Origin: Rhodococcus sp. IEGM 1409
GTDB taxonomy: Bacteria > Actinomycetota > Actinomycetes > Mycobacteriales > Mycobacteriaceae
Reading direction: 5' to 3'
Assembly (NCBI RefSeq): GCF_030056735.1
Contig: NZ_JASHKN010000002.1
Coordinates: 248,001-312,000 of the forward strand
DNA: 64,000 nt
A program made the translations under genes and the position numbers. Positions 1-64,000 of the stretch are shown here, piece by piece (the first letter of the stretch is position 1; every line of letters starts with the position of its first letter). A model generated the notes under the pieces. The model did no database searches. It saw only the letters and a program-made list of their open reading frames with translations, and was not told where the DNA came from.

Positions 1-982
1 CACGCATGAGCCGCTCGGGAGTGTTGCTGCCAACCAGGGCGCGGCTTCCGGTCGCGGTGACGAGCGCGGCCGACGCTCGTATCGCAAGTTCCGACGCTCG
101 GGCGCGGGCGGCTGACATGTCGCCTCGATCGCGCAAAGCGGAATCAAGTTCCGTGCGCGCCCGGGCAGCTTGTTCTTCGAACGCGTCGGCGTCGACTCCC
201 AGATCCGCAAGTTCGGTAATAGCGCGGCGGGTGATCCCCATGGCCATCGCGCCGTTGAGCCACAGCCCGGGTAGTTGGGTGCTCTGGAATTGTTCGTCGC
301 TGACGACAGAACAGACGTCGGTGTCGGGAATTTCGAAAGCGTCGAACACGATTCGGACGGTGTTACTCCCGCGCGCCGCGATCAGTGGAAGCTCCTCGAT
401 CGTCAGCCCAGGGGCCTCGCCCACCGGTACAACGGAATGAACGATGGAATTGTCGAATTCGTCCCGCGCCGACACCAAGAGGACATCGACGATGCCCCAA
501 CCGGTGACGAAGGGTGCGATTCCGTCCAGGACGTAGCCGTCGTTCACCCGCTTTGCCCACAGGAGCGGCGGTCGGGGGATGGCGCCGGCATACGCAACTC
601 CGCCGCGAATCGTGCCGGAAAGGAGTCCATCCCAGTATTGTTCGCGCAGAGACATATTGGGACTCGCAGCCAATGCCCCGACGACGCCGTGGTGCTGCAT
701 CCAGGTGAACGTCGTCGCGAGGCAACCGCCGCACAAGGTTTCGAGGACGTCGACCAGTTCTTCGCTGCTGGGGCCACCGTCACCGAGGGCGGCGATGCCG
801 TAGAAGCCGTCGGCGGCGAGCGCGTCGAAATGGCTGCTGGGGATTTCTCCGTCGGCGTCGACGCTGTCGGCGACGGGAAACAGAACGGTGTCGGCGATTT
901 CGCGCGCAAGTTCCGGCCACATGGTCACGCTGTCAGGGTAAGCCGTGAGCGGGGGTTGTGGTGTGGAACCAGAACCGCGCAT
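1..982 (-). CDS. Acyl-CoA dehydrogenase family protein (3' part outside window)
   Basis: Reading the minus strand from an ATG at 982-980 gives an uninterrupted frame of 327 codons that leaves the window at base 1, so the C-terminus is missing. The product begins MRGSGSTP and contains an acyl-CoA dehydrogenase-like N-terminal helical part (WPELAREIADTVLFP), a middle beta-domain stretch (PFVTGWGIVDVLLVSARD) and the start of the C-terminal helical domain. Members are FAD flavoenzymes that oxidise acyl-CoA or related substrates. The start codon directly abuts the stop of the XRE-cupin gene (983), so the two are probably co-transcribed. Met21 (922) is an alternative start. The substrate cannot be told from the sequence. 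Confidence 0.75.
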   Translation of the reverse strand, partial: MRGSGSTPQPPLTAYPDSVTMWPELAREIADTVLFPVADSVDADGEIPSSHFDALAADGFYGIAALGDGGPSSEELVDVLETLCGGCLATTFTWMQHHGVVGALAASPNMSLREQYWDGLLSGTIRGGVAYAGAIPRPPLLWAKRVNDGYVLDGIAPFVTGWGIVDVLLVSARDEFDNSIVHSVVPVGEAPGLTIEELPLIAARGSNTVRIVFDAFEIPDTDVCSVVSDEQFQSTQLPGLWLNGAMAMGITRRAITELADLGVDADAFEEQAARARTELDSALRDRGDMSAARARASELAIRASAALVTATGSRALVGSNTPERLMR

Positions 983-1546
983 CTAGAACGAGGGAGGTGA
1001 GCTCACGATGAGGAATCTCGCGACCGCATCGGTGCGATTGAACCACCGGTGCGGGATGGTCGAGGTGTAGAGGAGGGTGTCGCCGACGTGAAGAACGTGA
1101 TGCTCGTCCAGTCCCACCTCGACCTCGACAGATCCTTCGAGAACATGAATGAACTCTTCGCCGGCGTGCTCGGTGTGCTCACCTGCCTCGGAATGAGGTG
1201 CTGCCGTGATCTCGTTGGGTTCCATGGTCCGTGAGCCGGTGGAGCAGAATCGAATCACCGAATCGTGTGCCAGTTCGAAGGTTCGCCCCTCGCCGGCGCG
1301 GACGAGGCTGGACGGAGTTCGCTCACCCTGTGCCAAGAGTGCGTGCGCCGTGGTGCCGAGCGATTGCGCGAGGCGATGAAGGTTCATGACACTGGGTACT
1401 GCGTGGCCGTTTTCGGTCTGGCTCAGGAAGGGTTGCGACAAGCCCGACTTCACGGCGACCTCGCGCAACGTCAGTCCGGCTTCTTTTCGCGCCGTCCGCA
1501 CGGCAGCCCCGATTGCGGTCGCTATCGCCTTCTGGTCGTCGTCCAT
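983..1546 (-). CDS. XRE-family transcriptional regulator with C-terminal cupin domain
   Basis: 187 aa. An N-terminal helix-turn-helix (about residues 12-66, with GLTLREVAVKSGLSQPFLSQ) is followed by a cupin barrel (about 110-182, with HAGEEFIHVLEGSVEVEVG and HVGDTLLY). This two-domain layout is typical of small-molecule-responsive regulators of catabolic operons. The gene lies head-to-head with the permease/oxygenase/hydrolase operon starting at 1681 and tail-to-head with the acyl-CoA dehydrogenase. It therefore probably controls one or both from the intergenic region 1547-1680. The ligand is unknown; a nucleobase or its oxidation product is a guess from context. Confidence 0.88.
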   Translation of the reverse strand: MDDDQKAIATAIGAAVRTARKEAGLTLREVAVKSGLSQPFLSQTENGHAVPSVMNLHRLAQSLGTTAHALLAQGERTPSSLVRAGEGRTFELAHDSVIRFCSTGSRTMEPNEITAAPHSEAGEHTEHAGEEFIHVLEGSVEVEVGLDEHHVLHVGDTLLYTSTIPHRWFNRTDAVARFLIVSSPPSF

Positions 1547-1680
1547 GTGCCGAAGATAGCAGTGCTCTGGTGAAAGTTTTGATTACACAGACGAAACAAA
1601 TTCGACCACGGTAAGAAATTATCGACGTGCTGAATAGTCCCGTACACGAAACACTTCCAGCTTCGGACGGAGATCGGCGC

Positions 1681-3072
1681 ATGGCCATCCATCCAGTCGA
1701 CCAGCGGCTCCCCATTGCCCGCCAGTCTGCTTTTGCTCTTCAGCACGTCCTCATCATGTACACCGGCTGCATCACGGTTCCGCTGGTTTTCGGTGCGGCA
1801 GTAGGACTGGACCGCAGCACAGTCGCGATGCTGATCAGCGCGGACTTACTCGTTGCAGGCATCATCACGATCATCCAGAGCCTGGGCGTCGGGAAAGTCG
1901 CCGGTGTCCGCCTGCCGATCGTCTGCGGTGCGACGTTTGCCGGGCTGACGCCGATGATTCTGATCGCCAAGGAGTACGGCCTGCAGGCCGTGTACGGGTC
2001 CATGCTCGTCGGTGGTGTTGTCGGCATAGCTTTGGCCGTACCGTTCGCCAAGATCGTCCGATACTTCCCGCCCCTGGTCACCGGCGTCGTCCTCACAGTT
2101 ATCGGCATCTCGTTGATCGGGGTCGCAGGAGGCTTGATCGTCGGAAACGACCCCACTTCCCCGTCGTTCGCCGACCCGAAGAACCTGGCGCTGGCTGCCG
2201 CGGTCGTCGTAGTCGCGGTGGCGTTCATCTGCCTCGGCCGAGGGATGTGGACGCAGCTCGGTGTGCTGATGGCATTGGTAATCGGTACCGTGATCGCCGT
2301 CCCGATGGGCCTGATCGATCTGAGCGGTGTCGGCGGCTCGGCGTGGGTGGGTTTCCCGATGCCGTTCCACTTCGGTGCTCCGGAGTTTCCCGTCACCGCC
2401 GTGGTGGCGATGAGTATCGTCATGGCAGTCGTCTTCGCCGAATCGACGGCCAGCATGCTGGCCGTCAGCGAGATCACCGGAAAGCCTTTGAAGAAAGCAG
2501 ATCTCGCGCGAGGGCTGGTGGCCGACGGTCTGTCGGGAGTTCTGGGCGGGATCTTCAACGCATTTGTCGACACCGTCTTCTCTCAGAATGTCGGCGCCGT
2601 TGCCACTACCCGGGTGTACAGCCGATACGTGACCGCTACCAGCGGCGCCATTCTGATCGTCCTCGGTCTCATCCCGCGAATGGGTGAAGTAGTTGCCGCC
2701 CTTCCCGATCCGGTGGTCGGCGGCGTGGGAATCATCTTGTTCTCGACGGTCGCGGTGGTCGGAATCAACACATTGCGCAAGGTCGACCTCAGCGACCCGA
2801 TCAACACCACGATCGCCGCCGTATCCGTGGGGATCGGTATCTTGCCGGAATTTGCGGAGGGCATGTTCGAGCGGTTCCCCTCCTCGGCCCAGATCCTCCT
2901 CGGTAGCGGCATCACCTTGGCTGCGGCCTCGGCTTTTTCGCTCAATCTACTGTTCAACCACACCAGGCTCGGTGAACTCGCCAGGCGATCACGTGAGAGC
3001 CTCCACCCCACTGCAAGAACTGAACCCGCTACCAGCTCTGCAGGAGACGCCAGTGCCATCGTCACAGTCTGA
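1681..3072 (+). CDS. NCS2 family nucleobase (xanthine/uracil/urate type) permease
   Basis: 463 aa from the ATG at 1681; a GTG at 1627 would add 18 residues. The later start is preferred because a GGAG lies upstream and MAIHPVDQRLPIARQ aligns with the usual beginning of the family. The protein is strongly hydrophobic with about 12-14 membrane helices and family motifs such as FALQHVLIMYTG near the start and FAESTASMLAVSEITG in the second half. NCS2 proteins import purines or pyrimidines with a cation. The 3' end overlaps the next gene by 20 nt, so substrate uptake and the downstream oxygenase are probably linked. The exact nucleobase cannot be deduced. Confidence 0.9.
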   Translation: MAIHPVDQRLPIARQSAFALQHVLIMYTGCITVPLVFGAAVGLDRSTVAMLISADLLVAGIITIIQSLGVGKVAGVRLPIVCGATFAGLTPMILIAKEYGLQAVYGSMLVGGVVGIALAVPFAKIVRYFPPLVTGVVLTVIGISLIGVAGGLIVGNDPTSPSFADPKNLALAAAVVVVAVAFICLGRGMWTQLGVLMALVIGTVIAVPMGLIDLSGVGGSAWVGFPMPFHFGAPEFPVTAVVAMSIVMAVVFAESTASMLAVSEITGKPLKKADLARGLVADGLSGVLGGIFNAFVDTVFSQNVGAVATTRVYSRYVTATSGAILIVLGLIPRMGEVVAALPDPVVGGVGIILFSTVAVVGINTLRKVDLSDPINTTIAAVSVGIGILPEFAEGMFERFPSSAQILLGSGITLAAASAFSLNLLFNHTRLGELARRSRESLHPTARTEPATSSAGDASAIVTV

Positions 3073-4117
3073 AATTTTCGAAGTTCCCCTCGTCGACATT
3101 TCGCCTTACGTGCTCGGAGGCGCCGACGAGGACAAGGCGCGAGTGGCTGCCGAAGTCGACCATGCCTGTCGGACCGTAGGTTTCATGCAGATTCGGGGCC
3201 ACGGCGTGCCAGGCGACGTATCCGCCGGCCTCGCCGAGGCCATGGACGACTTCTTCTGGTTGCCGATGGAGACGAAGTCGGGTCACCGTGTCGAAGGTGC
3301 GAATCGCGGATACAGCCCGCCCAAGAGCGAGTCACTGAGCCTGAGTCTCGGCGTCGAATCCGCGACTCGGATGAACGACTTTTTCGAGGCGTTCAATATA
3401 GGAACCGAAGCCCGATCGTTCACCGAACTCGAACTGGCGGAGGAGGATTACGGAATCAACCTGTGGCCCGCTGTTCGCGGGTTCAGGGAGCGCGTAGAGG
3501 ACTACTACGCCCACGGCGTGCGTGTGGCACACACACTCACCACCATATTCGAAGACGCGCTGGGTCTGGCCCCGGGATTCTTCGAGTCGATCACCGATCA
3601 TTCCATCGACGTACTGCGGATGAACAACTACGCATTGCCTGAAGGGACGGTGACATTGGACGGCGAGTTGAAGGGGATGGGGGAACACACCGATTTCGGT
3701 CTGGTCACCGTGTTGTGGGCGGATCAGGTCGAGGGTTTGCAAGTGCTCGGGAGCGACCGACGCTGGCACGACGTCTGGCCGGAAGACGATGCGCTGTTGG
3801 TCAACCTCGGGGATCTCACCGCCCGACTGACCAACGATCGCTGGATGTCCACTCTGCACCGAGTCGCGCCGCCGGTGGTGAACGGCACCATCAAGCGTCG
3901 GCGATCGGCGGCCTTCTTTCACGACGGAAACGTCGATGCGGTGATTGCGACTCTGCCGAGTTTTCAGGACGACTCGGGCTTGGAATACGAACCCATCACC
4001 GTTCGCGATCACATCAAGGCCAAACTGGCTGGGTCGAGGCAGGGAAAGTCCAATACCGCCGCAGTTCGTGAGGCGGCTCGGGTGCTTTCGGCGGCAGAGT
4101 TCGAGGTCAAGCAGTGA
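3053..4117 (+). CDS. 2-oxoglutarate/Fe(II)-dependent dioxygenase, isopenicillin N synthase-like family
   Basis: 354 aa from a GTG at 3053 with AGGAG six bases upstream. The N-terminal DIOX_N-type part (VPLVDISPYV, VGFMQIRGHGVP) is followed by the jelly-roll oxygenase domain. The iron ligands H212 and D214 (GEHTDFGLVT) and H269 (STLHRV) are visible, as is a 2-oxoglutarate-binding RxS motif (R283, S285). All catalytic residues are therefore present. The family includes plant and fungal hydroxylases and thymine 7-hydroxylase. The overlap with a nucleobase permease upstream suggests a nucleobase substrate, but this is inference. It also overlaps the downstream hydrolase by 4 nt. Confidence 0.85.
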   Translation: MPSSQSEIFEVPLVDISPYVLGGADEDKARVAAEVDHACRTVGFMQIRGHGVPGDVSAGLAEAMDDFFWLPMETKSGHRVEGANRGYSPPKSESLSLSLGVESATRMNDFFEAFNIGTEARSFTELELAEEDYGINLWPAVRGFRERVEDYYAHGVRVAHTLTTIFEDALGLAPGFFESITDHSIDVLRMNNYALPEGTVTLDGELKGMGEHTDFGLVTVLWADQVEGLQVLGSDRRWHDVWPEDDALLVNLGDLTARLTNDRWMSTLHRVAPPVVNGTIKRRRSAAFFHDGNVDAVIATLPSFQDDSGLEYEPITVRDHIKAKLAGSRQGKSNTAAVREAARVLSAAEFEVKQ

Positions 4118-4899
4118 GTGCTCGGAACATCGTCTTGATACACGGCGCCTGGGCAGGTGGTTGGGTCTGGGATTATGTGTGTGGCCCTCTGAAGTCGGCC
4201 GGCTTCGATCCCGTCGTGGTGGAGCTTCCGGGTTCCGGAAGTTGGAACCCGGACGACGTGATCGATCTCGAATCTGTTGCCGAACATGTTGTGGCAGTTG
4301 TCGATTCATTGGACGGGCCGGCAGTCCTGGTCGGACACTCGGGTGGCGGCATCGTGGCCTCACAGGTGACCGAGCAGATACCCTCGCGGGTCGCGGGTCT
4401 TGTGTACGTCGCAGGGATGATGCTGCCGTCGCAGATGGATTTCGGAATGCTGTGTACAGAAATCGGTTTGGCAGCCCCGGTCGGGATCTCGCGTTGGTTG
4501 GTCCCCGTCGGCGACGACGAGGCAACGGCAGTTCCGCCAGAAGCCGGTGCCGCTGTGTTCTTCCACGAAGCGCCGGTCGCTGATGCGATCGGCGCGGCGC
4601 GCATGCTTGTCCCACAATTGGAGTCCGCCCGCCTGATGGCCCCGGTCTGGACCGAAGAGCGGTTCGGAACCGTGCCGAGGTTGTATGTCGAATGCACCCT
4701 GGATCGAACCGTGCCGATCGAGGCTCAACGCGCCATGCAAAGACTTGTCCCCGGCGCCCAGGTGGTCAGCCTGGACACCGATCACGCACCGCAGTTGTCG
4801 GCGCTCCCGGAGTTGATCGACGCGATCACCGATTTCACACAGCAGGCGTTCAGCCGAACTCGACGCCTTGAGCCAGCGGTAGTTGGTCCGAGTAGTTGA
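4114..4899 (+). CDS. Alpha/beta hydrolase
   Basis: 261 aa, GTG start overlapping the oxygenase stop by 4 nt (GTGA), so translation is coupled. It shows an N-terminal oxyanion-hole segment (VLIHGAWAGGWVW), the nucleophile elbow GHSGG with S76, and a late histidine in DTDHAPQLS that fits the catalytic triad. It resembles the small esterase / methylesterase-like group of alpha/beta hydrolases. As third gene of a permease-oxygenase-hydrolase operon it probably acts on the oxygenase product, though no substrate is evident. Its last 50 bp overlap the convergent aldehyde dehydrogenase gene. Confidence 0.85.
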   Translation: MSARNIVLIHGAWAGGWVWDYVCGPLKSAGFDPVVVELPGSGSWNPDDVIDLESVAEHVVAVVDSLDGPAVLVGHSGGGIVASQVTEQIPSRVAGLVYVAGMMLPSQMDFGMLCTEIGLAAPVGISRWLVPVGDDEATAVPPEAGAAVFFHEAPVADAIGAARMLVPQLESARLMAPVWTEERFGTVPRLYVECTLDRTVPIEAQRAMQRLVPGAQVVSLDTDHAPQLSALPELIDAITDFTQQAFSRTRRLEPAVVGPSS

Positions 4900-6355
4900 C
4901 GGTATTGGTGGCTCGGCGCATGTAGGCCTTCCAACTATCCGAACCCGATTCGCGACCGCCACCGGTCTCCTTCTCCCCGCCGAAAGCGCCGCCGATCTCC
5001 GCGCCGGACGTTCCGATGTTCACGTTCGCGATACCGCAATCGGAGCCGTCGGCGGCGAGAAAACGCTCGGCTTCACGCTGTTCGAGTGTGAAGATCGAGG
5101 ACGAAAGTCCCTGAGGTACACCGTTGTGCAGCGTGATGGCGTCGTCGAAATCGGTGTACGTCAGGACGTAGAGGATGGGTGCAAAAGTCTCCGCCCGTAC
5201 CACCTCGGTCTGTGCGGGCATACGAACGAGAGCAGGTGTCACATAGAACCCGGATTCGCCGACGCGGTCGCCCCCGCACACCACGGTGCCGCCGTCGGCG
5301 CGCGCGGCCGCGAGGGACTTCTGCATCGCTTCGAACGCAGCTTCGTTGATCAGCGGCCCGACCAGAACACCGGAATCGAAGGGACTTCCGACCTCGAGCT
5401 GTGCGTACGCGGCCGCAACGCGCTCGACAACGTGATCGGCGATCGAGTTGTGAACGATCAGCCGACGCAGAGAGGTGCATCGCTGCCCCGCAGTTCCGGC
5501 GGCGGAGAACACGATTCCGCGTACGGCAAGCTCGAGATCTGCCGACGGTGTGACAACTGCGGCGTTGTTGCCACCCAACTCGAGGAGGCTTCGCCCGAAG
5601 CGTTCGGCGACCCGCGGAGCCACGGCGCGGCCCATTCGCACGGAACCGGTGGCGCTGACCAAGGCCACAAGTGGGTTGTCCACCAAGGCCTCACCGACAT
5701 CGCGTCCGCCGATGATCAACTGGTGGACGTCGATCGGTGCATCACAGTCGGCGAGTGCGCGTCGGAGGAGGGCGTCACATGCCAACGCCGTCAGCGGCGT
5801 GGTTTCCGAAGGCTTCCATACGACGGCGTCGCCGCACACGAGAGCGATGGCGGTATTCCACGACCACACCGCGACGGGAAAGTTGAACGCGGAGATGACC
5901 CCGACAACGCCGAGGGGGTGCCACGTTTCCGTCAACCGGTGTCCGGGACGCTCGGACGGCATGGTGCGTCCGTAGAGCTGCCGGGAGAGACCGACGGCGA
6001 ACTCGCAGATGTCGATCATCTCCTGTACCTCGCCGAGAGCCTCCGAGGTGACCTTGCCTGCTTCGAGGGTCACGATCTCCGCGAGGTCCTCCTTGTGCTC
6101 GGTCAATAGGCTGCCCAGCCGGCGCACGACCGCGCCGCGCGCCGGTGCGGGGACGGTGCGCCAGGTGAGGAACGCTCGATGCGCCGCGTCGACGGCGTCG
6201 TCGACTTCTCTACCGGAGTGCTGCCGGACGGTACGCAGCTGCGTACCGGTGATCGGGGTATGTGCGCTCAGGTCGCCGGCGGGCCACTCGACACCGCACG
6301 CGGCAAGGGCGCTTTCGGCGCGATCGGCGAGGCTCGAAGAATCAGGCAGGTTCAC
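4850..6355 (-). CDS. amaB: L-piperideine-6-carboxylate dehydrogenase (2-aminoadipate semialdehyde dehydrogenase)
   Basis: 501 aa aldehyde dehydrogenase. The GTG at 6355 overlaps the hglS stop (GTGA). Catalytic E259 (LLELGGNN) and C293 (AGTAGQRCTS) are present, with the NAD-binding segment FNFPVAVWSWN. Overall it matches the ALDH7-type piperideine-6-carboxylate dehydrogenases called Pcd in mycobacteria. It would oxidise the semialdehyde made from lysine by Lat (8199-9527) to 2-aminoadipate. An in-frame open stretch continues upstream to 7162, but it lies antisense-in-frame to hglS coding and is not protein-like, so it was not included. The 3' end overlaps the convergent hydrolase gene by 50 bp. 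Confidence 0.9.
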   Translation of the reverse strand: MNLPDSSSLADRAESALAACGVEWPAGDLSAHTPITGTQLRTVRQHSGREVDDAVDAAHRAFLTWRTVPAPARGAVVRRLGSLLTEHKEDLAEIVTLEAGKVTSEALGEVQEMIDICEFAVGLSRQLYGRTMPSERPGHRLTETWHPLGVVGVISAFNFPVAVWSWNTAIALVCGDAVVWKPSETTPLTALACDALLRRALADCDAPIDVHQLIIGGRDVGEALVDNPLVALVSATGSVRMGRAVAPRVAERFGRSLLELGGNNAAVVTPSADLELAVRGIVFSAAGTAGQRCTSLRRLIVHNSIADHVVERVAAAYAQLEVGSPFDSGVLVGPLINEAAFEAMQKSLAAARADGGTVVCGGDRVGESGFYVTPALVRMPAQTEVVRAETFAPILYVLTYTDFDDAITLHNGVPQGLSSSIFTLEQREAERFLAADGSDCGIANVNIGTSGAEIGGAFGGEKETGGGRESGSDSWKAYMRRATNTVNYSDQLPLAQGVEFG

Positions 6356-7638
6356 TGGGGGAGTCCTCTGTGGTTGTAGGCGGGAGAAAGCGCGGCACGT
6401 GACGCCTCTTGTTGTGCGTGGTACAGCTCGAACGGATCTTCGATGGTGTGGTCGATGGCGCCCTCCAATCGATCCTGCCCGTATTGGGCGCCGGGCGCAT
6501 CGGAAACGAATCCGGTCACCGAATCGAGATTGGATGCGAAGATGCCGGCCGCGGAGGCCGGTAGGAAGTCCTCGTAGACGATGGGGTCGCGGACGAGCGT
6601 CGATCCTTCGTTTCGGTACGTGAAGTAAGCCAACCCCGCGGCATCGAGTCCGTCTTCGGAGTGCGGAAATTCCCCGTCCCAGTGTGCGTCCTCGGGCCTG
6701 GCGATCAGTCGGTCGTAGATCGCTCGACCGCTGCGGGTCAACGCGATTCCGCGAGCTTCCACCTCTCCGAATCTGACGCGGACAGGTTCGGTGGTGGTCG
6801 ATCCGTCTGCCCGACGGAAGCGCCTGTCTTCGGCCAATGCGCGAAACGACGTCTGCCGCAGAAGCAGTGGCGGTCCACTCCATCTCGGCGGGCCTTGGAT
6901 GCGGTCGATCATGGTGATGCCGCGCTCGGTCATTCGGCGGTACAACTCGTCGATGTCGAGTACCCGCGGGGTGAGGTGATTGACATGTGTCGAGCCCTGC
7001 CCCGCAATGTCTGCGGCGACCGGTGAGATCGCGGCGAGTTCGAGGTACCAGGGCGCGTCGATGGGATCGGTGCCGAGCCGAAACGCGGAGGTCGCCGCGT
7101 CGACGAATTGTGTCGCCTCGGCCTCGGGCAGGCCGCCCTCGCGGCTCGATTGCCGTGCCCATTGAAGAAGTTCGGGAGAGAACAGGGTGCGGCGACGCAG
7201 GAACGCGGTGATCCGATGCTCGAGGTCGCGGTCGAAGAACCTGGAATCGGAGCTGGTCAGTACCGAGGTGAAAACGCGAAACGGGTTCCGGGCGAGTTCG
7301 GCGGGATCGGTCGGACGAAATGCCGTCGAGACAACAGGAATAGGGGAGTCCGTGAGCCGGAGGTCGTAGTAGCCGACCGGAAGCATACCGAATCCGCCGA
7401 AGACGATGGCCACGTCACGCAGTTCGTCGAGGGTGCCCAGTCTGATGGCCCCGTGACGCTCGGCGCTGACCCGCGCGAGAGTGCCCAGACGCTCGGCAGA
7501 ATCCGGATGTGCCGCGGCAAAATCATGGTTCACCTGCAGCGTTACGTCTACCAGCGTGTTGTAAGCGGGGACCTCCTCGCCGTACATCCGTGCAAGCGCC
7601 GCAGCGAACCGTGCACGTAGCTCCCAGGTTTCAACCAT
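6352..7638 (-). CDS. hglS: 2-oxoadipate dioxygenase/decarboxylase (DUF1338 family)
   Basis: 428 aa from the ATG at 7638; an upstream in-frame extension to 7965 overlaps the divergent lrp gene and was rejected. The protein is a DUF1338 (YdcJ/HglS-type) member. By motif spacing it keeps the published metal and substrate residues: H62 and R66 in SAERHGAIR, H221 in THVNHLTPR and a glutamate near 294 in FGEVEARG. HglS converts 2-oxoadipate to D-2-hydroxyglutarate and CO2 using Fe(II) and O2. The 4-nt overlap with amaB and the proximity of lat make a lysine-degradation role very likely. An uncharacterised homologue appears to sit at the same place (Rv3292) in M. tuberculosis; that is from memory. 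Confidence 0.88.
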   Translation of the reverse strand: MVETWELRARFAAALARMYGEEVPAYNTLVDVTLQVNHDFAAAHPDSAERLGTLARVSAERHGAIRLGTLDELRDVAIVFGGFGMLPVGYYDLRLTDSPIPVVSTAFRPTDPAELARNPFRVFTSVLTSSDSRFFDRDLEHRITAFLRRRTLFSPELLQWARQSSREGGLPEAEATQFVDAATSAFRLGTDPIDAPWYLELAAISPVAADIAGQGSTHVNHLTPRVLDIDELYRRMTERGITMIDRIQGPPRWSGPPLLLRQTSFRALAEDRRFRRADGSTTTEPVRVRFGEVEARGIALTRSGRAIYDRLIARPEDAHWDGEFPHSEDGLDAAGLAYFTYRNEGSTLVRDPIVYEDFLPASAAGIFASNLDSVTGFVSDAPGAQYGQDRLEGAIDHTIEDPFELYHAQQEASRAALSPAYNHRGLPQ

Positions 7639-7668
7639 ACGAATGTCCGATTGCGTTAGCCTGCGCAG

Positions 7669-8133
7669 GTGCGAGAAACAGAAACCAGTGACGTTGCCGG
7701 TGTTCCGGTCGACGAAACCGATCGACTTTTGATGCGTGAATTGGTCTTGGACGGGCGTGCCACTCTCGCGAGTCTTGCTGAGAAGGCTGGACTCTCGATC
7801 TCCGCAGTCCAGTCGAGAGTGCGTCGTTTGGAATCTCGCAAGGTGATTCGTGGGTACTCGGCGAAGATCGATCCGGAGGCACTCGGTCACAATCTGTCCG
7901 CATTTGTCGCCATCACTCCTCTCGATCCTTCGCAGCCCGACGATGCACCTGCTCGCTTGCGTCATCTACCGGCGGTCGTTTCGTGTCACTCGGTAGCCGG
8001 GAGCGAAAGCTACGTCCTGCTGGTCCGGGTGGCGTCGCCTCGGGCGCTGGAGCGATTGCTGCAGGAGATCCGTACGGCAGCCAACGTCAACACACGAAGC
8101 ACCATCATCCTACAAACTTTTTACGACGAATGA
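7669..8133 (+). CDS. lrpA: Lrp/AsnC family transcriptional regulator
   Basis: 154 aa, GTG start. An N-terminal winged HTH (DETDRLLMRELVLDGR, then LAEKAGLSISAVQSRVRRLE, about 15-65) is followed by a C-terminal RAM ligand-binding domain (about 75-150) with the typical HSVAGSESYVLLVRV strand. It lies between divergent hglS (30 nt away) and lat (65 nt downstream, same strand). This is the same position as mycobacterial LrpA next to lat, where the regulator responds to amino acids and activates lat on starvation. Lysine or a related amino acid is the likely effector. Confidence 0.9.
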   Translation: MRETETSDVAGVPVDETDRLLMRELVLDGRATLASLAEKAGLSISAVQSRVRRLESRKVIRGYSAKIDPEALGHNLSAFVAITPLDPSQPDDAPARLRHLPAVVSCHSVAGSESYVLLVRVASPRALERLLQEIRTAANVNTRSTIILQTFYDE

Positions 8134-8148
8134 CGGGCGTTCAGTAAC

Positions 8149-8180
8149 TTTTACGGCCTTCTATCGACACTTTCGTAAAA
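8149..8180. promoter_or_regulatory. Inverted repeat upstream of lat, candidate Lrp site
   Basis: The arms TTTTACG (8149-8155) and CGTAAAA (8174-8180) form a perfect 7-bp dyad with an 18-nt spacer, ending 18 bp before the lat start. A further TTTTTACG lies at the end of lrpA (about 8119-8126). Repeated A/T-rich half sites are typical of Lrp-family operators. Assignment to this Lrp is inference. Confidence 0.4.
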
Positions 8181-8198
8181 TTGACATAATCTTCGCGT

Positions 8199-9527
8199 AT
8201 GAGTACTGCGATGCGAGACTTCGGTGACAGTGCGCTCTTTCCGGTCTACGAGGTGTTGAAGTCCAGCATCCTCGTCGACGGATTCGATCTGATTCTCGAC
8301 GTCGAAGGGTCGAGGGGTTCCTACCTCCGCGACCTGCGAGACGGAACCGAGTATCTGGACATGTTCGGTTTCTTCGGCTCTTCCGCCCTGGGGATGAATC
8401 ACCCGGCGATCACAGACGACGAGGAGTTCCAGCAGGAGTTGGCCGTCGTAGCCTCCAACAAGCCGAGTAATTCCGACATCTACACCGAACCTATGGCGCG
8501 CTTCGTTGCGGCTTTCGTTCGAGTGCTGGGGGATTCGGCACTCCCGCACTTGTTCTTCGTGGACGGCGGAGCCCTTGCGGTGGAGAATGCGCTCAAGGTT
8601 GCCTTCGACTGGAAGAGTCGGCTGAACGAAAGTCGTGGATTGTCAGGAGATCTGGGGACGAAGGTCCTGCATCTGAGCGAGGCTTTTCACGGCCGCAGTG
8701 GCTACACGATGTCACTCACCAACACCGAACCGGGCAAGGTCGCGAGATTCCCCAAGTTCGACTGGCCGCGAATCGACTCACCGTATCTCGCAGACGGCCG
8801 CGATGTCGAAGTGGCGGAGAGGCAAGCTCTCGAGCAAGCGCGCCAAGCGTTTGCCGACAACCCCGGCGACATCGCCTGTTTCATCGCCGAACCGATCCAG
8901 GGTGAGGGCGGCGACCATCACCTCAGGCCGGAATTTCTGCAGGCGATGCAGGAGTTGTGCCAAGAAAACGACGCGCTCTTCATTCTCGACGAGGTGCAAA
9001 CCGGGTGCGGAATCACCGGAACTGCCTGGGCTTACCAGCAATTGGGTCTGCATCCGGATGTGGTGGCCTTCGGCAAGAAAACGCAGGTGTGCGGCATCAT
9101 GGCTGGTGGTCGCGTAGATGAGGTGCGCGACAACGTGTTTCACGTCAGTTCCCGGATCAATTCGACGTGGGGTGGCAACCTCACCGACATGGTTCGTGCC
9201 CGGCGAATACTCGAAGTCATCGAGCAGGACCGACTGATCGACCGCGCGCGATTCACGGGTGCGCATCTCCTTGCCCGGTTGACCGAAGTCTGCGGGCAGT
9301 ACGCGGCGGCGATCGAGCCGCGAGGTCGTGGGCTGATGTGCGCGATCACGTTGGCAGACAGTGACCTTCGCGATCGCGTCGTGCAGCGACTACGAGAAGA
9401 CGAGCACGTGATGATTCTGCCCACCGGGAGGAGAGGAATCCGGTTCCGGCCCGCGCTGACCGTGACCACCGGAGAGTTGGACGACGCAGTCGACGCAGTC
9501 GAGCGCGTACTTGCACGCGAGACTTAG
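8199..9527 (+). CDS. lat: L-lysine 6-aminotransferase (lysine epsilon-transaminase)
   Basis: 442 aa fold-type I PLP aminotransferase (class III). It carries the LAT signature VVAFGKKTQVCG, in which the second lysine (K294) forms the Schiff base, plus FFVDGGALAVENALK and FILDEVQTG. It transfers the epsilon-amino group of lysine to 2-oxoglutarate, giving 2-aminoadipate semialdehyde, which cyclises to piperideine-6-carboxylate, the substrate of AmaB next door. Lrp upstream fits known starvation control of lat in mycobacteria. It ends in a 4-nt convergent overlap with the xanthine dehydrogenase gene. Confidence 0.93.
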   Translation: MSTAMRDFGDSALFPVYEVLKSSILVDGFDLILDVEGSRGSYLRDLRDGTEYLDMFGFFGSSALGMNHPAITDDEEFQQELAVVASNKPSNSDIYTEPMARFVAAFVRVLGDSALPHLFFVDGGALAVENALKVAFDWKSRLNESRGLSGDLGTKVLHLSEAFHGRSGYTMSLTNTEPGKVARFPKFDWPRIDSPYLADGRDVEVAERQALEQARQAFADNPGDIACFIAEPIQGEGGDHHLRPEFLQAMQELCQENDALFILDEVQTGCGITGTAWAYQQLGLHPDVVAFGKKTQVCGIMAGGRVDEVRDNVFHVSSRINSTWGGNLTDMVRARRILEVIEQDRLIDRARFTGAHLLARLTEVCGQYAAAIEPRGRGLMCAITLADSDLRDRVVQRLREDEHVMILPTGRRGIRFRPALTVTTGELDDAVDAVERVLARET

Positions 9528-12232
9528 GGTCTCTGCAGCTCGCCCCACACCCGATCCGGTGTCATCGGAGTGGAGTACATCCGAACTCCACACGCATTCG
9601 CGATTGCGTTTGCCAACGCCGGTGCCACCGGATTGAAGGGTGCTTCACTCATCGATTTTGCGCCGAAAGGCCCCAGCTTGTCGTACGTGTCGGCAAACAG
9701 TACTTCGGTGATCGGCAGATCCCCGAACTGTGGAACGTGGTAATTGCGCAGCTGCGGATTGATCACCCGACCTTCCTCGATGACGATCTCCTCCGACAGT
9801 GCAGCGCCCAGAGCCTGTCCCACACCGCCTTCCACCTGCCCTCGGAGTTGGGCCGGGTTCATGACGGTTCCGGCATCGGCGGCCTGAACGGACTGCAGAA
9901 TCTTCACCCGGCCGGTGTACGTGTCGACGGCGACACGAAAACCGTGGACGTTGAAGGAGACCGAGCGGGGTGTTCCGTCGTGGCGGCCGTCCGCGGTGAG
10001 CGGGCCGCCTTCGAGTAGCGTCGGGAAATCGATGCAACCGTGCGAGGATTCGACCCCGTCCGGCGAAAGATCGCCGACCTGCGCTCCGTGCCCGCTCACT
10101 CGCACAGCGCGGGTCAGTATCCGCTCACGGAGGCGTTCGCAGGCGATCAGGAGAGCCTTTCCGGCAACAACCGTTCCCGTCGACCCGAACGCACCGGTGT
10201 CGTATCCACCGGCGTCGGTGTCGGATTGAACGATCCTGATGCGATCCACCCTCGTCCGCAATTCTGTGGCAGCGATCTGTTGATGAACCGTGGTGGTTCC
10301 GTTGCCGAACTCGGCAGTCCCGATGTTCACGACGTACCGACCGTCGACCTCGAGTGTGACGGTGGTGTCGGAGAAGTGACCGCGCGGCGGAATTGTCGCG
10401 ATCATCGCGATCGCCAGGCCCTGGCCGGTCTTCCAACGGGACCCGGTCGGTGCCTGTTCTCCGCGTCCGCTCGAGAGCGCACTGTCGACGAGGTCGATGC
10501 ACTGGTCCAGCCCGTAGCTGCCGAACTCGAGATCGCCGTCTTCGACGTGCCAGTCGACGAAGTCGTCTCCTGGCAGGACGACGTTTCGCCGCCGAAAATC
10601 GAAGGGGTCCATGCCGAGCCGCTCCGCGAGCTGATCCATGGCCGACTCGACGGCGAAGATGATCTGACCGAGTCCATAACCACGGAAGGCGCCGGACGGA
10701 ACGTTGTTCGTGTAAACCGCCTCGGCGTCGACGCGTTTTGTCGCAGCGCGATAGACCGCCATGGATTCGGCGCAACCGTGGAACATGACTCCGATCGAAT
10801 GGTTCCCGTACGCCCCGGCGTCGGAAAGGACGTCGATGGCGAGCGCGGTGAGAGTTCCGTCGGCATCGGCGCCGGCACGCACCGAGACCCGCATCGGGTG
10901 CCGCGACGGTGCGAGGGTGAACTGATCACTTCGGCTGAACTCGTAGGTCACGGGTCTGCCGGTTCGCAGGACGGCCAGTGCGACCAGATCCTCGGTGAGT
11001 AGTTCCTGCTTCCCGCCGAAACCTCCACCCACCCGCTTGGCGAACACCCGGATGCGACTGCGGTCGAGATCGAAGATGTGAGCCAACTCGTCGCGAACCA
11101 GAAACGGCACCTGCGTGCTACTTCTGATGACGAGGCGGTCATCCTCGTCGAGCCAACCCACCGCGCCGTGAGTTTCCAATGCCACGTGCTGGACCCGTGC
11201 GGTTTGCCAGGTGCCCTCGACGACGGCTGTCGCATCCTGCAGCGCGAGATCCAGGTCACCGACGCCGTCGTGAAGTGCTGCAACCACATTGCGCGAGGCC
11301 GCGGCGATCCGGGAACTCTCGTTCTTGTCACCGTGCAGGAGCGGAGCGCCGGGGGAACGCGCACGGTCGGGTTCGAAAACCGCGTCGACCACCTCGTAGT
11401 CCACCTCGATCAGGGCGAGTGCGCGCCAAGCCTGCTTCGGGGTTTCGGCGACGACCGCGGCGACGCGCTGGCCGCGGAAACGGAGAGTGCGATCGAACAC
11501 CCGTGTGTCGTCGGGATCGTCGTTGCGGTCCTCGTGCCGAGCAGTGGAGAACAAGACATCCGGACTGTCTCGATAGGTGAGGACCGTGACGACGCCTGGC
11601 GCCGCTTCTGCTGCTACCGTGTCGATCCGGGTGATGTGCGCGTGTGCATGCGGACTCCCGAGCACCGCGGTGTGCAGCAGGCCGCTCGGCATCTCGGCCG
11701 GGGCGAAGTCCATCGTGAACTGCTCAGTTCCCGTGACGATTCGAGTGGAAGCCGGTGCTGCGATCGAACGGCCCTGGGCCGAGCCCAACGCGGCAGTCTC
11801 GGTGTTGGCAGTACCCGCCAGGGCGTCACGAATCGATCTGTACCCTGTGCAGCGGCACAGGTTACCTTTCATCGAGCACGCGAGATCGGTCTTCTGCTCC
11901 GGAGACAGTGCCGATGCCGTGACCACCATTCCCGCTGTGCAGAAACCACATTGGAAGCCGCCCGCGTCGACGAAGGCCTGTTGAGTGGGATGGAGACACT
12001 CAGGTGTACCGAGACCGGCGGCGGTGACAATCTCGCGGCCGTCGACGCGATGGGCTGGAAAGATGCACGAGTGGGTCGGGTGCCCGTCCACGAGCACCGA
12101 GCACGCCCCACAGTCCCCGGCGTCGCACCCCTTCTTGACGGAGTTCGTTCCATGCTCGCGAAGGAAGGTTCTCAGGCACTGCCCAGGGTGGGGTTGGTCG
12201 TCGCGGGGAACTCCGTCCACCGAGTACTTCAT
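9524..12232 (-). CDS. Xanthine dehydrogenase-type molybdoenzyme, fused [2Fe-2S] and molybdopterin subunit
   Basis: 902 aa. Residues 1-140 carry two [2Fe-2S] clusters: C36, C41, C44, C56 (plant-ferredoxin type) and C95, C98, C126, C128. The rest (about 160-902) is the molybdopterin-binding part, with GGGFGGKQE, AFRGYGLGQ and the C-terminal catalytic-glutamate segment AKSMSEAPFNP. Fusing FeS directly to Mo without an FAD domain recalls the Desulfovibrio aldehyde oxidoreductase layout. Here, however, the FAD subunit is encoded just upstream (12229-13038, 4-nt overlap), giving an alpha-beta enzyme. The setting with guanine deaminase and uricase genes argues for hypoxanthine/xanthine oxidation to urate. 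It could be a different purine hydroxylase. Confidence 0.88.
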   Translation of the reverse strand: MKYSVDGVPRDDQPHPGQCLRTFLREHGTNSVKKGCDAGDCGACSVLVDGHPTHSCIFPAHRVDGREIVTAAGLGTPECLHPTQQAFVDAGGFQCGFCTAGMVVTASALSPEQKTDLACSMKGNLCRCTGYRSIRDALAGTANTETAALGSAQGRSIAAPASTRIVTGTEQFTMDFAPAEMPSGLLHTAVLGSPHAHAHITRIDTVAAEAAPGVVTVLTYRDSPDVLFSTARHEDRNDDPDDTRVFDRTLRFRGQRVAAVVAETPKQAWRALALIEVDYEVVDAVFEPDRARSPGAPLLHGDKNESSRIAAASRNVVAALHDGVGDLDLALQDATAVVEGTWQTARVQHVALETHGAVGWLDEDDRLVIRSSTQVPFLVRDELAHIFDLDRSRIRVFAKRVGGGFGGKQELLTEDLVALAVLRTGRPVTYEFSRSDQFTLAPSRHPMRVSVRAGADADGTLTALAIDVLSDAGAYGNHSIGVMFHGCAESMAVYRAATKRVDAEAVYTNNVPSGAFRGYGLGQIIFAVESAMDQLAERLGMDPFDFRRRNVVLPGDDFVDWHVEDGDLEFGSYGLDQCIDLVDSALSSGRGEQAPTGSRWKTGQGLAIAMIATIPPRGHFSDTTVTLEVDGRYVVNIGTAEFGNGTTTVHQQIAATELRTRVDRIRIVQSDTDAGGYDTGAFGSTGTVVAGKALLIACERLRERILTRAVRVSGHGAQVGDLSPDGVESSHGCIDFPTLLEGGPLTADGRHDGTPRSVSFNVHGFRVAVDTYTGRVKILQSVQAADAGTVMNPAQLRGQVEGGVGQALGAALSEEIVIEEGRVINPQLRNYHVPQFGDLPITEVLFADTYDKLGPFGAKSMSEAPFNPVAPALANAIANACGVRMYSTPMTPDRVWGELQRP

Positions 12233-13038
12233 TCCAGTTCACCCCGGATTTCTTCGGCGAGGAGCGCAGCCATCGCCTGTCGCCATGGCGCAGTTCCATG
12301 AACATCGGTGAAGTAGGCGTCTTCCGGAATCCTGTTGCGCAACGCATTCGCGAGTGCAGCGGTGTCGGGGAGCTTGTCGAATTTCAGAGAGTACGGACGG
12401 CGGGTGGCAGCGGTGACCGCCAGGGTGAAACCGTCGGCGCCGCACCGGCCGGCCACGGCGACAGCGGAGCGCCCGAGCGAGGTCTGCGCCAGTTTCCGCA
12501 TCGCGGTGCGTGCGGTCAGTGCGTGTGCGGGAATCCGGATACTGCGGATGATCTCGCCGGGGCCCAGAACGTTGCGAGAATCGTCGATGACGAATTCGAC
12601 TACGGGTAGCGAGTATTCGGTTCCGTCCGGGCGCCAGATCGTCAGATCGGCGTCGAGGGCAGTGCACAGTGTCGTCATGGCACCGGCCGGGAAGGACAGT
12701 GCGATGTTGCCGCCGACCGTCGCGTAGCGCAGGACTTTCCACGATGCGAGCAATGCATCGGCGCACTGCCGGAAGAGCGGCGTGGCGGTCCACGACGCGG
12801 GCAGTTCGGCGCGGCAGAGTTCCTCGATGGTGCAGGTGGCCGCGATCTCGATACCGTGATCGCTGACCTCGACGGCTTCCCAGTCGAGGCCCGACAGGTC
12901 GACGAGTGTGGTCAGGTGTGGCTGTGGTTCCGAATACAGCCAGGTGCCACCGCCGATGAACCCGATTCCGGGTGATGCGCAGGGGATTTCGGCTCGGGTG
13001 CGCGGCACCAGTACTTCGTCGACACTGTGCAGATCCAT
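12229..13038 (-). CDS. FAD-binding subunit of xanthine dehydrogenase-type enzyme
   Basis: 269 aa from the ATG at 13038; the upstream extension to 13134 overlaps the deaminase gene and is not family-like. It has the FAD_binding_5 signature IGFIGGGTWLY near residue 25 and the second flavin loop ATVGGNIALSFPAG, then a CO-dehydrogenase flavoprotein C-terminal-type region. It passes electrons from the FeS clusters of the 9524-12232 subunit to NAD or another acceptor. The stop overlaps the start of that subunit by 4 nt, so the two are translated together in one complex. Confidence 0.88.
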   Translation of the reverse strand: MDLHSVDEVLVPRTRAEIPCASPGIGFIGGGTWLYSEPQPHLTTLVDLSGLDWEAVEVSDHGIEIAATCTIEELCRAELPASWTATPLFRQCADALLASWKVLRYATVGGNIALSFPAGAMTTLCTALDADLTIWRPDGTEYSLPVVEFVIDDSRNVLGPGEIIRSIRIPAHALTARTAMRKLAQTSLGRSAVAVAGRCGADGFTLAVTAATRRPYSLKFDKLPDTAALANALRNRIPEDAYFTDVHGTAPWRQAMAALLAEEIRGELE

Positions 13039-13045
13039 CGCGTCG

Positions 13046-14416
13046 TCACGCCTTTCCGAGGAGGTCGCGGTGTGCTCGTGCGACGTCCGAGGCCACGACA
13101 TCCTCGTCGACGGTGATGACTCGGCCGTCGGCAATCACGATTCGACCGTTCACGAGCAGTAACTTCAACGGGGGAGTCGAGCCCAGTACGAGCGCCGCCA
13201 CCGGATCGGTGATGCCGGCATGGGCGACGGTGTCGAGCTTCCACACCGCCAGGTCGGCAAGTTTCCCGACCTCGATCGATCCGATCTCGGTGTCGCGGCC
13301 CAGAACTCTTGCGCCGCCGACAGTGCCAAGTTCCAAGGCTTTTCGCACGGTCATCGCCTGCGGTCCACCCTTGGCGCGAGCAAACAGAAGTGCGTGACGC
13401 GACTCCTCGATCAGGCTGCACGCTTCGTTGCTCGCCGCACCGTCCACACCGAGTCCCACTGTGACCCCGCCGTTCACCAGATCCACGGCACGGGCAATAC
13501 CGGCTCCCAGTCGCGCATTGGAGGTCGGGCAGTGTGCCGCCGCAGTTCCGGTTCGCGCCATCGTCTCGATACCGGCATCGTCGAGATGGACTGCGTGCGC
13601 GTACCAGACGTCCGGGCCCACCCAGCCGACGCGTTCCATGTATTCGACAGGTGTGCAACCGAAAAGCTCTTTGCAGAAGCTCTCCTCGTCCAACGTCTCG
13701 GCCAGATGCGTGTGCATCCTGACACCGGCTTCACGCGCCAGTGTCGCGGACTCGCGGAGTAACGACTCCGTCACCGAAAAGGGGGAGCAGGGTGCTACCG
13801 CGATCTGCAGCATCGATCCGGGATCCGGGTCGTGCCAACGATCGATGACGGCCTGCGTGCCGGTCAGGATGTCATCGAGGTTCTCCACGACGTGATCCGG
13901 TGGTAGACCGCCGGAACTCTGGCCGAGATCCATCGACCCACGGCATGGATGGAATCGAAGACCGACCTGTGAGGCAGCGTTGATCTCGGCCTCGAAAACG
14001 TCCCCGGCATCGCGGGGAACGACGTAGTGGTGGTCGGTGGTGGTCGTGCACCCGGTTTTTGCCAACCAGGTGAGCCCGCCCGTGGCCGCCACGTGTACGG
14101 CGTCGGCGTCGATACCCGCCCAGACGGGGTACAGGGTGGTCAGCCACTCGAAAAGCGTCGAGTCCGCGGCCAGGCCTCGGGTGATCCATTGGTAGAGATG
14201 ATGATGTGTGTTGACCAGACCCGGCGTGATCAGGCAACCACTCCCGTCTATCACCTGCGCACCGGGGTATGCGGGTGGCTTTCCGGCGCCGACGTCGACG
14301 ATCTTGTTGCCAGAGATCACCACATAGCCGTCGGAGTACTCGGAGCGGTCGCCGTCCATCGTGACCACATGGGCGCCTGCGACGACGAGTGTTGCCTCGA
14401 GGGCTGATTCGGTCAC
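13046..14416 (-). CDS. 8-oxoguanine deaminase-like amidohydrolase
   Basis: 456 aa from the GTG at 14416, which overlaps the uricase stop (GTGA); an ATG at 14443 would extend further into uricase and is less likely. It belongs to the amidohydrolase (TrzN/AtzA/guanine deaminase) superfamily with metal ligands in NTHHHLYQW, HTHLAE and the late GVDGAASNE. It closely fits the bacterial 8-oxoguanine deaminase subgroup, some members of which are annotated as hydroxydechloroatrazine ethylaminohydrolase. In this operon it would deaminate guanine or 8-oxoguanine, giving xanthine or urate for the neighbouring enzymes. Which purine it prefers is not decided by the sequence. Confidence 0.82.
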   Translation of the reverse strand: MTESALEATLVVAGAHVVTMDGDRSEYSDGYVVISGNKIVDVGAGKPPAYPGAQVIDGSGCLITPGLVNTHHHLYQWITRGLAADSTLFEWLTTLYPVWAGIDADAVHVAATGGLTWLAKTGCTTTTDHHYVVPRDAGDVFEAEINAASQVGLRFHPCRGSMDLGQSSGGLPPDHVVENLDDILTGTQAVIDRWHDPDPGSMLQIAVAPCSPFSVTESLLRESATLAREAGVRMHTHLAETLDEESFCKELFGCTPVEYMERVGWVGPDVWYAHAVHLDDAGIETMARTGTAAAHCPTSNARLGAGIARAVDLVNGGVTVGLGVDGAASNEACSLIEESRHALLFARAKGGPQAMTVRKALELGTVGGARVLGRDTEIGSIEVGKLADLAVWKLDTVAHAGITDPVAALVLGSTPPLKLLLVNGRIVIADGRVITVDEDVVASDVARAHRDLLGKA

Positions 14417-15360
14417 GACAACCAGCCGGCATAGGTGGTCCACGACGGTCCCGCGTCCGGCGCGTCGGATCGGCTGACCGCCGCTTGGATCAGCCCGTAG
14501 GGACGATCCGCAGCGTGGAACACCTCGTTGTCGTTTTCCACACCGAAGCGGCCGAGTGCATATTCGAAATGATGCTTGTTGGGTGCTGAGAGTCGAACCT
14601 CCGCAATGATCGGGAATTCCTCGAGAATTGCCTTACCGATGTGGAAGAGCGTCTGCTGCAGGGCAAGTGAATGCACCTGTGCGAACTGTTTGACGATCTG
14701 TGCCTTGATGCCCACGTAGACCGATTCCCAGTCGACGTCGGTGGTGACAAATCGCCACTGGGCGACCAACGTCGTTGCCATGACCCGGTCGTCGGTCGGC
14801 TCGAGAACGGTGTACGGATCTTCGAGAAAACCCGAGAACTCACTACCTGTCGATTTGAGGATCACCAGGTCCTTCAAGCCGCCGATCACCCATGTCCCGG
14901 TATCGGAGAGGGTGATCGACGCCGTTCGAACTTCCTGACCCTTCCGAATCCAGGTGTAGTCGTGCTCGCTGCCGTCGACAACCGCACGCTCCCAGGCGTA
15001 TTCCTCGATCTCGATCCGCGCGCCACTGACCGGTTCGATGTCGTCGACGAAATGACGGGCGAGCTCGAGTCCGTACGTCTCGATCGAGATCAGTCCCTTT
15101 TCCTTGGCATAGGAATAGGCCGTTTGCTTCTGCGTGTCGGTCGGCAGAACCTTCGACTGATCACCGGTGAGGTACGCGTCGGCGAAATCTCCACGCAGGC
15201 AAGTGGAGACGTTGATGTCGTGAATCTCGTGACGGGGGGTGTCTCGATAGATTCGAACTACCCGATTTTCCGCTTTGCCGTACTGGTGACCCGATAGTTC
15301 GATGGATCCGCTCAACCGGTCGGTGTTCGTACTGCCGGTCGTGATGTTGTCGGTAGTCAC
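14413..15360 (-). CDS. uox: Urate oxidase (factor-independent uricase)
   Basis: 315 aa from the GTG at 15360, four bases after the uraH stop. It is a standard tunnelling-fold uricase of about 300 aa. Recognisable blocks are YGKAENRVVRIYRD, the Thr of VLPTDTQKQTAYSYAKEKG, the middle SGFLEDPYT and the late NKHHFEYALGRFG. It oxidises urate with O2 to 5-hydroxyisourate and H2O2, without a cofactor. Its products are handled by UraH and UraD, encoded just upstream in the same operon, so the whole urate-to-allantoin step set is present. Confidence 0.93.
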   Translation of the reverse strand: MTTDNITTGSTNTDRLSGSIELSGHQYGKAENRVVRIYRDTPRHEIHDINVSTCLRGDFADAYLTGDQSKVLPTDTQKQTAYSYAKEKGLISIETYGLELARHFVDDIEPVSGARIEIEEYAWERAVVDGSEHDYTWIRKGQEVRTASITLSDTGTWVIGGLKDLVILKSTGSEFSGFLEDPYTVLEPTDDRVMATTLVAQWRFVTTDVDWESVYVGIKAQIVKQFAQVHSLALQQTLFHIGKAILEEFPIIAEVRLSAPNKHHFEYALGRFGVENDNEVFHAADRPYGLIQAAVSRSDAPDAGPSWTTYAGWLS

Positions 15361-15364
15361 GTGT

Positions 15365-15694
15365 TCAGCTCCCGCGATAGGTGGAATAAGCAAAGGGCGA
15401 CAGCAACAACGGGACGTGATAGCCCCGCGCCATGTCGTCCACCCGGAAGGTCACTGTCACTTCCGGGTAGAAGTTCTCTTGTCCGTTGGACTCGAAATAC
15501 GTTCCGGTGTCGAAAGTCAGGGTGTAGTGACCGGCGGTCAGGCCGCCCGGAGCAAGTTCGGGGATGCGGCCGTCGGAGTCGGTCTCGGCAGTGGTGATCG
15601 TGGCGCCGCTTCGATCACGAAGCTCGACGCGAATCCCCGCCGCGGGATTGCCCGTCGTCGCGTCGAGAACGTGCGTGCTCAGGGACTTACTCAT
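15365..15694 (-). CDS. uraH: 5-hydroxyisourate hydrolase (transthyretin-like)
   Basis: 109 aa from the ATG at 15694 (overlaps the uraD stop, ATGA). It opens with the family signature LSTHVLDATTGNPAAGI and ends with the diagnostic C-terminal tetrapeptide YRGS. The catalytic His and Arg positions (H in STHVLD, R in GIRVELR) and the C-terminal YHVPLLLSP strand are conserved. It hydrolyses 5-hydroxyisourate from uricase to OHCU, the substrate of UraD. The length is normal for the family. Confidence 0.95.
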   Translation of the reverse strand: MSKSLSTHVLDATTGNPAAGIRVELRDRSGATITTAETDSDGRIPELAPGGLTAGHYTLTFDTGTYFESNGQENFYPEVTVTFRVDDMARGYHVPLLLSPFAYSTYRGS

Positions 15695-16209
15695 GCTGCG
15701 CCTCCCGCGAGTGAATCGATCAGACGAGCAAGTCTGATCCGATTGATGGCGGCCAATTCGGTTCGAAGCACGGAACGCTCGGTCGCCGGGTCGTTTCGGA
15801 GACGACCTCGAAGGATGTCGAGGAGCTCCGTTCCAGATTTCCCCGACGCGCAGACCAGGTAAACATGACCGAATTTGTCCTCGTACTCGGCGTTCTTCTG
15901 TCGAAGTTCCGCGAGTACGTCTTCTGTCGCGGACGAAACGCCCGACTGTTCCCGGGTCGAGGACGCGCTCTCGGTTCGCTCGCCGATTCGCGGGTGGCCG
16001 GACAGTGCGTCGTCGATCTCGGATTCGGGAAGCTCGGCCAGCACAGCATCTGCTGTGTCGAACAGAGCCTTCAGATCGGCGAAGGGGCGCGACGCGGCGA
16101 TTTGCTCTGCCCACATGGCGGAATGGCAACACTCGAGCAGGGCCGCGACTGCCTGGTGGTCACCGAGCGCATCGATGGCTCCGAGACCACTGGAATTCGT
16201 TGTAGGCAT
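15691..16209 (-). CDS. uraD: 2-oxo-4-hydroxy-4-carboxy-5-ureidoimidazoline (OHCU) decarboxylase
   Basis: 172 aa from the ATG at 16209. The catalytic motif SGHPRIGE (HPxIG) is present, followed by the helical FGHVYLVCASGKS segment with the substrate-binding F/Y. It decarboxylates OHCU to S-allantoin. It is the first gene of the minus-strand purine operon uraD-uraH-uox-deaminase-FAD subunit-xdh, all joined by overlaps or gaps of 7 nt or less. Its promoter must lie in 16210-16333, shared with the divergent phosphatase gene. Confidence 0.93.
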   Translation of the reverse strand: MPTTNSSGLGAIDALGDHQAVAALLECCHSAMWAEQIAASRPFADLKALFDTADAVLAELPESEIDDALSGHPRIGERTESASSTREQSGVSSATEDVLAELRQKNAEYEDKFGHVYLVCASGKSGTELLDILRGRLRNDPATERSVLRTELAAINRIRLARLIDSLAGGAA

Positions 16210-16333
16210 GTCCACAGGATTACTTGAGCATGTTACGGATCTGTAGCGCAGCAATTACGGGAGATGATGTGTCGCAATCTTTCTTTCTCCGGCTTTTGTC
16301 CGGCACTGTCTGACGCCCGATACATTCTCAGGT

Positions 16334-17134
16334 ATGACCGACACTCCGAAGCTGTCTTCCGTCGTACCGTCCTTGGCGAACCTCCGCGACATCGGTGGCC
16401 CCGAATCGAGCTTCGGTGGCACCGTCCGCACCGGGAGCGTGTTTCGTTCCACCGACCTGGCATCGCTCAGCGCGGAGGGCGCACAGACCCTCGCCGATCT
16501 GGGAATCGTCACGATCTACGATCTGCGCACCGAATCCGAACGTGAGACGGCGCCGGACCTGACGCCGGACGGAATCCGGGAACTCGGCCTGGACGTATTG
16601 GCGGACAAGCAGTATCGCGCCATTCCGGCTCAGATGCAGCAGATGATCGCCGACCCGGCATTCGCTGCCGAAGCGTTGGGCAGCGGCCAGGCACTCGAAT
16701 ACTTCCAGGGAAGTTACCGCGATTTCGTGACCTTGCCGAGTGCGGTCGCGTCGTACCGGCAACTGTTCGTCGACTTGGCGCAGCCGTCCAGTTCGCCGGC
16801 ACTCGTTCACTGCACCACGGGCAAGGATCGCACGGGTTGGGCAGCGGCCGCGTTACTGCTCTTCCTGGGTGCCTCCGAGGACGCAGTCTTCGCGGACTAC
16901 CTCGAAACCAACAAGATCCTGTTGCCGATGTTCGCGCCACTCCTCGAACGATTCGAGGCGAAGGGTATCGATCCGACCCTGCTCGAAGGTGTCCTCGGTG
17001 TCAGGCGCGAGTACCTGGAGGCGTCGATGGCAGAGCTCGAGCAGGTCCACGGATCGATCGAGGCGTACTTCACCGACGGCCTGAAGATCGACGCTTCGAC
17101 CCAGGACCAATTGCGAAGCAACCTGCTCAGCTGA
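16334..17134 (+). CDS. Tyrosine-protein phosphatase (PtpB-like, Y_phosphatase3)
   Basis: 266 aa with the CX5R P-loop HCTTGKDRTG (C160, R166), the lysine at P-loop position 4 typical of the bacterial Y_phosphatase3/PtpB group, and an N-terminal NLRDIGG motif. Members dephosphorylate phosphotyrosine or phosphoserine and some also phosphoinositides. No signal peptide is visible. It abuts the convergent VanZ-like gene (1-nt gap) and is divergent from the purine operon. Its physiological substrate is unknown. Confidence 0.88.
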   Translation: MTDTPKLSSVVPSLANLRDIGGPESSFGGTVRTGSVFRSTDLASLSAEGAQTLADLGIVTIYDLRTESERETAPDLTPDGIRELGLDVLADKQYRAIPAQMQQMIADPAFAAEALGSGQALEYFQGSYRDFVTLPSAVASYRQLFVDLAQPSSSPALVHCTTGKDRTGWAAAALLLFLGASEDAVFADYLETNKILLPMFAPLLERFEAKGIDPTLLEGVLGVRREYLEASMAELEQVHGSIEAYFTDGLKIDASTQDQLRSNLLS

Positions 17135-17497
17135 TCAGGACCTGCTCGGCTCGTCGTCGCGGGCTGTTCGACGCCGCATCACGAGGCTGACGATGCCGAT
17201 TCCGATGGCAATGCCGAGCAAGTCGGCGGTGCCGTCCCAGATCGAACCCGAACGCGAAATGGGCAGCGCTGCTTGAAGAACCTCGGATGTCGCGGCAAAG
17301 ATCACTAACCACACCGCCGTGAGCCACGCCGGGATCCGGGCGTGCAGCGAGGTGATCGCCAACACCGCGAACATCAACGTGTGGGTGATCTTGTCGGTGT
17401 TCTCCGGGCTCGACGGCACGGTGGAGCCCGGAGAGAACAGCATGATCAGAGCAATGACCACGGCTATCGCCAGCGGCCAGTATCGGTTGTTCTTCAA
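17135..17497 (-). CDS. VanZ-like family small membrane protein
   Basis: 120 aa with four hydrophobic helices: YWPLAIAVVIALIMLF near the start, HTLMFAVLAITSLHA, WLTAVWLVIFAATSEVLQ and LLGIAIGIGIVSLVM. The KITHTLMFAVLA and SEVLQAALPISRSGSIWD segments match the VanZ-like domain (KxxHxxxF; E/Q-L/Q in helix 3; R..D). The function of most VanZ-like proteins is unknown; a few affect lipoglycopeptide resistance. It overlaps the upstream gene by 4 nt and is the third gene of a small minus-strand operon. Confidence 0.8.
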   Translation of the reverse strand: MKNNRYWPLAIAVVIALIMLFSPGSTVPSSPENTDKITHTLMFAVLAITSLHARIPAWLTAVWLVIFAATSEVLQAALPISRSGSIWDGTADLLGIAIGIGIVSLVMRRRTARDDEPSRS

Positions 17498-17844
17498 TTC
17501 GTCTGCCCCTCGACCACAACGAGTCCGAGTGCACCTTCTGCAAACCTCGTGACGGCCTCGGCAGCTGTCGAGAGTGCCTCGGTGTGCCCGTCGCGGGCCC
17601 AGCCGGTGAGCAGAGCGGTGGAGTCGAGGGGCGTCAGAACGACCTCGGCGAGAAGCTCACCGGTGTTGGGTTGGCACACGGCCCAGGAGTAGACACTGTT
17701 TTCGTGCCACTGAGCGCTCCGCTGACTCACGTAATCGGGGTCGGTGATTCCGCCGTCGGCAAGCGCAGGGCGGTCGTCCACACGCTCGTCTGCACGCAAT
17801 GCCCGCAGATACCAGCCGCCTGCGTTGATCTCGATCGGCTCCAT
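17494..17844 (-). CDS. Small conserved protein, possibly GNAT acetyltransferase-like
   Basis: 116 aa from the ATG at 17844, overlapping the DUF1707 gene stop (ATGA). The beginning MEPIEINAGGWYLRALRADERVDD and the middle WAVCQPNTGELLAEVVLTPLD look like the first beta strands of a GNAT fold (a ligand loop, then a self-describing strand). The C-terminal acetyl-CoA-binding part would be very short, ending ALGLVVVEG. I do not recognise a specific family with confidence. It is sandwiched between DUF1707 and VanZ-like genes. Confidence 0.55.
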   Translation of the reverse strand: MEPIEINAGGWYLRALRADERVDDRPALADGGITDPDYVSQRSAQWHENSVYSWAVCQPNTGELLAEVVLTPLDSTALLTGWARDGHTEALSTAAEAVTRFAEGALGLVVVEGQTN

Positions 17845-18269
17845 CAGTCGGAGTCCCGCTCGCGGCGGCGCTTGGCTTTGCGCTCCCTGTCGGTGCCGAA
17901 CAGCAGGGCGCCGGCAAGGGGAATGGCGAGGAACCACAACCAGGTACCGGTGACGAAGAACAGGATCACCGCGAGAATCGGGATGACGGCCATGACTCGT
18001 CCGGACCAGTCGGGGTTGAACCCTCGCTCTGCCGGTGCGTCGGGAGGCGTCACCATCGACAGGGGAGCGGTGCCGGGGGCTTGATAGTTGCCCGGTAGAT
18101 CGGCGAACACCGGCACGAGTTCACTGCGAGTTGTTGCGGCACTGACGATTCCGCTTCTCTCGTCGAATTCCGTGACGGTGAGGCGCCCTGCAGCGAAGTG
18201 CTCGCTCAGGAGATCGAGTGCCTGCTCGCGTTCTGCAGTGCCGATGCGAATGTCGGGGACGTCAGCCAT
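17844..18269 (-). CDS. DUF1707 (SHOCT-like) domain membrane protein
   Basis: 141 aa. The N-terminus carries the DUF1707 motif (RIGTAEREQALDLLSEHFAA then GRLTVTEFDERS, about residues 8-40), followed by a linker. Two closely spaced membrane helices (about 91-120, VMAVIPILAVILFFV and LWFLAIPLAGALLFG) and a very basic tail follow. Proteins of this type are common in actinobacteria with no firm function. It is the first gene of the 17135-18269 operon. Confidence 0.8.
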   Translation of the reverse strand: MADVPDIRIGTAEREQALDLLSEHFAAGRLTVTEFDERSGIVSAATTRSELVPVFADLPGNYQAPGTAPLSMVTPPDAPAERGFNPDWSGRVMAVIPILAVILFFVTGTWLWFLAIPLAGALLFGTDRERKAKRRRERDSD

Positions 18270-18291
18270 CGTTACAGCCTACTCAAACGAC

Positions 18292-18333
18292 TGTGCGCCT
18301 TTCCGGTAGTGGGGACTACCGAAAAGGCGCACA
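18292..18333 (-). terminator. Long hairpin downstream of accA3, probable terminator
   Basis: A 19-bp stem (18292-18310 with 18315-18333; arms TGTGCGCCTTTYCGGTAGT and its complement) closes a CCCC/GGGG loop. The single mismatch is C-A if read on the plus strand but a G-U pair in minus-strand RNA, which fits termination of accA3 transcripts. A second small hairpin AGGGGC-TTC-GCCCCT (18333-18347) overlaps the accA3 stop codon. No clear U-tract follows. Confidence 0.5.
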
Positions 18334-18345
18334 GGGGCTTCGCCC

Positions 18346-20142
18346 CTACTTCAGTTCTGCGAGAACCGTTCCCTGCGTGATTGCTGCACCCGGCTCGACA
18401 GACAGTCCGGTGACGACACCGGCCTTGTGCGCGTTGACGGGGTTTTCCATCTTCATGGCTTCGAGAACCGCGATCAGATCGCCTTCGGCGACTTCCTGGC
18501 CTTCGGTCACTGCGACCTTGACGACTGTGCCCTGCATCGGAGCGGTGACAGCGTCACCCGATGCTGCACCTCCGCCGGCGCCGCCGCGCTTGCGCGCCTT
18601 CGGCTTCTTGCGGATCGCACCGGAGGCTGCGCCGCCGCCGTTGCCGAGCGAGAACTGGCCCGGGAGAGAAACCTCGACGCGACGTCCACCGACCTCGACG
18701 ACGACGTTCTGACGCGGCAGAGCCTCGTCCTCGTCGTCGGCCGGGGCACCGGAACCGACGTACGGCTCGATGGTGTTTTCCCAGTCGGTTTCGATCCACT
18801 TGGTGTAGATGTCGAACTTCTCGCCGTCACCGACGAATGCCGGGTTCTCGACGATGTGGCGGTGGAACGGGAGGACGGTCGCGAGGCCGTCGATCTCGAA
18901 CTCGGCCAGGGCGCGCGATGCCCGCTGGAGGGCTTCTTCGCGGGTGGCTCCGGTGACGATGAGCTTGGCGAGCATGGAGTCGAACTGTCCGCCGATGACG
19001 TCGCCGGCGACAACCCCGGAATCGACGCGAACGCCGGGGCCTGTGGGCTCACGGTAGACGGAGACCGGGCCGGGGGCCGGCATGAAGCCGCGGCCGGCGT
19101 CTTCACCGTTGATGCGGAACTCGAAGGAGTGTCCACGCGGGGTGGGATCTTCCTTGATGGAGAGTTCTTCGCCGTTGGCGATGAGGAACTGCTGACGCAC
19201 GAGGTCGATGCCCGCGGTCTCTTCCGTGACGGGGTGCTCGACCTGCAGGCGGGTGTTGACCTCGAGGAAGGAAATGGTGTCGCCCTGAACCAGGTACTCG
19301 ACCGTTCCGGCGCCGTAGTAGCCGGCTTCCTTGCAGATGGCCTTCGCGGACGCATGGATGCGTGCACGCTGGTCGTCCGTCAGGAAGGGGGCGGGAGCCT
19401 CTTCGACGAGCTTCTGGAAGCGACGCTGCAGCGAGCAGTCGCGGGTACCGGCGACGACGACGTTGCCGTGCTGGTCGGCGATGACCTGAGCCTCGACGTG
19501 GCGGGCCTTGTCGAGGTACTGCTCGACGAAGCACTCGCCGCGACCGAAGGCTGCGATGGCCTCACGGGTTGCCGACTCGAACAGCTCGGGGATTTCCTCG
19601 ATGGTCTGCGCGACCTTCATGCCGCGTCCACCGCCGCCGAAAGCAGCCTTGATCGCAACCGGTACGCCGTATTCCTTGGCGAATGCGACGACCTCGTCGG
19701 CGCCCTTGACGGGATCCTTGGTGCCGGCGGCCATCGGTGCCTTCGCGCGCTCCGCGATGTGGCGAGCGGTGACCTTGTCGCCGAGGTCGCGGATGGACTG
19801 CGGCGAGGGACCGATCCAGATCAGGTTCGCGTCGATGACAGCCTGGGCGAAGTCGGCGTTCTCGGAGAGGAAACCGTAGCCGGGGTGGATGGCGTCGGCG
19901 CCGGACTTCTTGGCTGCGTCGAGGATCTTGTCGAACACGAGGTAGGACTCTGCGGACGTCTGTCCACCGAGGGCAAATGCCTCGTCTGCGAGCTTCACGA
20001 ACTGCGCTTCTGCATCGGGCTCGGCATAGACGGCAACGCTGCCGTAGCCGGCATCCTTGGCCGCCCGGATGACCCGTACCGCGATTTCACCGCGGTTCGC
20101 GACAAGCACCTTCGTAATGTGCGCGCTGGCATGACTGGGCAC
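18346..20142 (-). CDS. accA3: Acetyl-/propionyl-CoA carboxylase alpha subunit (biotin carboxylase + BCCP)
   Basis: 598 aa from the GTG at 20142, with AGGAGG about six bases upstream. Upstream in-frame codons to 20274 lack family similarity. The domains are a biotin carboxylase N-domain ([18 protein letters not shown]), ATP-grasp (about 120-330, with [13 protein letters not shown]), a biotin carboxylase C-domain, and a C-terminal biotinyl domain with the biotinylation lysine in [10 protein letters not shown]. It is the shared alpha subunit that works with AccD beta subunits, here AccD5/AccE5 at 30094-32072, to make malonyl- and methylmalonyl-CoA for fatty and mycolic acid synthesis. BirA (32188) would attach the biotin. 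In M. tuberculosis it follows sufE directly; here an acyltransferase gene intervenes. Confidence 0.95.
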
Positions 20143-20280
20143 TGAGCCTCCTGTGGTTCGCATAGTCTGTCTCCGCGGTGTATTCCTCTGGGATTTCACC
20201 ATCGGGGGATTGGCATCACTTCGGAGTGTATGCATCGCTTCGGCGCTGGTTGTAACCGGATCGCTAAAGCCCACTCCGGC

Positions 20281-21681
20281 TTAGGAAACGGTTTCGAAAA
20301 CTACCGACGAGTAGCTGTCGGAGGTATCTGCGTCCGGTTCGGTGACGATTTCTTCGACGGTCCGGCGCAGTGCGGCCACGTAGGCGTGGACCGCTGCATT
20401 CGCCGTCTCGTTGCCTGGGTACCTGACTGCGAGGTTGAGGCCCTGGGGTGTGCGGTTGATCCAGATGTAGACGTCGTGCGTGTATGCCTTGCTTCGGAGC
20501 GCTCTAGCGTTCCATTCGGGCCATTGAGCTGCCTCGGGTACAAAGCGAACGTCCATGTAGGACACCACGAATCGCGGTCGGATGGGCGTTCCGAGGTGTT
20601 CGCCGATCCGATCGAACGGGACAGCGGCGGCTGGCTTGACCGAAGCGATCGAGTCGGCGGCGCGCTTCGCGAGGTCGCCGAACGAACAGTCCGATCCGAC
20701 CATGAACTCGACCGGGCACAGTCCGACGAACCAACCGAGAGCACCCGCCCATTCCTGGGCGCTACGGGTGTGAACCGGAGTCACGACCTCGAATCGATCG
20801 GCTGCCGCGACTTCGCGACCGACAGCGGCAAGACCGCCGAGCAGTCCGGCGAAATACCCCACGCCTGAGGCTGCGCACGTAGAACTGAAGGCCTTGGACT
20901 GGTCAGCGTCGAGAAGCCAGGTCGACAAGCCGTTCTGAGATTCGTTTCCACGTTCACCGATCGGTAGCGGGAACTGGGGTAACCCGTCACTGCCGAGCGC
21001 GCCGCGCCAGATCTCGACGGCAGCCTTTTCGGCCTCCATATCGGCCATATGCTCGCGCTCGACGGCACCGAAATCGACGTAGCTGCCCACGGGAAACAGA
21101 TTCGCCGCACTGCCGGTCGCCGCCTCGCGGTACAGCGCTGCGATCTCGTGAGCGACGAGCACGATGGAGAAACCGTCGATGATCGAATGGTCCGCCGCGA
21201 AGAACACGGTGAACGGGCCGTCGCCGCCTCGCGGCGTCAACGTCGCGAAGACGTACGACGGCCAGCTGTGCGGCGACGCGTAGTCGTCGAACAGGCGGTG
21301 AAGGTGATCGAAGTTGTCCTGGCTGGACGCGTCGTAGCCGTGGCTGACGACTCCGATGTCGATGCCGCCGAGCGGGACCGTGTGCCGGGTGATCTCGCCG
21401 CTCGAAGGCTCGAGAACGGTATGCGAGCGCAGAACTTCGTGACGATCGATCCAGCGACCGAGAGCAACTCGGAACGCATCGACGTCGAGCGGGCCAGAAA
21501 TCTCGAAAGCTGTTCCCAGCCAAGACTTGTCGCCTGCGCCGGCAGCGGAACGGTTGAGATGTGCCTCGTGAATGTAGGAGACGGGCCGCGGATCCGGAAC
21601 CCAGGGCCCGGTTGCGCACGGCAACCATTCGACGAGTGCGCCGGCCGGAATCGCATAGTCGGCCAGTTCGGTGAACTCCAT
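20281..21681 (-). CDS. PapA/condensation-domain-like acyltransferase A
   Basis: 466 aa with the fold markers of polyketide-associated (PapA) acyltransferases and NRPS condensation domains. The active-site motif is DHSIIDG (164-170; H165 and D169 in the HxxxDG positions), preceded by RHEVLRSHTVLE and followed later by FVVSYMDVRFVP. Such proteins transfer acyl groups from CoA or carrier proteins to sugars or alcohols of envelope lipids. There is no signal peptide. It starts 4 nt after sufE and is followed by accA3, so it probably shares their transcript. The acceptor is unknown. It shares motif architecture with the two genes at 23123-26079. Confidence 0.78.
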   Translation of the reverse strand: MEFTELADYAIPAGALVEWLPCATGPWVPDPRPVSYIHEAHLNRSAAGAGDKSWLGTAFEISGPLDVDAFRVALGRWIDRHEVLRSHTVLEPSSGEITRHTVPLGGIDIGVVSHGYDASSQDNFDHLHRLFDDYASPHSWPSYVFATLTPRGGDGPFTVFFAADHSIIDGFSIVLVAHEIAALYREAATGSAANLFPVGSYVDFGAVEREHMADMEAEKAAVEIWRGALGSDGLPQFPLPIGERGNESQNGLSTWLLDADQSKAFSSTCAASGVGYFAGLLGGLAAVGREVAAADRFEVVTPVHTRSAQEWAGALGWFVGLCPVEFMVGSDCSFGDLAKRAADSIASVKPAAAVPFDRIGEHLGTPIRPRFVVSYMDVRFVPEAAQWPEWNARALRSKAYTHDVYIWINRTPQGLNLAVRYPGNETANAAVHAYVAALRRTVEEIVTEPDADTSDSYSSVVFETVS

Positions 21682-21685
21682 GTTT

Positions 21686-22102
21686 TCAGCCCCGCAAGTG
21701 CCGCTTGATGCGCGCGAGCATGGCCGACATTCCGCGCAGACGGAGCGGGCTCACAGCTTCTGCGAGACCGAGCGCCGAATAGAAGTCGTCGGGTACACCG
21801 AGAATCTCGTCGGCGCTGTGGCCGTCGAGCCCCTGCGCGAGGATCGATGCGAAACCACGCGTCGTGGGAGCCTCGGGGGGAGCGCTGAAGTACAGACGGA
21901 CGTTGTCGCGGTCCGAATCGTCGACCGAGAGGAACAGCGGTGACTGGCATTCGGGGACCGGCTCCATCGCGCTCTGCTCGAGCTCCGCCGGCAACGGCGG
22001 TAGCTCTCGGCTGAACTCGAGGAGAAGGGTGAGCTTGTCCGAGGCGCCGACGGCTGCGAAGTCGTCGACGATCTCGGCCAGAGCCGAAGGTAGAGCGCTC
22101 AT
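21686..22102 (-). CDS. SufE-family sulfur acceptor protein
   Basis: 138 aa from the ATG at 22102, overlapping the sseA stop by 4 nt. The conserved SufE cysteine is C52 in [13 protein letters not shown], with the family segments [17 protein letters not shown] and [19 protein letters not shown]. SufE proteins accept persulfide sulfur and pass it on for Fe-S cluster assembly. Pairing with a rhodanese (sseA) suggests a sulfur relay between the two. It corresponds in position to Rv3284 of M. tuberculosis. Confidence 0.88.
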
Positions 22103-23004
22103 GACACCGATACGGAGGAAGGAACGGCGCCGGGCTCTTCGCCCTGGACGATCGGGACGCGCACGGCATTGCCCCACTCGGTCCAGGAACCGTCGTAGTT
22201 GCGAACGTTCGGGTAGCCGAGAAGGTGGGTCAACACGAACCAGGTGTGGCTGGAACGCTCACCGATGCGGCAGTACGCGACGATGTTGTCGTCGGCCGAC
22301 AGGCCGCCGTAGATCTCGCTGAGTTCGGTGCGGGTGCGGAAGCGGCTGTCCGGTGCCGCTGCCTTCGCCCACGGGATGCTGAGAGCGCTGGGAATGTGTC
22401 CACCGCGCAACGCACCCTCTTCGGGGTAGTCGGGCATGTGAGTGCGCTCGCCGGTGTACTCCTGCGGAGATCGCACGTCGATGAGCGGCCCGTCGCCCAA
22501 GTGTGCGAGAACGTCGTCCTTGAATGCGCGGATGGGAGCGTCGTTGCGCTCGACGACCGGGTAATCGGTGGACGTGGTCTCGGGAACGTCGAAAGCGGTG
22601 TCACGGTTCTCGGCGATCCACGCATCGCGGCCACCGTCGAGGAGACGGACGTCCTCGTGGCCGAACAGTGTGAAGACCCACAGTGCGTAGGCGGCCCACC
22701 AGTTGCTCTTGTCGCCGTAGATGACCACGGTGTCGTCGCGGCTGACGCCCTTGCGGTTCATCAACTCCGCGAACTTCGCACCGTCGATGTAATCGCGGGT
22801 GACCGGATCGTTGAGGTCGAGGTGCCAGTCGATCTTCACGGCGCCGGGGATGTGGCCGACGTCGTACAACAACACGTCTTCATCGGATTCGACGACCTTG
22901 AGGCCCGGCGCACCGAGATTCGCCGAGAGCCATTCCGTCGAGACCAACCGGTCGGGATGCGCGAACTCGGCAAACGCGGTTGAGGGATCGGGGGCAACGG
23001 GCAC
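22099..23004 (-). CDS. sseA: Sulfurtransferase (two-domain rhodanese)
   Basis: 301 aa from the GTG at 23004 with AGGAG seven bases upstream; the extension to 23073 is not conserved-looking. Two rhodanese domains are present. The first (about 18-135) is inactive-type with [11 protein letters not shown] (Asp instead of Cys). The second (about 160-285) has the active C245 in the loop [12 protein letters not shown]. It moves sulfane sulfur from thiosulfate or mercaptopyruvate to thiol acceptors. It is translationally coupled to the SufE gene, as in mycobacteria. Confidence 0.92.
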
Positions 23005-23122
23005 GGGCGTACTCCTGAAGACGAATCGTTCGGTTCGAACACGGACTTGATCGATTCTATGCGCTGTGCGCAAGGTGAGACGCCCGGAAGCAGGTTCTGC
23101 CTGCTCGTACCCGTTGCCGAGA

Positions 23123-24586
23123 CTAAATTCTCGGTGTTCCTGCTCCGACGCTCGAATCTCTCAATTGTTCGGTGACACTTCCGATCGGCGTCACGCCCCG
23201 GGCGCAGACCTCTCTGAGAATTCGGTCGAGCTCGGTGAGGAAATTCACCATGGTTTCGTTTGCGGTGTCGGTGTCCGGGAAGCGAGAGCGCAGCGACAGG
23301 CCACGGTTCGTCCGCGAAATCCAGAACTGGGCATCGTCGGCGACTGTCACATTGCTGATGTGATGAGCGTTGAGGAGGTCGTGATCGTCGGTGCCGGGCA
23401 GTTTGCGGTAATCGATGTACGACACCATGAAAACGTCGGTGCGTGTGCGTCGAATCTTGTCGCCCAAAGCATCTCGAACCTGAGCCATGGTGACGCCCTC
23501 GAGTGTCAACGCAACTCGGAACGACGCGTGCGTATGTGCAAGTGATGCACCGAAGTCCGCATCGGGAGTGATCTGCACCGTGATCGGCGCACTCGTGGTG
23601 AGCCAACCGATCGCGTCGGCCCATCGCGGATCTTTGCGGATGTGAAGCGGAAATTGCAGCGGAAGCGTCGACTGTCCGGTGTGTGAGTGAACGGAAAGGC
23701 CCATCGCAGTGAGGATTCCGGTGAACACGCTACCGCCGGCGGAAAGGCAGATCTCGTCGAACGTCGCCGTCAGTTCCTCGTCGAGCAGCACGCGCACATC
23801 GGCGCCCTGCGGGGCGGGCTTTCCTCCCTCGACGCCGAGATCCAAGGGGAAACTCGGCGATGTACCACCGCAGATCTCGTAGAACCTGGCCCACTCGCGG
23901 ATTCGGGGGTCGTTGTCCACGGGAAGCAGAGCGTCGGCCTCCAATTCGCAGTACCGCACGAAACTTCCCGGGTCACCCAGTCGGTCCATCACTGCGTCGA
24001 CGGCCTCGCGGTCGCTGAGTTCGGGGAGGACGATCAGTCCCTCGTAGATCTGTCGAAGTTCCCCGAGGGCGATGACCAACGAATAGCCGTCGACGAGTGT
24101 GTGATCGAACGCGCTCAGGACCGTGTAGTGCTCTTCGCGTTCGACCGTGGCAAACGTGTAGGCGGGGAAGGTCAGTGGATCGCACACCGTCGTGAATCGC
24201 TTCTTGAGGTGCGCTCGGAGGTCCTCGGTGGAATCGAATTTCAGAGGTTCCGAGGTCTCGATGTGTGTGCCGTCGGGGTCGAGTCCCATTCGGGTGGTGG
24301 TGAACTTGCCCACCTCGAATCCCGTGTGCAGCGTGTCATGGCGACTGATGAACAGGCGCAGCCCGAGATCGAGTGCCGGCCGATTCAGTTCGCCGGGAAG
24401 GTCGAATGCGGCTGCCATCCACACGCTCCGGCCCATGCCGTGTGTTCGCGCAGTTTCGAGATGAAAATGCTGGTTGTACGACGGTGGTACTTTCGACTCC
24501 GTGACGGCGCCGTCAGCGGGTTGAAGCGACCATTCGGTGACGATTCCGGGCTCGAGTCCGTATCGATCGATCGAGGTGACATGCAT
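23123..24586 (-). CDS. PapA/condensation-domain-like acyltransferase B
   Basis: 487 aa from the ATG at 24586, which shares one base with the stop of acyltransferase C (TGATG), so translation is coupled. It has the condensation-fold motif DHTLVDGYS (161-169; H162, D166, G167), a donor-site-like [12 protein letters not shown] block, and the later [13 protein letters not shown] that parallels gene A. An intact HxxxDG predicts an active acyl- or amino-acyl-transfer enzyme. It is separated from sseA by 118 bp on the same strand. An in-frame open stretch upstream to 25063 lies within gene C and was not included. Confidence 0.78.
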
Positions 24587-26079
24587 CAGGACACTCCCTC
24601 TGGTGCAGAGAACGAGTAGTCGCCCTGAGCTGCAACAGTTTTGATGATATTGGAGACGTGCTCGGCGAAGCGGTCGGCCGACTCGTGGGCAATGGGGGTG
24701 TCGGGGTGTGACACTGCGATCCACGTGCCGGTGTGCATCCGGTTGATCCACATCGACGCGATCTGAGTCTCTTTGCCGCCGACGATTCCCGTTGCCTTCG
24801 TCTCGGCGTAACTGTATGGATCCGGCATGCGTCGACCGTCGATGTACGAGACGATCGGCGGCGGGGTGAGGGTCTTCGACAGTCCGCCGGGAGCGGAATC
24901 CGAGTCGGCCAAGCTCGACAGAACCAGGTCGATGACTTGCTGCACAGAGACATCCAGCAGTGCCTTGCCGTCGTGGTAACCCTGCTGCCCGACTTTCGCC
25001 AACTCGGTGAAACGTCGTTTGTCGTCGACGTCGATGCCGACGGGGATCAGATTGATGTACCAACCCTGCGCAAACGAGTCTGCCTCGGTTCGCGTGCTGA
25101 CCGGCGAGAGTGCGATGTACTTGTCGCGCCCGGCCAGTTCGAATTCCGCGATCGCGAGGGCGGCGAATATCCCACCGATGAAGTTGGCGCCGTTGGCTTT
25201 ACAGATCGCACCGAATTTTTCGCACTCGGTGTCGTCGGCCAAGTCGAAGCGTGAACCGATAGCCGGTTTGGGGGCGTCGTCGGCGCCGAGCGGGAGGGGA
25301 AATCCGGGGAATGAGCCGCCGCTGCGCATCAGGTAGCCGAGCCACTGATGCACTGCGGGTGACTGCATCGTCAGCTCGGTTGTTCGCGCGCGCTCGACAC
25401 GACCGAACTGTGCGTAACTTCCTGACGGCCCCAGCTCGGGATGTGACCCGGTCGTTTCCGCTGCGTACAGCTGACGCAATTCTGCGTACATCAGCACCAT
25501 CGAGTTCATGTCCGAATGAGCATGGTCGACGGCGTGAAACAGGGTGAAACTCGGCTCGGCTTCCGTGTCGGTGTGATCGTGCTCGACGGCGCCGAAAACG
25601 AATGCCGGCCACTGCAGCGCGCTGGTTTCCGTGGCGAACTTGGTGGCGACGAGCGCGCGGATCGCCTCGGATTCGGAGACGTCGTCGCCGATGCGGTACT
25701 CGAGCTCGATGCTCTCGACCGGCACGACGTGGCGACGGACCTCGAACGAGGTGTCCGCTGCGTCGGTGGTGGCCTCGTCGAAGGAGAACCAGCTGTGCAG
25801 CGTGTCGTGGCGACGGACGTAGCGCTGCAGGGCTCGCGTCATGGCGTCGCGGTCGAGGGTTCCGGCGAAATCGAAGGCGATACCGATCCACGGAGACTGA
25901 GGATCGCCCTTCTCCGCGGTGACGCGGGCACGTCGCAGGTGGCGATCCTGCATCGTGGTCGGGGGTAGTTCTCGGTCGATCTCAGCTTCGGCGGCTCGCT
26001 GAGCGGAAGCATGCGTGACGCCCCATTCGATTACCCGTCCAGGAAGCGGGTGCCAATGGGTGATCAAGTTCAGATCCAT
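24586..26079 (-). CDS. PapA/condensation-domain-like acyltransferase C, altered active-site motif
   Basis: 497 aa with the same fold markers as genes A and B: YVRRHDTLHSWFSFDE, a PIVSYIDGRRMPDP block near the C-terminus and WINRMHTGTWIAVSHP. The active-site motif reads DHAHSDMNS (185-193). The His (H186) and Asp (D190) are kept, but the usual Gly after Asp is Met191. It may be active, have different specificity, or act as a partner of gene B, with which it is translationally coupled. It is the first gene of the minus-strand run C-B-sseA-sufE-A-accA3. The divergent promoter region with the DHA2 exporter is 26080-26228. Confidence 0.72.
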   Translation of the reverse strand: MDLNLITHWHPLPGRVIEWGVTHASAQRAAEAEIDRELPPTTMQDRHLRRARVTAEKGDPQSPWIGIAFDFAGTLDRDAMTRALQRYVRRHDTLHSWFSFDEATTDAADTSFEVRRHVVPVESIELEYRIGDDVSESEAIRALVATKFATETSALQWPAFVFGAVEHDHTDTEAEPSFTLFHAVDHAHSDMNSMVLMYAELRQLYAAETTGSHPELGPSGSYAQFGRVERARTTELTMQSPAVHQWLGYLMRSGGSFPGFPLPLGADDAPKPAIGSRFDLADDTECEKFGAICKANGANFIGGIFAALAIAEFELAGRDKYIALSPVSTRTEADSFAQGWYINLIPVGIDVDDKRRFTELAKVGQQGYHDGKALLDVSVQQVIDLVLSSLADSDSAPGGLSKTLTPPPIVSYIDGRRMPDPYSYAETKATGIVGGKETQIASMWINRMHTGTWIAVSHPDTPIAHESADRFAEHVSNIIKTVAAQGDYSFSAPEGVS

Positions 26080-26188
26080 CGAGTAGAACTCCTGCGTGTG
26101 TCGTCGAGAAGCCTGCTCTGAAAATGGGCAGACGACGAACTATCCCATCTGCGGGACTGAATTGTCCGAAATACTACAATCTAAACAG

Positions 26189-26203
26189 GAACAGGTTCTA
26201 GAA
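26189..26203. promoter_or_regulatory. Small palindromes in the acyltransferase C / exporter intergenic region
   Basis: GAACAGGTTC (26189-26198, 4-bp arms) overlaps the perfect 8-bp palindrome TTCTAGAA (26196-26203), 26 bp before the exporter start. They could be an operator for the divergent pair, but no regulator gene is adjacent and the arms are short. Confidence 0.25.
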
Positions 26204-26228
26204 GGGTCGTGTCGTTTAGGATCATTCG

Positions 26229-27926
26229 ATGCTTCCGGACCCTTTAGGTGACGCTGTCGGCGCCGACCACAAGGGCGGACGGCGATCCACTTCTCTGACA
26301 CCCTGGCTCGGTTTGGCCACGAGTCTGGCGGCCGCGTTCATGCAGCTGCTCGACGCGACCATCGTCAACGTCGCGCTTCCGAGCATCGCCGTCGATCTTC
26401 GAGCCGGCGTCTCAGCGCAGTTGCTCATGGTCAGCGTGTACATCCTGGCCTTCGCGTGTTCATTGATCACCGCGGCCCGACTGGGGGACCTGTTCGGTCG
26501 CAGAGTTGTATTTCTGACGGCCCTGTCCGTATTCGTCGCGGCCTCGTTGCTGTGCGGGCTCGCTCAGAGTGCGACGATGTTGATCGTCTTCCGCGGCCTG
26601 CAAGGGCTGGCGGCAGGTTCGATGTCCGCGCAGACATTTGCCATCATCTCGGGTCTGTTCCCGAAGGCGAGGCATCCGCGGGTGTTCGGGATCTACGGCG
26701 CGACGATAGGCCTGGCAACGGTCAGTGGACCCCTGGTCGGCGGGCTGCTCATCGAATGGAATCTCTTCGACTGGGGTTGGCGCCTGATCTTTTTTGTCAA
26801 CGTCCCCATCGGTATCGCCGCCTTGATCCTGGGGTTCTTCCATCTCGTCGATGCTCGCGCGGAGCATGTGCGCTCGCTTGACCTCATCGGCGCTGCGCTG
26901 TCGTCGCTGGCGCTGTTCTTGCTGATCCTTCCCCTGGCCGAGGGGAGGGCGCGTGGATGGCCCGCAGAGCTGGTGGTAATGCTCGCGATGTCTGTGCCGG
27001 TGGCATTGGCCTTTGTGCTCTACGAATCGCGTCTGGGGAAACGAGGCGGCGATCCTGTCCTTCGTCTCGAGCTTTTCCGCGACCGAGCCTTTGCCATCGG
27101 TGCGATTCTTGCGTTCGTATTTTTCGGGACCTTGACTTCGCTGATCTTCACCATCAGCCTGACGCTGCAGTTCGGATTCGGATTCTCCGCGCTGAGAGCC
27201 GGCGTGATGACGCTGCCGTGGGCCGTCGGTATGGGTGTGGCGGCGGTTCTCTCATCGGCGGTGTACCGGATGCTCGGAAACCGTGTCCTGATTCTGGGGA
27301 TGGTGGTTTTTGCCGGCTCGCTGATCGCGTTGTCCGTCATCCTCGAACACGAGGGAACTGATCCACGCTGGCTAGCGCTTGCCGGGCCACTGCTTCTCGG
27401 AGGCGCTGGGCTGGGACTGTTCGTGGCACCTCTGCAAACCGCGATCCTCGCGACGGTCGAGCCCGCGCACGCAGGTTCGGTGTCCGGGCTTCTCCCGACC
27501 GTTCAGCAAGTCGGTAGCTCCATCGGACTGGCATTGATCGGCGTGGTGTTCTTCTCGCTCGTGGCAGGGCAGGCGCCGCAAGCGGTGCAGGGGGAGCGGC
27601 CTGAATACGTTGAGCAACTCGAAGCGGCCGACGTGAGCCCTGGCCTCGTCGACATCGCAGAAAAGGCCTTTGTCGATTGTGCGACAAGTCAATTGACATC
27701 CGGAACGCCGATGGAGGTGGCGCCGGAATGTCGCCGCGACGGCTCCGCTGGTGCCGGGGGTCAATCCGTTCAGGTGGCAGTTGATGCCGCGTACGCATCC
27801 ACTCGGGCCGCTGCCGGCGAAGCATTTCTCGAAGCTCAGCGCCGTGTACTCGCGATCATCGCAGCAATTGCGCTCGGCATCGGATTGGCCTCGACTGCCC
27901 TTCCTCGGGTCAATTCGTCAGTCTGA
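26229..27926 (+). CDS. DHA2-family MFS exporter (14 TM, EmrB/QacA type)
   Basis: 565 aa with about 14 membrane helices. It carries the DHA2 family motifs LLDATIVNVALPSI (motif D1 region, helix 1), ARLGDLFGRR (motif A, loop 2-3) and the GATIGLATVSGPLVGGLL motif C in helix 5. A long, soluble, charged loop (about 455-520, between helices 13 and 14) is characteristic of this family. Members export drugs, lipids or siderophore-like compounds using the proton gradient. It is divergent from the acyltransferase C-B pair, so it may export their product; that is inference. The start at 26229 is an ATG. Confidence 0.88.
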   Translation: MLPDPLGDAVGADHKGGRRSTSLTPWLGLATSLAAAFMQLLDATIVNVALPSIAVDLRAGVSAQLLMVSVYILAFACSLITAARLGDLFGRRVVFLTALSVFVAASLLCGLAQSATMLIVFRGLQGLAAGSMSAQTFAIISGLFPKARHPRVFGIYGATIGLATVSGPLVGGLLIEWNLFDWGWRLIFFVNVPIGIAALILGFFHLVDARAEHVRSLDLIGAALSSLALFLLILPLAEGRARGWPAELVVMLAMSVPVALAFVLYESRLGKRGGDPVLRLELFRDRAFAIGAILAFVFFGTLTSLIFTISLTLQFGFGFSALRAGVMTLPWAVGMGVAAVLSSAVYRMLGNRVLILGMVVFAGSLIALSVILEHEGTDPRWLALAGPLLLGGAGLGLFVAPLQTAILATVEPAHAGSVSGLLPTVQQVGSSIGLALIGVVFFSLVAGQAPQAVQGERPEYVEQLEAADVSPGLVDIAEKAFVDCATSQLTSGTPMEVAPECRRDGSAGAGGQSVQVAVDAAYASTRAAAGEAFLEAQRRVLAIIAAIALGIGLASTALPRVNSSV

Positions 27927-27935
27927 GAATTGCCA

Positions 27936-27963
27936 TTGACTCGAACGTGTGTTCGAGTATTAT
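27936..27963 (+). promoter_or_regulatory. Promoter with LexA (SOS) box upstream of the HNH gene
   Basis: TTGACT (27936-27941) and TATTAT (27958-27963) with 16-bp spacing fit a sigma-A promoter. Between and overlapping them lies TCGAACGTGTGTTCGA (27941-27956), an exact fit to the actinobacterial SOS box TCGAAC-N4-GTTCGA. LexA bound here would block RNA polymerase, predicting DNA-damage induction of the gene starting at 27988. Confidence 0.75.
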
Positions 27964-27987
27964 TAGGGGTGGGGATCGGGGGATTCA

Positions 27988-29307
27988 ATGAGTGTTCTGT
28001 TGTCGGACGTGGTGTCGGGTTCTGCGGCCGGGTTGCGCGGACGTCTGTGGCGGTTGTCTGCTGCTGAGTTGCGTGCGGCTGCGGTGTCGGCGAGTGCGGA
28101 GATTCTGCGTCTGGAAGCGGTGCGGGTGGCGGTGGTGGACGAACTGTCGATGCGCCCGGATGATCAGGTAGTCGCGTGCCGCGGTGTCGGTTCGTGGTTG
28201 GCAGGCAACACGATGCTGCAGGTTCGGGACGGGAAGAAGATCGCCGCCCTCGGTGCGGCGCTGCGGCCGTTTCCGGCGGTGGCAGCGAGATTTGATTGCG
28301 GGGATTGCTCGTTCGATCACGCTGTGCTGATCGTCTCGTTTTGCGAATCCCCGCCGAAGGGGATGCCGGAGGAGGCGTTACCGCGCTGTATCGACTTGTT
28401 GCTTGCTGCTGCGTCGGGGGTGGAGGCGACGACGACGAAGGTGCGGCATGTGATCGCGACGTTGGAGCGAGTGTTCGAATCCGATGAGATTCCGCCCGCC
28501 GAAGACGTCGACCGGAACGAGCTCCGTATCGCGTCGACGCTCAATGGCCGGGTGGTGGTGCGCGGGGATTTCGATGCTCTCACCGGCGAAATGTTGCTCT
28601 CGGCGTTGTCGAATTTGACGATGCCGACCCCGGCGGCGGATGGAACCCCCGATGCACGGTCGGCGGCGAAGCGGACGGCGGACGGGTTCACCGAACTGAT
28701 CCGCCGCTATCTGGATTGCGCGAAGACCGGTACCGACGGTGGGCAGCGTCCGCACGTGAACGTGCACATCAACGCCCGGGACCTTGCTGAGCATCGGGAC
28801 TGCGCCGCTTCTACTGCTGCTGATGTGGACGACGAAGGCTCACTTGATCTGGACGTGTCGGATCTCGATGTCGGGCATATGCCGTGGTTGGGGCCGCTGT
28901 CGGTCTCGCAGACGAGGTTGTGGGGGTGTGACTGTTTCCTCTCGACCGTCCTACTCGACGATCACGGCGCACCGCTCGATGCGAAACCCGGAAAACGGTT
29001 GGTCACCGCCGAACAACGTGTCGCGTTGATCGCCCGCGACAAGGGCTGCGCGTTCCCCGGGTGTACGTGTGTGCCGGCGTGGACGGATGCGCACCATATT
29101 CGGCACTGGGCGAACGGTGGTCCGACGGTGATGACCAACCTGGTCCTGCTGTGCCGTTCGCATCACCGGTTGATGCACCGCACATCCGGGTTCGCCGGGA
29201 AATGGGCGATCCGGATCGGCGTCGACAACAAACCGTGGTTCATCCCGCCGCCCTCGATCGACCCGCAGCAGCACCCGCGACCGGCGAACACCACATTCAA
29301 AACCTGA
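27988..29307 (+). CDS. DUF222 / HNH endonuclease domain protein (13E12 family)
   Basis: 439 aa. The N-terminal and middle part is DUF222 (about 1-330), rich in Ala and Leu helices. The C-terminus has an HNH nuclease motif with Cys ligands (about 350-405: CAFPGCTCVPAWTDAHHIRH, then NLVLLCRSHHRLMH). These 13E12-repeat-family proteins are multicopy in mycobacteria and rhodococci; their exact job is not settled, though DNA-damage-linked nuclease activity is suspected. The LexA box in the promoter supports that. It is absent at this place in the mycobacterial gene order and was probably inserted together with the neighbouring exporter and acyltransferases. Confidence 0.85.
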   Translation: MSVLLSDVVSGSAAGLRGRLWRLSAAELRAAAVSASAEILRLEAVRVAVVDELSMRPDDQVVACRGVGSWLAGNTMLQVRDGKKIAALGAALRPFPAVAARFDCGDCSFDHAVLIVSFCESPPKGMPEEALPRCIDLLLAAASGVEATTTKVRHVIATLERVFESDEIPPAEDVDRNELRIASTLNGRVVVRGDFDALTGEMLLSALSNLTMPTPAADGTPDARSAAKRTADGFTELIRRYLDCAKTGTDGGQRPHVNVHINARDLAEHRDCAASTAADVDDEGSLDLDVSDLDVGHMPWLGPLSVSQTRLWGCDCFLSTVLLDDHGAPLDAKPGKRLVTAEQRVALIARDKGCAFPGCTCVPAWTDAHHIRHWANGGPTVMTNLVLLCRSHHRLMHRTSGFAGKWAIRIGVDNKPWFIPPPSIDPQQHPRPANTTFKT

Positions 29308-29336
29308 AGGCGCAAACCTCCGCGGGGACAACAGAA

Positions 29337-29381
29337 ACGACCAGCTTCGCATCAGCATGGACTCGATGGGGGGCTGGTCGT
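29337..29381. terminator. Possible bidirectional hairpin between convergent HNH and maf genes
   Basis: ACGACCAGC (29337-29345) and GCTGGTCGT (29373-29381) form a perfect 9-bp stem with a 27-nt loop. It lies in the 126-bp convergent gap after the HNH gene. The loop is long and there is no T-tract, so a terminator role is tentative. The gap also holds a short direct repeat TGCTTGGAGAA (about 29403 and 29417). Confidence 0.3.
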
Positions 29382-29433
29382 CGTGCTGGAGAAATGTTCG
29401 GTGCTTGGAGAAGTCGTGCTTGGAGAAAACGCG

Positions 29434-30075
29434 TCAGAAGATGCTCTGCGTGCGCCAGAGATCCGAGACGGAAACCCCAACGCGCTCGAGAAGTGTTCGC
29501 ACCAAAGGTAATCCGATGCCGATGACACTCGAGGGATCACCCTCGATCCTCTCCACGAACCAGCCGCCGAGACTGTCGAGGGTGAAGGCTCCGGCAACTT
29601 GGAGTGGTTCTCCGGTTGCCAGGTATGCCTCGAGATCCTCGGTGGAAGGTTGTGCAAAATGAACGACCGTTGCGCTGTGATCTGAAGCCATGCGAACGAT
29701 GCGGCCGTCGGCCACGCGCAGGACACAGTGCCCGGTCAAGAGGGTGGCGCTGCGACCGGCCATTGCCGCCCATCGCTTGCGGGCGATATCGACGCTGCCC
29801 GGCTTACCTTGAAGCTGCCCGTCGATCAGGAGCATCGAATCGCACCCGACTACCACGACGTCGGTGAGATTGTCTGCGGCGAGGCCGGGGACGATTTCGG
29901 CGGCCTTGGCTTCGGCCAACACCGTCACGACTTTTTCGGGAGCCGCGTCCGGACCGAGGTTGTCGGCAATCTTGTCCTCGTCGACACCGGAGACACGGAC
30001 AAGCGGCGAAACCCCGGCCGCCCGCAGAACTGCGAGGCGAGCCGGGGACGCTGAAGCTAGAACCAGTTGAGTCAC
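29434..30075 (-). CDS. maf: Maf/Ham1-type nucleoside triphosphate pyrophosphatase
   Basis: 213 aa. The Maf signature LVLASASPARLAVLRAAG sits at the N-terminus, with the catalytic acidic motif VVVGCDSMLL and the middle AGRSATLLTGHCV. Maf proteins hydrolyse non-canonical or excess dTTP/UTP/CTP to the monophosphate and are linked to septum control. It is 18 nt downstream of accE5 on the same strand, the same neighbour as Rv3282 in M. tuberculosis, so it is likely part of the accD5-accE5-maf operon. Confidence 0.93.
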   Translation of the reverse strand: MTQLVLASASPARLAVLRAAGVSPLVRVSGVDEDKIADNLGPDAAPEKVVTVLAEAKAAEIVPGLAADNLTDVVVVGCDSMLLIDGQLQGKPGSVDIARKRWAAMAGRSATLLTGHCVLRVADGRIVRMASDHSATVVHFAQPSTEDLEAYLATGEPLQVAGAFTLDSLGGWFVERIEGDPSSVIGIGLPLVRTLLERVGVSVSDLWRTQSIF

Positions 30076-30093
30076 GTCAGCAGATACTGATTG

Positions 30094-30435
30094 TCAGCTG
30101 CGACGGATCGCGGGGTTCAGGTACGCGTACGGCGAGAACGGCGCACGCGTGCGGTGGAACTGAGTCGGGTCGCCCCACGTCTCCGCGGGAATGTTGGACT
30201 CGGGAGCCTGACCGCTGCCGGCAGCCGCAGCGAGCACACTGACCAGTGCCGCAATCTCGACGTCCGTGGGCGAACCCTTGACGATCTTGATGACCGACGC
30301 GTCGGATGTCGACGTCTCGGTCAGCTCGGTGAGCGCGGCGTCCGTCGTGCTTCCCTCGACGACCGCACCGTTGGTCGGTGCAGTCTCCGCCAGTGCGACA
30401 TCTTCGCTGAGAATGTCCTCGGTGGTTGCGGTCAT
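30094..30435 (-). CDS. accE5: Acyl-CoA carboxylase epsilon subunit
   Basis: 113 aa. The start overlaps the accD5 stop (ATGA). It has an acidic, Thr/Ala-rich N-terminal half and the conserved C-terminal part [20 protein letters not shown], ending in the W-x-tail ([15 protein letters not shown]). Epsilon subunits occur only in actinobacteria and stabilise or activate the AccA3-AccD5 complex. The N-terminal extension of about 45 residues is low complexity, as is usual in this family. Confidence 0.88.
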
Positions 30436-32072
30436 AGGGGAATGTTCCCATGCTTCTTGGGCGGAAGGGAAACGGCCTTGCGCTCGAGCAGTCGCAATGC
30501 GGAGACGATTTGTCCGCGGGTGTGCGAGGGAGGAATGACTGCGTCGACGTATCCGCGCTCAGCGGCGACGTACGGGTTGACGAGTGTGTCCTCGTACTCG
30601 TTCTGCAGCTTGAGGCGCAGCGCATCGACGTCTTCGCCGTTCTTGGCGGCTTCGAGAAGCTGCTTGCGGTAGACGAATCCGACTGCTCCGGATGCACCCA
30701 TGACGGCGATCTGAGCGGTGGGCCATGCCAGGTTGACATCGGCGCCCATGTGCTTGGAGCCCATGACGTCGTACGCTCCGCCGTAAGCCTTGCGGGTGAT
30801 GACCGTGATCTTGCCGACCGTTGCTTCGCCGTACGCGTAGAGGAGCTTCGCGCCGCGGCGGATGATGCCGTTGTATTCCTGCTCGGTGCCAGGGAGGAAG
30901 CCGGGAACGTCGACGAGGGTGATGATCGGGACGTTGAACGCGTCGCAGGTGCGCACGAAGCGAGCGGCCTTCTCGGAGGCGTCGATGTCGAGGCAGCCGG
31001 CGAACTGGGTGGGCTGGTTGGCGACGATGCCGACCGAGCGTCCGTCGACGCGACCGAAACCGACGATGATGTTCATCGCGCGCTCGGCCTGGACCTCGAG
31101 GAACTCGTCGTCGTCGAGGATACGACGGATGACCTCGTGCATGTCGTACGGCTGGTTGGCCGAATCCGGGATGAGGGTGTCGAGTTCGATGTCCTCGGCG
31201 GTCAGGTTGTCTTCGATCGAACCGACGATCGGGTCGGTGATCTCGCCGCGGGGTGCTGCTGCCTGGTTGTTGGACGGCAGGTAGCTGAGCAGGTCCTTGA
31301 CGTAGTCGAGTGCGTCCTGCTCGCCGGAAGCGACGTAGTGGGCGACACCGGACTTGACCATGTGGGTGCGAGCACCGCCGAGGTCTTCCATCGTGACGTC
31401 TTCACCGGTGACCGTCTTGATGACGTCGGGGCCGGTGACGAACATCTGGGAGGTCTCGTCGACCATGACGACGAAGTCGGTCAGCGCGGGGGAGTACACG
31501 TGGCCGCCGGCGGCGGGTCCCATGATCAGTGAGATCTGGGGGATGACACCCGAGGCCTGGACGTTGCGGTGGAAGATCTCGCCGTAGAGGCCGAGCGAGA
31601 CGACACCTTCCTGGATGCGCGCGCCTGCACCTTCGTTGATGCCGACGAGGGGGCGACCGGTGCGGATCGCGAGGTCCATGACCTTGACGATCTTCTCACC
31701 GTAGATTTCGCCGAGCGATCCGCCGAAGACAGTGGCGTCCTGCGAGAAGACGCAGACGTCGCGGCCGTCGATGGTGCCGTAACCGGTGACGACGCCGTCG
31801 CCGACCGGGCGGTTGTCTGCGAGACCGAAGTTCACACTTCGGTGCCGTGCCAGTGCGTCGAGTTCGACGAAGGAACCCTCGTCGAGGAGGGCGGTGATGC
31901 GCTCGCGGGCGGTCAGCTTGCCTTTGGCGTGCACCTTGTCGATGGCGGCTTCGCCGCTCGGTGCCTGCGCCTGGGCTTGGCGATTCCGCAGGTCCGCGAG
32001 CTTTCCCGCGGTCGTGTGGATATCGGGTGCGGCCGCCGCCTCCGGCGCGTTCGGCTCTTGGACAGTGGTCAT
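30432..32072 (-). CDS. accD5: Propionyl-CoA/acyl-CoA carboxylase beta subunit (carboxyltransferase)
   Basis: 546 aa from the ATG at 32072; upstream in-frame codons to 32258 are not conserved-looking. It has the two crotonase-type halves of the carboxyltransferase (about 40-290 and 295-546). Acyl-CoA and biotin oxyanion-hole glycines are visible in [23 protein letters not shown] and [14 protein letters not shown]. With AccA3 it carboxylates propionyl-CoA (and acetyl-CoA) to methylmalonyl- or malonyl-CoA in the cytosol. It is followed by accE5 and maf and is divergent from birA. Confidence 0.94.
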
Positions 32073-32187
32073 GGACGTGAGCTTAACGAGAGTGTGTGGG
32101 GGGCTTCGAAGGCAGGTCCGATTGTCGCGGTTTCGTGGGCTCAAGCTACTGACCAGTACATTCTCGTCGTCGTCATAGGCTGGGGCT

Positions 32188-33042
32188 ATGTGGACCGACT
32201 TGAACCGACCGCCCCTCGACGGCAATGCCCTACGCCGCGCACTCGTGCGCAGTGACAACGACGACGCGCGCGTTTTCTGGAACCGCCTCGACGTTGTCGA
32301 GGAGACCGGTTCGACGAACGCGGATCTCCTTGCGCGAGCGGCAGATCCGGATGCCGACCGTCATGTTCTGATCGCCGAATATCAGGCGAGTGCGCGCGGC
32401 CGTCATTCGCGCACTTGGGTGAGTCCGCCGCAAGCGCAGATCTCGATGTCGGTTTTGTTGTCGATGCCCGGCATGAATCTCGCAGACATGGGCTGGCTGC
32501 CGCTGCTGTCGGGAATCGCGGTCGTCGACGCCCTGCGCAACGTGGCCGAGGTGCCCGCAGAACTCAAGTGGCCGAACGACGTTCTCATCGGTGACAAGAA
32601 GGTGGCCGGAATTCTGGCCGAGGTGGCAAGGACAGCGCCCGATCCCGCGGTGGTGGTGGGCATCGGGCTGAACGTGAGCTTGGGTGTCGAGGAACTGCCC
32701 GTCCCGACCGCCACATCGCTCCTGATCGAAGAAGCATCGACCGTCGACCGTGACACCCTCGTTCGAGCACTCGCCCGCGAGTTGGCGACTCAATTCCGTG
32801 CTTGGGAATCATCGAAATGGGATACATCTGTGTTGGCTGCCGAGTACCGGCAGCGCTGCGGGACGCTGGGTAAACGAGTCCGCGCGGTTTTGCCGGGCGA
32901 CAAGGAGGTGTTCGGTATCGCGACCGACGTCGACACTTCCGGGCGCGTCGTCATCGAAATCGAGGGAACAGAAGGAGAGACCTTTGCGGTCGCAGCGGGT
33001 GACATCACACACCTTCGGGCCGCACCAGTAACCGAATCGTGA
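32188..33042 (+). CDS. birA: Biotin--[acetyl-CoA carboxylase] ligase (monofunctional BirA)
   Basis: 284 aa. The biotin-binding loop [14 protein letters not shown] (a variant of GRGRxGR) and [17 protein letters not shown] with the catalytic lysine are present. A C-terminal SH3-like domain (about 225-275) completes the enzyme. The N-terminal DNA-binding HTH of E. coli BirA is missing, so it is a ligase only and not a repressor. It biotinylates the AccA3 lysine. Divergent from accD5 with 115 bp between, as in mycobacteria. Confidence 0.93.
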
Positions 33043-33159
33043 GCCTTGCCGGATTTTCTGGCACCAAAGTGCTAATTTTTGGCCCGGACCTGTTTCGAAC
33101 CAACCGTCCGTCCTTCATTTCACGCGACTGCGGGATTTACTTAGCTGCCTAGGGGCGTC

Positions 33160-33735
33160 ATGACCACACCGATCGTTGTTCCGACCGAAGCCGAGACGGC
33201 CGAGAGCGCCCGCCGCGTACTCACCGGTGTGACGGTGCTGCTCGGTGTCCTCACATTGGGCCTGGGTATCGCGGTACTCGCGTGGCCGGATGCCACCCTG
33301 TTCGTGGTGGCGGTTGTCATTGCGATTCAGCTGTTCGGATTCGGACTCGTCCAGATCATCCGTTCGTTCGCGGACGTGACGGCTACGGGTGGAACCCGGA
33401 CGTTGGTCGCGATCTCCGGAGCGTTGGCAGTGCTCCTCGGATTCCTCGTTCTCCGAAGCCCTTTGCAGACCGTGGTCCTGATCGCATTGGTGATCGGTGC
33501 GTGGTGGGTGTTCCGCGGCGTGCTCGACCTGGTCGATGCGGCGTCCGGCCACACGGTCGATCGCGGGCTGTCGATAGTGCTCGGAGTCATCAGCATCGTT
33601 GCCGGCGCAATCGTCCTGTTGCAGCCGGAACTTTCGCTCGACGTCTTCCGCATCGTGGTCGGTGTGTGGATGGTGCTGTACGGCATCATCATCGTCGTGA
33701 CCCCGCTGGTGCTGCGAAAGATCGCGCAGCCCTGA
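33160..33735 (+). CDS. HdeD/DUF308 family membrane protein
   Basis: 191 aa with six predicted helices in three pairs, typical of the HdeD/DUF308 repeat (for example VTVLLGVLTLGLGIAVLAWP, LFVVAVVIAIQLFGFGLVQI, GVWMVLYGIIIVVTPLVL). Each repeat ends in a W-P-D-like turn. E. coli HdeD is tied to acid resistance, but the function of actinobacterial homologues is unknown. An ATG at 33160 follows GGGG. It lies 117 bp after birA and 74 bp before the PH-domain gene. Confidence 0.8.
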   Translation: MTTPIVVPTEAETAESARRVLTGVTVLLGVLTLGLGIAVLAWPDATLFVVAVVIAIQLFGFGLVQIIRSFADVTATGGTRTLVAISGALAVLLGFLVLRSPLQTVVLIALVIGAWWVFRGVLDLVDAASGHTVDRGLSIVLGVISIVAGAIVLLQPELSLDVFRIVVGVWMVLYGIIIVVTPLVLRKIAQP

Positions 33736-33742
33736 GCGTTCG

Positions 33743-33790
33743 CCTGAAAGTCGGTGTGCCTGAACGTCGGTGTGCCTGAAAGTCGGTGCG
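33743..33790. repeat. Three tandem 16-bp repeats
   Basis: CCTGAAAGTCGGTGTG (33743-33758), CCTGAACGTCGGTGTG (33759-33774) and CCTGAAAGTCGGTGCG (33775-33790) are tandem copies differing by one or two bases. They fill most of the gap between the HdeD gene and the PH-domain gene. A regulatory role is possible but unproven. Confidence 0.85.
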
Positions 33791-33809
33791 GGATGGCAGA
33801 CTTCCCGTC

Positions 33810-34376
33810 ATGGGATATCCCGAAGACGCCCTCGCTCAGGACGAGGAACTGATACTGCATCGCCATCCTCATTGGAAGATGTTGGTGCTACCGGCGCTGA
33901 CGTTCGTGCTTGCCACGGCCGTCGCCGGGTTCTTGTTGGGCCTCGCTCAGACGAGATTGGACGGCACGGCTCGGGCCGTGTCGTCCATCGCCGTCGGAAT
34001 CGTCTGGCTCGCCGTCGTGGCGTGGCGATCGATTGCTCCGTTCACGGTCTGGAAGTTCACGCATTTCATCGTCACCGATCGACGTGTACTCATCCGCCAC
34101 GGAGTGCTCACGCACACCGGTATCGACATTCCCATGGGGCGGATCAGCAATGTTCAGTTCCGCCACGGCCTGATCGATCGAATGCTCAAGACCGGAACTC
34201 TGGTCATCGCTTCTGCCAGTGACGATCCGCTCGAGTTCGACGACATTCCGGATGTCGAGCACGTTCACGCCCTGCTGTATCACCAGGTTTTCGATTCCAC
34301 GCAGCAGCCGCCGCCGCAGCCACCACAGCGGCCGTTAGGTGAAAACGACGACCCGAACGATCGAAATGGCTGGTAA
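33810..34376 (+). CDS. Bacterial PH (DUF304-type) domain membrane protein
   Basis: 188 aa from the ATG at 33810; a GTG at 33786 lies inside the tandem repeats and is less likely. Two membrane helices (about 27-47 and 54-76: VLPALTFVLATAVAGFLLG and SSIAVGIVWLAVVAW) are followed by a bacterial PH2 domain. The characteristic FTHFIVTDRRVLIRHGVLT and GRISNVQFRHGLIDRMLKTG stretches are visible. It ends in a Pro/Gln-rich tail. The position matches Rv3278c of M. tuberculosis next to birA. Its role is unknown; such proteins are thought to act at the membrane. Confidence 0.82.
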   Translation: MGYPEDALAQDEELILHRHPHWKMLVLPALTFVLATAVAGFLLGLAQTRLDGTARAVSSIAVGIVWLAVVAWRSIAPFTVWKFTHFIVTDRRVLIRHGVLTHTGIDIPMGRISNVQFRHGLIDRMLKTGTLVIASASDDPLEFDDIPDVEHVHALLYHQVFDSTQQPPPQPPQRPLGENDDPNDRNGW

Positions 34377-34413
34377 TCAACGTGCAAAGGCGTGTTGTCC
34401 GTAGTCTGTTCGT

Positions 34414-35094
34414 GTGACTGCCGTATTGCTAGCCGAAGACGACGAGGCCATTGCTGCACCCCTCTCCCGCGCATTGGGGCGTGAAGGGTATTCGGTGACG
34501 GTCGAGCCGACCGGACCCGCTGCGTTGCAGCAGGCGCTCGAAGGTGATTTCGATCTGTTGATTCTCGATCTCGGCCTTCCCGGTATGGACGGCCTCGAGG
34601 TCTGTCGACAGATTCGTGCGCATCGCACCTCGCTCGCCGTGCTGATGCTGACCGCCAGGACCGACGAAGTCGATTTTGTGGTCGGCCTGGACGCGGGCGC
34701 CGACGACTACGTCAGTAAGCCGTTTCGTCTCGCCGAGTTGATGGCACGTGTGCGAGCACTCTTGCGTCGCCACGGTGGCCGAGAGGACACGATCGTCGAG
34801 GTCGGTGGCATCAGGCTCGAGCCGGCGGCGCGTCGCGTACTCGTCAACGGCTCCGAAATCGCCTTGGCCAACAAGGAATACGAACTTCTGCGAGTCCTCC
34901 TCGAGCATGCCGGGGAAGTAGTCTCGCGCGATACGATCCTTCGCGAGGTGTGGGGCGACGTCGAGTTACGTGGATCGAAGACGCTCGACATGCACATGTC
35001 GTGGCTGCGCCGAAAGATCGGTGACGAAGGCCCGGCCGTGGAACGCAGAATCGCCACCGTCCGCGGTGTCGGTTTCCGAATCAACACCGACTAG
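34414..35094 (+). CDS. OmpR/PhoB-family response regulator
   Basis: 226 aa, GTG start. The receiver domain (1-115) has acidic residues E8-D9-D10, the phosphoacceptor D52 (LILDLGLPGMDG) and the conserved Lys in DDYVSKPF. The winged-helix DNA-binding domain (about 128-226) has EYELLRVLLEHAGEVVSRD and the recognition helix SKTLDMHMSWLRRKIG. It is paired with the histidine kinase starting 26 bp downstream. The stimulus is unknown. Confidence 0.92.
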   Translation: MTAVLLAEDDEAIAAPLSRALGREGYSVTVEPTGPAALQQALEGDFDLLILDLGLPGMDGLEVCRQIRAHRTSLAVLMLTARTDEVDFVVGLDAGADDYVSKPFRLAELMARVRALLRRHGGREDTIVEVGGIRLEPAARRVLVNGSEIALANKEYELLRVLLEHAGEVVSRDTILREVWGDVELRGSKTLDMHMSWLRRKIGDEGPAVERRIATVRGVGFRINTD

Positions 35095-35120
35095 CTTCTC
35101 GAGAATCAGGAACTGCCGGC

Positions 35121-36443
35121 ATGCGGCGTCGCATATTGCAGTCGATTCTCGCTGTCGTGATCATGACGGCGTTGCTGCTGGGGGTTCCGCTGATCTACAC
35201 GGCGTGGCTCTGGGTTGAAGACGTGACGCGGAGTGATCTCCGGGTGCGACTCGATCGGATGGCCGCCGAGGTCATTGCGCAAGAAGGCACGAACGGACTC
35301 GTCGAAGGTGCGTTGAACACCGATTCGCTCAAGGTCCTCACTCCCAACGACGGCCGGCTCGTCGTCGTGTATCCGACTGCCGTCGACGGCGCCGCGCGTG
35401 TCGACGTCGGCGAGGCGACGGTCAAGAACGCACTCGTCGAATCGCTAGCGATGGGCACTTCCGGCTCGTTGCGCCTCGAAGTCCCGTCGGAGAACCTGCG
35501 CACCCAGCAGAAGCAGGCGGTGATGGCGGTCGGCGTGCTCGTGCTTTTGTCCATCACGGCAGGCACCGTGGTCGCCGTGGTCACTGCGCGGCGGCTTGCC
35601 GATCCGCTGCAGGACGTGGCAGACAGGGCGGCACGCCTCGCCGAAGGTGACTTCCGTCCAGATCCTCGTCGGCACGACATCCCCGAACTCGACCGCGTTT
35701 CCGACGTCCTCGACGCGGCAACTGTGGAGATCTCCGTGCGGCTGCAACGAGAGCGCGCGCTGGTTGCGGACGTTTCGCATCAACTGCGCAGTCGACTGAC
35801 CGCTGTGCGGCTGCGTCTGGACGAATTGTCCGTTCACGAAGATCCTGACGTCGTGAACGAGGCAGAGGAAGCCATGGCTCAAGTCGACCGGCTCACCGAC
35901 GGAATCGACGACCTGATTCGCTCGTCGCGTACCAGCGGGTCTTCGGCGAGTTTGGTGTCGGTGGTCGGCGAGCTGGAACAGGTGACCCGCGACTGGCAGG
36001 CTCAGTTCGACGGAGAGGGGCGCAGGCTCCGCCTACGAGGCGATCGCACGGTGATGGCCGCGACCACCGGTTCGCGTCTGCGTGAAGCTGTTTCCGTTCT
36101 GGTCGACAACTCGTTCGAACACGGTGAGGGAACGTGCACGGTGTCTGTTCGATTGATCGACGGTGCCGGGCGCAGTTCGTCTCGTCGTGACTCGATGGTG
36201 TGCGTCGAAGTCACCGACGAAGGCGCCGGAGTGGAGAACGATCTTGCACCCCATATCTTCGACAGAGGATTCTCGGGAGCCGGGTCCACCGGCGTCGGGT
36301 TGGCGCTCGCACGCGCTCTGATCGAAGCCGACGGAGGTCGATTGGAACTGCAGCGGCGTAAACCTGCCTTGTTTGCGGTCTTCCTGCCGGTGGCCAACAC
36401 TGCCCCGCCCGCGGACGTCGTTCCGCACCGCGAACCGCGCTGA
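35121..36443 (+). CDS. Two-component sensor histidine kinase (OmpR-partner type)
   Basis: 440 aa. It has TM1 (about 8-32), an extracytoplasmic sensor segment of about 100 residues, TM2 (about 133-155), a HAMP region (156-208) and a HisKA with phosphoacceptor H220 in VADVSHQLRSRLT. The HATPase (about 300-430) has LVDNSFEHGEG (N box), VTDEGAGV and GSTGVGLALARALIE. It would phosphorylate the response regulator encoded just upstream. The ligand is not known. Its stop codon lies inside an 18-bp tandem duplication (36436-36471). Confidence 0.92.
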   Translation: MRRRILQSILAVVIMTALLLGVPLIYTAWLWVEDVTRSDLRVRLDRMAAEVIAQEGTNGLVEGALNTDSLKVLTPNDGRLVVVYPTAVDGAARVDVGEATVKNALVESLAMGTSGSLRLEVPSENLRTQQKQAVMAVGVLVLLSITAGTVVAVVTARRLADPLQDVADRAARLAEGDFRPDPRRHDIPELDRVSDVLDAATVEISVRLQRERALVADVSHQLRSRLTAVRLRLDELSVHEDPDVVNEAEEAMAQVDRLTDGIDDLIRSSRTSGSSASLVSVVGELEQVTRDWQAQFDGEGRRLRLRGDRTVMAATTGSRLREAVSVLVDNSFEHGEGTCTVSVRLIDGAGRSSSRRDSMVCVEVTDEGAGVENDLAPHIFDRGFSGAGSTGVGLALARALIEADGGRLELQRRKPALFAVFLPVANTAPPADVVPHREPR

Positions 36444-36471
36444 CCGAAAGGCTCGCGCTGACGGAAAACTC
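36436..36471. repeat. Tandem 18-bp duplication at the histidine kinase / GtrA convergent junction
   Basis: CGCGCTGACCGAAAGGCT (36436-36453) is followed directly by CGCGCTGACGGAAAACTC (36454-36471), a diverged copy. The kinase stop codon is in the first copy, and the second reaches the GtrA stop, so the duplication sits exactly at the 3' ends of both genes. Confidence 0.7.
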
Positions 36472-37105
36472 AGGAGTGCCCGAGCTCCTCTTCGGCATCA
36501 GGAATTACCGGGTCGGGCGCGGTGGTTTCGGATAGCGCGGTGGTTTCGGACAGCGCGGTGGTGTCGGACAGTTCGAGCGGTTCCGGATTCGCGTCGGGAA
36601 ACACGAACTTGCGGAAGGCCCAGAATCGGAACGCCATCTGCAGCAAGTTTCCGATGACGTACGCACTGATGAAGTCGGCAATGTTCTCCGTCGCCAAGCT
36701 CACTTCGGGTACGCGCAAGTTGAAGACGTAACTCGAGATGTACAGCGGGATGAAGCTGATGACGACACCGATGGCGCTGATGATGAAGAACAGCGCGGCT
36801 TCGTGCGCTGGTTCACGGCCACCACGGTTCTTGAACGACCACTCGCGATTGAGAATGTACGACGCGATCACCGCGACGACGCCGGCGATGATCTTGGCCG
36901 TGATCGGCTTGGATTCGAGGATCGACAGCTTGAGTGTGTAGAAGATGCCGGAGTCGATCAGGAAGGTCGTGCCGCCGACGATCGCGAATTTGATCAGCTC
37001 GCTGTGACGCAGAGCGATGTCACGAAACGGTTGGGGTATGCGGGCAATGACCCCGTCGACAAATGGCACAACAGATGAGTTTACGAAACGAAACCGCGTT
37101 ACCAC
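36470..37105 (-). CDS. GtrA-like family membrane protein
   Basis: 211 aa from the GTG at 37105 (TTG at 37108 and GTG at 37069 are alternatives). Four membrane helices form the GtrA domain (about 35-175), with FAIVGGTTFLIDSGIFYTL, YILNREWSFKNRGG and the late MAFRFWAFRKFVF. GtrA-like proteins move polyprenyl-linked sugars or assist glycan transferases in the membrane; the mycobacterial homologue Rv3277 sits beside purK as here. The C-terminal tail holds a threefold TALSET/S repeat from an 18-bp tandem DNA repeat. Confidence 0.85.
   Translation of the reverse strand: MVTRFRFVNSSVVPFVDGVIARIPQPFRDIALRHSELIKFAIVGGTTFLIDSGIFYTLKLSILESKPITAKIIAGVVAVIASYILNREWSFKNRGGREPAHEAALFFIISAIGVVISFIPLYISSYVFNLRVPEVSLATENIADFISAYVIGNLLQMAFRFWAFRKFVFPDANPEPLELSDTTALSETTALSETTAPDPVIPDAEEELGHS
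36519..36572. repeat. Three tandem 18-bp repeats in the 3' end of the GtrA gene
   Basis: Copies at 36519-36536, 36537-36554 and 36555-36572 (consensus GCGGTGGTTTCGGACAGC) differ by one to three bases. The unit is a multiple of three, so the reading frame is kept. It encodes a repeated six-residue unit (LSETTA-like) in the cytoplasmic tail after the last membrane helix. Confidence 0.85.
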
Positions 37106-37191
37106 CAATTTGCCGCGGAATCATCAGCAGAATCACAGATTGGGAACGCTGAATGAACGGGCGAACGCGGCACATGACAACATAGAGAGCC

Positions 37192-38460
37192 GTGACCGGC
37201 AACAACGATCCCGTGCAATCACCCGCCCGCCTTACTCCGCCGCGGCCGGCGAAAGAGTCCATGCCCGTCGTCACCATGATCGGTGGCGGACAGTTGGCCA
37301 GGATGACTCACCAGGCGGCGGTGGCCCTGGGCCAGACGCTCCGAGTGCTCTCCGGGACCGCGGACGAACCGGCAGCTCAGGTCAGCCCCGACGTGGTGCT
37401 CGGCAGTCACACCGACCTCGATGCTCTCCGCCGCGCAGCGGTCGGTTCCAACGCACTGACGTTCGACCACGAGCACGTGCCGACCGAGCACCTCGAGGTT
37501 CTTGTCGCCGAAGGCGTGAACGTTCAGCCGCCGCCGCAGGCTCTGATCTTCGCTCAGGACAAACTGCTGATGCGTCGCAAACTTGCCGAACTGGGCGCAC
37601 CCGTACCCGCGTACGCCGAAGTGACGTGGGCGGAAGACGTCGTTCGATTCGGCTCCGAACACGGTTGGCCGCTTGTCATCAAGGCAACACGCGGAGGCTA
37701 CGACGGCCGCGGTGTCTGGATCACCGACGATCAGGACGAAGCAGAAGCCATAGTTACCGATCAGCTGAACAAGGGTGTTCCGCTGATCGTCGAGGAAATG
37801 GTCTCGATGCGTCGGGAGCTGTCCGCCATGGTCGCGCGGTCGCCGTTCGGACAGGGCGCTACGTGGCCGGTCGTGGAAACGGTTCAGCGCAACGGCCAAT
37901 GCGCCGTCGTGATCGCACCTGCCCCCGAGCTTTCGAGTGCAGTTGCCGAGGAAGCCGAACAATTGGCGCTGCGAATCGCGTCGGAGCTCGGTGTGGTCGG
38001 CTCGATGGCCGTCGAACTCTTCGAGACGACCGACGGCACACTAGTGGTCAACGAGCTGGCGATGCGCCCGCACAACTCCGGCCACTGGACGATGGACGGC
38101 GCCCGCACTTCTCAGTTCGAACAGCACCTGCGCGCGGTTCTCGACTACCCGCTCGGAGATACGTCGCCGATCGCGCCGGTCACCGTGATGGCCAATGTTC
38201 TCGGTGCGCCGGAAGCACCCGAGATGACGATGGACGAGCGTGTCCATCACCTGTTCGCTCGGATGCCCGACGCGAAGATCCACCTGTACGGCAAGGGTGA
38301 GCGCAAGGATCGCAAGATCGGGCACGTCAACATCGTGGGCGGCGCCGGATCCATCGACGATCCGAATTACGTTGCCGCAGTTCGGGAGCGTGCCGAGCGT
38401 GCAGCACATTGGCTTTCGTACGCAGTTTGGACCGACGGATGGGATGTACACGGTGAGTGA
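37192..38460 (+). CDS. purK: N5-carboxyaminoimidazole ribonucleotide synthase
   Basis: 422 aa, GTG start. ATP-grasp enzyme with an N-terminal [20 protein letters not shown], the ATP loop [16 protein letters not shown], the Mg-binding [20 protein letters not shown] and [12 protein letters not shown]. It carboxylates AIR with ATP and bicarbonate to N5-CAIR, the sixth step of IMP synthesis. The product goes to PurE, whose gene overlaps the 3' end, so the two are translationally coupled. A start at Met24 is also conceivable because the first 20 residues are not conserved. Confidence 0.94.
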
Positions 38461-38956
38461 GAGCGCGCAGGTCGGCCTGATCATGGGCAGCGATTCGGAT
38501 TGGCCGACCATGGAAGCTGCAGCCGAAGCTCTTGCGGAGTTCGGTATCCGCTTCGAGGTCGGTGTCGTCTCGGCGCACCGCACGCCTCAGCGAATGCTCG
38601 ACTACGCCAAGGAAGCCGCCGGCCGCGGAATCAAGGTCATCATCGCCGGTGCCGGTGGCGCCGCGCATCTTCCGGGCATGGTTGCCTCGGCCACGCCGTT
38701 GCCCGTCATCGGTGTTCCGGTGCCGCTCAAGTACCTCGACGGTATGGATTCGCTGCTCTCGATCGTCCAGATGCCGGCCGGCGTCCCGGTGGCGACAGTG
38801 TCGATCGGTGGCGCTCGCAACGCCGGTCTGCTGGCTGCTCGGATTCTCGGTGCTTCGGATCCCGCACTGCAGCAGCGGATGGTGGCGTTCCAGGAAAGCC
38901 TCGAATCGATGGTGCTCGACAAAGACAAGGCGCTCCGCGAGAAACTGCTGGGCTGA
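38444..38956 (+). CDS. purE: N5-CAIR mutase (class I PurE)
   Basis: 170 aa from the ATG at 38444 (17-nt overlap with purK); a GTG at 38453 gives a three-residue shorter form. It has the PurE signature [13 protein letters not shown] with the catalytic Ser/Asp, the loop [11 protein letters not shown] with the active-site His, and [13 protein letters not shown]. It converts N5-CAIR to CAIR in the cytosol, completing the PurK step. Confidence 0.94.
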
Positions 38957-38963
38957 TCTTCTC

Positions 38964-39359
38964 GTGCATGCCAGCTTTTTCAAGCATGTACGGCGCGGGC
39001 TGCCGCTGATCCGAGCGAGTCGGGGCAGCGCGCAGTCCGCGTTCGTCACTCGCGCCGCCCTGCTGTACGCCGGGATTCTCGGCGCGGACATCAGCTTCGA
39101 CGACGAGTCCGGAATCTTTGTCGCTTCCGGACTGCGCGGCGGGTTCGCCAGAGGCGGAACAACTCTCGGTGGTGTATATCTCACCCGGCGAAACACGACT
39201 CGATCCGTCCTTCGTCACGAGGCCGTTCACGCAGACCAATGGGCCAGGTACGGAATCGCATTCGGGTTGTTGTACCTCCGTGAGGAGCTACGTCACCGCG
39301 GGCCGCGCAACCGATTCGAAATCGAGGCCGGGCTCGAAGACGGCGGTTACCGAACCTGA
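38964..39359 (+). CDS. Small protein with HExxHxxQ motif
   Basis: 131 aa from a GTG at 38964, 7 nt after the purE stop. The centre carries RHEAVHADQWARYG, an HExxHxxQ zinc-protease-like motif as in DUF4157-type domains. Around it are the strands GGFARGGTTLGGVYLTRR and a C-terminal NRFEIEAGLEDGGYR whose Glu could complete the metal site. There is no signal peptide. It is probably a small zinc-binding protein with a metallopeptidase-like core; no activity is claimed. It is co-transcribed with purKE by position only. Confidence 0.65.
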   Translation: MHASFFKHVRRGLPLIRASRGSAQSAFVTRAALLYAGILGADISFDDESGIFVASGLRGGFARGGTTLGGVYLTRRNTTRSVLRHEAVHADQWARYGIAFGLLYLREELRHRGPRNRFEIEAGLEDGGYRT

Positions 39360-39380
39360 GTAAAAGCTACTGTTGGCGGC

Positions 39381-40568
39381 ATGGCTCGTTTTCCGACTAG
39401 TGAGCGCTTCGTCCGTTGGAGCGCGGATCATGCTCGCGGTGTGGACATCTGCATCGCGACGGTTGCTGCACTGTTCAGCGTTGTCGTTGCGGTCGAGGCG
39501 AGTCCGCTTGCGGTGTTCATCTCGCTGGGCATGACCGTTCCGCTGGCATGGCGACGCTCACGGCCGGAACTCTCCGGCATGGTCATCGCGGCGTTCGCGG
39601 TCCTGCACGTGATCGTCATCGGCGATATGCTTCTCGCGTCCGCCGTCGTTGTTCCCATCTCCCTGTACGCACTGGCTGCCTACGGCGCACGGTGGAGTTC
39701 TCTCACGGGCCTGGTGCTTGCGTTATTCGGCTCGATTGCCGGGACTGTTCGATACTTCGGATACGACGGAATCCCAGTGTCTTCGCAGGTCATGCAATCC
39801 GTGGCCGTCATGATCTTCATGCTCGCGGTCTGGGCGTTCGGTGATTTGCGCCGAGTGCGCACCAAACAGTTGGAAGGGCTGACCGAGCGTGCTCGGCTGC
39901 TCGAACTCGAGCGTGCGCAGGAAGCGGAAATTGCGACGATCAGCGAACGGTCGAGGATTGCGCGCGAGATGCACGACATCGTCGCCCACTCGTTGACCGT
40001 TGTCATCGCCCAAGCCGACGGCGGACGCTACAGTGCGGCCAAGGATCCTCAGGCTGCAATTCAGGCACTCGAGACCATTGCCTCGACCGGGCGCCAGGCG
40101 TTGACCGACATGCGATCGCTTCTGTCGGTCCTGCGTGAGGACGCGCCACGCGATTTCTCGGTGATCCCGGGCGCTGGCGACATCGACAGTCTCTTTCACG
40201 AGTTGCGCAGCAGCGGACTCGATATCACTGTCAGTGTCAGCGGGGAACCGCGTGAACTCTCCGCCGGCGCGGGGTTGACGGCGTACCGCATCGTTCAGGA
40301 ATCGCTGACGAATGTTCTCAAGCACGCAGGGCCGGGGGCGCAGGCGAGCGTCGAGATGACGTGGAGTGACACCGAACTCGTTCTCGGCATCACCGACGAC
40401 GGACGAGGTGGCAGCGCCGCGCTGGTCGAATCGTCACCAGGCGGACAGGGACTGATCGGGATGGCCGAGCGCGCCAAACTGCACGGAGGCAAAGTCACCG
40501 CCGGACCGAAATCAGGCGGCGGATACAGCGTCCGGGCCGTCCTGCCATACGAACGATCATCCGGGTAA
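39381..40568 (+). CDS. NarL-type sensor histidine kinase (HisKA_3)
   Basis: 395 aa. The first 155 residues form about 4-6 membrane helices. A short coiled linker follows, then the HisKA_3 dimerisation helix with phosphoacceptor H198 in IAREMHDIVAHSL. The HATPase (about 285-393) has AYRIVQESLTNVLKHAG (N box), ITDDGRGG and GLIGMAERAKLHGG. The membrane-embedded sensor suggests that it senses the envelope or a membrane-active compound. Its partner regulator starts 37 bp downstream. Confidence 0.92.
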   Translation: MARFPTSERFVRWSADHARGVDICIATVAALFSVVVAVEASPLAVFISLGMTVPLAWRRSRPELSGMVIAAFAVLHVIVIGDMLLASAVVVPISLYALAAYGARWSSLTGLVLALFGSIAGTVRYFGYDGIPVSSQVMQSVAVMIFMLAVWAFGDLRRVRTKQLEGLTERARLLELERAQEAEIATISERSRIAREMHDIVAHSLTVVIAQADGGRYSAAKDPQAAIQALETIASTGRQALTDMRSLLSVLREDAPRDFSVIPGAGDIDSLFHELRSSGLDITVSVSGEPRELSAGAGLTAYRIVQESLTNVLKHAGPGAQASVEMTWSDTELVLGITDDGRGGSAALVESSPGGQGLIGMAERAKLHGGKVTAGPKSGGGYSVRAVLPYERSSG

Positions 40569-40604
40569 TTCTGAAACGTCTGCCTAGGTCTTAAGGTGGG
40601 TGGC

Positions 40605-41297
40605 ATGGAAGAACACGTGGCTCCGATCGCAGTAGCATTGATCGACGATCAACAGCTGGTCCGCGCGGGTTTCCGAATGGTCATCGACTCGCAGCCGGAT
40701 CTGTCGGTGGTGGTCGAGGCATCGGACGGTCAGCAGGCGTTGACCGAGTTGGCCGCCCGTCATGTCGACGTTGTCCTGATGGATGTCCAGATGCCGAAGA
40801 TGGACGGCATCGAGGCGACACGTCGGCTGCTGACCGACCCGAATGCGCCGAAGGTCGTGGTGCTCACCACCTTCGACAACGACGAGTACGTGATGTCGGC
40901 TATCAGGGCGGGCGCCAGCGGATTCCTGCTCAAGGACGTGCCACCGGAGCAGTTGCTCGACGCCATCCGCACTGTGCACCGCGGGGACGCGGTGATCGAA
41001 GCCCGGGCCACTCGGCGACTGCTACAGCACGTCGGACCGCTCCTGGAAGGCTCGGCGCCCGAATCGCAGTTGCCCGAAGAGTTGACACCGCGCGAGGTCG
41101 AGGTGCTCGAGGCCATGGCGTACGGGCTGTCGAATTCGGAGATCGCCGCAAAATTCCACGTCTCCGAGACGACAGTGAAAACCCATGTCGGACGGGTTCT
41201 TTCGAAGACTCATTCACGTGATCGTGTGCAGGCGGTCGTCTTCGCTTTCCAGATCGGACTTGTCCGGCGCGCAGATCTCCTCGGTACCGAGGGCTGA
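40605..41297 (+). CDS. NarL/LuxR-family response regulator
   Basis: 230 aa from the ATG at 40605; a GTG at 40596 is also in frame. The receiver domain has D14-D15 and phosphoacceptor D60 (VVLMDVQMPKMDG), with the Lys in SGFLLKDVPPEQ. The LuxR HTH (about 165-225) has LTPREVEVLEAMAYGLSN and the recognition helix ETTVKTHVGRVLSKT. It acts with the kinase at 39381-40568. The ABC exporter 136 bp downstream is a reasonable target. Confidence 0.93.
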   Translation: MEEHVAPIAVALIDDQQLVRAGFRMVIDSQPDLSVVVEASDGQQALTELAARHVDVVLMDVQMPKMDGIEATRRLLTDPNAPKVVVLTTFDNDEYVMSAIRAGASGFLLKDVPPEQLLDAIRTVHRGDAVIEARATRRLLQHVGPLLEGSAPESQLPEELTPREVEVLEAMAYGLSNSEIAAKFHVSETTVKTHVGRVLSKTHSRDRVQAVVFAFQIGLVRRADLLGTEG

Positions 41298-41320
41298 CGA
41301 GCAGCCCTGTTCAGTCCTAC

Positions 41321-41337
41321 CCCGGGATGACACCGGG
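41321..41337 (+). terminator. Small hairpin after the response regulator
   Basis: CCCGG (41321-41325), loop GATGACA and CCGGG (41333-41337), followed by CTTT, form a short terminator-like hairpin. Another hairpin, GGGCTG-N5-CAGCCC (41291-41307), overlaps the regulator stop codon. They suggest that the ABC operon has its own promoter. Confidence 0.35.
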
Positions 41338-41432
41338 CTTTCCAAGATCGCCCCGCGCTCCGACGCGGAGACCACTTGCGCTGCAATAACGTCGATTCCG
41401 TCATAGCGAGAAGCTTTACGGAGGGCAAAAGA

Positions 41433-42230
41433 ATGCATGCGCACACCACGACGGAACCAGCCGAAGTGCCGGCGATCACTGCCCGCGGTGTCACCAAGGT
41501 GTACGGCACCGGCGAGACCACGGTGCACGCGCTCGGTGGAGTCGACGTGGACTTCGGGCGCGAGCGGTTCACTGCGATCATGGGCCCGTCCGGCTCCGGA
41601 AAGTCGACGCTCATGCACTGCCTTGCCGGACTCGACACGGTCTCGGGTGGGCAGGTTTTCCTGGGCGACACCGAGGTCACGAAACTCGGCGACACGGAAC
41701 TCACCGAACTGCGACGCGAGCGAATCGGGTTCGTCTTCCAGGCGTTCAACCTGCTACCGGTGCTCACTGCTCGGGAGAACATGCTGCTGCCGATGAAGTT
41801 GGCGGGCAGTGAACCCTCGCTCGAGTGGATGGACGAGGTGATCGGCAAGCTGGGCCTGTCGCAGCGCCTCGATCACCTTCCGCACGAACTGTCGGGTGGC
41901 CAGCAGCAACGCGTAGCCGTCGCCCGCGCACTACTGCCGCAGCCCGACGTGATCTTTGCCGACGAGCCCACCGGCAACCTGGATTCCCGTTCCGGGACAG
42001 AGGTTCTGGGGCTCTTGCGCACCAGTGTCCGGGAGACCGGCCAGACCGTCGTCATGGTGACGCACGATCCGGTGGCGGCGTCGTATGCGGACCGCGTCGT
42101 GTTGATCGCAGACGGGCGCATCGCCGGAGAGATCGACGCTCCTACCGTCGACTCGGTGATCGGTGCCATGCGAGCCCTCGGTTCCGACGACCTGGCCGAT
42201 GTTCCCGCAGCTTCGGGCGCACTGCGATGA
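41433..42230 (+). CDS. ABC transporter ATP-binding protein (MacB/LolD type)
   Basis: 265 aa from the ATG at 41433, preceded by GGAGGG; the open frame begins at 41376 but that part lacks a ribosome site. It has Walker A GPSGSGKST, the Q loop FVFQAFNLLPVLT typical of the LolD/MacB group, signature LSGGQQQR, Walker B VIFADEPTG and the switch His in VTHDPVAA. It is the ATPase of an exporter whose permease gene overlaps by 4 nt. Confidence 0.93.
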   Translation: MHAHTTTEPAEVPAITARGVTKVYGTGETTVHALGGVDVDFGRERFTAIMGPSGSGKSTLMHCLAGLDTVSGGQVFLGDTEVTKLGDTELTELRRERIGFVFQAFNLLPVLTARENMLLPMKLAGSEPSLEWMDEVIGKLGLSQRLDHLPHELSGGQQQRVAVARALLPQPDVIFADEPTGNLDSRSGTEVLGLLRTSVRETGQTVVMVTHDPVAASYADRVVLIADGRIAGEIDAPTVDSVIGAMRALGSDDLADVPAASGALR

Positions 42231-44677
42231 AGGGACTGGCTTTTGCCCAGGCGCGGGCGCATGCCGGGCGCTATGTGGCGTCGATACTTGCCGTGGTGAT
42301 CGCGGTCGGATACGTCGTCGCGACTTTGACATTGAGCTCGACGGTCGACGCGAGTGTGAGTAAATCACTTGCGTCGCAATATGAAACCACGGACGTTGTC
42401 GCCTCCGGTCCGGGCGTGACAGAAGCCGTGTTGAGCACAGTGCCAGGTGTCTCGGCGGTGGCCGACGACGTGTCGACGTATGTTCGTGTCGATTCCGAGG
42501 CGAAGGGTGCGTCCTACGGGGATGCGCTCTCGATCGCCGACAACCCTGAATTGCGTTGGGAGAAACTGTCGGAGGGTTCGCTTCCTGTCGGTCTCGGCCA
42601 GGTATTGGTGAGCGCGGACTCCGGTATACCGGTGGGTGCTCGAATCACTGTCACGGCACGGGATTCGACGGTGGGCGCCGCTGCACCCACTGCACAGGTG
42701 GTCGGACTGGTCGATCTCTCCGGTTCGGCGCAGCGCCTGGGCGGGATGAAAGTGTTCACCACTGTCGAGCAAGTGAGCGCGTGGGCCGGGGAGAGTGCCA
42801 CACGTGAATTCCGCGTCGCCGGTGACGGCTCGCTCTCGCAGCAACAGCTCGTGGATTCGGTTGAGAGCGCGTTGCCCGCCGACTCCACGGTGCTGACCGG
42901 AGAAGAAGCTACCGACAACGCGGCAGCGGAGTACATGGGCGGCACCAAGATTCTCAGCACGGTGCTGCTCGCCTTCGGCGCGATCGCCGTTGTTGTTGCC
43001 GCGCTGGTGATCGCCAATACGTTTGCCGTGCTCCTCGCGGCGCGCACTCAGGAACTCGCACTGCTCCGATGCGTCGGCGCCACGGCCAAGCAGGTTCGCC
43101 GTAGCATTCGCAGCGAAGCCGCGGCGGTCGGTGTTATTGCCTCGGTGATCGGCGTGGGGCTCGGTATCGGACTCGCCTGGGCGATCGGTCGCGTAGCCAC
43201 GGCTGCGGATGTGCCGGTTCCACTTTCGTCACTCAGCGTCACCCCGGTGGCCGTGCTGGTAGGCCTTGCAGTCGGCATCGTGATGACGATGCTCGCTGCA
43301 TCTGCACCCGGTCGGGCGGCAACGAGGCTGTCCCCGTTGGCAGCACTGCAGCCGATGGAGTCCAAGCCCGAGAGCGTTCAGGTATCGGTGGTGCGCCGGG
43401 TTCTCGGCATAGTGATCCTGCTCGCGGGCATCGCGATGACCATCCTGGGAGTGACGAATCAGCAGGTGCTGGCGGCGACCGCCGGTGGGCTGTTCTCGTT
43501 CCTGGGGATTGCAGCCCTGTCCGGTCGAATCGTGCCTGCACTGATCAATGCGGCCGGCGGAGTGTTGGCGAGGGTGATCGGTCCCGTGGGAAGCCTGGCA
43601 GCAGGCAACGCCGGTCGGAATCCACGCCGGACCTCGGCGACAGCCACGGCACTGCTGATCGGAGTCGCCTTGACGAGCACGCTCGTCGTGGGAATCGCGA
43701 CCGTCAAGGAAGCTGCACCCGCGGCGATGGACAGCCAATTCCCCGTCGACGTGATGGTGAGCAGTTCCGGTTCGGCGCCCCTTCCTGCCGGTTTGGGGAC
43801 CGACATCGCCGCCGTCAACGGGGTCGGCGCAGTGAGCGGTCTGGAAAAAGCCGAGCTGACGATCGACGGGCGCGGCTCGTTGGCCGGATTCGGCGTCGAC
43901 GCCGCTCAAGTGAAAGATGTTCTGCGTACCGAGATCTCGGTACCTGCTGCCGGTCAACTGGTGCTCTCTCCGGCCGATCTGAGCGGATACAACCTCTCGG
44001 CGGGCGATACGGCAACGGTGCGCGGGGATCGCGGCGCCGTGAACGTCAGCGTGATCGAAGGAGTGAAAGGTCAACCAGCACTGCTGGATCGAGGAGATCT
44101 CGGTGCAGCGGCCACCGCACCGACCACCGATTCGTACTGGGTCAGGTTGGGGACGGATACTGACGAACAGGCTTTGGCCACCACCGACCGCATCACCGAA
44201 CTCGCGCGCCAGGAAGCTCCGGGCAGCGATGTTCAGGGAATGACCGAATTGCGTTCAGCCCTCGATTCGATCCTCGACACCATGCTCATGGTGGTTGCCG
44301 GGCTGCTGTCGGTGGCGGTGTTGATCGCCCTGATCGGCGTCGGAAACACCATGGCGCTGTCCGTTCTCGAACGGCGCCGCGAATCCGGACTGCTTCGCGC
44401 ACTGGGACTGACCAAGAAGGGAATTCGAGCCATGTTGATCTGGGAAGCGCTGCTGGTGGCAGGAGTTGCATCGGTGATCGGAGTGCTGTTCGGGATGGTG
44501 TTCGGTGTAGCCGGTACCGCTTCGGCGTTCGGGATCGAGGACGTCGCCCTCAGCGCAGTCCCGTGGGTGCAGTTGGTAGCTATCGTGTTGATCGGCGGAA
44601 TCTGCGGGGTGATCGCCTCACTGCTCCCCGCTCGGCGGGCGGGATTGGTCTCACCGGTGACAGCTCTCGCGAGCTAG
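42227..44677 (+). CDS. ABC transporter permease, FtsX/MacB-like, two FtsX domains
   Basis: 816 aa from the ATG at 42227, overlapping the ATPase stop (ATGA). The order is an N-terminal TM helix, a large extracytoplasmic domain (about 45-240), a first FtsX domain with three helices (about 250-380), linker helices, a second extracytoplasmic domain (about 500-690) and a second FtsX domain (about 690-816) with LLRALGLTKKGIRAMLIWE. This duplicated layout is standard for actinobacterial exporters of lipids or antimicrobial peptides. The neighbouring two-component pair may regulate it. Confidence 0.9.
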   Translation: MKGLAFAQARAHAGRYVASILAVVIAVGYVVATLTLSSTVDASVSKSLASQYETTDVVASGPGVTEAVLSTVPGVSAVADDVSTYVRVDSEAKGASYGDALSIADNPELRWEKLSEGSLPVGLGQVLVSADSGIPVGARITVTARDSTVGAAAPTAQVVGLVDLSGSAQRLGGMKVFTTVEQVSAWAGESATREFRVAGDGSLSQQQLVDSVESALPADSTVLTGEEATDNAAAEYMGGTKILSTVLLAFGAIAVVVAALVIANTFAVLLAARTQELALLRCVGATAKQVRRSIRSEAAAVGVIASVIGVGLGIGLAWAIGRVATAADVPVPLSSLSVTPVAVLVGLAVGIVMTMLAASAPGRAATRLSPLAALQPMESKPESVQVSVVRRVLGIVILLAGIAMTILGVTNQQVLAATAGGLFSFLGIAALSGRIVPALINAAGGVLARVIGPVGSLAAGNAGRNPRRTSATATALLIGVALTSTLVVGIATVKEAAPAAMDSQFPVDVMVSSSGSAPLPAGLGTDIAAVNGVGAVSGLEKAELTIDGRGSLAGFGVDAAQVKDVLRTEISVPAAGQLVLSPADLSGYNLSAGDTATVRGDRGAVNVSVIEGVKGQPALLDRGDLGAAATAPTTDSYWVRLGTDTDEQALATTDRITELARQEAPGSDVQGMTELRSALDSILDTMLMVVAGLLSVAVLIALIGVGNTMALSVLERRRESGLLRALGLTKKGIRAMLIWEALLVAGVASVIGVLFGMVFGVAGTASAFGIEDVALSAVPWVQLVAIVLIGGICGVIASLLPARRAGLVSPVTALAS

Positions 44678-44680
44678 CAC

Positions 44681-45394
44681 TCAGAACTGCTTCGTGACCT
44701 TCTCGGTGCCCACTCGGCGCGCGGTAGCTTCCGCGTCCGGGTGGGCCACCTGCACGAGTGAGGCGCCTGCAGCGAGAACTGCCAGAAGTCCGTCGATCAA
44801 GTCGTCGGCCGTCTCCCACGTGCGGCTCGAGAGGACACGATCCGTCGATGCCAGTGCGGAGTTCTTCGCCGATTCCCGTGCCGCGTCGATCGTGTCCGCA
44901 ACAGACCGGCCTTCCAGTGCCGAACCGGCTCCGGCGCTGCGGAATTGGTCGCCGTGGACGCGAATGGAGGTCGCGTAGTCGGCAACACCGAGCGGAAGAT
45001 CGCTCAGGCCCTTGCCGAACGCGTCGAGTGAGAGTGCAGCGACTTCGGGTACGTCCGCAACATCGCCTAGGCGGTCGGCGGTGACAAAAGCGAGTTCGGC
45101 GTCAGCGTCGGGGGAGAGGATCACCTCGCCGCCTGCCCACCACACACCCAACAGCACAGCGACGCTCTGCCAGTGCGCGGGAAGCAGTACCGCAACCTTG
45201 CCGCCGGGCTCGAGGGCGAACTCGTCCCGAACCATGTTCGCTGTCTTTGCCGCCCAGTTGGCCAGAGTGCTCGCAGACAATTCGATACGCTCGCCGGTGG
45301 CGTCGTCGTAGTAGGTCACGCGAGGGCCGGCCGGGTCGGCAGCCAAGATCGGTCCGAGGAGGGCGTCGGTCAGGTTGTCTGCAGGCGAAGGCAC
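44681..45394 (-). CDS. TIGR03089 family protein (AMP-ligase-like fragment)
   Basis: 237 aa, GTG start. It resembles the N-terminal part of acyl-CoA synthetase/AMP-binding proteins (SASTLANWAAKTANMV, GGKVAVLLPAHWQSVAVLLG, WWAGGEVILSPDADA) but lacks the ATP-binding and C-terminal regions. This matches actinobacterial TIGR03089 proteins, which are short by nature, so it is not a broken gene. No function is known. It is 21 nt downstream of the LCP gene, as in mycobacteria (Rv3268, from memory), and converges with the ABC permease (3-nt gap). Confidence 0.82.
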   Translation of the reverse strand: MPSPADNLTDALLGPILAADPAGPRVTYYDDATGERIELSASTLANWAAKTANMVRDEFALEPGGKVAVLLPAHWQSVAVLLGVWWAGGEVILSPDADAELAFVTADRLGDVADVPEVAALSLDAFGKGLSDLPLGVADYATSIRVHGDQFRSAGAGSALEGRSVADTIDAARESAKNSALASTDRVLSSRTWETADDLIDGLLAVLAAGASLVQVAHPDAEATARRVGTEKVTKQF

Positions 45395-45415
45395 GTAGTC
45401 AGCTTACGCAGCGGT

Positions 45416-46948
45416 TCAGTTAACACAGCGGGGGCCGTTGGAGGCTGCGTCGATCGGGGGACCGGGAGGGGCGGGGGTGGGGCTGGTCTCGGTGGTGTTC
45501 GCCGATTCAGTCGTGGTTGACGCCCCGTCGGACGGTGATACCGCGTCCGCGGACTGCGGTCCGCTGTAGTCCTCGGCGATGACAACACGAACCTTGCCGG
45601 AGGACAGTGACGAATCGGCCTTGACCGTCAGACCGCCGAGTGCCTCGGCGACCGCGAGAGCAGCGTCGTCGTCCGCGGACTTTGCGAACACCGTGGATTC
45701 GGAGACGTCCGCCCCGGTGTTGTTTCCGACCTGACCCTGCTTGTACCCGAGAGCGCTCAAGGCCTCGGAGACCCCACTGGCCAATCCTGCGATGTCACTG
45801 GCGTTGGCGACGTCGACCGTGATCGAGGACGCATTCACGGTGGTCGGTGACTCGGAGGTTTCTTCCGCGTCCTCGCCGTCGGCGCCGACCAATCCGGCGA
45901 TGTACTTCTTTACGGCCTTGGGATCGACCGTGACGATGGACTCGCCGTAGTCGGTCATGCCGTTGATGTCGAGGACGGGAATCGTCTCGAACTGCACCTT
46001 GCCGCCGGCCAGATTCTGCAACTGCTTGGCGAACTCGATGATGTCCCAGTCGTCGTCGATCACGACGGAACGCTGAACGGCCGAGGTCAACTGACTGAGC
46101 TTGCCGGGGTCACTGAGGGTTTTTGCGCTGAGCACCTTGCTGACCAGGGACGCCATGAACACCTGCTGGCGTACGATTCGGTCGAGGTCGCCGCGGGGAA
46201 GGTCGTGTCGTTGTCGCACGAAGCTCAGCGCGTCGGCGCCGTCGAGTGTCTGTTTCCCGGCTGCGAAGTTGGCTCCGGACATCGGTTCGTCGACCGGCGC
46301 GTTGAGGCAGACGTCGACTCCGCCCACTGCGTTGGTCAGCAGAACGAATCCGAGCAGACCGACTTCGGCATAGTGATCGACGGTGATACCGGTCAGATTC
46401 GCCACGGCTCCGATGAGCGCGGTGCGGCCGGCTTCTGTCGACTTCTTGTCGGCGTCGCTGTCGGACGACCCGTTGTTGACCAACTTCAGTCGCTCGGTTT
46501 CCTTGGTGGCACCGAACGCGGCGTTGACCTTCGACATACCGATACCGGGGACGTTGACGTACGCATCGCGGGGAATCGAGATCGCGGTAGCGGAACTTCC
46601 GTCGTTGGGAACGCGGATCAAGATGATGGTGTCTGTGTTGGACGCAACTTCCTCACCAGCGCGCAACGAGTCGAGCTCGCTTTGTGAGAGCGGGTTGCCG
46701 TGTGCGTCGGTACGACTGTCGGTTCCCACCATCAGGATGTCGATGGCGCCGTCCTTGCCGCCACCGAGGCCAAGGCCGCTGGCCGTGGCAAGGCTGTTCC
46801 TCAACGAGTCCACACCCCGCCATGCGAACCCGGTGACCAGCAGTACGAGCACGGAGAGCACCGCGACCGCTATGCGAGCCGGGCTCGTCTTGGTCCGAAT
46901 CGGCGCAGGTCGTGGACGCGCGCGGCGCTGCGGTTGCTGGTGGGACAC
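45416..46948 (-). CDS. LytR-CpsA-Psr (LCP) family cell-wall ligase with LytR_C domain
   Basis: 510 aa. It has a short basic cytoplasmic N-terminus, one membrane anchor (about 25-45, ARIAVAVLSVLVLLVTGFAW) and the LCP catalytic domain (about 68-290). The typical DILMVGTDSR, SNTDTIILIRVP and SFVRQRHDLPRGDLDRI (Arg residues that bind pyrophosphate-lipid) are present. A LytR_C domain (about 375-460) and a low-complexity Ser/Thr/Pro tail follow. LCP proteins attach arabinogalactan to peptidoglycan in mycolata. It is divergent from rmlD (66 bp) and placed as Rv3267. Confidence 0.92.
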   Translation of the reverse strand: MSHQQPQRRARPRPAPIRTKTSPARIAVAVLSVLVLLVTGFAWRGVDSLRNSLATASGLGLGGGKDGAIDILMVGTDSRTDAHGNPLSQSELDSLRAGEEVASNTDTIILIRVPNDGSSATAISIPRDAYVNVPGIGMSKVNAAFGATKETERLKLVNNGSSDSDADKKSTEAGRTALIGAVANLTGITVDHYAEVGLLGFVLLTNAVGGVDVCLNAPVDEPMSGANFAAGKQTLDGADALSFVRQRHDLPRGDLDRIVRQQVFMASLVSKVLSAKTLSDPGKLSQLTSAVQRSVVIDDDWDIIEFAKQLQNLAGGKVQFETIPVLDINGMTDYGESIVTVDPKAVKKYIAGLVGADGEDAEETSESPTTVNASSITVDVANASDIAGLASGVSEALSALGYKQGQVGNNTGADVSESTVFAKSADDDAALAVAEALGGLTVKADSSLSSGKVRVVIAEDYSGPQSADAVSPSDGASTTTESANTTETSPTPAPPGPPIDAASNGPRCVN

Positions 46949-47014
46949 CCCTTCAGGTTACTGGTTCGATGCTCGACCGCGGGTACCTCGACACGGCGTG
47001 CCAGACTGAACCGT

Positions 47015-47854
47015 GTGACGAATATCCTGCTCACCGGTGCCCGAGGGCAGCTCGGGACCCGTGTCGAAACCCTCGCTACCTCGGCAGGTCTTCCCGTCAC
47101 GGCCGTCGGATCCGGCGAGCTGGACATCACCGACCGCCATGCCGTCGACGAGTTCGTCTCGCCCGGTTCGGTGCTGATCAACTGTGCCGCGTACACGGCC
47201 GTCGATGCCGCCGAGACCGACCAGGAGGCAGCGAAGGCCGTCAACGAGATCGGACCGCGGAATCTCGCGCAAGCATGTGCGCGGGTGGGTTCGCGGTTGA
47301 TCCACGTCTCGACCGACTACGTGTTTCCCGGCGACGCGAGCACGCCGTACGACGTCGACGCAGCGACCGGTCCGGCGACGGTATACGGACGAACGAAACT
47401 GGCCGGAGAGACAGCTGTCCGGGAGTCCGGGGCAGACGTGGCGGTTGTCCGTACCGCGTGGGTGTATTCCGGTGTCGGCTCGGATTTTGTCGCCACGATG
47501 CGAAGGCTCGAAGCCGAACGTGAATTCGTGAACGTCGTGGACGATCAGATCGGGTCACCCACTTACAGCCTCGACCTTGCCGGCGGCATCGTCGAACTCG
47601 CATTGCGTGACTTCACGGGTTCGTCGACGTTCCACGTGACCAACGGCGGGCAGGCAAGTTGGTACGAGTTGGCGCGCGCGGTGTTCGAGGAGATCGGCGC
47701 AGACCCGGCTCGGGTGCGGCCGTGCAGCAGCGCGGACTTCGTGCGCCCTGCTCCCCGCCCGGCATACTCGGTCTTGTCCGAGCGCGCGTGGGTTACCGCG
47801 GGAATGACGCCGCTGCGTCCGTGGCGAGAGGCTCTGCACGCCGCTCTGGCGTGA
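47015..47854 (+). CDS. rmlD: dTDP-4-dehydrorhamnose reductase
   Basis: 279 aa from a GTG at 47015 (the GTG two bases earlier runs into a stop). SDR fold with the nucleotide loop NILLTGARGQLGT, the catalytic YxxxK in ATVYGRTKLAGE, and HVSTDYVFPGD. It makes dTDP-L-rhamnose, donor of the rhamnose in the linker between arabinogalactan and peptidoglycan, for the WbbL transferase encoded 43 bp downstream. Confidence 0.94.
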   Translation: MTNILLTGARGQLGTRVETLATSAGLPVTAVGSGELDITDRHAVDEFVSPGSVLINCAAYTAVDAAETDQEAAKAVNEIGPRNLAQACARVGSRLIHVSTDYVFPGDASTPYDVDAATGPATVYGRTKLAGETAVRESGADVAVVRTAWVYSGVGSDFVATMRRLEAEREFVNVVDDQIGSPTYSLDLAGGIVELALRDFTGSSTFHVTNGGQASWYELARAVFEEIGADPARVRPCSSADFVRPAPRPAYSVLSERAWVTAGMTPLRPWREALHAALA

Positions 47855-47897
47855 GCATTGTTCGGGGCAGTGCCCGCGGACGGCTAGGCTGACCGGC

Positions 47898-48812
47898 GTG
47901 AGTCCCAAGCTGGCCGTGGTAACGGTGACCTACTCGCCAGGCGAGCATCTCGAGAATTTCTTGAGCACGCTCGCCGTGGCGACGACAGAAAAACCCCAGG
48001 TCATCATGGCCGACAACGGGTCGACCGATGGCGCCCCCGAGGCCGCTGATGCCAAGTACGAGCATGTCCGTCTGCTTCGAACCGGTGGAAACATCGGCTA
48101 CGGCGGAGCGATAAATCGGGCCGTGGCGGAGATCGATTCGTCTATCGAATTTGTCGTGATTTCCAATCCAGACGTCCAATGGGCACCCGGTTCACTCGAC
48201 GAATTGGTCGCTGCGGCAAATCGGTGGCCAAGGGCCGGTGCACTGGGGCCGAAGGTCCTCGAACCGGACGGCAGCGTCTATCCGTCGGCACGAACGGTGC
48301 CCGATATCACCTCGGGCGTCGGGCACGCATTGCTCGGCACCGTGTGGCCGAAGAACCCGTGGACTGCTCGTTACCGTCAAGAGAACGAGGCCGTCACCGA
48401 GCGTGCAGTGGGCTGGCTTTCCGGCTCGTGCCTGCTGGTACGACGCGACGCCTTCGACTCCATCTCCGGTTTCGACTCGCGATACTTCATGTACATGGAG
48501 GACGTCGATTTCGGTGACCGCCTCGGAAAAGCCGGGTGGCTCAACGTCTTCGTCCCCTCGGCCACTGTCACCCACGCCAAAGGCCATGCGGCAGGCCGTC
48601 ATCCGGAACTGATGTTGCCCGCCCATCATCGCAGCGCTTACCAGTTCCAGGCCGATCGCCATCCGCACTGGTGGCAGGCTCCGCTGCGACTTGCGTTGCG
48701 CGGTGGCCTGGCCGTGCGGTCCAAGATCGCCGTAGCTTCTGCTGTTCGCGAGCGCGCTCGCACCGACAACTCGACCGACAACCCATCAGTTTCGAACCAC
48801 GGGGGAAAATGA
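47898..48812 (+). CDS. wbbL: Rhamnosyltransferase of the arabinogalactan linker (GT2)
   Basis: 304 aa, GTG start. GT-A fold with VVTVTYSPGEHLENFL, ADNGSTDG and the acidic metal-site region VVISNPDVQW, then the acceptor-side FDSRYFMYMEDVDFGDRLG typical of rhamnosyltransferases. It adds L-rhamnose to GlcNAc-PP-decaprenol at the inner membrane face. The order rmlD-wbbL-manC matches M. tuberculosis Rv3266c-Rv3264c. Its stop overlaps the next start by 4 nt. Confidence 0.92.
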   Translation: MSPKLAVVTVTYSPGEHLENFLSTLAVATTEKPQVIMADNGSTDGAPEAADAKYEHVRLLRTGGNIGYGGAINRAVAEIDSSIEFVVISNPDVQWAPGSLDELVAAANRWPRAGALGPKVLEPDGSVYPSARTVPDITSGVGHALLGTVWPKNPWTARYRQENEAVTERAVGWLSGSCLLVRRDAFDSISGFDSRYFMYMEDVDFGDRLGKAGWLNVFVPSATVTHAKGHAAGRHPELMLPAHHRSAYQFQADRHPHWWQAPLRLALRGGLAVRSKIAVASAVRERARTDNSTDNPSVSNHGGK

Positions 48813-49891
48813 TGTCCGATCCGAATCCGACCGACGCCGTAATCCTGGTAGGCGGCAAGGGCACTCGGCTGCGTCCGCTGACGTTGTCTGCACCCAAGCC
48901 GATGCTTCCGACCGCCGGCCTGCCGTTCCTGACGCACTTGCTCGCCCGCATCGAGGCAGCCGGTATCAAGCACGTGGTGCTCGGAACGTCTTTCAAGGCA
49001 GAGGTATTCGAGGACTACTTCGGCGACGGCTCCAAGATGGGCCTCGAGATCGACTACGTCTTCGAGACCGAACCGCTGGGCACCGGTGGCGGAATTCGCA
49101 ACGTGCTCCCGAAGTTGCGCGGCGACAACGTCATGGTGTTCAACGGTGACGTACTCGGTGGCACCGATCTGAACGGCATTCTCGAGACCCACGAGAAGAC
49201 GGACGCCGACGTGACCCTGCATCTGGTTCGTGTGGGAGACCCGCGTGCATTCGGATGTGTTCCGACCGACGAGGACGGACGAGTCTCGGCATTCCTGGAG
49301 AAGACCCAGGATCCGCCGACGGATCAGATCAACGCCGGCTGCTACGTCTTCAAGCGCGAGATCATCGAACAGATCCCCGAGGGACGACCGGTATCGGTCG
49401 AGCGCGAGGTGTTCCCGAATCTCCTCGCCGAAGGCAAGCGGGTGTTCGGCCACGTCGACTCGTCGTATTGGCGTGACATGGGAACCCCCGAGGACTTCGT
49501 TCGCGGTTCCGCCGACCTGGTGCGAGGCATCGCGCCTTCGCCCGCTCTCGAAGGTCCGCGCGGCGAGTCGCTGGTACACCCCGGAGCCGGAATCGCGCCT
49601 GGCGCCGTCCTGATCGGTGGCACGGTTGTCGGTCGAGGCGCAGAAGTCGGCGCAGGTGCGCGCCTCGACGGTGCGATTCTCTTCGACGGCGCCGTTGTGG
49701 AAGCCGGCGCGGTGGTCGAACGATCGATCCTCGGATTCGGCGTCCGTATCGGACCCCGAGCACTGGTCCGCGACGCCGTCATCGGTGATGGAGCGGACAT
49801 CGGTGCGCGGTGTGAATTGTTGCGCGGCGCACGCGTGTGGCCGGGGGTGACGCTGCCGGACGGTGGCGTGCGCTTCAGCACAGATGTGTGA
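48809..49891 (+). CDS. manC: Mannose-1-phosphate guanylyltransferase
   Basis: 360 aa from the ATG at 48809 (a second ATG follows at 48812). It has a nucleotidyltransferase signature (VILVGGKGTRLRPLTLSAPK), FNGDVLGG with the metal Asp and a C-terminal left-handed beta helix (about 265-355, with VLIGGTVVGRGAEVG). It makes GDP-mannose from mannose 1-phosphate for lipomannan, PIMs and other mannolipids, together with ManA and ManB encoded downstream. The M. tuberculosis counterpart (Rv3264c) has often been called manB. Confidence 0.9.
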   Translation: MMSDPNPTDAVILVGGKGTRLRPLTLSAPKPMLPTAGLPFLTHLLARIEAAGIKHVVLGTSFKAEVFEDYFGDGSKMGLEIDYVFETEPLGTGGGIRNVLPKLRGDNVMVFNGDVLGGTDLNGILETHEKTDADVTLHLVRVGDPRAFGCVPTDEDGRVSAFLEKTQDPPTDQINAGCYVFKREIIEQIPEGRPVSVEREVFPNLLAEGKRVFGHVDSSYWRDMGTPEDFVRGSADLVRGIAPSPALEGPRGESLVHPGAGIAPGAVLIGGTVVGRGAEVGAGARLDGAILFDGAVVEAGAVVERSILGFGVRIGPRALVRDAVIGDGADIGARCELLRGARVWPGVTLPDGGVRFSTDV

Positions 49892-49923
49892 TCGTTAGCT
49901 GACCTACTGGAATACTGGCGGGT

Positions 49924-50697
49924 ATGACTTCTCTTCCGAGCCGTTACGTTGCCCTCGGTGACTCGTTCACCGAGGGCGTCGGCGACCCCGACGAACGATT
50001 CCCCAACGGTCTGCGCGGCTGGGCAGACCGAGTGGCCGAACAGTTGGCGGTCGACAACCCCGAGTTTCGCTACGCCAACCTGGCAATTCGTGGTCGCCTG
50101 CTCGGACCGATCATCGACGAGCAGGTGGAACCCGCTCTGGCGTTGAAGCCCGACCTGGTGACCATCTACGCCGGCGGCAACGACATGATGCGTCCGAAGC
50201 TCGACATCGACGCAGTGGTTGCCCGCTACGATTCGGCAATCGGTCAACTCACCGAATCCGGCGCTCGGGTTCTCATGTTCACTGCGTACGACACCGGATG
50301 GTCCGCCTTCTTCGGCAAGCTCCGCGGACGCCTGGCGATCTACAACGAGCTTGTTCGCGAGGTCGCGGACCGTCACGGCGCGACCCTTGTCGACTTCTGG
50401 CGATTCTCCGAATATCAGGACCTACGGATGTGGGACTGGGACCGGCTGCACATGTCGCCGGCCGGGCACGAGAACATGGCGACGCGGGTGCTCGACGTAC
50501 TGGGCGTCGAACATGGATTGACCCCGCCCGATCTGGGGCCGGCGCCGGTTCTCACCAAATCCGAAACTCGTCGCGAGGATCGTCAGTGGGCGCGAGAGTT
50601 CTTGGTGCCGTGGGTGGCTCGGCGAGTGAAGGGAACGTCTTCGGGCGACGGCGTCAGCGCCAAGCAGCCAGGGCTGGCGCCCACACTGCATTTCTGA
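49924..50697 (+). CDS. SGNH/GDSL-family hydrolase
   Basis: 257 aa. The GDSL block I ALGDSFTEG (S14), block III YAGGNDM with Gly-Asn oxyanion residues and block V DRLHMSPAGH (D..H) give a complete catalytic site. There is no secretion signal. These enzymes are esterases or lipases of varied substrates. It lies 32 bp after manC and converges with the NUDIX gene (12-nt gap). Confidence 0.9.
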   Translation: MTSLPSRYVALGDSFTEGVGDPDERFPNGLRGWADRVAEQLAVDNPEFRYANLAIRGRLLGPIIDEQVEPALALKPDLVTIYAGGNDMMRPKLDIDAVVARYDSAIGQLTESGARVLMFTAYDTGWSAFFGKLRGRLAIYNELVREVADRHGATLVDFWRFSEYQDLRMWDWDRLHMSPAGHENMATRVLDVLGVEHGLTPPDLGPAPVLTKSETRREDRQWAREFLVPWVARRVKGTSSGDGVSAKQPGLAPTLHF

Positions 50698-50709
50698 GGC
50701 AGCCCGGCT

Positions 50710-51270
50710 TCAGTCCTGATTTTTGCGCTGATGTGCGAGCGCGACCAGGTGGTCGATGGTCTCGCGTTCGGCAGTCGGCGGCAGTGCGTCCACCGGCCAC
50801 CATCGGAGGTCGGTGGACTCCGCGCTCCGGACGATATGCGAATTGTCCGGTGCCACAACAAGAAACCGTAGATCGAGATGGCGAGTCGGAACTCCGAGCG
50901 AGCACGTGATCGGATGTGTGTGGGCGGAGAGTAGGTCCGCGTCTATCCGAACGTCGTGGATGCCCGACTCTTCGCGAGCTTCCCGCAAGGCCGCATCGAC
51001 CACCGTCTCGTCGTCGGGCTCACAATGACCGCCGAGCTGAATCCACCTGCCTACCTTGGGATGCAGGGTCAACAGGACGTGGCAGCCACTCTCGTCGAGA
51101 ACCAGAGACGACGCGGTGATGTGTCCGGGTGCATGGCGACGAAGACATCCGTCCGGAGCCGAATCGAGGAACGCGAGCATCGTGTGCCGCAGTGACTCGT
51201 CCGCTTCGGAGGATGTCGCCCAGTCCTTCAGAACGCCCTTGGCCGATGCGTGCAGTGATTCGGCTGACAT
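50710..51270 (-). CDS. NUDIX hydrolase
   Basis: 186 aa. The NUDIX box (about 82-104) fits Gx5Ex7REUxEExGU, with GGHCEPDDETVVDAALREAR followed by EESGI. A C-terminal RWWPVDALP strand is present. Members hydrolyse nucleoside diphosphates linked to another group. It starts 3 nt after fbiB and so is probably the last gene of the fbiA-fbiB-nudix transcript. The substrate is unknown. Confidence 0.9.
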   Translation of the reverse strand: MSAESLHASAKGVLKDWATSSEADESLRHTMLAFLDSAPDGCLRRHAPGHITASSLVLDESGCHVLLTLHPKVGRWIQLGGHCEPDDETVVDAALREAREESGIHDVRIDADLLSAHTHPITCSLGVPTRHLDLRFLVVAPDNSHIVRSAESTDLRWWPVDALPPTAERETIDHLVALAHQRKNQD

Positions 51271-51273
51271 GAC

Positions 51274-52659
51274 TTACATCTCCACCAACGCGTCCGCGGG
51301 GGCGGAGACGGTGCGTGGAGTCAGTGGCTCGAGTGGGTGCCCGATTGCGACGGCGCCGAGTGGCTGCCAGTCCGCCGGGAGATCGAGCTGTTCACGTACG
51401 AGGTGGGCGGCGAAGATGGTCGAGCCGATCCAGCAGCTTCCCACGCCGCGTGTGGCCAGCGAGACCAGTAGGCCCTGCACTGCCGCGCCGGCGGCGACCG
51501 TGAACATCGTGGACTCCGCGGCGGTACGTCGGGCGTCCGGGTAACTGTGTGCGCCGTCGGGCACGCAGAAGGGAATGACGACCTCGGGGGCGTCGAACAG
51601 GATGTTTCCGCGTGCAACTCGGGCGTCGACGGATTCGGCACTACGACCGTCAGCGCGGAGATCGGCGACCCACTGCTCACGCATCTTCTCGAGGAGAGCC
51701 GTGCGGACGGACTCGTTACGCAGCCACACGAATCGAACCGGTCTCGTGTGGTGCGGAGCGGGAGCGGTGAGTGCCTCGGCGATCGAGCTGCGAATGATCT
51801 CCGCGTCGACGGGGTCACTTGCGAACTGCCGAACCGACCGACGCAACAGCAGCGCCTGGCCGCGGCCCATCGCCGTGGCCTCCTCGGTGCCCAGCCAGAA
51901 CAGATCGTCGGGGCCGCGGCGGATCAGATCCTGGCCGCTCGAACCGTCGTCCTCGAACCGAAGTCCACGAACGACGGCGACGGGAACGCCGCCCAGCTTG
52001 CCCTTGACCAGGTCGCCGGCAGCTGCGATCTCGTCCGCGATCGCGATCTCGGTGACGATCAGATCGTTGCCCTGACTGTCCTGTGCTCCGAGGTAGCCGT
52101 GCAGGACCGGAATGCCGGAGGAACCGATTGCAGCGTCGGTCTGCCCGTTGCGCCACGCACGACCCATCGTGTCGGTCACGACGACGGCGACGGACTTGCC
52201 CGTGCTCTCGAGGATTCGGGCGCGCAGGCCCGCAGCGCTTGCATCAGGATCCACGGGGAGCAGAGCCAGTTCGGCACCGCCGACGTTGGAGCCGTCGATG
52301 CCAGATGCGGCCTGCACGATCCCGAGTTTGTTCTCGGTGATCAGAGTGCGGCCCTTGCGCGCCACGACGCGGACGGCTTCCTGATCCACCAGGAGGCGCC
52401 GTGCTGCGTCGCGCTCTTCCGGATCGGTTGGCGAGGAAACGATGCGACCCTCGACTTTGGAGAACACCTTGCTCGTGACGACAACGACGTCGCCGTTCTC
52501 GATCCACGGCGTCGCGTCGACAACAGCGGCGGCCAAGTCGTCTCCCGGCCGGAACTCGGGGAGGCCGAGAACGGGAATGACTTCGATTGCGGCGCCGGGG
52601 GAGTGATCGACGGGGGAGTGATTTCTGTCCCGGCTTGCTCCGGTTCCGGGTTCGGTCAC
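51274..52659 (-). CDS. fbiB: Coenzyme F420-0:L-glutamate ligase / FMN reductase, bifunctional
   Basis: 461 aa, GTG start overlapping the fbiA stop (GTGA). The N-terminal CofE-type glutamate ligase domain (about 20-245, with [19 protein letters not shown] and [14 protein letters not shown]) is fused to a C-terminal nitroreductase-like FMN-binding domain (about 255-455, with [13 protein letters not shown]). It adds the polyglutamate tail to F420-0 and reduces dehydro-F420-0. This two-domain FbiB is the actinobacterial form. Confidence 0.94.
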
Positions 52660-53648
52660 AGTTCGACTCCGGCGATCTCGAAAGCCGTTCGAACCATTTT
52701 TGCGGTCTCTTCGGGGGACGTCATCAAAAGTGGGATGCTTCGCACGTCCACCCCGTCGATGTCGGCCGTGTCACCTTCGTCGACGAGCCAGCCGTCGAGA
52801 ATGCCGTTGATCGAACGAGCGCCGTAGTGACGACCGATCGCCTCGGAAGTCGTTTCGACCCCGATCACCTCGAGGCACTCGTCAGCCATGCCGCGCAACG
52901 GTTTTCCGCCGATGACGGGGGAGAGCCCGACAACCTTCGCTGCGGTGGTTCGCAGGGCTCCGCGAATGCCGGGCACCGCGAGGATCGCGCCGACGCTCAC
53001 GACCGGATTGGACGGTGCGATCAGCACGATGTCGGCACCGTCGATCGCCTCGACCACCCCTGGCGCGGGCTTGGCCTGTTCGGCGCCGACGTGAGCGAAG
53101 CTGTGAGTTTCCACCTGTGCTCGATGGCGTACCCACCACTCCTGGAAATGAATCGCCTTCTGCTCACCGTCTTCCGGATCGGTGATCACAACGTGTGTTT
53201 CGCTGCGGTCGTCGCTCACGGGAAGCAGTGCGACACCCGGATTCCAGCGATTGCACAACGCTTCGGTGATCGCGGACAACGGATATCCCGTGCGGAGCAT
53301 CTGGCTGCGAATCAAATGTGTTGCGATATCCCGATCTCCGAGGCCGAACCAGTCCGGCTTCGCTCCGTATGCCGCGAGTTCTTCTTTCGCATTCCAGGTT
53401 TCGCCGGCGTGCCCCCACCCGCGTTCGGTGTCGATACCGCCGCCGAGTGTGTACATACAAGTGTCCAGATCGGGGCAGATGCGCAGACCGTGCATCCAGA
53501 CGTCGTCCCCGACGTTGACGACGGCCGTGATGCGATGTGGGCCTTCGTATTTCTCGAGGGATTCACCACCGACGATTCCGAGCGCATTTTGCACACCTTG
53601 AAGGAAACGGGCCCCGCCGACGCCGCCAACCAATACAGTCACGTTCAC
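52656..53648 (-). CDS. fbiA: 2-phospho-L-lactate transferase-type enzyme (FbiA/CofD)
   Basis: 330 aa from the GTG at 53648; the longer open frame to 53708 has no family match. The N-terminal [11 protein letters not shown] and [20 protein letters not shown] are the CofD signatures for binding FO and the nucleotide-linked phospho-acid. It makes (dehydro-)F420-0 from FO and is coupled to fbiB. It is divergent from whiB2 (266 bp), as in mycobacteria. Confidence 0.94.
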
Positions 53649-53746
53649 GACACAAGAGCCTAGGCGGTCGGCGCGTCGTCGTGTCTGGCGGGCAGAAGGT
53701 CCCGTCAATTGGGGGCCGGAATACTAATGGATTCATCTCGTTTAGC

Positions 53747-53775
53747 TTGACCGCGACACGCTGGACGTGTGTAAT
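53747..53775 (+). promoter_or_regulatory. Likely sigma-A promoter of whiB2
   Basis: TTGACC (53747-53752) and TGTAAT (53770-53775) are separated by 17 bp, giving a leader of about 130 nt before the whiB2 ATG. The spacer contains an inverted repeat ACACG-N5-CGTGT (53756-53770). It is judged by eye, not scored. Confidence 0.45.
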
Positions 53776-53827
53776 CTCAAATGTGTCATTCCAACCGCTA
53801 CTTGTGAGTTCACTTGCAGCGGGGCCG

Positions 53828-53848
53828 GTTTCGAACACAGTTTCGAAC
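53828..53848 (+). promoter_or_regulatory. Direct repeat GTTTCGAAC in the whiB2 leader
   Basis: Two perfect copies of GTTTCGAAC (53828-53836 and 53840-53848) with a 3-bp spacer lie 67 bp before the whiB2 start. Each holds TTCGAA. It could be an autoregulatory or other factor site; it is not a LexA box, because the arms are in direct order. Confidence 0.4.
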
Positions 53849-53914
53849 GGTCGACGGGGTGGGGTTGAAGATGGAGTGAAAATTCTGCGCTATTACAGGT
53901 GAGGAGGCGGAACG

Positions 53915-54307
53915 ATGCCCAATGAAAATGTCGAGATCAGTTCTCTCGCAATGACAGTAAGCGACGAACCGCAGACCGATTCCCGAGCAGGCGCAGCAGA
54001 AGGTGCCTGCAGCAGTGAGTTCGACGGTATGAGTACTCGGCCAGTGCTGAGTCTCGTCACCGGTTTCGAAGAATTGTTCGACACCATCGAGGATCAGTGG
54101 CAGGAGCGTGCTCTCTGCGCGCAGACCGATCCCGAAGCGTTCTTTCCTGAAAAGGGTGGATCGACGAGGGAAGCAAAACGGATCTGCCTCGGTTGTGAAG
54201 TTCGTGACGAGTGCCTCGAGTACGCGCTCGCGAACGACGAACGGTTCGGAATCTGGGGAGGGTTGTCCGAGCGCGAGCGTCGGCGACTCAAGCGGGGGAT
54301 CATCTGA
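53915..54307 (+). CDS. whiB2: WhiB-family iron-sulfur transcription factor, WhiB2/WhmD type
   Basis: 130 aa from the ATG at 53915 with a strong AGGAGG. The four cluster ligands are C68, C91, C94 and C100, followed by the GIWGG turn (112-116) and a basic C-terminus ERRRLKRG. The N-terminal 60 residues are low conservation. WhiB2 is essential for septation in mycobacteria and orthologous to streptomycete WhiB. The flanking fbiA and zincin-like genes match the Rv3259-Rv3261 order. Confidence 0.92.
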   Translation: MPNENVEISSLAMTVSDEPQTDSRAGAAEGACSSEFDGMSTRPVLSLVTGFEELFDTIEDQWQERALCAQTDPEAFFPEKGGSTREAKRICLGCEVRDECLEYALANDERFGIWGGLSERERRRLKRGII

Positions 54308-54363
54308 TCTGCTGCTGAATCGGTTCTGTCAGCGTCGGGGCTGACGGGCGGTCTTCGAAAGTC

Positions 54364-54390
54364 TGACCTGCAACGGGGAATTGCAGGTCA
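54364..54390 (+). terminator. Hairpin terminator after whiB2
   Basis: TGACCTGCAA (54364-54373) pairs perfectly over 10 bp with TTGCAGGTCA (54381-54390), with a 7-nt loop. A GTTTTGTTCTTC tract starts about 20 nt later. A smaller stem GTCAGC/GCTGAC (54328-54345) lies upstream. It would end whiB2 transcription, and the reverse strand could serve the convergent gene. Confidence 0.6.
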
Positions 54391-54463
54391 AGCAACGACT
54401 GTTTTGTTCTTCGTGTGGATTTACATCTTCGTGTGGCATCAGTTTTTTTCGTCTGACAGTGCG

Positions 54464-54500
54464 TCAGTCCTCGTCGGGCAATTTCAGTCCTCGTCAGGCA
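54464..54500. repeat. 17-bp duplication at the 3' end of the zincin-like gene
   Basis: TCAGTCCTCGTCGGGCA (54464-54480) and TCAGTCCTCGTCAGGCA (54484-54500) differ at one base and are 3 nt apart. The second copy encodes the gene's last residues PDED and stop on the minus strand; the first is a copy just past the stop. Confidence 0.8.
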
Positions 54501-54972
54501 GTGTGGGGTCGATCACCTGTGGGTCGACGCCGAGATACGTGCCGACTTGATGGACCAACACGTCGTGCACCAGATCCGTGAGTTCTTCCGGATCCTTCGC
54601 GCGCTGCTCCAGTGGGCGGCGAAACAGCACAATTCTTGCGCGTGTCGTATTTCCGTGACGGTCGATTCCGGCCGGAATCAGGCGTGACAGTGGGACCGGG
54701 CCGTCTGCGATGACCTCGGGTGGCCACGTCACGGACTCCGGATCGTGCGCGTGAATCTTCGGAACTTCGTCCACTGCGATGTCGAGTTTCGTCAACCGGT
54801 CGTGCCACGCGAGGTCGACGGGCGAGAAGGCGTCGAGCACCAGGAGATCGAACTTCTCGGCCCGGGTACGCCTGGCGGGCACCTCCGGGGGGAGTAGCGG
54901 TCCGCGCAGGCCACGGCCGTGTCGCTCGATGGAACGAGTGGTGACCGAGCGTCGGCGGCGAGCGTGTGGCAT
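54484..54972 (-). CDS. Zincin-like metallopeptidase family protein with degenerate motif
   Basis: 162 aa. It corresponds in place to Rv3259. The C-terminal half matches the small metallopeptidase (zincin-like) family, but the expected HExxH reads HDVLVHQVGTYLG (about residues 136-148), so the glutamate is Asp and the spacing to the second His differs. It therefore may not be an active zinc protease. The Arg-rich N-terminus (residues 1-25) is typical of actinobacterial members. It converges with whiB2 and diverges from the DUF3499 gene. Confidence 0.75.
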   Translation of the reverse strand: MPHARRRRSVTTRSIERHGRGLRGPLLPPEVPARRTRAEKFDLLVLDAFSPVDLAWHDRLTKLDIAVDEVPKIHAHDPESVTWPPEVIADGPVPLSRLIPAGIDRHGNTTRARIVLFRRPLEQRAKDPEELTDLVHDVLVHQVGTYLGVDPQVIDPTLPDED

Positions 54973-55052
54973 GCCGTGAAGATTACGACAGAAGAAACTG
55001 CTCGGTGTGTCCGAGTAGGTTCCGGACGTGGGGAGGGCTAGGCTCCGTACCT

Positions 55053-55439
55053 GTGAGATCTCTGCGTCGCTGCTGCCGCCCCGGGTGCAAGAACCCCGCC
55101 GTCGCGACGCTTACGTATGTCTACTCGGACTCCACTGCGGTTGTCGGGCCGCTGGCAACCGTCGCCGAGCCCCATTCGTGGGATTTGTGTGACACGCACG
55201 GCTCGCGAATCACCGCCCCGAAGGGCTGGGAACTCGTCCGCCACGAAGGCGGATTCGCGTCGAGCACTCCCGACGAAGACGATCTGACCGCTTTGGCTGA
55301 AGCTGTCCGTGAAGCCGGTCTCGGAGATCGCAGCAAGTCCAACGTCGATGCAGATGAGGACATACGTCCCGCAGCTCCGAGTACTGCCCGTACAGGGCGT
55401 CGTGGACACCTCCGCGTTCTGCCCGACCCGTCCAACTGA
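55053..55439 (+). CDS. DUF3499 family protein
   Basis: 128 aa from a GTG at 55053; an in-frame upstream stretch to 54966 is not conserved. It starts with a zinc-ribbon-like segment SLRRCCRPGCKNPAVATLTY and CDTH (Cys/His ligands). A middle GWELVRHEGGF block and an acidic and basic disordered tail follow. It is conserved in actinobacteria (Rv3258c) just ahead of manB; function unknown. Confidence 0.85.
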   Translation: MRSLRRCCRPGCKNPAVATLTYVYSDSTAVVGPLATVAEPHSWDLCDTHGSRITAPKGWELVRHEGGFASSTPDEDDLTALAEAVREAGLGDRSKSNVDADEDIRPAAPSTARTGRRGHLRVLPDPSN

Positions 55440-55566
55440 CGCGAGATTCGTCGCCGCAGACGCTAGGCTCGACCGAGTACTTCCACACCCGAGTACTGCG
55501 AACCTCCGGACGCTACGCGCCCGGATGTTCCCGTCTGTGAGGGTGCATGCACAAGGAGAGTTTTCA

Positions 55567-56940
55567 GTGGGGCGAACAGCCGAGTCGGTTGCTGCAATCA
55601 TCAAGGCGTACGACGTGCGCGGCGTGGTCGGTGAGCAGATCGACGAAGATTTTGTCCGCGACGTCGGTGCGTCGTTCGCCCGTCTGGTCCGCGACGAGGC
55701 CGGCGCCGCCACGACGGTTGTGATCGGCTACGACATGCGTGCATCGTCGCCCACACTGTCTTCGGCTTTCGGTGACGGCGTGCTCGCTCAAGGACTCGAC
55801 GTCGTCTACATCGGATTGGCGTCGACGGACGAGCTCTACTTTGCATCCGGTTTGCTGAACTGCCCGGGCGCGATGTTCACGGCGAGCCACAATCCGGCCA
55901 AGTACAACGGCATCAAGATGTGCCGGGCCGGCGCCAAGCCGGTTGGTCAGGACACCGGTCTCGCAATCATCTCCGCCGAGGTCGTCTCGGGTGTTCCCGC
56001 GTACGACGGGCCGGCAGGCACCGCCAGCACCAAGGACGTCCTCGAGGAATACGCGAGCTACCTACGCGGATTGGTCGACCTCGCTGCGTTGCGTCCGCTG
56101 AAGGTCGCAGTCGACGCAGGCAACGGCATGGGCGGCCACACCTCGCCGGCCGTATTCGGGCCGATGCCCCTCGAGGTCCTGCCGCTGTTTTTCGAGCTCG
56201 ACGGCACTTTCCCCAACCACGAAGCCAATCCGCTCGATCCGGCCAACCTCGTCGACCTGCAGGCATACGTGCGTGAAACAGGAGCAGACATCGGCTTGGC
56301 GTTCGACGGTGACGCGGACCGTTGCTTCGTCGTAGACGAGAAGGGTGACCCCGTGTCGCCGTCCGCGGTGACGGCACTTGTCGCGAAGCGCGAACTCGCG
56401 AAGGAACCGGGCGCGTCGATCATCCACAACTTGATCACGTCACGGGCAGTGCCCGAACTGGTCGAAGAACTCGGCGGCGTCGCGATTCGTACCCGTGTCG
56501 GCCACTCGTTCATCAAGCAGGAGATGGCCGAGACCGGTGCCGTCTTCGGCGGCGAGCACTCCGCTCACTACTACTTCCGCGACTTCTGGGGCGCCGACTC
56601 AGGCATGCTCGCGGCGTTGCACGTACTTGCAGCATTGGGCGAGCAGGACCGTCCGCTCTCCGAGTTGATGGCGGAGTACACGCGCTACGCGGCCTCGGGC
56701 GAGGTCAACTCCACGGTGGCGGACGCAGCCGATCGCACGGCCGCCGTACTGGCAGCATTCGCGGACCGCACCGAGTCGGTGGATCGCCTCGACGGTGTCA
56801 CGGTCAGTCTCGAGGGAAATGCCTGGTTCAACCTGCGCGCGTCCAACACCGAACCCTTGCTGCGACTCAACGTCGAAGCGCCCACGTCCGCCGATGTCGA
56901 CGCATTGGTGAACGAAATTCTGGCGATCGTCCGGGCTTGA
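55567..56940 (+). CDS. manB: Phosphomannomutase/phosphoglucomutase
   Basis: 457 aa from the GTG at 55567 with AAGGAG upstream. Alpha-D-phosphohexomutase: IKAYDVRGVVG at the start, catalytic serine in TASHNPAKYNG, metal-binding DGDADR, sugar loop GGEHSAHYYFRDF and phosphate loop RASNTEPLLRLNVEA. It interconverts mannose 6-phosphate and mannose 1-phosphate between ManA and ManC. Confidence 0.94.
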   Translation: MGRTAESVAAIIKAYDVRGVVGEQIDEDFVRDVGASFARLVRDEAGAATTVVIGYDMRASSPTLSSAFGDGVLAQGLDVVYIGLASTDELYFASGLLNCPGAMFTASHNPAKYNGIKMCRAGAKPVGQDTGLAIISAEVVSGVPAYDGPAGTASTKDVLEEYASYLRGLVDLAALRPLKVAVDAGNGMGGHTSPAVFGPMPLEVLPLFFELDGTFPNHEANPLDPANLVDLQAYVRETGADIGLAFDGDADRCFVVDEKGDPVSPSAVTALVAKRELAKEPGASIIHNLITSRAVPELVEELGGVAIRTRVGHSFIKQEMAETGAVFGGEHSAHYYFRDFWGADSGMLAALHVLAALGEQDRPLSELMAEYTRYAASGEVNSTVADAADRTAAVLAAFADRTESVDRLDGVTVSLEGNAWFNLRASNTEPLLRLNVEAPTSADVDALVNEILAIVRA

Positions 56941-57103
56941 ATCCGAGTCTGATCGGTTTGTCGGTGAGCCGAGTGCCTGGGATAGTTGGGGGACTATTTC
57001 GGGAACGACGGCCTCGGGAACGAAGGCTTTGCCACCACGGACCGCGTAGAGCTGGAATGCTGGAGGGTGCGGGAACTGCTAACGGAGAAGGGGGTGCGGT
57101 GAC

Positions 57104-58198
57104 ATGACAGCGCCGATGCCGCTTCTCGACCTCGACGACAGCGAGGGTTTGTCGGCTGCCGATTCGGAGGGGCTACTGCGATCTGTAGCCATGGGGGGTG
57201 CACAGATTCGAGCCACCGCGTCGGCCGTCGGCGAGGGTGTGATCTCTCGGCTGGCCGGTCTGCGTCCGCGCAGCGTCGTGCTCATCGCCGGCGCCGGTGG
57301 CGCTCGACACGGAGCCAGGATCGCGCTTGCTCTCGTCGGAGATTCGATCGGGTGTCCGCTCCTCGTGCTCGACCGGACGCCGTCGTGGGCCGGACCGTTG
57401 GACGTGATCGTCGTCGCCGGTGACGATGCTGGTGATCCACGACTGGTCGAATCCGTCGACAGTGCCGTTCGCCGTGGCGCCGAAGTTGTTGTCGCCGTTC
57501 CGGACGAGGGGCCCATGCGGGCCGTGGCGGCCGGGCGCACCATGCCATTGCCGCCGCGGCTCTACGCCTCGCCGAGGCACACGATGACACGGTTCCTCGC
57601 CGTTTTCCTCGCGGTTGCCGCCGAAATCGAGGGCAAGGGATCGATCGAGGACCGTTCGGCGGTGCTCGATCGAATCGCCGACGCAGTTGATGCGGAGGCG
57701 CTGCGGGACGGGCCGGCCAACGAGGTGTTCCACAACCCGGCCAAGTCGTTGGCCACCAGAATGAGCGGGCGACGGGTCGTTCTGTGTGGAAGTGGTTCCG
57801 TGACAACAGCACTCGCAGAGTTCGCGAGTGTTTCACTGATGAGTTCCGGCCTTAACGCCGCTGCCGCCGAGATGTCGGAGGTGATCCGTTCGGCACGAGC
57901 GCTTTTCGCGCCGGACGCAGCTTCGCGGGATTCGGTTTTCCACGACCCGTTCTTTCACGATCCCCAACTGGACGGGGCACTGCCGACCCCGCCGGCGCGG
58001 GCGTTCATTTTCGCGACCGAATCCACGCGCGGGGAGGCGAGACGGCGGCTGGACGCACTGGCCGACGCGGATCTGGTGGTGGCGGCAGACGAAGACCAGA
58101 CCAACGTGGTGATATCGGAGATGGAGCAGGTGTTCGTGTTGGCGTCTCGAGTGGACATGGCTGCGGCGTACGTGCAGTTGACGGGTGGTGCGAAGTAA
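57104..58198 (+). CDS. SIS-type sugar-phosphate isomerase-like protein (TobH-like)
   Basis: 364 aa. It resembles the Rv3256c/TobH protein found between manB and manA in mycobacteria, with two Rossmann-type SIS halves: VVLIAGAGGARHGARIALAL and VVLCGSGSVTTALAEFASV. The second half carries a variable insertion (about 275-300). It may be a phosphoglucose/phosphomannose isomerase-like enzyme, but catalytic residues cannot be assigned. It lies directly ahead of manA with no gap. Confidence 0.75.
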   Translation: MTAPMPLLDLDDSEGLSAADSEGLLRSVAMGGAQIRATASAVGEGVISRLAGLRPRSVVLIAGAGGARHGARIALALVGDSIGCPLLVLDRTPSWAGPLDVIVVAGDDAGDPRLVESVDSAVRRGAEVVVAVPDEGPMRAVAAGRTMPLPPRLYASPRHTMTRFLAVFLAVAAEIEGKGSIEDRSAVLDRIADAVDAEALRDGPANEVFHNPAKSLATRMSGRRVVLCGSGSVTTALAEFASVSLMSSGLNAAAAEMSEVIRSARALFAPDAASRDSVFHDPFFHDPQLDGALPTPPARAFIFATESTRGEARRRLDALADADLVVAADEDQTNVVISEMEQVFVLASRVDMAAAYVQLTGGAK

Positions 58199-59446
58199 GT
58201 GCGTGAACTCGAAGGTGCACTTCGTTCTTACGCGTGGGGTTCGCGAACGGCAATTGCCGAACTGCGCGGCCTCGCGACCCCGTCGAATCATCCCGAAGCG
58301 GAGTTGTGGTTGGGCGCGCATCCGGGTGACCCGGCGCGCGTGATCACCGAATCCGGAAGCGAGTCGTTGCTCGAGGTCCTGCACCGCGAACCCGAGCGTG
58401 AACTCGGGCGCGAGAACCTCGAGGCTTTCGGTGAGCGACTCCCGTTCCTGCTCAAGCTACTTGCGGCGGAAGAACCGCTGTCGCTTCAGGCACATCCCAG
58501 TGCTGTTCAAGCCGACGAGGGCTTTCGTCGTGAGAACGCTCTCGGCGTTCCCATGGAATCGCCGATTCGCAACTACAAGGACGGCAGTCACAAGCCCGAG
58601 CTCGTCGTCGCGCTGAGCAGATTCGAAGCTCTTGCCGGATTCCGTGAGCCGACGCGCACTGTCAAACTGCTGCGCGCTCTGGCCGTCGACGAATTGGAAC
58701 CGTACATCGGTCTGCTCGAAGGCCAACCCGATTCCGACGGACTCCGGGCGTTGTTCACGACGTGGATCACGCTGCCGTCCACGGCGCTAGGGACGTTGCT
58801 CCCTGCCGTACTCGCCGGGTGCATCACCTACGTCTCGCATCACGACGCCGAATTCGTGACCGAGATCCGCACCGCGTTGGAATTGAGCGAGGCGTACCCC
58901 GGCGACGCAGGCGTACTGGCGGCACTGCTGCTCAACCGCGTCACACTCGAACCTGGACAGGGACTGTTCCTCGCGGCCGGCAATCTCCACGCGTATCTCC
59001 ATGGACTTGCGGTGGAGATCATGGCCAACTCCGACAACGTGTTGCGCGGCGGACTGACGCCCAAACACGTCGACGTGCCCGAACTGTTGAGGGTTCTGGA
59101 TTTCGTCGGGGCAGATATCGAAGTGCTCGATCCGGCCCAGTCATCAGGATCAGGTCAGTCAGGATCAGGTCGGTACGAGTACGCCACGCCCGCACCCGAA
59201 TTTCGTTTGACGCGTCTGGAGTTCGACTCGAATTCCACCGACCTCGTGGTCGACTCTTCAGGCCCGCGGATCCTGATCTGCACCGGCGGCGCGGTCACTG
59301 CGACGTGCGGCGCCGACACTCTCGACCTCGATCGGGGCCGAGCGGCGTGGATCGCGGCCGACGAGCCCGCGATACACCTGAGCGCACGGACTCCGACTGC
59401 CCAGGTGTTCAGTGCAGTAGTCGGCAACGCAGTAGTCGGCAAGTAG
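58199..59446 (+). CDS. manA: Mannose-6-phosphate isomerase, class I
   Basis: 415 aa, GTG start directly after the upstream stop. Cupin enzyme with zinc ligands in LSLQAHPSAVQADEGF and PELVVALSRFEALAGF, followed by the GNLHAYLHGLAVEIMANSDN active-site block. It makes mannose 6-phosphate from fructose 6-phosphate. A short SGSGQSGSGR stretch and the C-terminal AVVGNAVVG come from 15-bp DNA duplications. Together with manB and manC it completes GDP-mannose supply. Confidence 0.94.
   Translation: MRELEGALRSYAWGSRTAIAELRGLATPSNHPEAELWLGAHPGDPARVITESGSESLLEVLHREPERELGRENLEAFGERLPFLLKLLAAEEPLSLQAHPSAVQADEGFRRENALGVPMESPIRNYKDGSHKPELVVALSRFEALAGFREPTRTVKLLRALAVDELEPYIGLLEGQPDSDGLRALFTTWITLPSTALGTLLPAVLAGCITYVSHHDAEFVTEIRTALELSEAYPGDAGVLAALLLNRVTLEPGQGLFLAAGNLHAYLHGLAVEIMANSDNVLRGGLTPKHVDVPELLRVLDFVGADIEVLDPAQSSGSGQSGSGRYEYATPAPEFRLTRLEFDSNSTDLVVDSSGPRILICTGGAVTATCGADTLDLDRGRAAWIAADEPAIHLSARTPTAQVFSAVVGNAVVGK
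59144..59173. repeat. Tandem 15-bp duplication in manA (linker)
   Basis: TCAGGATCAGGTCAG (59144-59158) and TCAGGATCAGGTCGG (59159-59173) encode SGSGQ-SGSGR in a surface linker. The unit is a multiple of three so the frame is kept. Confidence 0.85.
59414..59443. repeat. Tandem 15-bp duplication at the 3' end of manA
   Basis: GCAGTAGTCGGCAAC (59414-59428) and GCAGTAGTCGGCAAG (59429-59443) encode AVVGN-AVVGK, the last residues before the stop codon. Confidence 0.85.
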
Positions 59447-59454
59447 GAGACATT

Positions 59455-60441
59455 GTGTCGGCTCATGGCGGCAAGAAGGCAATTCTGGCGGCTCTCGGAG
59501 CCAATGCCGGAATTGCCGTAGCGAAGTTCGCCGGATTCTTGATCACAGGATCGTCGTCGATGCTCGCCGAGTCGGTGCACTCGGTGGCCGACACGTCCAA
59601 TCAAGGGTTGCTGCTCCTGGGGCAGAAGAAGGCAGAACGTGAGGCGGATCAACTGCACCCGTTCGGCTACGGACGCAACCGATATTTCTATTCGTTTGTC
59701 GTCGCACTTGTGCTCTTCACCCTCGGCTCGCTGTTCGCGATCTACGAAGGTATTCACAAAATTCAGCATCCGGAAGAACTCAATTCGGCCTTCGTGGCAA
59801 TCGCGATCCTTGTCGTCGCGATTTGTCTGGAGGGCTACAGCTTCCGGACCGCAGCGAAGGAATCACGACCGCTCAAGGGGAACGCGTCGTGGTGGAACTT
59901 CATCCGAACTTCTCGTAGCCCGGAACTTCCGGTTGTGCTGCTCGAGGACACCGGCGCATTGATCGGTCTGGTACTTGCACTCGGCGGCGTCGGCCTCACG
60001 ATGGTGACCGGAAATCCGGTCTTCGACGGCATCGGAACTCTGTGCATCGGTGTCCTGCTCGGGATCATCGCGATCATTCTGATCATCGAAATGCAGTCGC
60101 TGCTGATCGGCGAGGGCGCAACGTCGGTGGAGACCGAACTGATACTGAACGCTTTGGTCGACGGAACGCGTATCGAACGCGTCATTCATTGCAAGACGCA
60201 GTACCTCGGTCCCGATGAGATTCTTGTTGCTGCCAAGGTTGCGGTGCCGATCGGATCGACGATCTCGGATGTGGCGACGGCGATCGACGAGGCCGAGTCC
60301 CGCGTGCGCGCTGCCGTACCTGCGGCACGGGTGATCTACCTCGAGCCGGACCTGGATCGTCTCAGGGCAGATCGACCTGGGGCAGATCGACCTGGGACAG
60401 ATCGCCTTGAAACAGATCTACAGGCTCCCGACAAAGCCTGA
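59455..60441 (+). CDS. Cation diffusion facilitator (CDF) family metal transporter
   Basis: 328 aa from the GTG at 59455 with AGGAG upstream. Six helices with the metal site SMLAESVHSVADTSNQGLLL in TM2 and DTGALIGLVLALGGVG in TM5, and a C-terminal cytoplasmic domain (about 210-300). It exports Zn, Co, Mn or similar ions in exchange for protons; selectivity is not evident. The C-terminus is extended by DRPGADRPGTDRLETD encoded by tandem 15-bp repeats. Confidence 0.88.
   Translation: MSAHGGKKAILAALGANAGIAVAKFAGFLITGSSSMLAESVHSVADTSNQGLLLLGQKKAEREADQLHPFGYGRNRYFYSFVVALVLFTLGSLFAIYEGIHKIQHPEELNSAFVAIAILVVAICLEGYSFRTAAKESRPLKGNASWWNFIRTSRSPELPVVLLEDTGALIGLVLALGGVGLTMVTGNPVFDGIGTLCIGVLLGIIAIILIIEMQSLLIGEGATSVETELILNALVDGTRIERVIHCKTQYLGPDEILVAAKVAVPIGSTISDVATAIDEAESRVRAAVPAARVIYLEPDLDRLRADRPGADRPGTDRLETDLQAPDKA
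60366..60419. repeat. Tandem 15-bp repeats in the 3' end of the CDF gene
   Basis: GGCAGATCGACCTGG occurs at 60366-60380 and 60381-60395. Diverged copies GACAGATCGCCTTGA (60396-60410) and AACAGATCT (60411-60419) follow. They add repeated ADRPG-type residues to the C-terminus of the transporter in frame. Confidence 0.85.
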
Positions 60442-60527
60442 ACAAAGCCGTGCCCGCGGGCTTAGGCTGATGCCATCTCTCTACTTGCCCATAGTGGGAC
60501 CGGCTGGTCCTCAGCAAGGAGGCGGCA

Positions 60528-62024
60528 ATGGCTGTCAAGGACGAGCAGGCCGGATCTGGACGGTCGAAGCTGTTTCGGACGAAATCGATCGAGCAATCCA
60601 TCAAGGACACGGACGAACCGGAAACCAAACTCCGGAAAGAACTGAACTCGTGGGATCTCACCGTGTTCGGTGTCGCGGTGGTCATCGGCGCGGGCATCTT
60701 CACACTCACGGCTCGGACGGCGGGAAATGTCGCGGGGCCGTCGGTCTCCCTGGCGTTTGTCATTGCCGCCATCGCCTGCGGACTTGCAGCTCTGTGTTAC
60801 GCCGAGTTTGCATCGACGGTGCCGGTGGCCGGTAGCGCCTACACTTTCTCGTACGCGACATTCGGCGAATTCGTCGCGTGGATCATCGGCTGGGATCTCA
60901 TCCTCGAATTCGCCTTGGCGTCTTCGGTGGTCGCAAAAGGCTGGTCGCTGTACCTCGGCGAAGTGATGGGCTCACGCAGTCCGATCGTCGAATTGGGGCC
61001 GATCTCGTTCGACTGGGGAGCGGTGCTGGTGATCGTGGTCATCACGGTGTTGCTCGCGACCGGTACAAAACTCTCGTCGAGGGTTTCGCTGGTGATCACG
61101 GCGATCAAGGTCGCGGTGGTGTTGCTGGTGATCATCGTCGGTCTCTTCTACATCGACACCGACAACTACTCGCCGTACATTCCGCCGTCTGAACCGGGAT
61201 CGTCCGGGGAGGGCATCCACCAGTCTTTGTTCTCGTTCGTGACGGGGGCCGGTGGCAGCACGTTCGGGTGGTACGGATTGCTCGCGGCGGCCAGTCTGGT
61301 GTTCTTCGCGTTCATCGGCTTCGACGTCGTCGCCACGACGGCGGAGGAGGCGAAGGAGCCGCAGAAGGCGTTGCCACGCGGCATCCTGGGCTCTCTCCTG
61401 ATCGTGACGGTTCTGTACGTGGCGGTGACACTCGTGTTGACCGGGATGGTGAAGTACACCGAACTCGAGGGCGATACCTCCAACCTGGCAACGGCATTCG
61501 CCTTCCACGACATCACGTGGGCGAAAAACGTCATCTCGTTCGGCGCGTTGGCCGGTCTCACGACAGTGGTGATGGTGCTGATGCTCGGTCAGACCAGGGT
61601 GCTCTTCGCGATGGCACGCGACGGCCTGATGCCGCGACGCCTGGCGCCGACCGGCAAGCACGGAACGCCGGTGCGGATCACAGTCTTGGTCGGTTTTGTG
61701 GTCGCGCTGCTCGCCGGAGTGTTTCCGATCGGCACCCTCGAGGAAATGGTCAACATCGGCACGCTCTTCGCGTTTGTTCTCGTGTCGTTGGGGGTTCTCG
61801 TGCTTCGTCGGACGCGGCCGGACCTACCCCGCGGTTTCAGGGTCCCGCTGGTCCCGCTGGTCCCGATCCTGGCTGTCCTCGCGTGTCTCTGGTTGATGTT
61901 CAACCTGTCGGTGGAGACCTGGATGAGGTTCGTGGTCTGGATGGCCCTCGGTGTTGTCATTTACTTCGCCTACAGCAGACAGCATTCGTTGATCGGAAAA
62001 CGTGAACGCGGCGAAATCGAGTGA
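60528..62024 (+). CDS. APC-superfamily amino acid permease (cationic amino acid transporter-like)
   Basis: 498 aa from an ATG with AAGGAGG upstream. About 12 helices; TM1 motif VFGVAVVIGAGIFTLTARTA and TM6 AFIGFDVVATTAEEAKEPQKA are typical of APC/CAT transporters. The N-terminal basic cytoplasmic stretch KLFRTKSIEQSIKDTDEPE matches bacterial CAT-family proteins such as Rv3253c, which also lies beside alkB. A 9-bp repeat (CTGGTCCCG) encodes LVPLVPI near 440. The amino-acid substrate is not determined. Confidence 0.9.
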   Translation: MAVKDEQAGSGRSKLFRTKSIEQSIKDTDEPETKLRKELNSWDLTVFGVAVVIGAGIFTLTARTAGNVAGPSVSLAFVIAAIACGLAALCYAEFASTVPVAGSAYTFSYATFGEFVAWIIGWDLILEFALASSVVAKGWSLYLGEVMGSRSPIVELGPISFDWGAVLVIVVITVLLATGTKLSSRVSLVITAIKVAVVLLVIIVGLFYIDTDNYSPYIPPSEPGSSGEGIHQSLFSFVTGAGGSTFGWYGLLAAASLVFFAFIGFDVVATTAEEAKEPQKALPRGILGSLLIVTVLYVAVTLVLTGMVKYTELEGDTSNLATAFAFHDITWAKNVISFGALAGLTTVVMVLMLGQTRVLFAMARDGLMPRRLAPTGKHGTPVRITVLVGFVVALLAGVFPIGTLEEMVNIGTLFAFVLVSLGVLVLRRTRPDLPRGFRVPLVPLVPILAVLACLWLMFNLSVETWMRFVVWMALGVVIYFAYSRQHSLIGKRERGEIE

Positions 62025-62064
62025 TTGTACAAAGGTTGTGATTTGTCTATCGCTTGTACAAATC
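62025..62064. promoter_or_regulatory. Paired TTGTACAA palindromes upstream of alkB, candidate TetR operator
   Basis: TTGTACAA occurs at 62025-62032 and 62054-62061, 29 bp apart (about three helical turns). The second is part of a longer dyad, GATTTGT (62040-62046) with ACAAATC (62058-62064). The first begins directly after the permease stop. A likely operator for the TetR regulator encoded at 63776; binding is inference. Confidence 0.55.
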
Positions 62065-62135
62065 AAATAGTACTGTCTACCTCGTAGTGAACTGACTCAC
62101 AGTTGCCGAGTCGGTCCGAATCGAGGAGGCAGACC

Positions 62136-63362
62136 GTGTCGACGCACGTGAACTCGCAGACCGGACAGACGCTCCCACCGGAGCAGTGGCGTGACAAGAA
62201 GAGGTATCTCTGGCTGCTCGGCCTGGTGCCGCCGACGGCGGTTTTCATCGCCGTCGGATTGGTCGCGTTGTTCAACAGTCTCGGATGGAATGCGGTCGCA
62301 CCGGTCTGGTGGTGGATCGGGCCGCTGCTCGTCTACGTCCTGCTCCCGATCCTCGACATCTTTTTCGGCCCGGACGGCGAGAATCCACCGGACGAGGTGA
62401 TGGAGCGTCTCGAGAACGACAAGTACTACCGGTACTGCACGTACATCTACATACCGTTCCAGTTGGCCAGCCTGGTCCTGGCCTGCTATCTCTGGTCGGC
62501 GACCGACCTGTCGTGGCTCGGGATAGACGGAGGCCTGGGGCTGATCTCCAAGATCGGTTTGGCGATCAGTATCGGCTGCGTCGCGGGAATCGGGATCAAC
62601 ACAGCGCACGAACTCGGTCACAAGAAGGACGATCTGGAGCGATGGTTGTCGAAGATCACTCTGGCACAGTCGTTTTACGGCCACTTCTACATCGAGCACA
62701 ATCGCGGGCACCATGTACGTGTCGCCACGCCCGAGGATCCGGCGTCGTCTCGTTTCGGTGAGAGCTTCTGGACCTTCCTGCCGCGCAGCGTGTGGGGATC
62801 TCTGCGCTCGTCGTGGTCCCTGGAGAAAGCCAGACTGGATCGACTGGGTAAGAAGCCGTGGACAATTCGCAATGACGTCCTGCATTCGTGGTTGATGTCT
62901 GTTGTGCTCTTCGGTGTCCTCGTCGCCGTCTTCGGGCTTTCGGTGCTGCCGTTCCTGGTGCTGCAGGCCGTGTTCGGGTTCTGCCTGCTCGAAACGGTCA
63001 ACTACCTCGAGCACTACGGACTGAAGCGTCGTCGTTTGGACAGTGGGCGGTACGAGCGTGCTGCACCGGAGCACAGTTGGAACAGCGATCACATCTGCAC
63101 CAACATTTTCCTGTATCACCTCCAGCGTCACAGCGACCATCACGCCAACCCGACGCGTCGATATCAGACGCTACGAAGCATGGACGGTGCACCGAACCTG
63201 CCCAGTGGGTACGCGAGCATGATCATGCTCGCCTACGTTCCGCCGTTGTGGCGAAAAGTCATGGACCCCAAAGTTCTTGCCCATTACGGCGGAGACATCA
63301 CCCGAGTCAACGTGCAGCCGTCCAAGCGTGATCGCATCCTCGCTCGACACGGAGCAGCGTGA
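62136..63362 (+). CDS. alkB2: Alkane 1-monooxygenase (membrane non-heme diiron)
   Basis: 408 aa from the GTG at 62136 with GAGGAGG upstream. Six membrane helices and the complete set of AlkB histidine motifs: NTAHELGHKKD, EHNRGHHVRVATPEDPASS, LQRHSDHHANPTRRY plus NYLEHYGL. It hydroxylates the terminal carbon of n-alkanes using O2 and electrons from rubredoxin. The gene order alkB-rubA-rubA-tetR without a rubredoxin reductase fits the alkB2 cluster known from R. erythropolis and the Rv3252c cluster; the assignment to alkB2 rather than alkB1 rests on that order and the length. Confidence 0.92.
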   Translation: MSTHVNSQTGQTLPPEQWRDKKRYLWLLGLVPPTAVFIAVGLVALFNSLGWNAVAPVWWWIGPLLVYVLLPILDIFFGPDGENPPDEVMERLENDKYYRYCTYIYIPFQLASLVLACYLWSATDLSWLGIDGGLGLISKIGLAISIGCVAGIGINTAHELGHKKDDLERWLSKITLAQSFYGHFYIEHNRGHHVRVATPEDPASSRFGESFWTFLPRSVWGSLRSSWSLEKARLDRLGKKPWTIRNDVLHSWLMSVVLFGVLVAVFGLSVLPFLVLQAVFGFCLLETVNYLEHYGLKRRRLDSGRYERAAPEHSWNSDHICTNIFLYHLQRHSDHHANPTRRYQTLRSMDGAPNLPSGYASMIMLAYVPPLWRKVMDPKVLAHYGGDITRVNVQPSKRDRILARHGAA

Positions 63363-63541
63363 TGAGCAGCTACCGATGCCCGGTGTGTGAATACGTCTAC
63401 GACGAGTCGAAGGGTGCACCACGAGAAGGGTTTCCGGCGGGAACACCGTGGGATGCCGTTCCGGACGACTGGTGCTGCCCGGACTGTGGCGTGAGGGAAA
63501 AGCTGGACTTCGATCCGATGCCGGCAACGGCGGGGGAGTGA
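63362..63541 (+). CDS. rubA3: Rubredoxin, AlkG1-like
   Basis: 59 aa from the ATG at 63362 (GTG at 63359 also possible). It has iron ligands in YRCPVCEYVYDE and CCPDCGVREKLDF and a compact 50-residue fold. The Arg after the second CxxCG is a feature linked to AlkG1-type rubredoxins, which generally do not support AlkB on their own. It overlaps alkB by one base. Confidence 0.88.
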   Translation: MSSYRCPVCEYVYDESKGAPREGFPAGTPWDAVPDDWCCPDCGVREKLDFDPMPATAGE

Positions 63542-63544
63542 ATC

Positions 63545-63727
63545 ATGAACGACTACAAGCTGTATCAGTGCGCGCAGTGCGGGTTCGAGTACGACGAGGC
63601 GCTCGGCTGGCCGGAGGACGGTATCGAACCGGGGACTCGCTGGGACGACATTCCCGAAGACTGGAGTTGCCCCGACTGTGGGGCGGCGAAGTGCGACTTC
63701 TTCATGGTGGAGGTCGAGCGACAGTGA
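63545..63727 (+). CDS. rubA4: Rubredoxin, AlkG2-like (AlkB electron donor)
   Basis: 60 aa. It has ligands in [20 protein letters not shown] and [17 protein letters not shown], without the Arg insertion seen in the first rubredoxin. This matches AlkG2-type rubredoxins, the ones that pass electrons to alkane hydroxylases. It starts 3 nt after rubA3, so the two are co-translated. Confidence 0.9.
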
Positions 63728-63775
63728 GATGCGTCGGCGTCGAACGGACCTAGGTGCGGCGGTAATGTCGTCACC

Positions 63776-64000
63776 ATGACTTCGACGCCCACCCGCCTGC
63801 CGCAGAAAGAAGCGTCGCGACTGCTGCTGCGTACCTCGGTGCTCGATTCGATGCGTGAATTGTTGACCGAACGCGACTGGTCCGAGGTGACCTTGACGGT
63901 TCTGGCCAAGCATGCAGGTGTGAGCCGTCAGACGCTCTACAACGAGTTCGGTTCGAGGCAAGGGCTCGCCGAGGCGTACGCGCTTCGCCTCGCCGACGGC
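63776..64000 (+). CDS. alkU2: TetR-family regulator (3' part outside window)
   Basis: Reading from the ATG at 63776 gives 75 codons to the window end with no stop. The N-terminal TetR DNA-binding domain is visible, with SEVTLTVLAKHAGVSRQTLY as helix-turn-helix followed by NEFGSRQGLAEAYALRLA. It follows rubA4 by 48 nt and probably represses the alkB operon through the TTGTACAA palindromes upstream. The ligand-binding part is not in the window. Confidence 0.8.
   Translation, partial: MTSTPTRLPQKEASRLLLRTSVLDSMRELLTERDWSEVTLTVLAKHAGVSRQTLYNEFGSRQGLAEAYALRLADG

Follow-up and report, generated by a model that had tools for sequence, protein, structure and literature searches.

Three PapA-type acyltransferases and a DHA2-family exporter form a candidate trehalose-lipid locus within the rhodococcal acyl-CoA carboxylase block

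Introduction

PapA proteins are chiefly known for working with mycobacterial polyketide synthases, and trehalose lipids are typical rhodococcal surfactants, studied for oil clean-up and medicine. In the available parts of two accounts, the genetics of trehalose lipids is called little or poorly understood (PMC7502451, PMC8396431), and the first describes these lipids as generally made on hydrocarbons. In the mycobacterial SL-1 and DAT/PAT systems, as the available portion of PMC4183827 presents them, PapA1, PapA2 and PapA3 are joined by Pks, FadD and MmpL proteins. The locus described here shares with them PapA-family enzymes, an exporter nearby and, most likely, an acyltrehalose product; unlike them, it has three paralogue classes (a, b and c), a DHA2-family MFS exporter and a housekeeping context.

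Within Rhodococcus, the accessible text of PMC8396431 names four papA genes of Rhodococcus sp. I2R as candidate succinoyl-trehalolipid genes, none of them tested, and, after Inaba 2013, presents TlsA of Rhodococcus sp. SD-74, a papA homologue, as a putative succinoyl-trehalose-lipid acyltransferase. That text is without the terms 'carboxylase', 'accA3' and 'sulfurtransferase', and holds no exporter or glycosyltransferase neighbours and no cross-genus comparison. Among the matches listed in our literature search, which covered few subscription journals, no paper in its available portions connected these papA genes to the acc block or to an MFS exporter. The initial annotation had called such a lipid not described for this locus, which needs correction: by gene lengths and spacing, the four I2R candidates sit in a sister, four-gene form of the locus, as in strain KRD197, whose ANI to I2R is over 98%.

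Results

Within the 64-kb stretch of DNA presented for analysis (the window), a minus-strand acc block is interrupted by papA genes and accompanied by a divergent plus-strand pair, and every gene position in the initial annotation was borne out:

30432-32258, minus strand: accD5-type carboxyltransferase (PF01039)
30094-30435, minus strand: short accE5-like gene (position and matches in relatives)
29434-30075, minus strand: maf (PF02545), bordering the variable interval in this genome
27988-29307, plus strand: DUF222/HNH gene (PF02720, PF01844), outside the system
26229-27926, plus strand: DHA2-family MFS exporter, 565 aa (PF07690, TIGR00711)
26080-26228, no strand: divergent intergenic region between papA_c and exporter, 149 bp (from coordinates), presumed to be a shared control region
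24586-26079, minus strand: papA_c, stand-alone condensation-fold acyltransferase, 497 aa, motif DHAHSDM (PF00668)
23123-24586, minus strand: papA_b, PapA-type acyltransferase, 487 aa, motif DHTLVDG (PF00668, clade b)
22099-23073, minus strand: sseA, rhodanese (PF00581), same direction as the papA genes
21686-22177, minus strand: sufE (PF02657), 4 bp from papA_a
20281-21681, minus strand: papA_a, PapA-type acyltransferase, 466 aa, motif DHSIIDG (PF00668, clade a)
18346-20274, minus strand: accA3-type biotin carboxylase/BCCP (PF02786, PF00289, PF02785, PF00364)

Transcription on the minus strand runs accD5, accE5, maf, papA_c, papA_b, sseA, sufE, papA_a, accA3, where accA3, accD5, accE5 and sseA are names that we take to apply to this block. 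Packing is tight and co-directional: the papA_b ATG and the papA_c stop have one base in common, and four bases separate the sufE stop from the papA_a start. A listed open reading frame at 23123-25063 is over-extended, the papA_b start being 24586, and accA3 probably starts near 20142, judged from spacing. In M. tuberculosis, according to the initial annotation, accD5-accE5-maf-sseA-sufE-accA3 are contiguous (Rv3280-Rv3285); a literature search gave no paper stating that order, and mycobacteria were absent among the best 80 of 99 matches in the scan carrying organism names. The three papA genes and the exporter gene are under purifying selection (dN/dS 0.04-0.15 in seven species pairs), and because of this, and because other Rhodococcus genomes show the same gene order, we do not regard the locus as a chance arrangement.

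Each PapA protein has a single condensation-type domain outside any NRPS, papA_c also having a predicted condensation fold, and all three exceed the PF00668 cut-off of 30.6 bits (77.6 for papA_a, 61.4 for papA_c and 55 for papA_b, the last scored on its over-long ORF). The common motif layout proposed in the initial annotation stands in part: HxxxD and VSYxD-type blocks recur in papA_a (RHEVLRSH / DHSIIDG / VSYMD), papA_b (RHDTLHTG / DHTLVDG / VSYID) and papA_c (RHDTLHSW / DHAHSDM / VSYID), but the Gly of HxxxDG, kept in the first two, is missing from papA_c and from many relatives. DHxxxD, with its active-site His and Asp, is conserved in 311 of 311 gathered PapA proteins, the three window genes among them; this set left out stretches with an internal stop, above 620 aa or below 350 aligned residues, and the dropped PapA rows include one each from loci L044 and L025. 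Since PF00668 covers NRPS condensation domains, with 66 matches in this genome, the proteins might be stand-alone peptide-pathway domains forming amides, not sugar esters. This is hardly credible: PapA2, the best solved relative of papA_a (128.6 bits) and papA_b (114.7 bits), ranks far above NRPS domains by both sequence and fold comparison, and the window has no NRPS-sized ORF (largest called, 950 aa). The PapA-type assignment made earlier for the three genes holds.

The three proteins are mutually 27-29% identical and fall into three old clades, each reaching Pseudonocardiaceae (Amycolatopsis to Rhodococcus); the trees comprised 84 of the 311 proteins (one per group above 66% identity), with further trees of 52 rows (42 hand-chosen and 10 new) and of 51 rows. 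Members of the three clades are often found jointly as an a-c-b cassette. On their sequences, the three genes are paralogues of ancient origin, and the identity values and old clades rule out the recent, local duplication suggested in the initial annotation. The c clade includes nine PapA genes within 1.5 kb of ORFs of 2097-2334 aa in two other genera. No type I PKS lies near papA among the 60 ORFs called in the 64 kb, and no MmpL is present in the window, where the two largest ORFs encode a molybdenum hydroxylase and an FtsX permease (902 and 950 aa).

A comparison across the genus, as proposed with the initial annotation, found the locus conserved: orthologues occur in 24 of 28 Rhodococcus genomes, and all 24 of good quality have a papA_a match at E <= 1e-100. 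We rejected recent gain as a horizontal island because of this distribution and because base composition has no step over 12000-38000 (GC 0.57-0.67). When 72,556 plasmid records were searched with papA_c by tblastn (E 1e-20), three matches of 24-25% identity emerged (Sinorhizobium, Cupriavidus). The genome itself carries a second a-c-b cassette (L011), whose a gene is matched at E <= 1e-100 in five of the 28 genus genomes, all five of which hold the window papA_a at 95-100% identity.

In 85 loci, the exporter gene, papA_c and papA_b are present all or none, and one lineage lost the three jointly, leaving a 109-bp papA_b scar. The DUF222/HNH gene, which the initial annotation had placed in the set, is present in 3 of the 25 loci that carry the exporter, papA_c and papA_b, all in the erythropolis/qingshengii clade, and was rejected as part of the system on this count. 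Flanks and neighbours were called with a home-made GC3 rule that misplaces opposite-strand ORFs in places (L121, L127, L128). Rhodococcus sp. IEGM 1379 represents the natural deletion strain type: it retains papA_a but has lost the exporter, papA_c and papA_b. Its near relative ARC_M6 carries all four genes, with papA_a 97% identical between the two.

Of 40 fetched loci from other genera of the family (18 genera; one to three loci per genus, genera g2, g4 and g15 left out), 21 have the acc block but no papA match, absence being judged from fetched loci because the family listing names only part of the match-free genomes. The earlier idea that proximity to the carboxylase is a clue to the substrate is thus not supported.

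The exporter scores 233.7 bits against TIGR00711 (cut-off 230.2), and we counted 14 membrane helices on its predicted model (pLDDT 72.7), from which we assign it with moderate confidence as a 14-helix DHA2-family MFS protein. Foldseek ranked EmrB as the top match of the model, ahead of EfpA, to whose entries the exporter is 26-29% identical. Unlike EfpA, EmrB and Rv1410-type DHA2 transporters, this exporter is papA-linked and has a conserved Cys pair, the invariant Cys484 and Cys501, in its last loop. The DHA2 family is rich in drug pumps, and matches to EmrB, QacA and EfpA, with drug pumps among these relatives, favour an efflux pump, for drugs or of general type, which happens to lie beside papA, the lipid being made by the acyltransferases alone. 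The joint presence and loss with papA_c and papA_b argue otherwise, as does the finding that, of 23 relatives from other genera, 19 adjoin a papA_c-like gene, 18 of the 19 in another orientation and the pairing occurring at two places in the c tree; we consider an unconnected pump improbable.

Comparison of locus with reported chemotype covered few strains overall: one exact strain (R. fascians NBRC 12155), one same-species pair (KRD197 for I2R) and, at species level, R. erythropolis, R. opacus and R. wratislaviensis. GT28 glycosyltransferases occur in sister loci, among them that of R. fascians NBRC 12155 (L079), for which a trisaccharide succinic tetraester is reported in the available part of the source, and the GT28-free form occurs in species with reported disaccharide esters. 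GT28-type genes exist somewhere in 15 of 15 genomes searched, so a locus without GT28 does not mean a genome without it. Of eight proteins scanned in neighbour cluster C1, five match glycosyltransferase families and three match none, the latter being WS/DGAT-like or miscalled. R. fascians has four PapA and two WS/DGAT-like proteins, six condensation-type acyltransferases in all, equal to the six acyl groups that we count in its reported lipid, which may be coincidence.

Discussion

We consider it moderately probable that this locus assembles and exports a biosurfactant, an acylated trehalose of the succinoyl-trehalose-lipid (trehalose tetraester) type; the earlier proposal, an acylated trehalose or a similar glycolipid served by a dedicated exporter, is kept as the best reading. 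PapA_a, PapA_b and PapA_c would be three non-redundant CoA-dependent O-acyltransferases, each putting medium-chain acyl groups onto different trehalose hydroxyls at the inner membrane face, with trehalose supplied from elsewhere in the cell; the 14-helix exporter would then carry the product outward, and succinylation may depend on an enzyme encoded elsewhere. What we infer is that trehalose is the acceptor and acyl-CoA the donor, that each enzyme serves a single position, that the exporter carries this product and that the product is a succinoyl trehalose lipid. Against this, the 30 flank ORFs scanned, of the 60 called in the window, gave no recognisable trehalose, glycosyltransferase or succinyltransferase family.

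A number of observations weigh against the succinoyl-trehalose-lipid reading: firstly, TlsA, judged by its published E-values against I2R (8e-70 to 8e-30 in the accessible text of PMC8396431), fits none of the three papA genes, whose best values against KRD197 are 3e-165 (papA_a), 7e-93 (papA_b) and 1e-90 (papA_c), on a scale that varies with database size (set at 1.7 million residues) and with KRD197 papA_b represented by its second piece only, its frame being broken in that record; secondly, no glycolipids were detected in R. qingshengii VT6, according to the available part of PMC9229178, and the sequenced representative of that species (L066) has the locus; thirdly, in the same portion of that source, 'papA2' mRNA of R. 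opacus S8 was independent of carbon source and unchanged by hexadecane (qPCR), and the primers match R. opacus papA_b (L073) with zero mismatches (predicted amplicon about 220 bp versus 150 printed). The pattern nearest to TlsA is that of the second-cassette papA_b of this genome (2e-78 to 4e-30). Identity of TlsA with papA_c was not upheld against the KRD197 genome, the published similarities being weaker than those of papA_c itself.

This expression pattern, the tight packing of the papA genes with housekeeping genes and a second cassette whose b gene comes closest to TlsA would suit a locus that makes a constitutive envelope acyltrehalose (DAT/PAT-like, with ordinary fatty acids), succinoyl lipids then coming from TlsA or the second cassette. 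Yet the a gene of that cassette is found in 5 of 28 genus genomes, whereas R. opacus and R. wratislaviensis are also reported, in the sources as available, as makers of such trehalose esters, and the sister form of the locus fits the reported trisaccharide succinic esters; we judge an envelope product rather unlikely. A sulfated acyltrehalose, made as in the SL-1 route by Stf0-type formation of trehalose-2-sulfate followed by PapA acylation, has a small probability: PapA2 is the closest solved relative, a single Stf0-family gene lies on contig 56 of this genome and a trehalose 2-sulfotransferase is listed for R. opacus S8 (PMC9229178, available part), but of the 28 genus genomes 16 have a Stf0-family gene, and 9 of the 24 with papA_c and the exporter have none, which weakens this route.

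Tentatively, the accD5-to-accA3 stretch may be read jointly as a Nocardiaceae glycolipid island whose gene content sets surfactant structure. The three PapA classes would be position-specific, having split before the divergence of Pseudonocardiaceae and Mycobacteriales, and the number of GT28 genes beside papA would set the sugar count: with no such gene, Rhodococcus would make disaccharide trehalose esters; with a single one, R. fascians would make a trisaccharide; and two were found in R. corynebacterioides, a species for which the available part of the source reports a pentasaccharide. Exporters would have been swapped among DHA2 MFS, ABC-2 and MMPL types.

If the assembly-and-export reading is right, PapA would be recast as an older, three-enzyme sugar-acylating cassette, and DHA2 MFS proteins would be PapA transport partners other than MmpL. 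The compact, genus-wide locus, the natural deletion strains and the natural series from two to more sugars make the question testable.

Organization of the locus in the window

The window lies in a 6.1 Mb genome of the R. erythropolis/qingshengii clade, and among the matches listed its papA_a shares 95–96% identity with the genes of R. qingshengii IEGM 1359, Rhodococcus sp. P-2 and R. erythropolis NBRC 15567. The genes of interest are:

20281-21681, minus strand: papA_a, PapA-type condensation-fold acyltransferase
23123-24586, minus strand: papA_b, same type
24586-26079, minus strand: papA_c, same type
26229-27926, plus strand: DHA2-family MFS exporter, divergent from papA_c

The initial annotation placed these genes inside the acyl-CoA carboxylase block, and the order it described was borne out: accD5-accE5-maf, the exporter on the opposite strand, then papA_c-papA_b-sseA-sufE-papA_a-accA3. 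The minus-strand genes are densely packed: the papA_b start and papA_c stop have one base in common, an exact overlap also seen, with start codons picked by script, in 28 of 77 c-b pairs across loci, and papA_a starts 4 bases past sufE. Scanning 30 flank ORFs (of 60 called) recognized no sugar, succinyl or acyl-activating gene save housekeeping mannose/rhamnose sugar-nucleotide genes, a negative that counts against the proposed lipid role. Elsewhere, the window carries genes for purine or urate degradation (1627-15393: xanthine/uracil permease, molybdenum hydroxylase and FAD subunit, amidohydrolase, uricase) and sugar-nucleotide and F420 genes (46700-59446: RmlD-like reductase, nucleotidyltransferase, GDSL lipase, F420 ligase, CofD, phosphomannomutase, phosphomannose isomerase).

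The three acyltransferases form an old set

In an 84-protein tree, papA_a, papA_b and papA_c each belong to a clade of their own, set apart by a branch with SH-aLRT support of 99, 100 and 99, and each clade has members from Rhodococcus, Gordonia, Nocardia and Williamsia and also from Amycolatopsis and Saccharopolyspora; a second, bootstrapped tree is concordant. Because each clade spans Amycolatopsis/Saccharopolyspora to Rhodococcus, the three genes are an old enzyme set. In the second tree, clade c (100/99) also takes in nine PapA genes of two other genera, at most 1.5 kb from ORFs of 2097-2334 aa, a PKS-like length. Sinorhizobium and Cupriavidus plasmids (NZ_CP121661.1, NZ_LT984809.1, NZ_CP016951.1) encode condensation proteins 24–25% identical to papA_c over 90–95% of its length.

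A single a-c-b cassette occurs in Amycolatopsis anabasis (between MMPL transporter genes on both sides; locus record L119, 6046-17530), Saccharopolyspora sp., Nocardia harenae, Nocardia takedensis, two Gordonia and Millisia brevis. The window's own genome has a second, distant cassette (contig 11, 778062-782324; L011 7039-11316), each gene of which is nearest its window namesake (42, 39 and 35% identity); its a gene is matched in 5 of 28 genus genomes (E ≤ 1e-100). Its neighbors encode a flavin oxidoreductase, a zinc dehydrogenase, a 60Kd inner membrane protein and a LuxR-type regulator.

Forms of the locus across genomes

Form I, that of the window, places exporter-c-b in the maf-sseA interval and papA_a in the sufE-accA3 interval. 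Named loci of this form come from R. erythropolis, qingshengii, globerulus, koreensis, opacus, wratislaviensis, tibetensis, jostii and Prescottella defluvii Ca11. A second record under the name P. defluvii (L138) has only papA_a, as do Prescottella equi and R. gordoniae among further named loci. Form II (Rhodococcoides and relatives) has an additional a gene (a2) ahead of c-b; its order, read through to maf in R. fascians NBRC 12155 and KRD197, is maf, WS/DGAT-like gene, GT28, WS/DGAT-like gene, a2-c-b-sseA-sufE-a-accA3, the WS/DGAT label resting on HxxxDG and very weak profile matches (E 0.25 and 0.0036). R. corynebacterioides has two GT28 genes ahead of a2-c-b, with maf past b. In other genera, 21 of 40 loci (18 genera) have the block without any papA match.

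The form II proteins of ~450 aa (L172 15557-16945 and 18305-19654; L173 6810-8156 and 9579-10955) are barely recognized by Pfam or NCBIfam; both L172 proteins carry HxxxDG, at 34% mutual identity, and these proteins may represent a new branch within the WS/DGAT/condensation superfamily. Genes disrupted in one record each, with intact relatives (papA_b, L088 7071-8488; exporter, L019 13248-14886; papA_c, L025 6547-8014), would reflect either assembly error or decay. Two records are possibly contaminated or misnamed: Kitasatospora arboriphila NRRL B-24581 (L134) matches Williamsia muralis in gene order, with near-equal identities, and Rhodococcus ruber IEGM 1391 (L092) has the Rhodococcoides form II.

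The exporter, papA_c and papA_b are kept or lost together

Among 85 loci with both maf and sseA, 25 have the exporter, c and b together and 60 have none of the three (thresholds 55% identity for the exporter and 50% for c and b, a line under which form II papA_c/b fall; some genomes are counted twice). Orthologues of papA_c and the exporter occur in the identical 24 of 28 genus genomes; of the others, G017 and G020 are 74–75% complete, and G016 and G023, the latter matched to IEGM 1379, retain papA_a. The maf-sseA gap of IEGM 1379 carries the scar of the exporter-c-b set (L070 8419-8661), in which 109 bp are left from the papA_b 3' end, 80% identical to that of L069. ARC_M6 has the full set, and its papA_a is 97–99% identical to the papA_a of G016 and G023. 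This remnant, together with the full set in so near a relative, indicates that the trio was lost recently in the IEGM 1379 lineage. L020 also has a scar of the lost set between maf and sseA.

Beyond the genus, 131 genomes hold 23 exporter relatives (E ≤ 1e-110), 19 of them adjoining a papA_c-like gene: in 18 cases the two genes stand in tandem, and in one (L035) they have the form I arrangement. The remaining four come from G100 (which has two copies, this one close to the end of a contig), G044, G069 and G038. The papA_c-like genes of tandem pairs occupy a different part of clade c from form I, so the pairing would be either ancestral and kept, or made twice. The tandem arrangement (L151-L153, L155-L167) recurs in several further genera of this family, and the neighbors listed for these pairs include no ORF longer than 1200 aa.

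Locus content and lipid structure

The review PMC4365757 reports a trisaccharide succinic tetraester for R. fascians NBRC 12155 and a pentasaccharide succinic octaester for Nocardia corynebacteroides SM1; N. corynebacterioides is Rhodococcoides corynebacterioides in NCBI taxonomy. Our record L079 is NBRC 12155 itself, and L115 is NBRC 14404, a R. corynebacterioides strain other than SM1. R. wratislaviensis BN38 yields a succinoyl 2,3,4,2'-trehalose tetraester (PMC7077702), and strain I2R succinoyl di- and trisaccharide esters (PMC8396431). The latter paper gives I2R and KRD197 > 98% ANI and lists I2R papA genes of 1461, 1431, 1404 and 1488 bp, with starts 1478, 1434 and 2911 bp apart, in agreement with the KRD197 locus (1461, 1431 and 1488 bp; starts 1478, 1434 and 2930 bp apart; papA_b frame broken).

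PF06722 glycosyltransferase matches, with placement judged from positions rather than contig numbers, lie at the locus ahead of the papA genes in all 7 genomes with form II or a stand-alone cassette and in none of the 6 form I genomes; L070 and L104, completing the 15 genomes searched, have no match in range, and all 15 have PF06722-type genes elsewhere. The strongest hint to function, albeit from few strains, is this pattern: the locus carries a glycosyltransferase where the lipids contain at least three sugars and lacks one where disaccharide lipids are reported.

Evidence against a role in succinoyl trehalose lipids, the proposed product class, comes from PMC9229178: in R. opacus S8, expression of the gene matched by 'papA2' primers was independent of carbon source, and in R. 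qingshengii VT6 no glycolipid was detected. Also against it, the published similarities of TlsA, the reported acyltransferase for such lipids, fit none of papA_a, papA_b and papA_c; the nearest fit is papA_b of the genome's own second cassette.

The gene families are already known. As far as the literature searched shows, what is new is that the carboxylase block houses a three-class papA cassette together with a DHA2 partner, and that locus content can be tied to lipid structure. Together, these comparisons suggest that the annotations 'condensation domain protein' and 'MFS transporter' conceal an old, conserved and testable candidate glycolipid locus.
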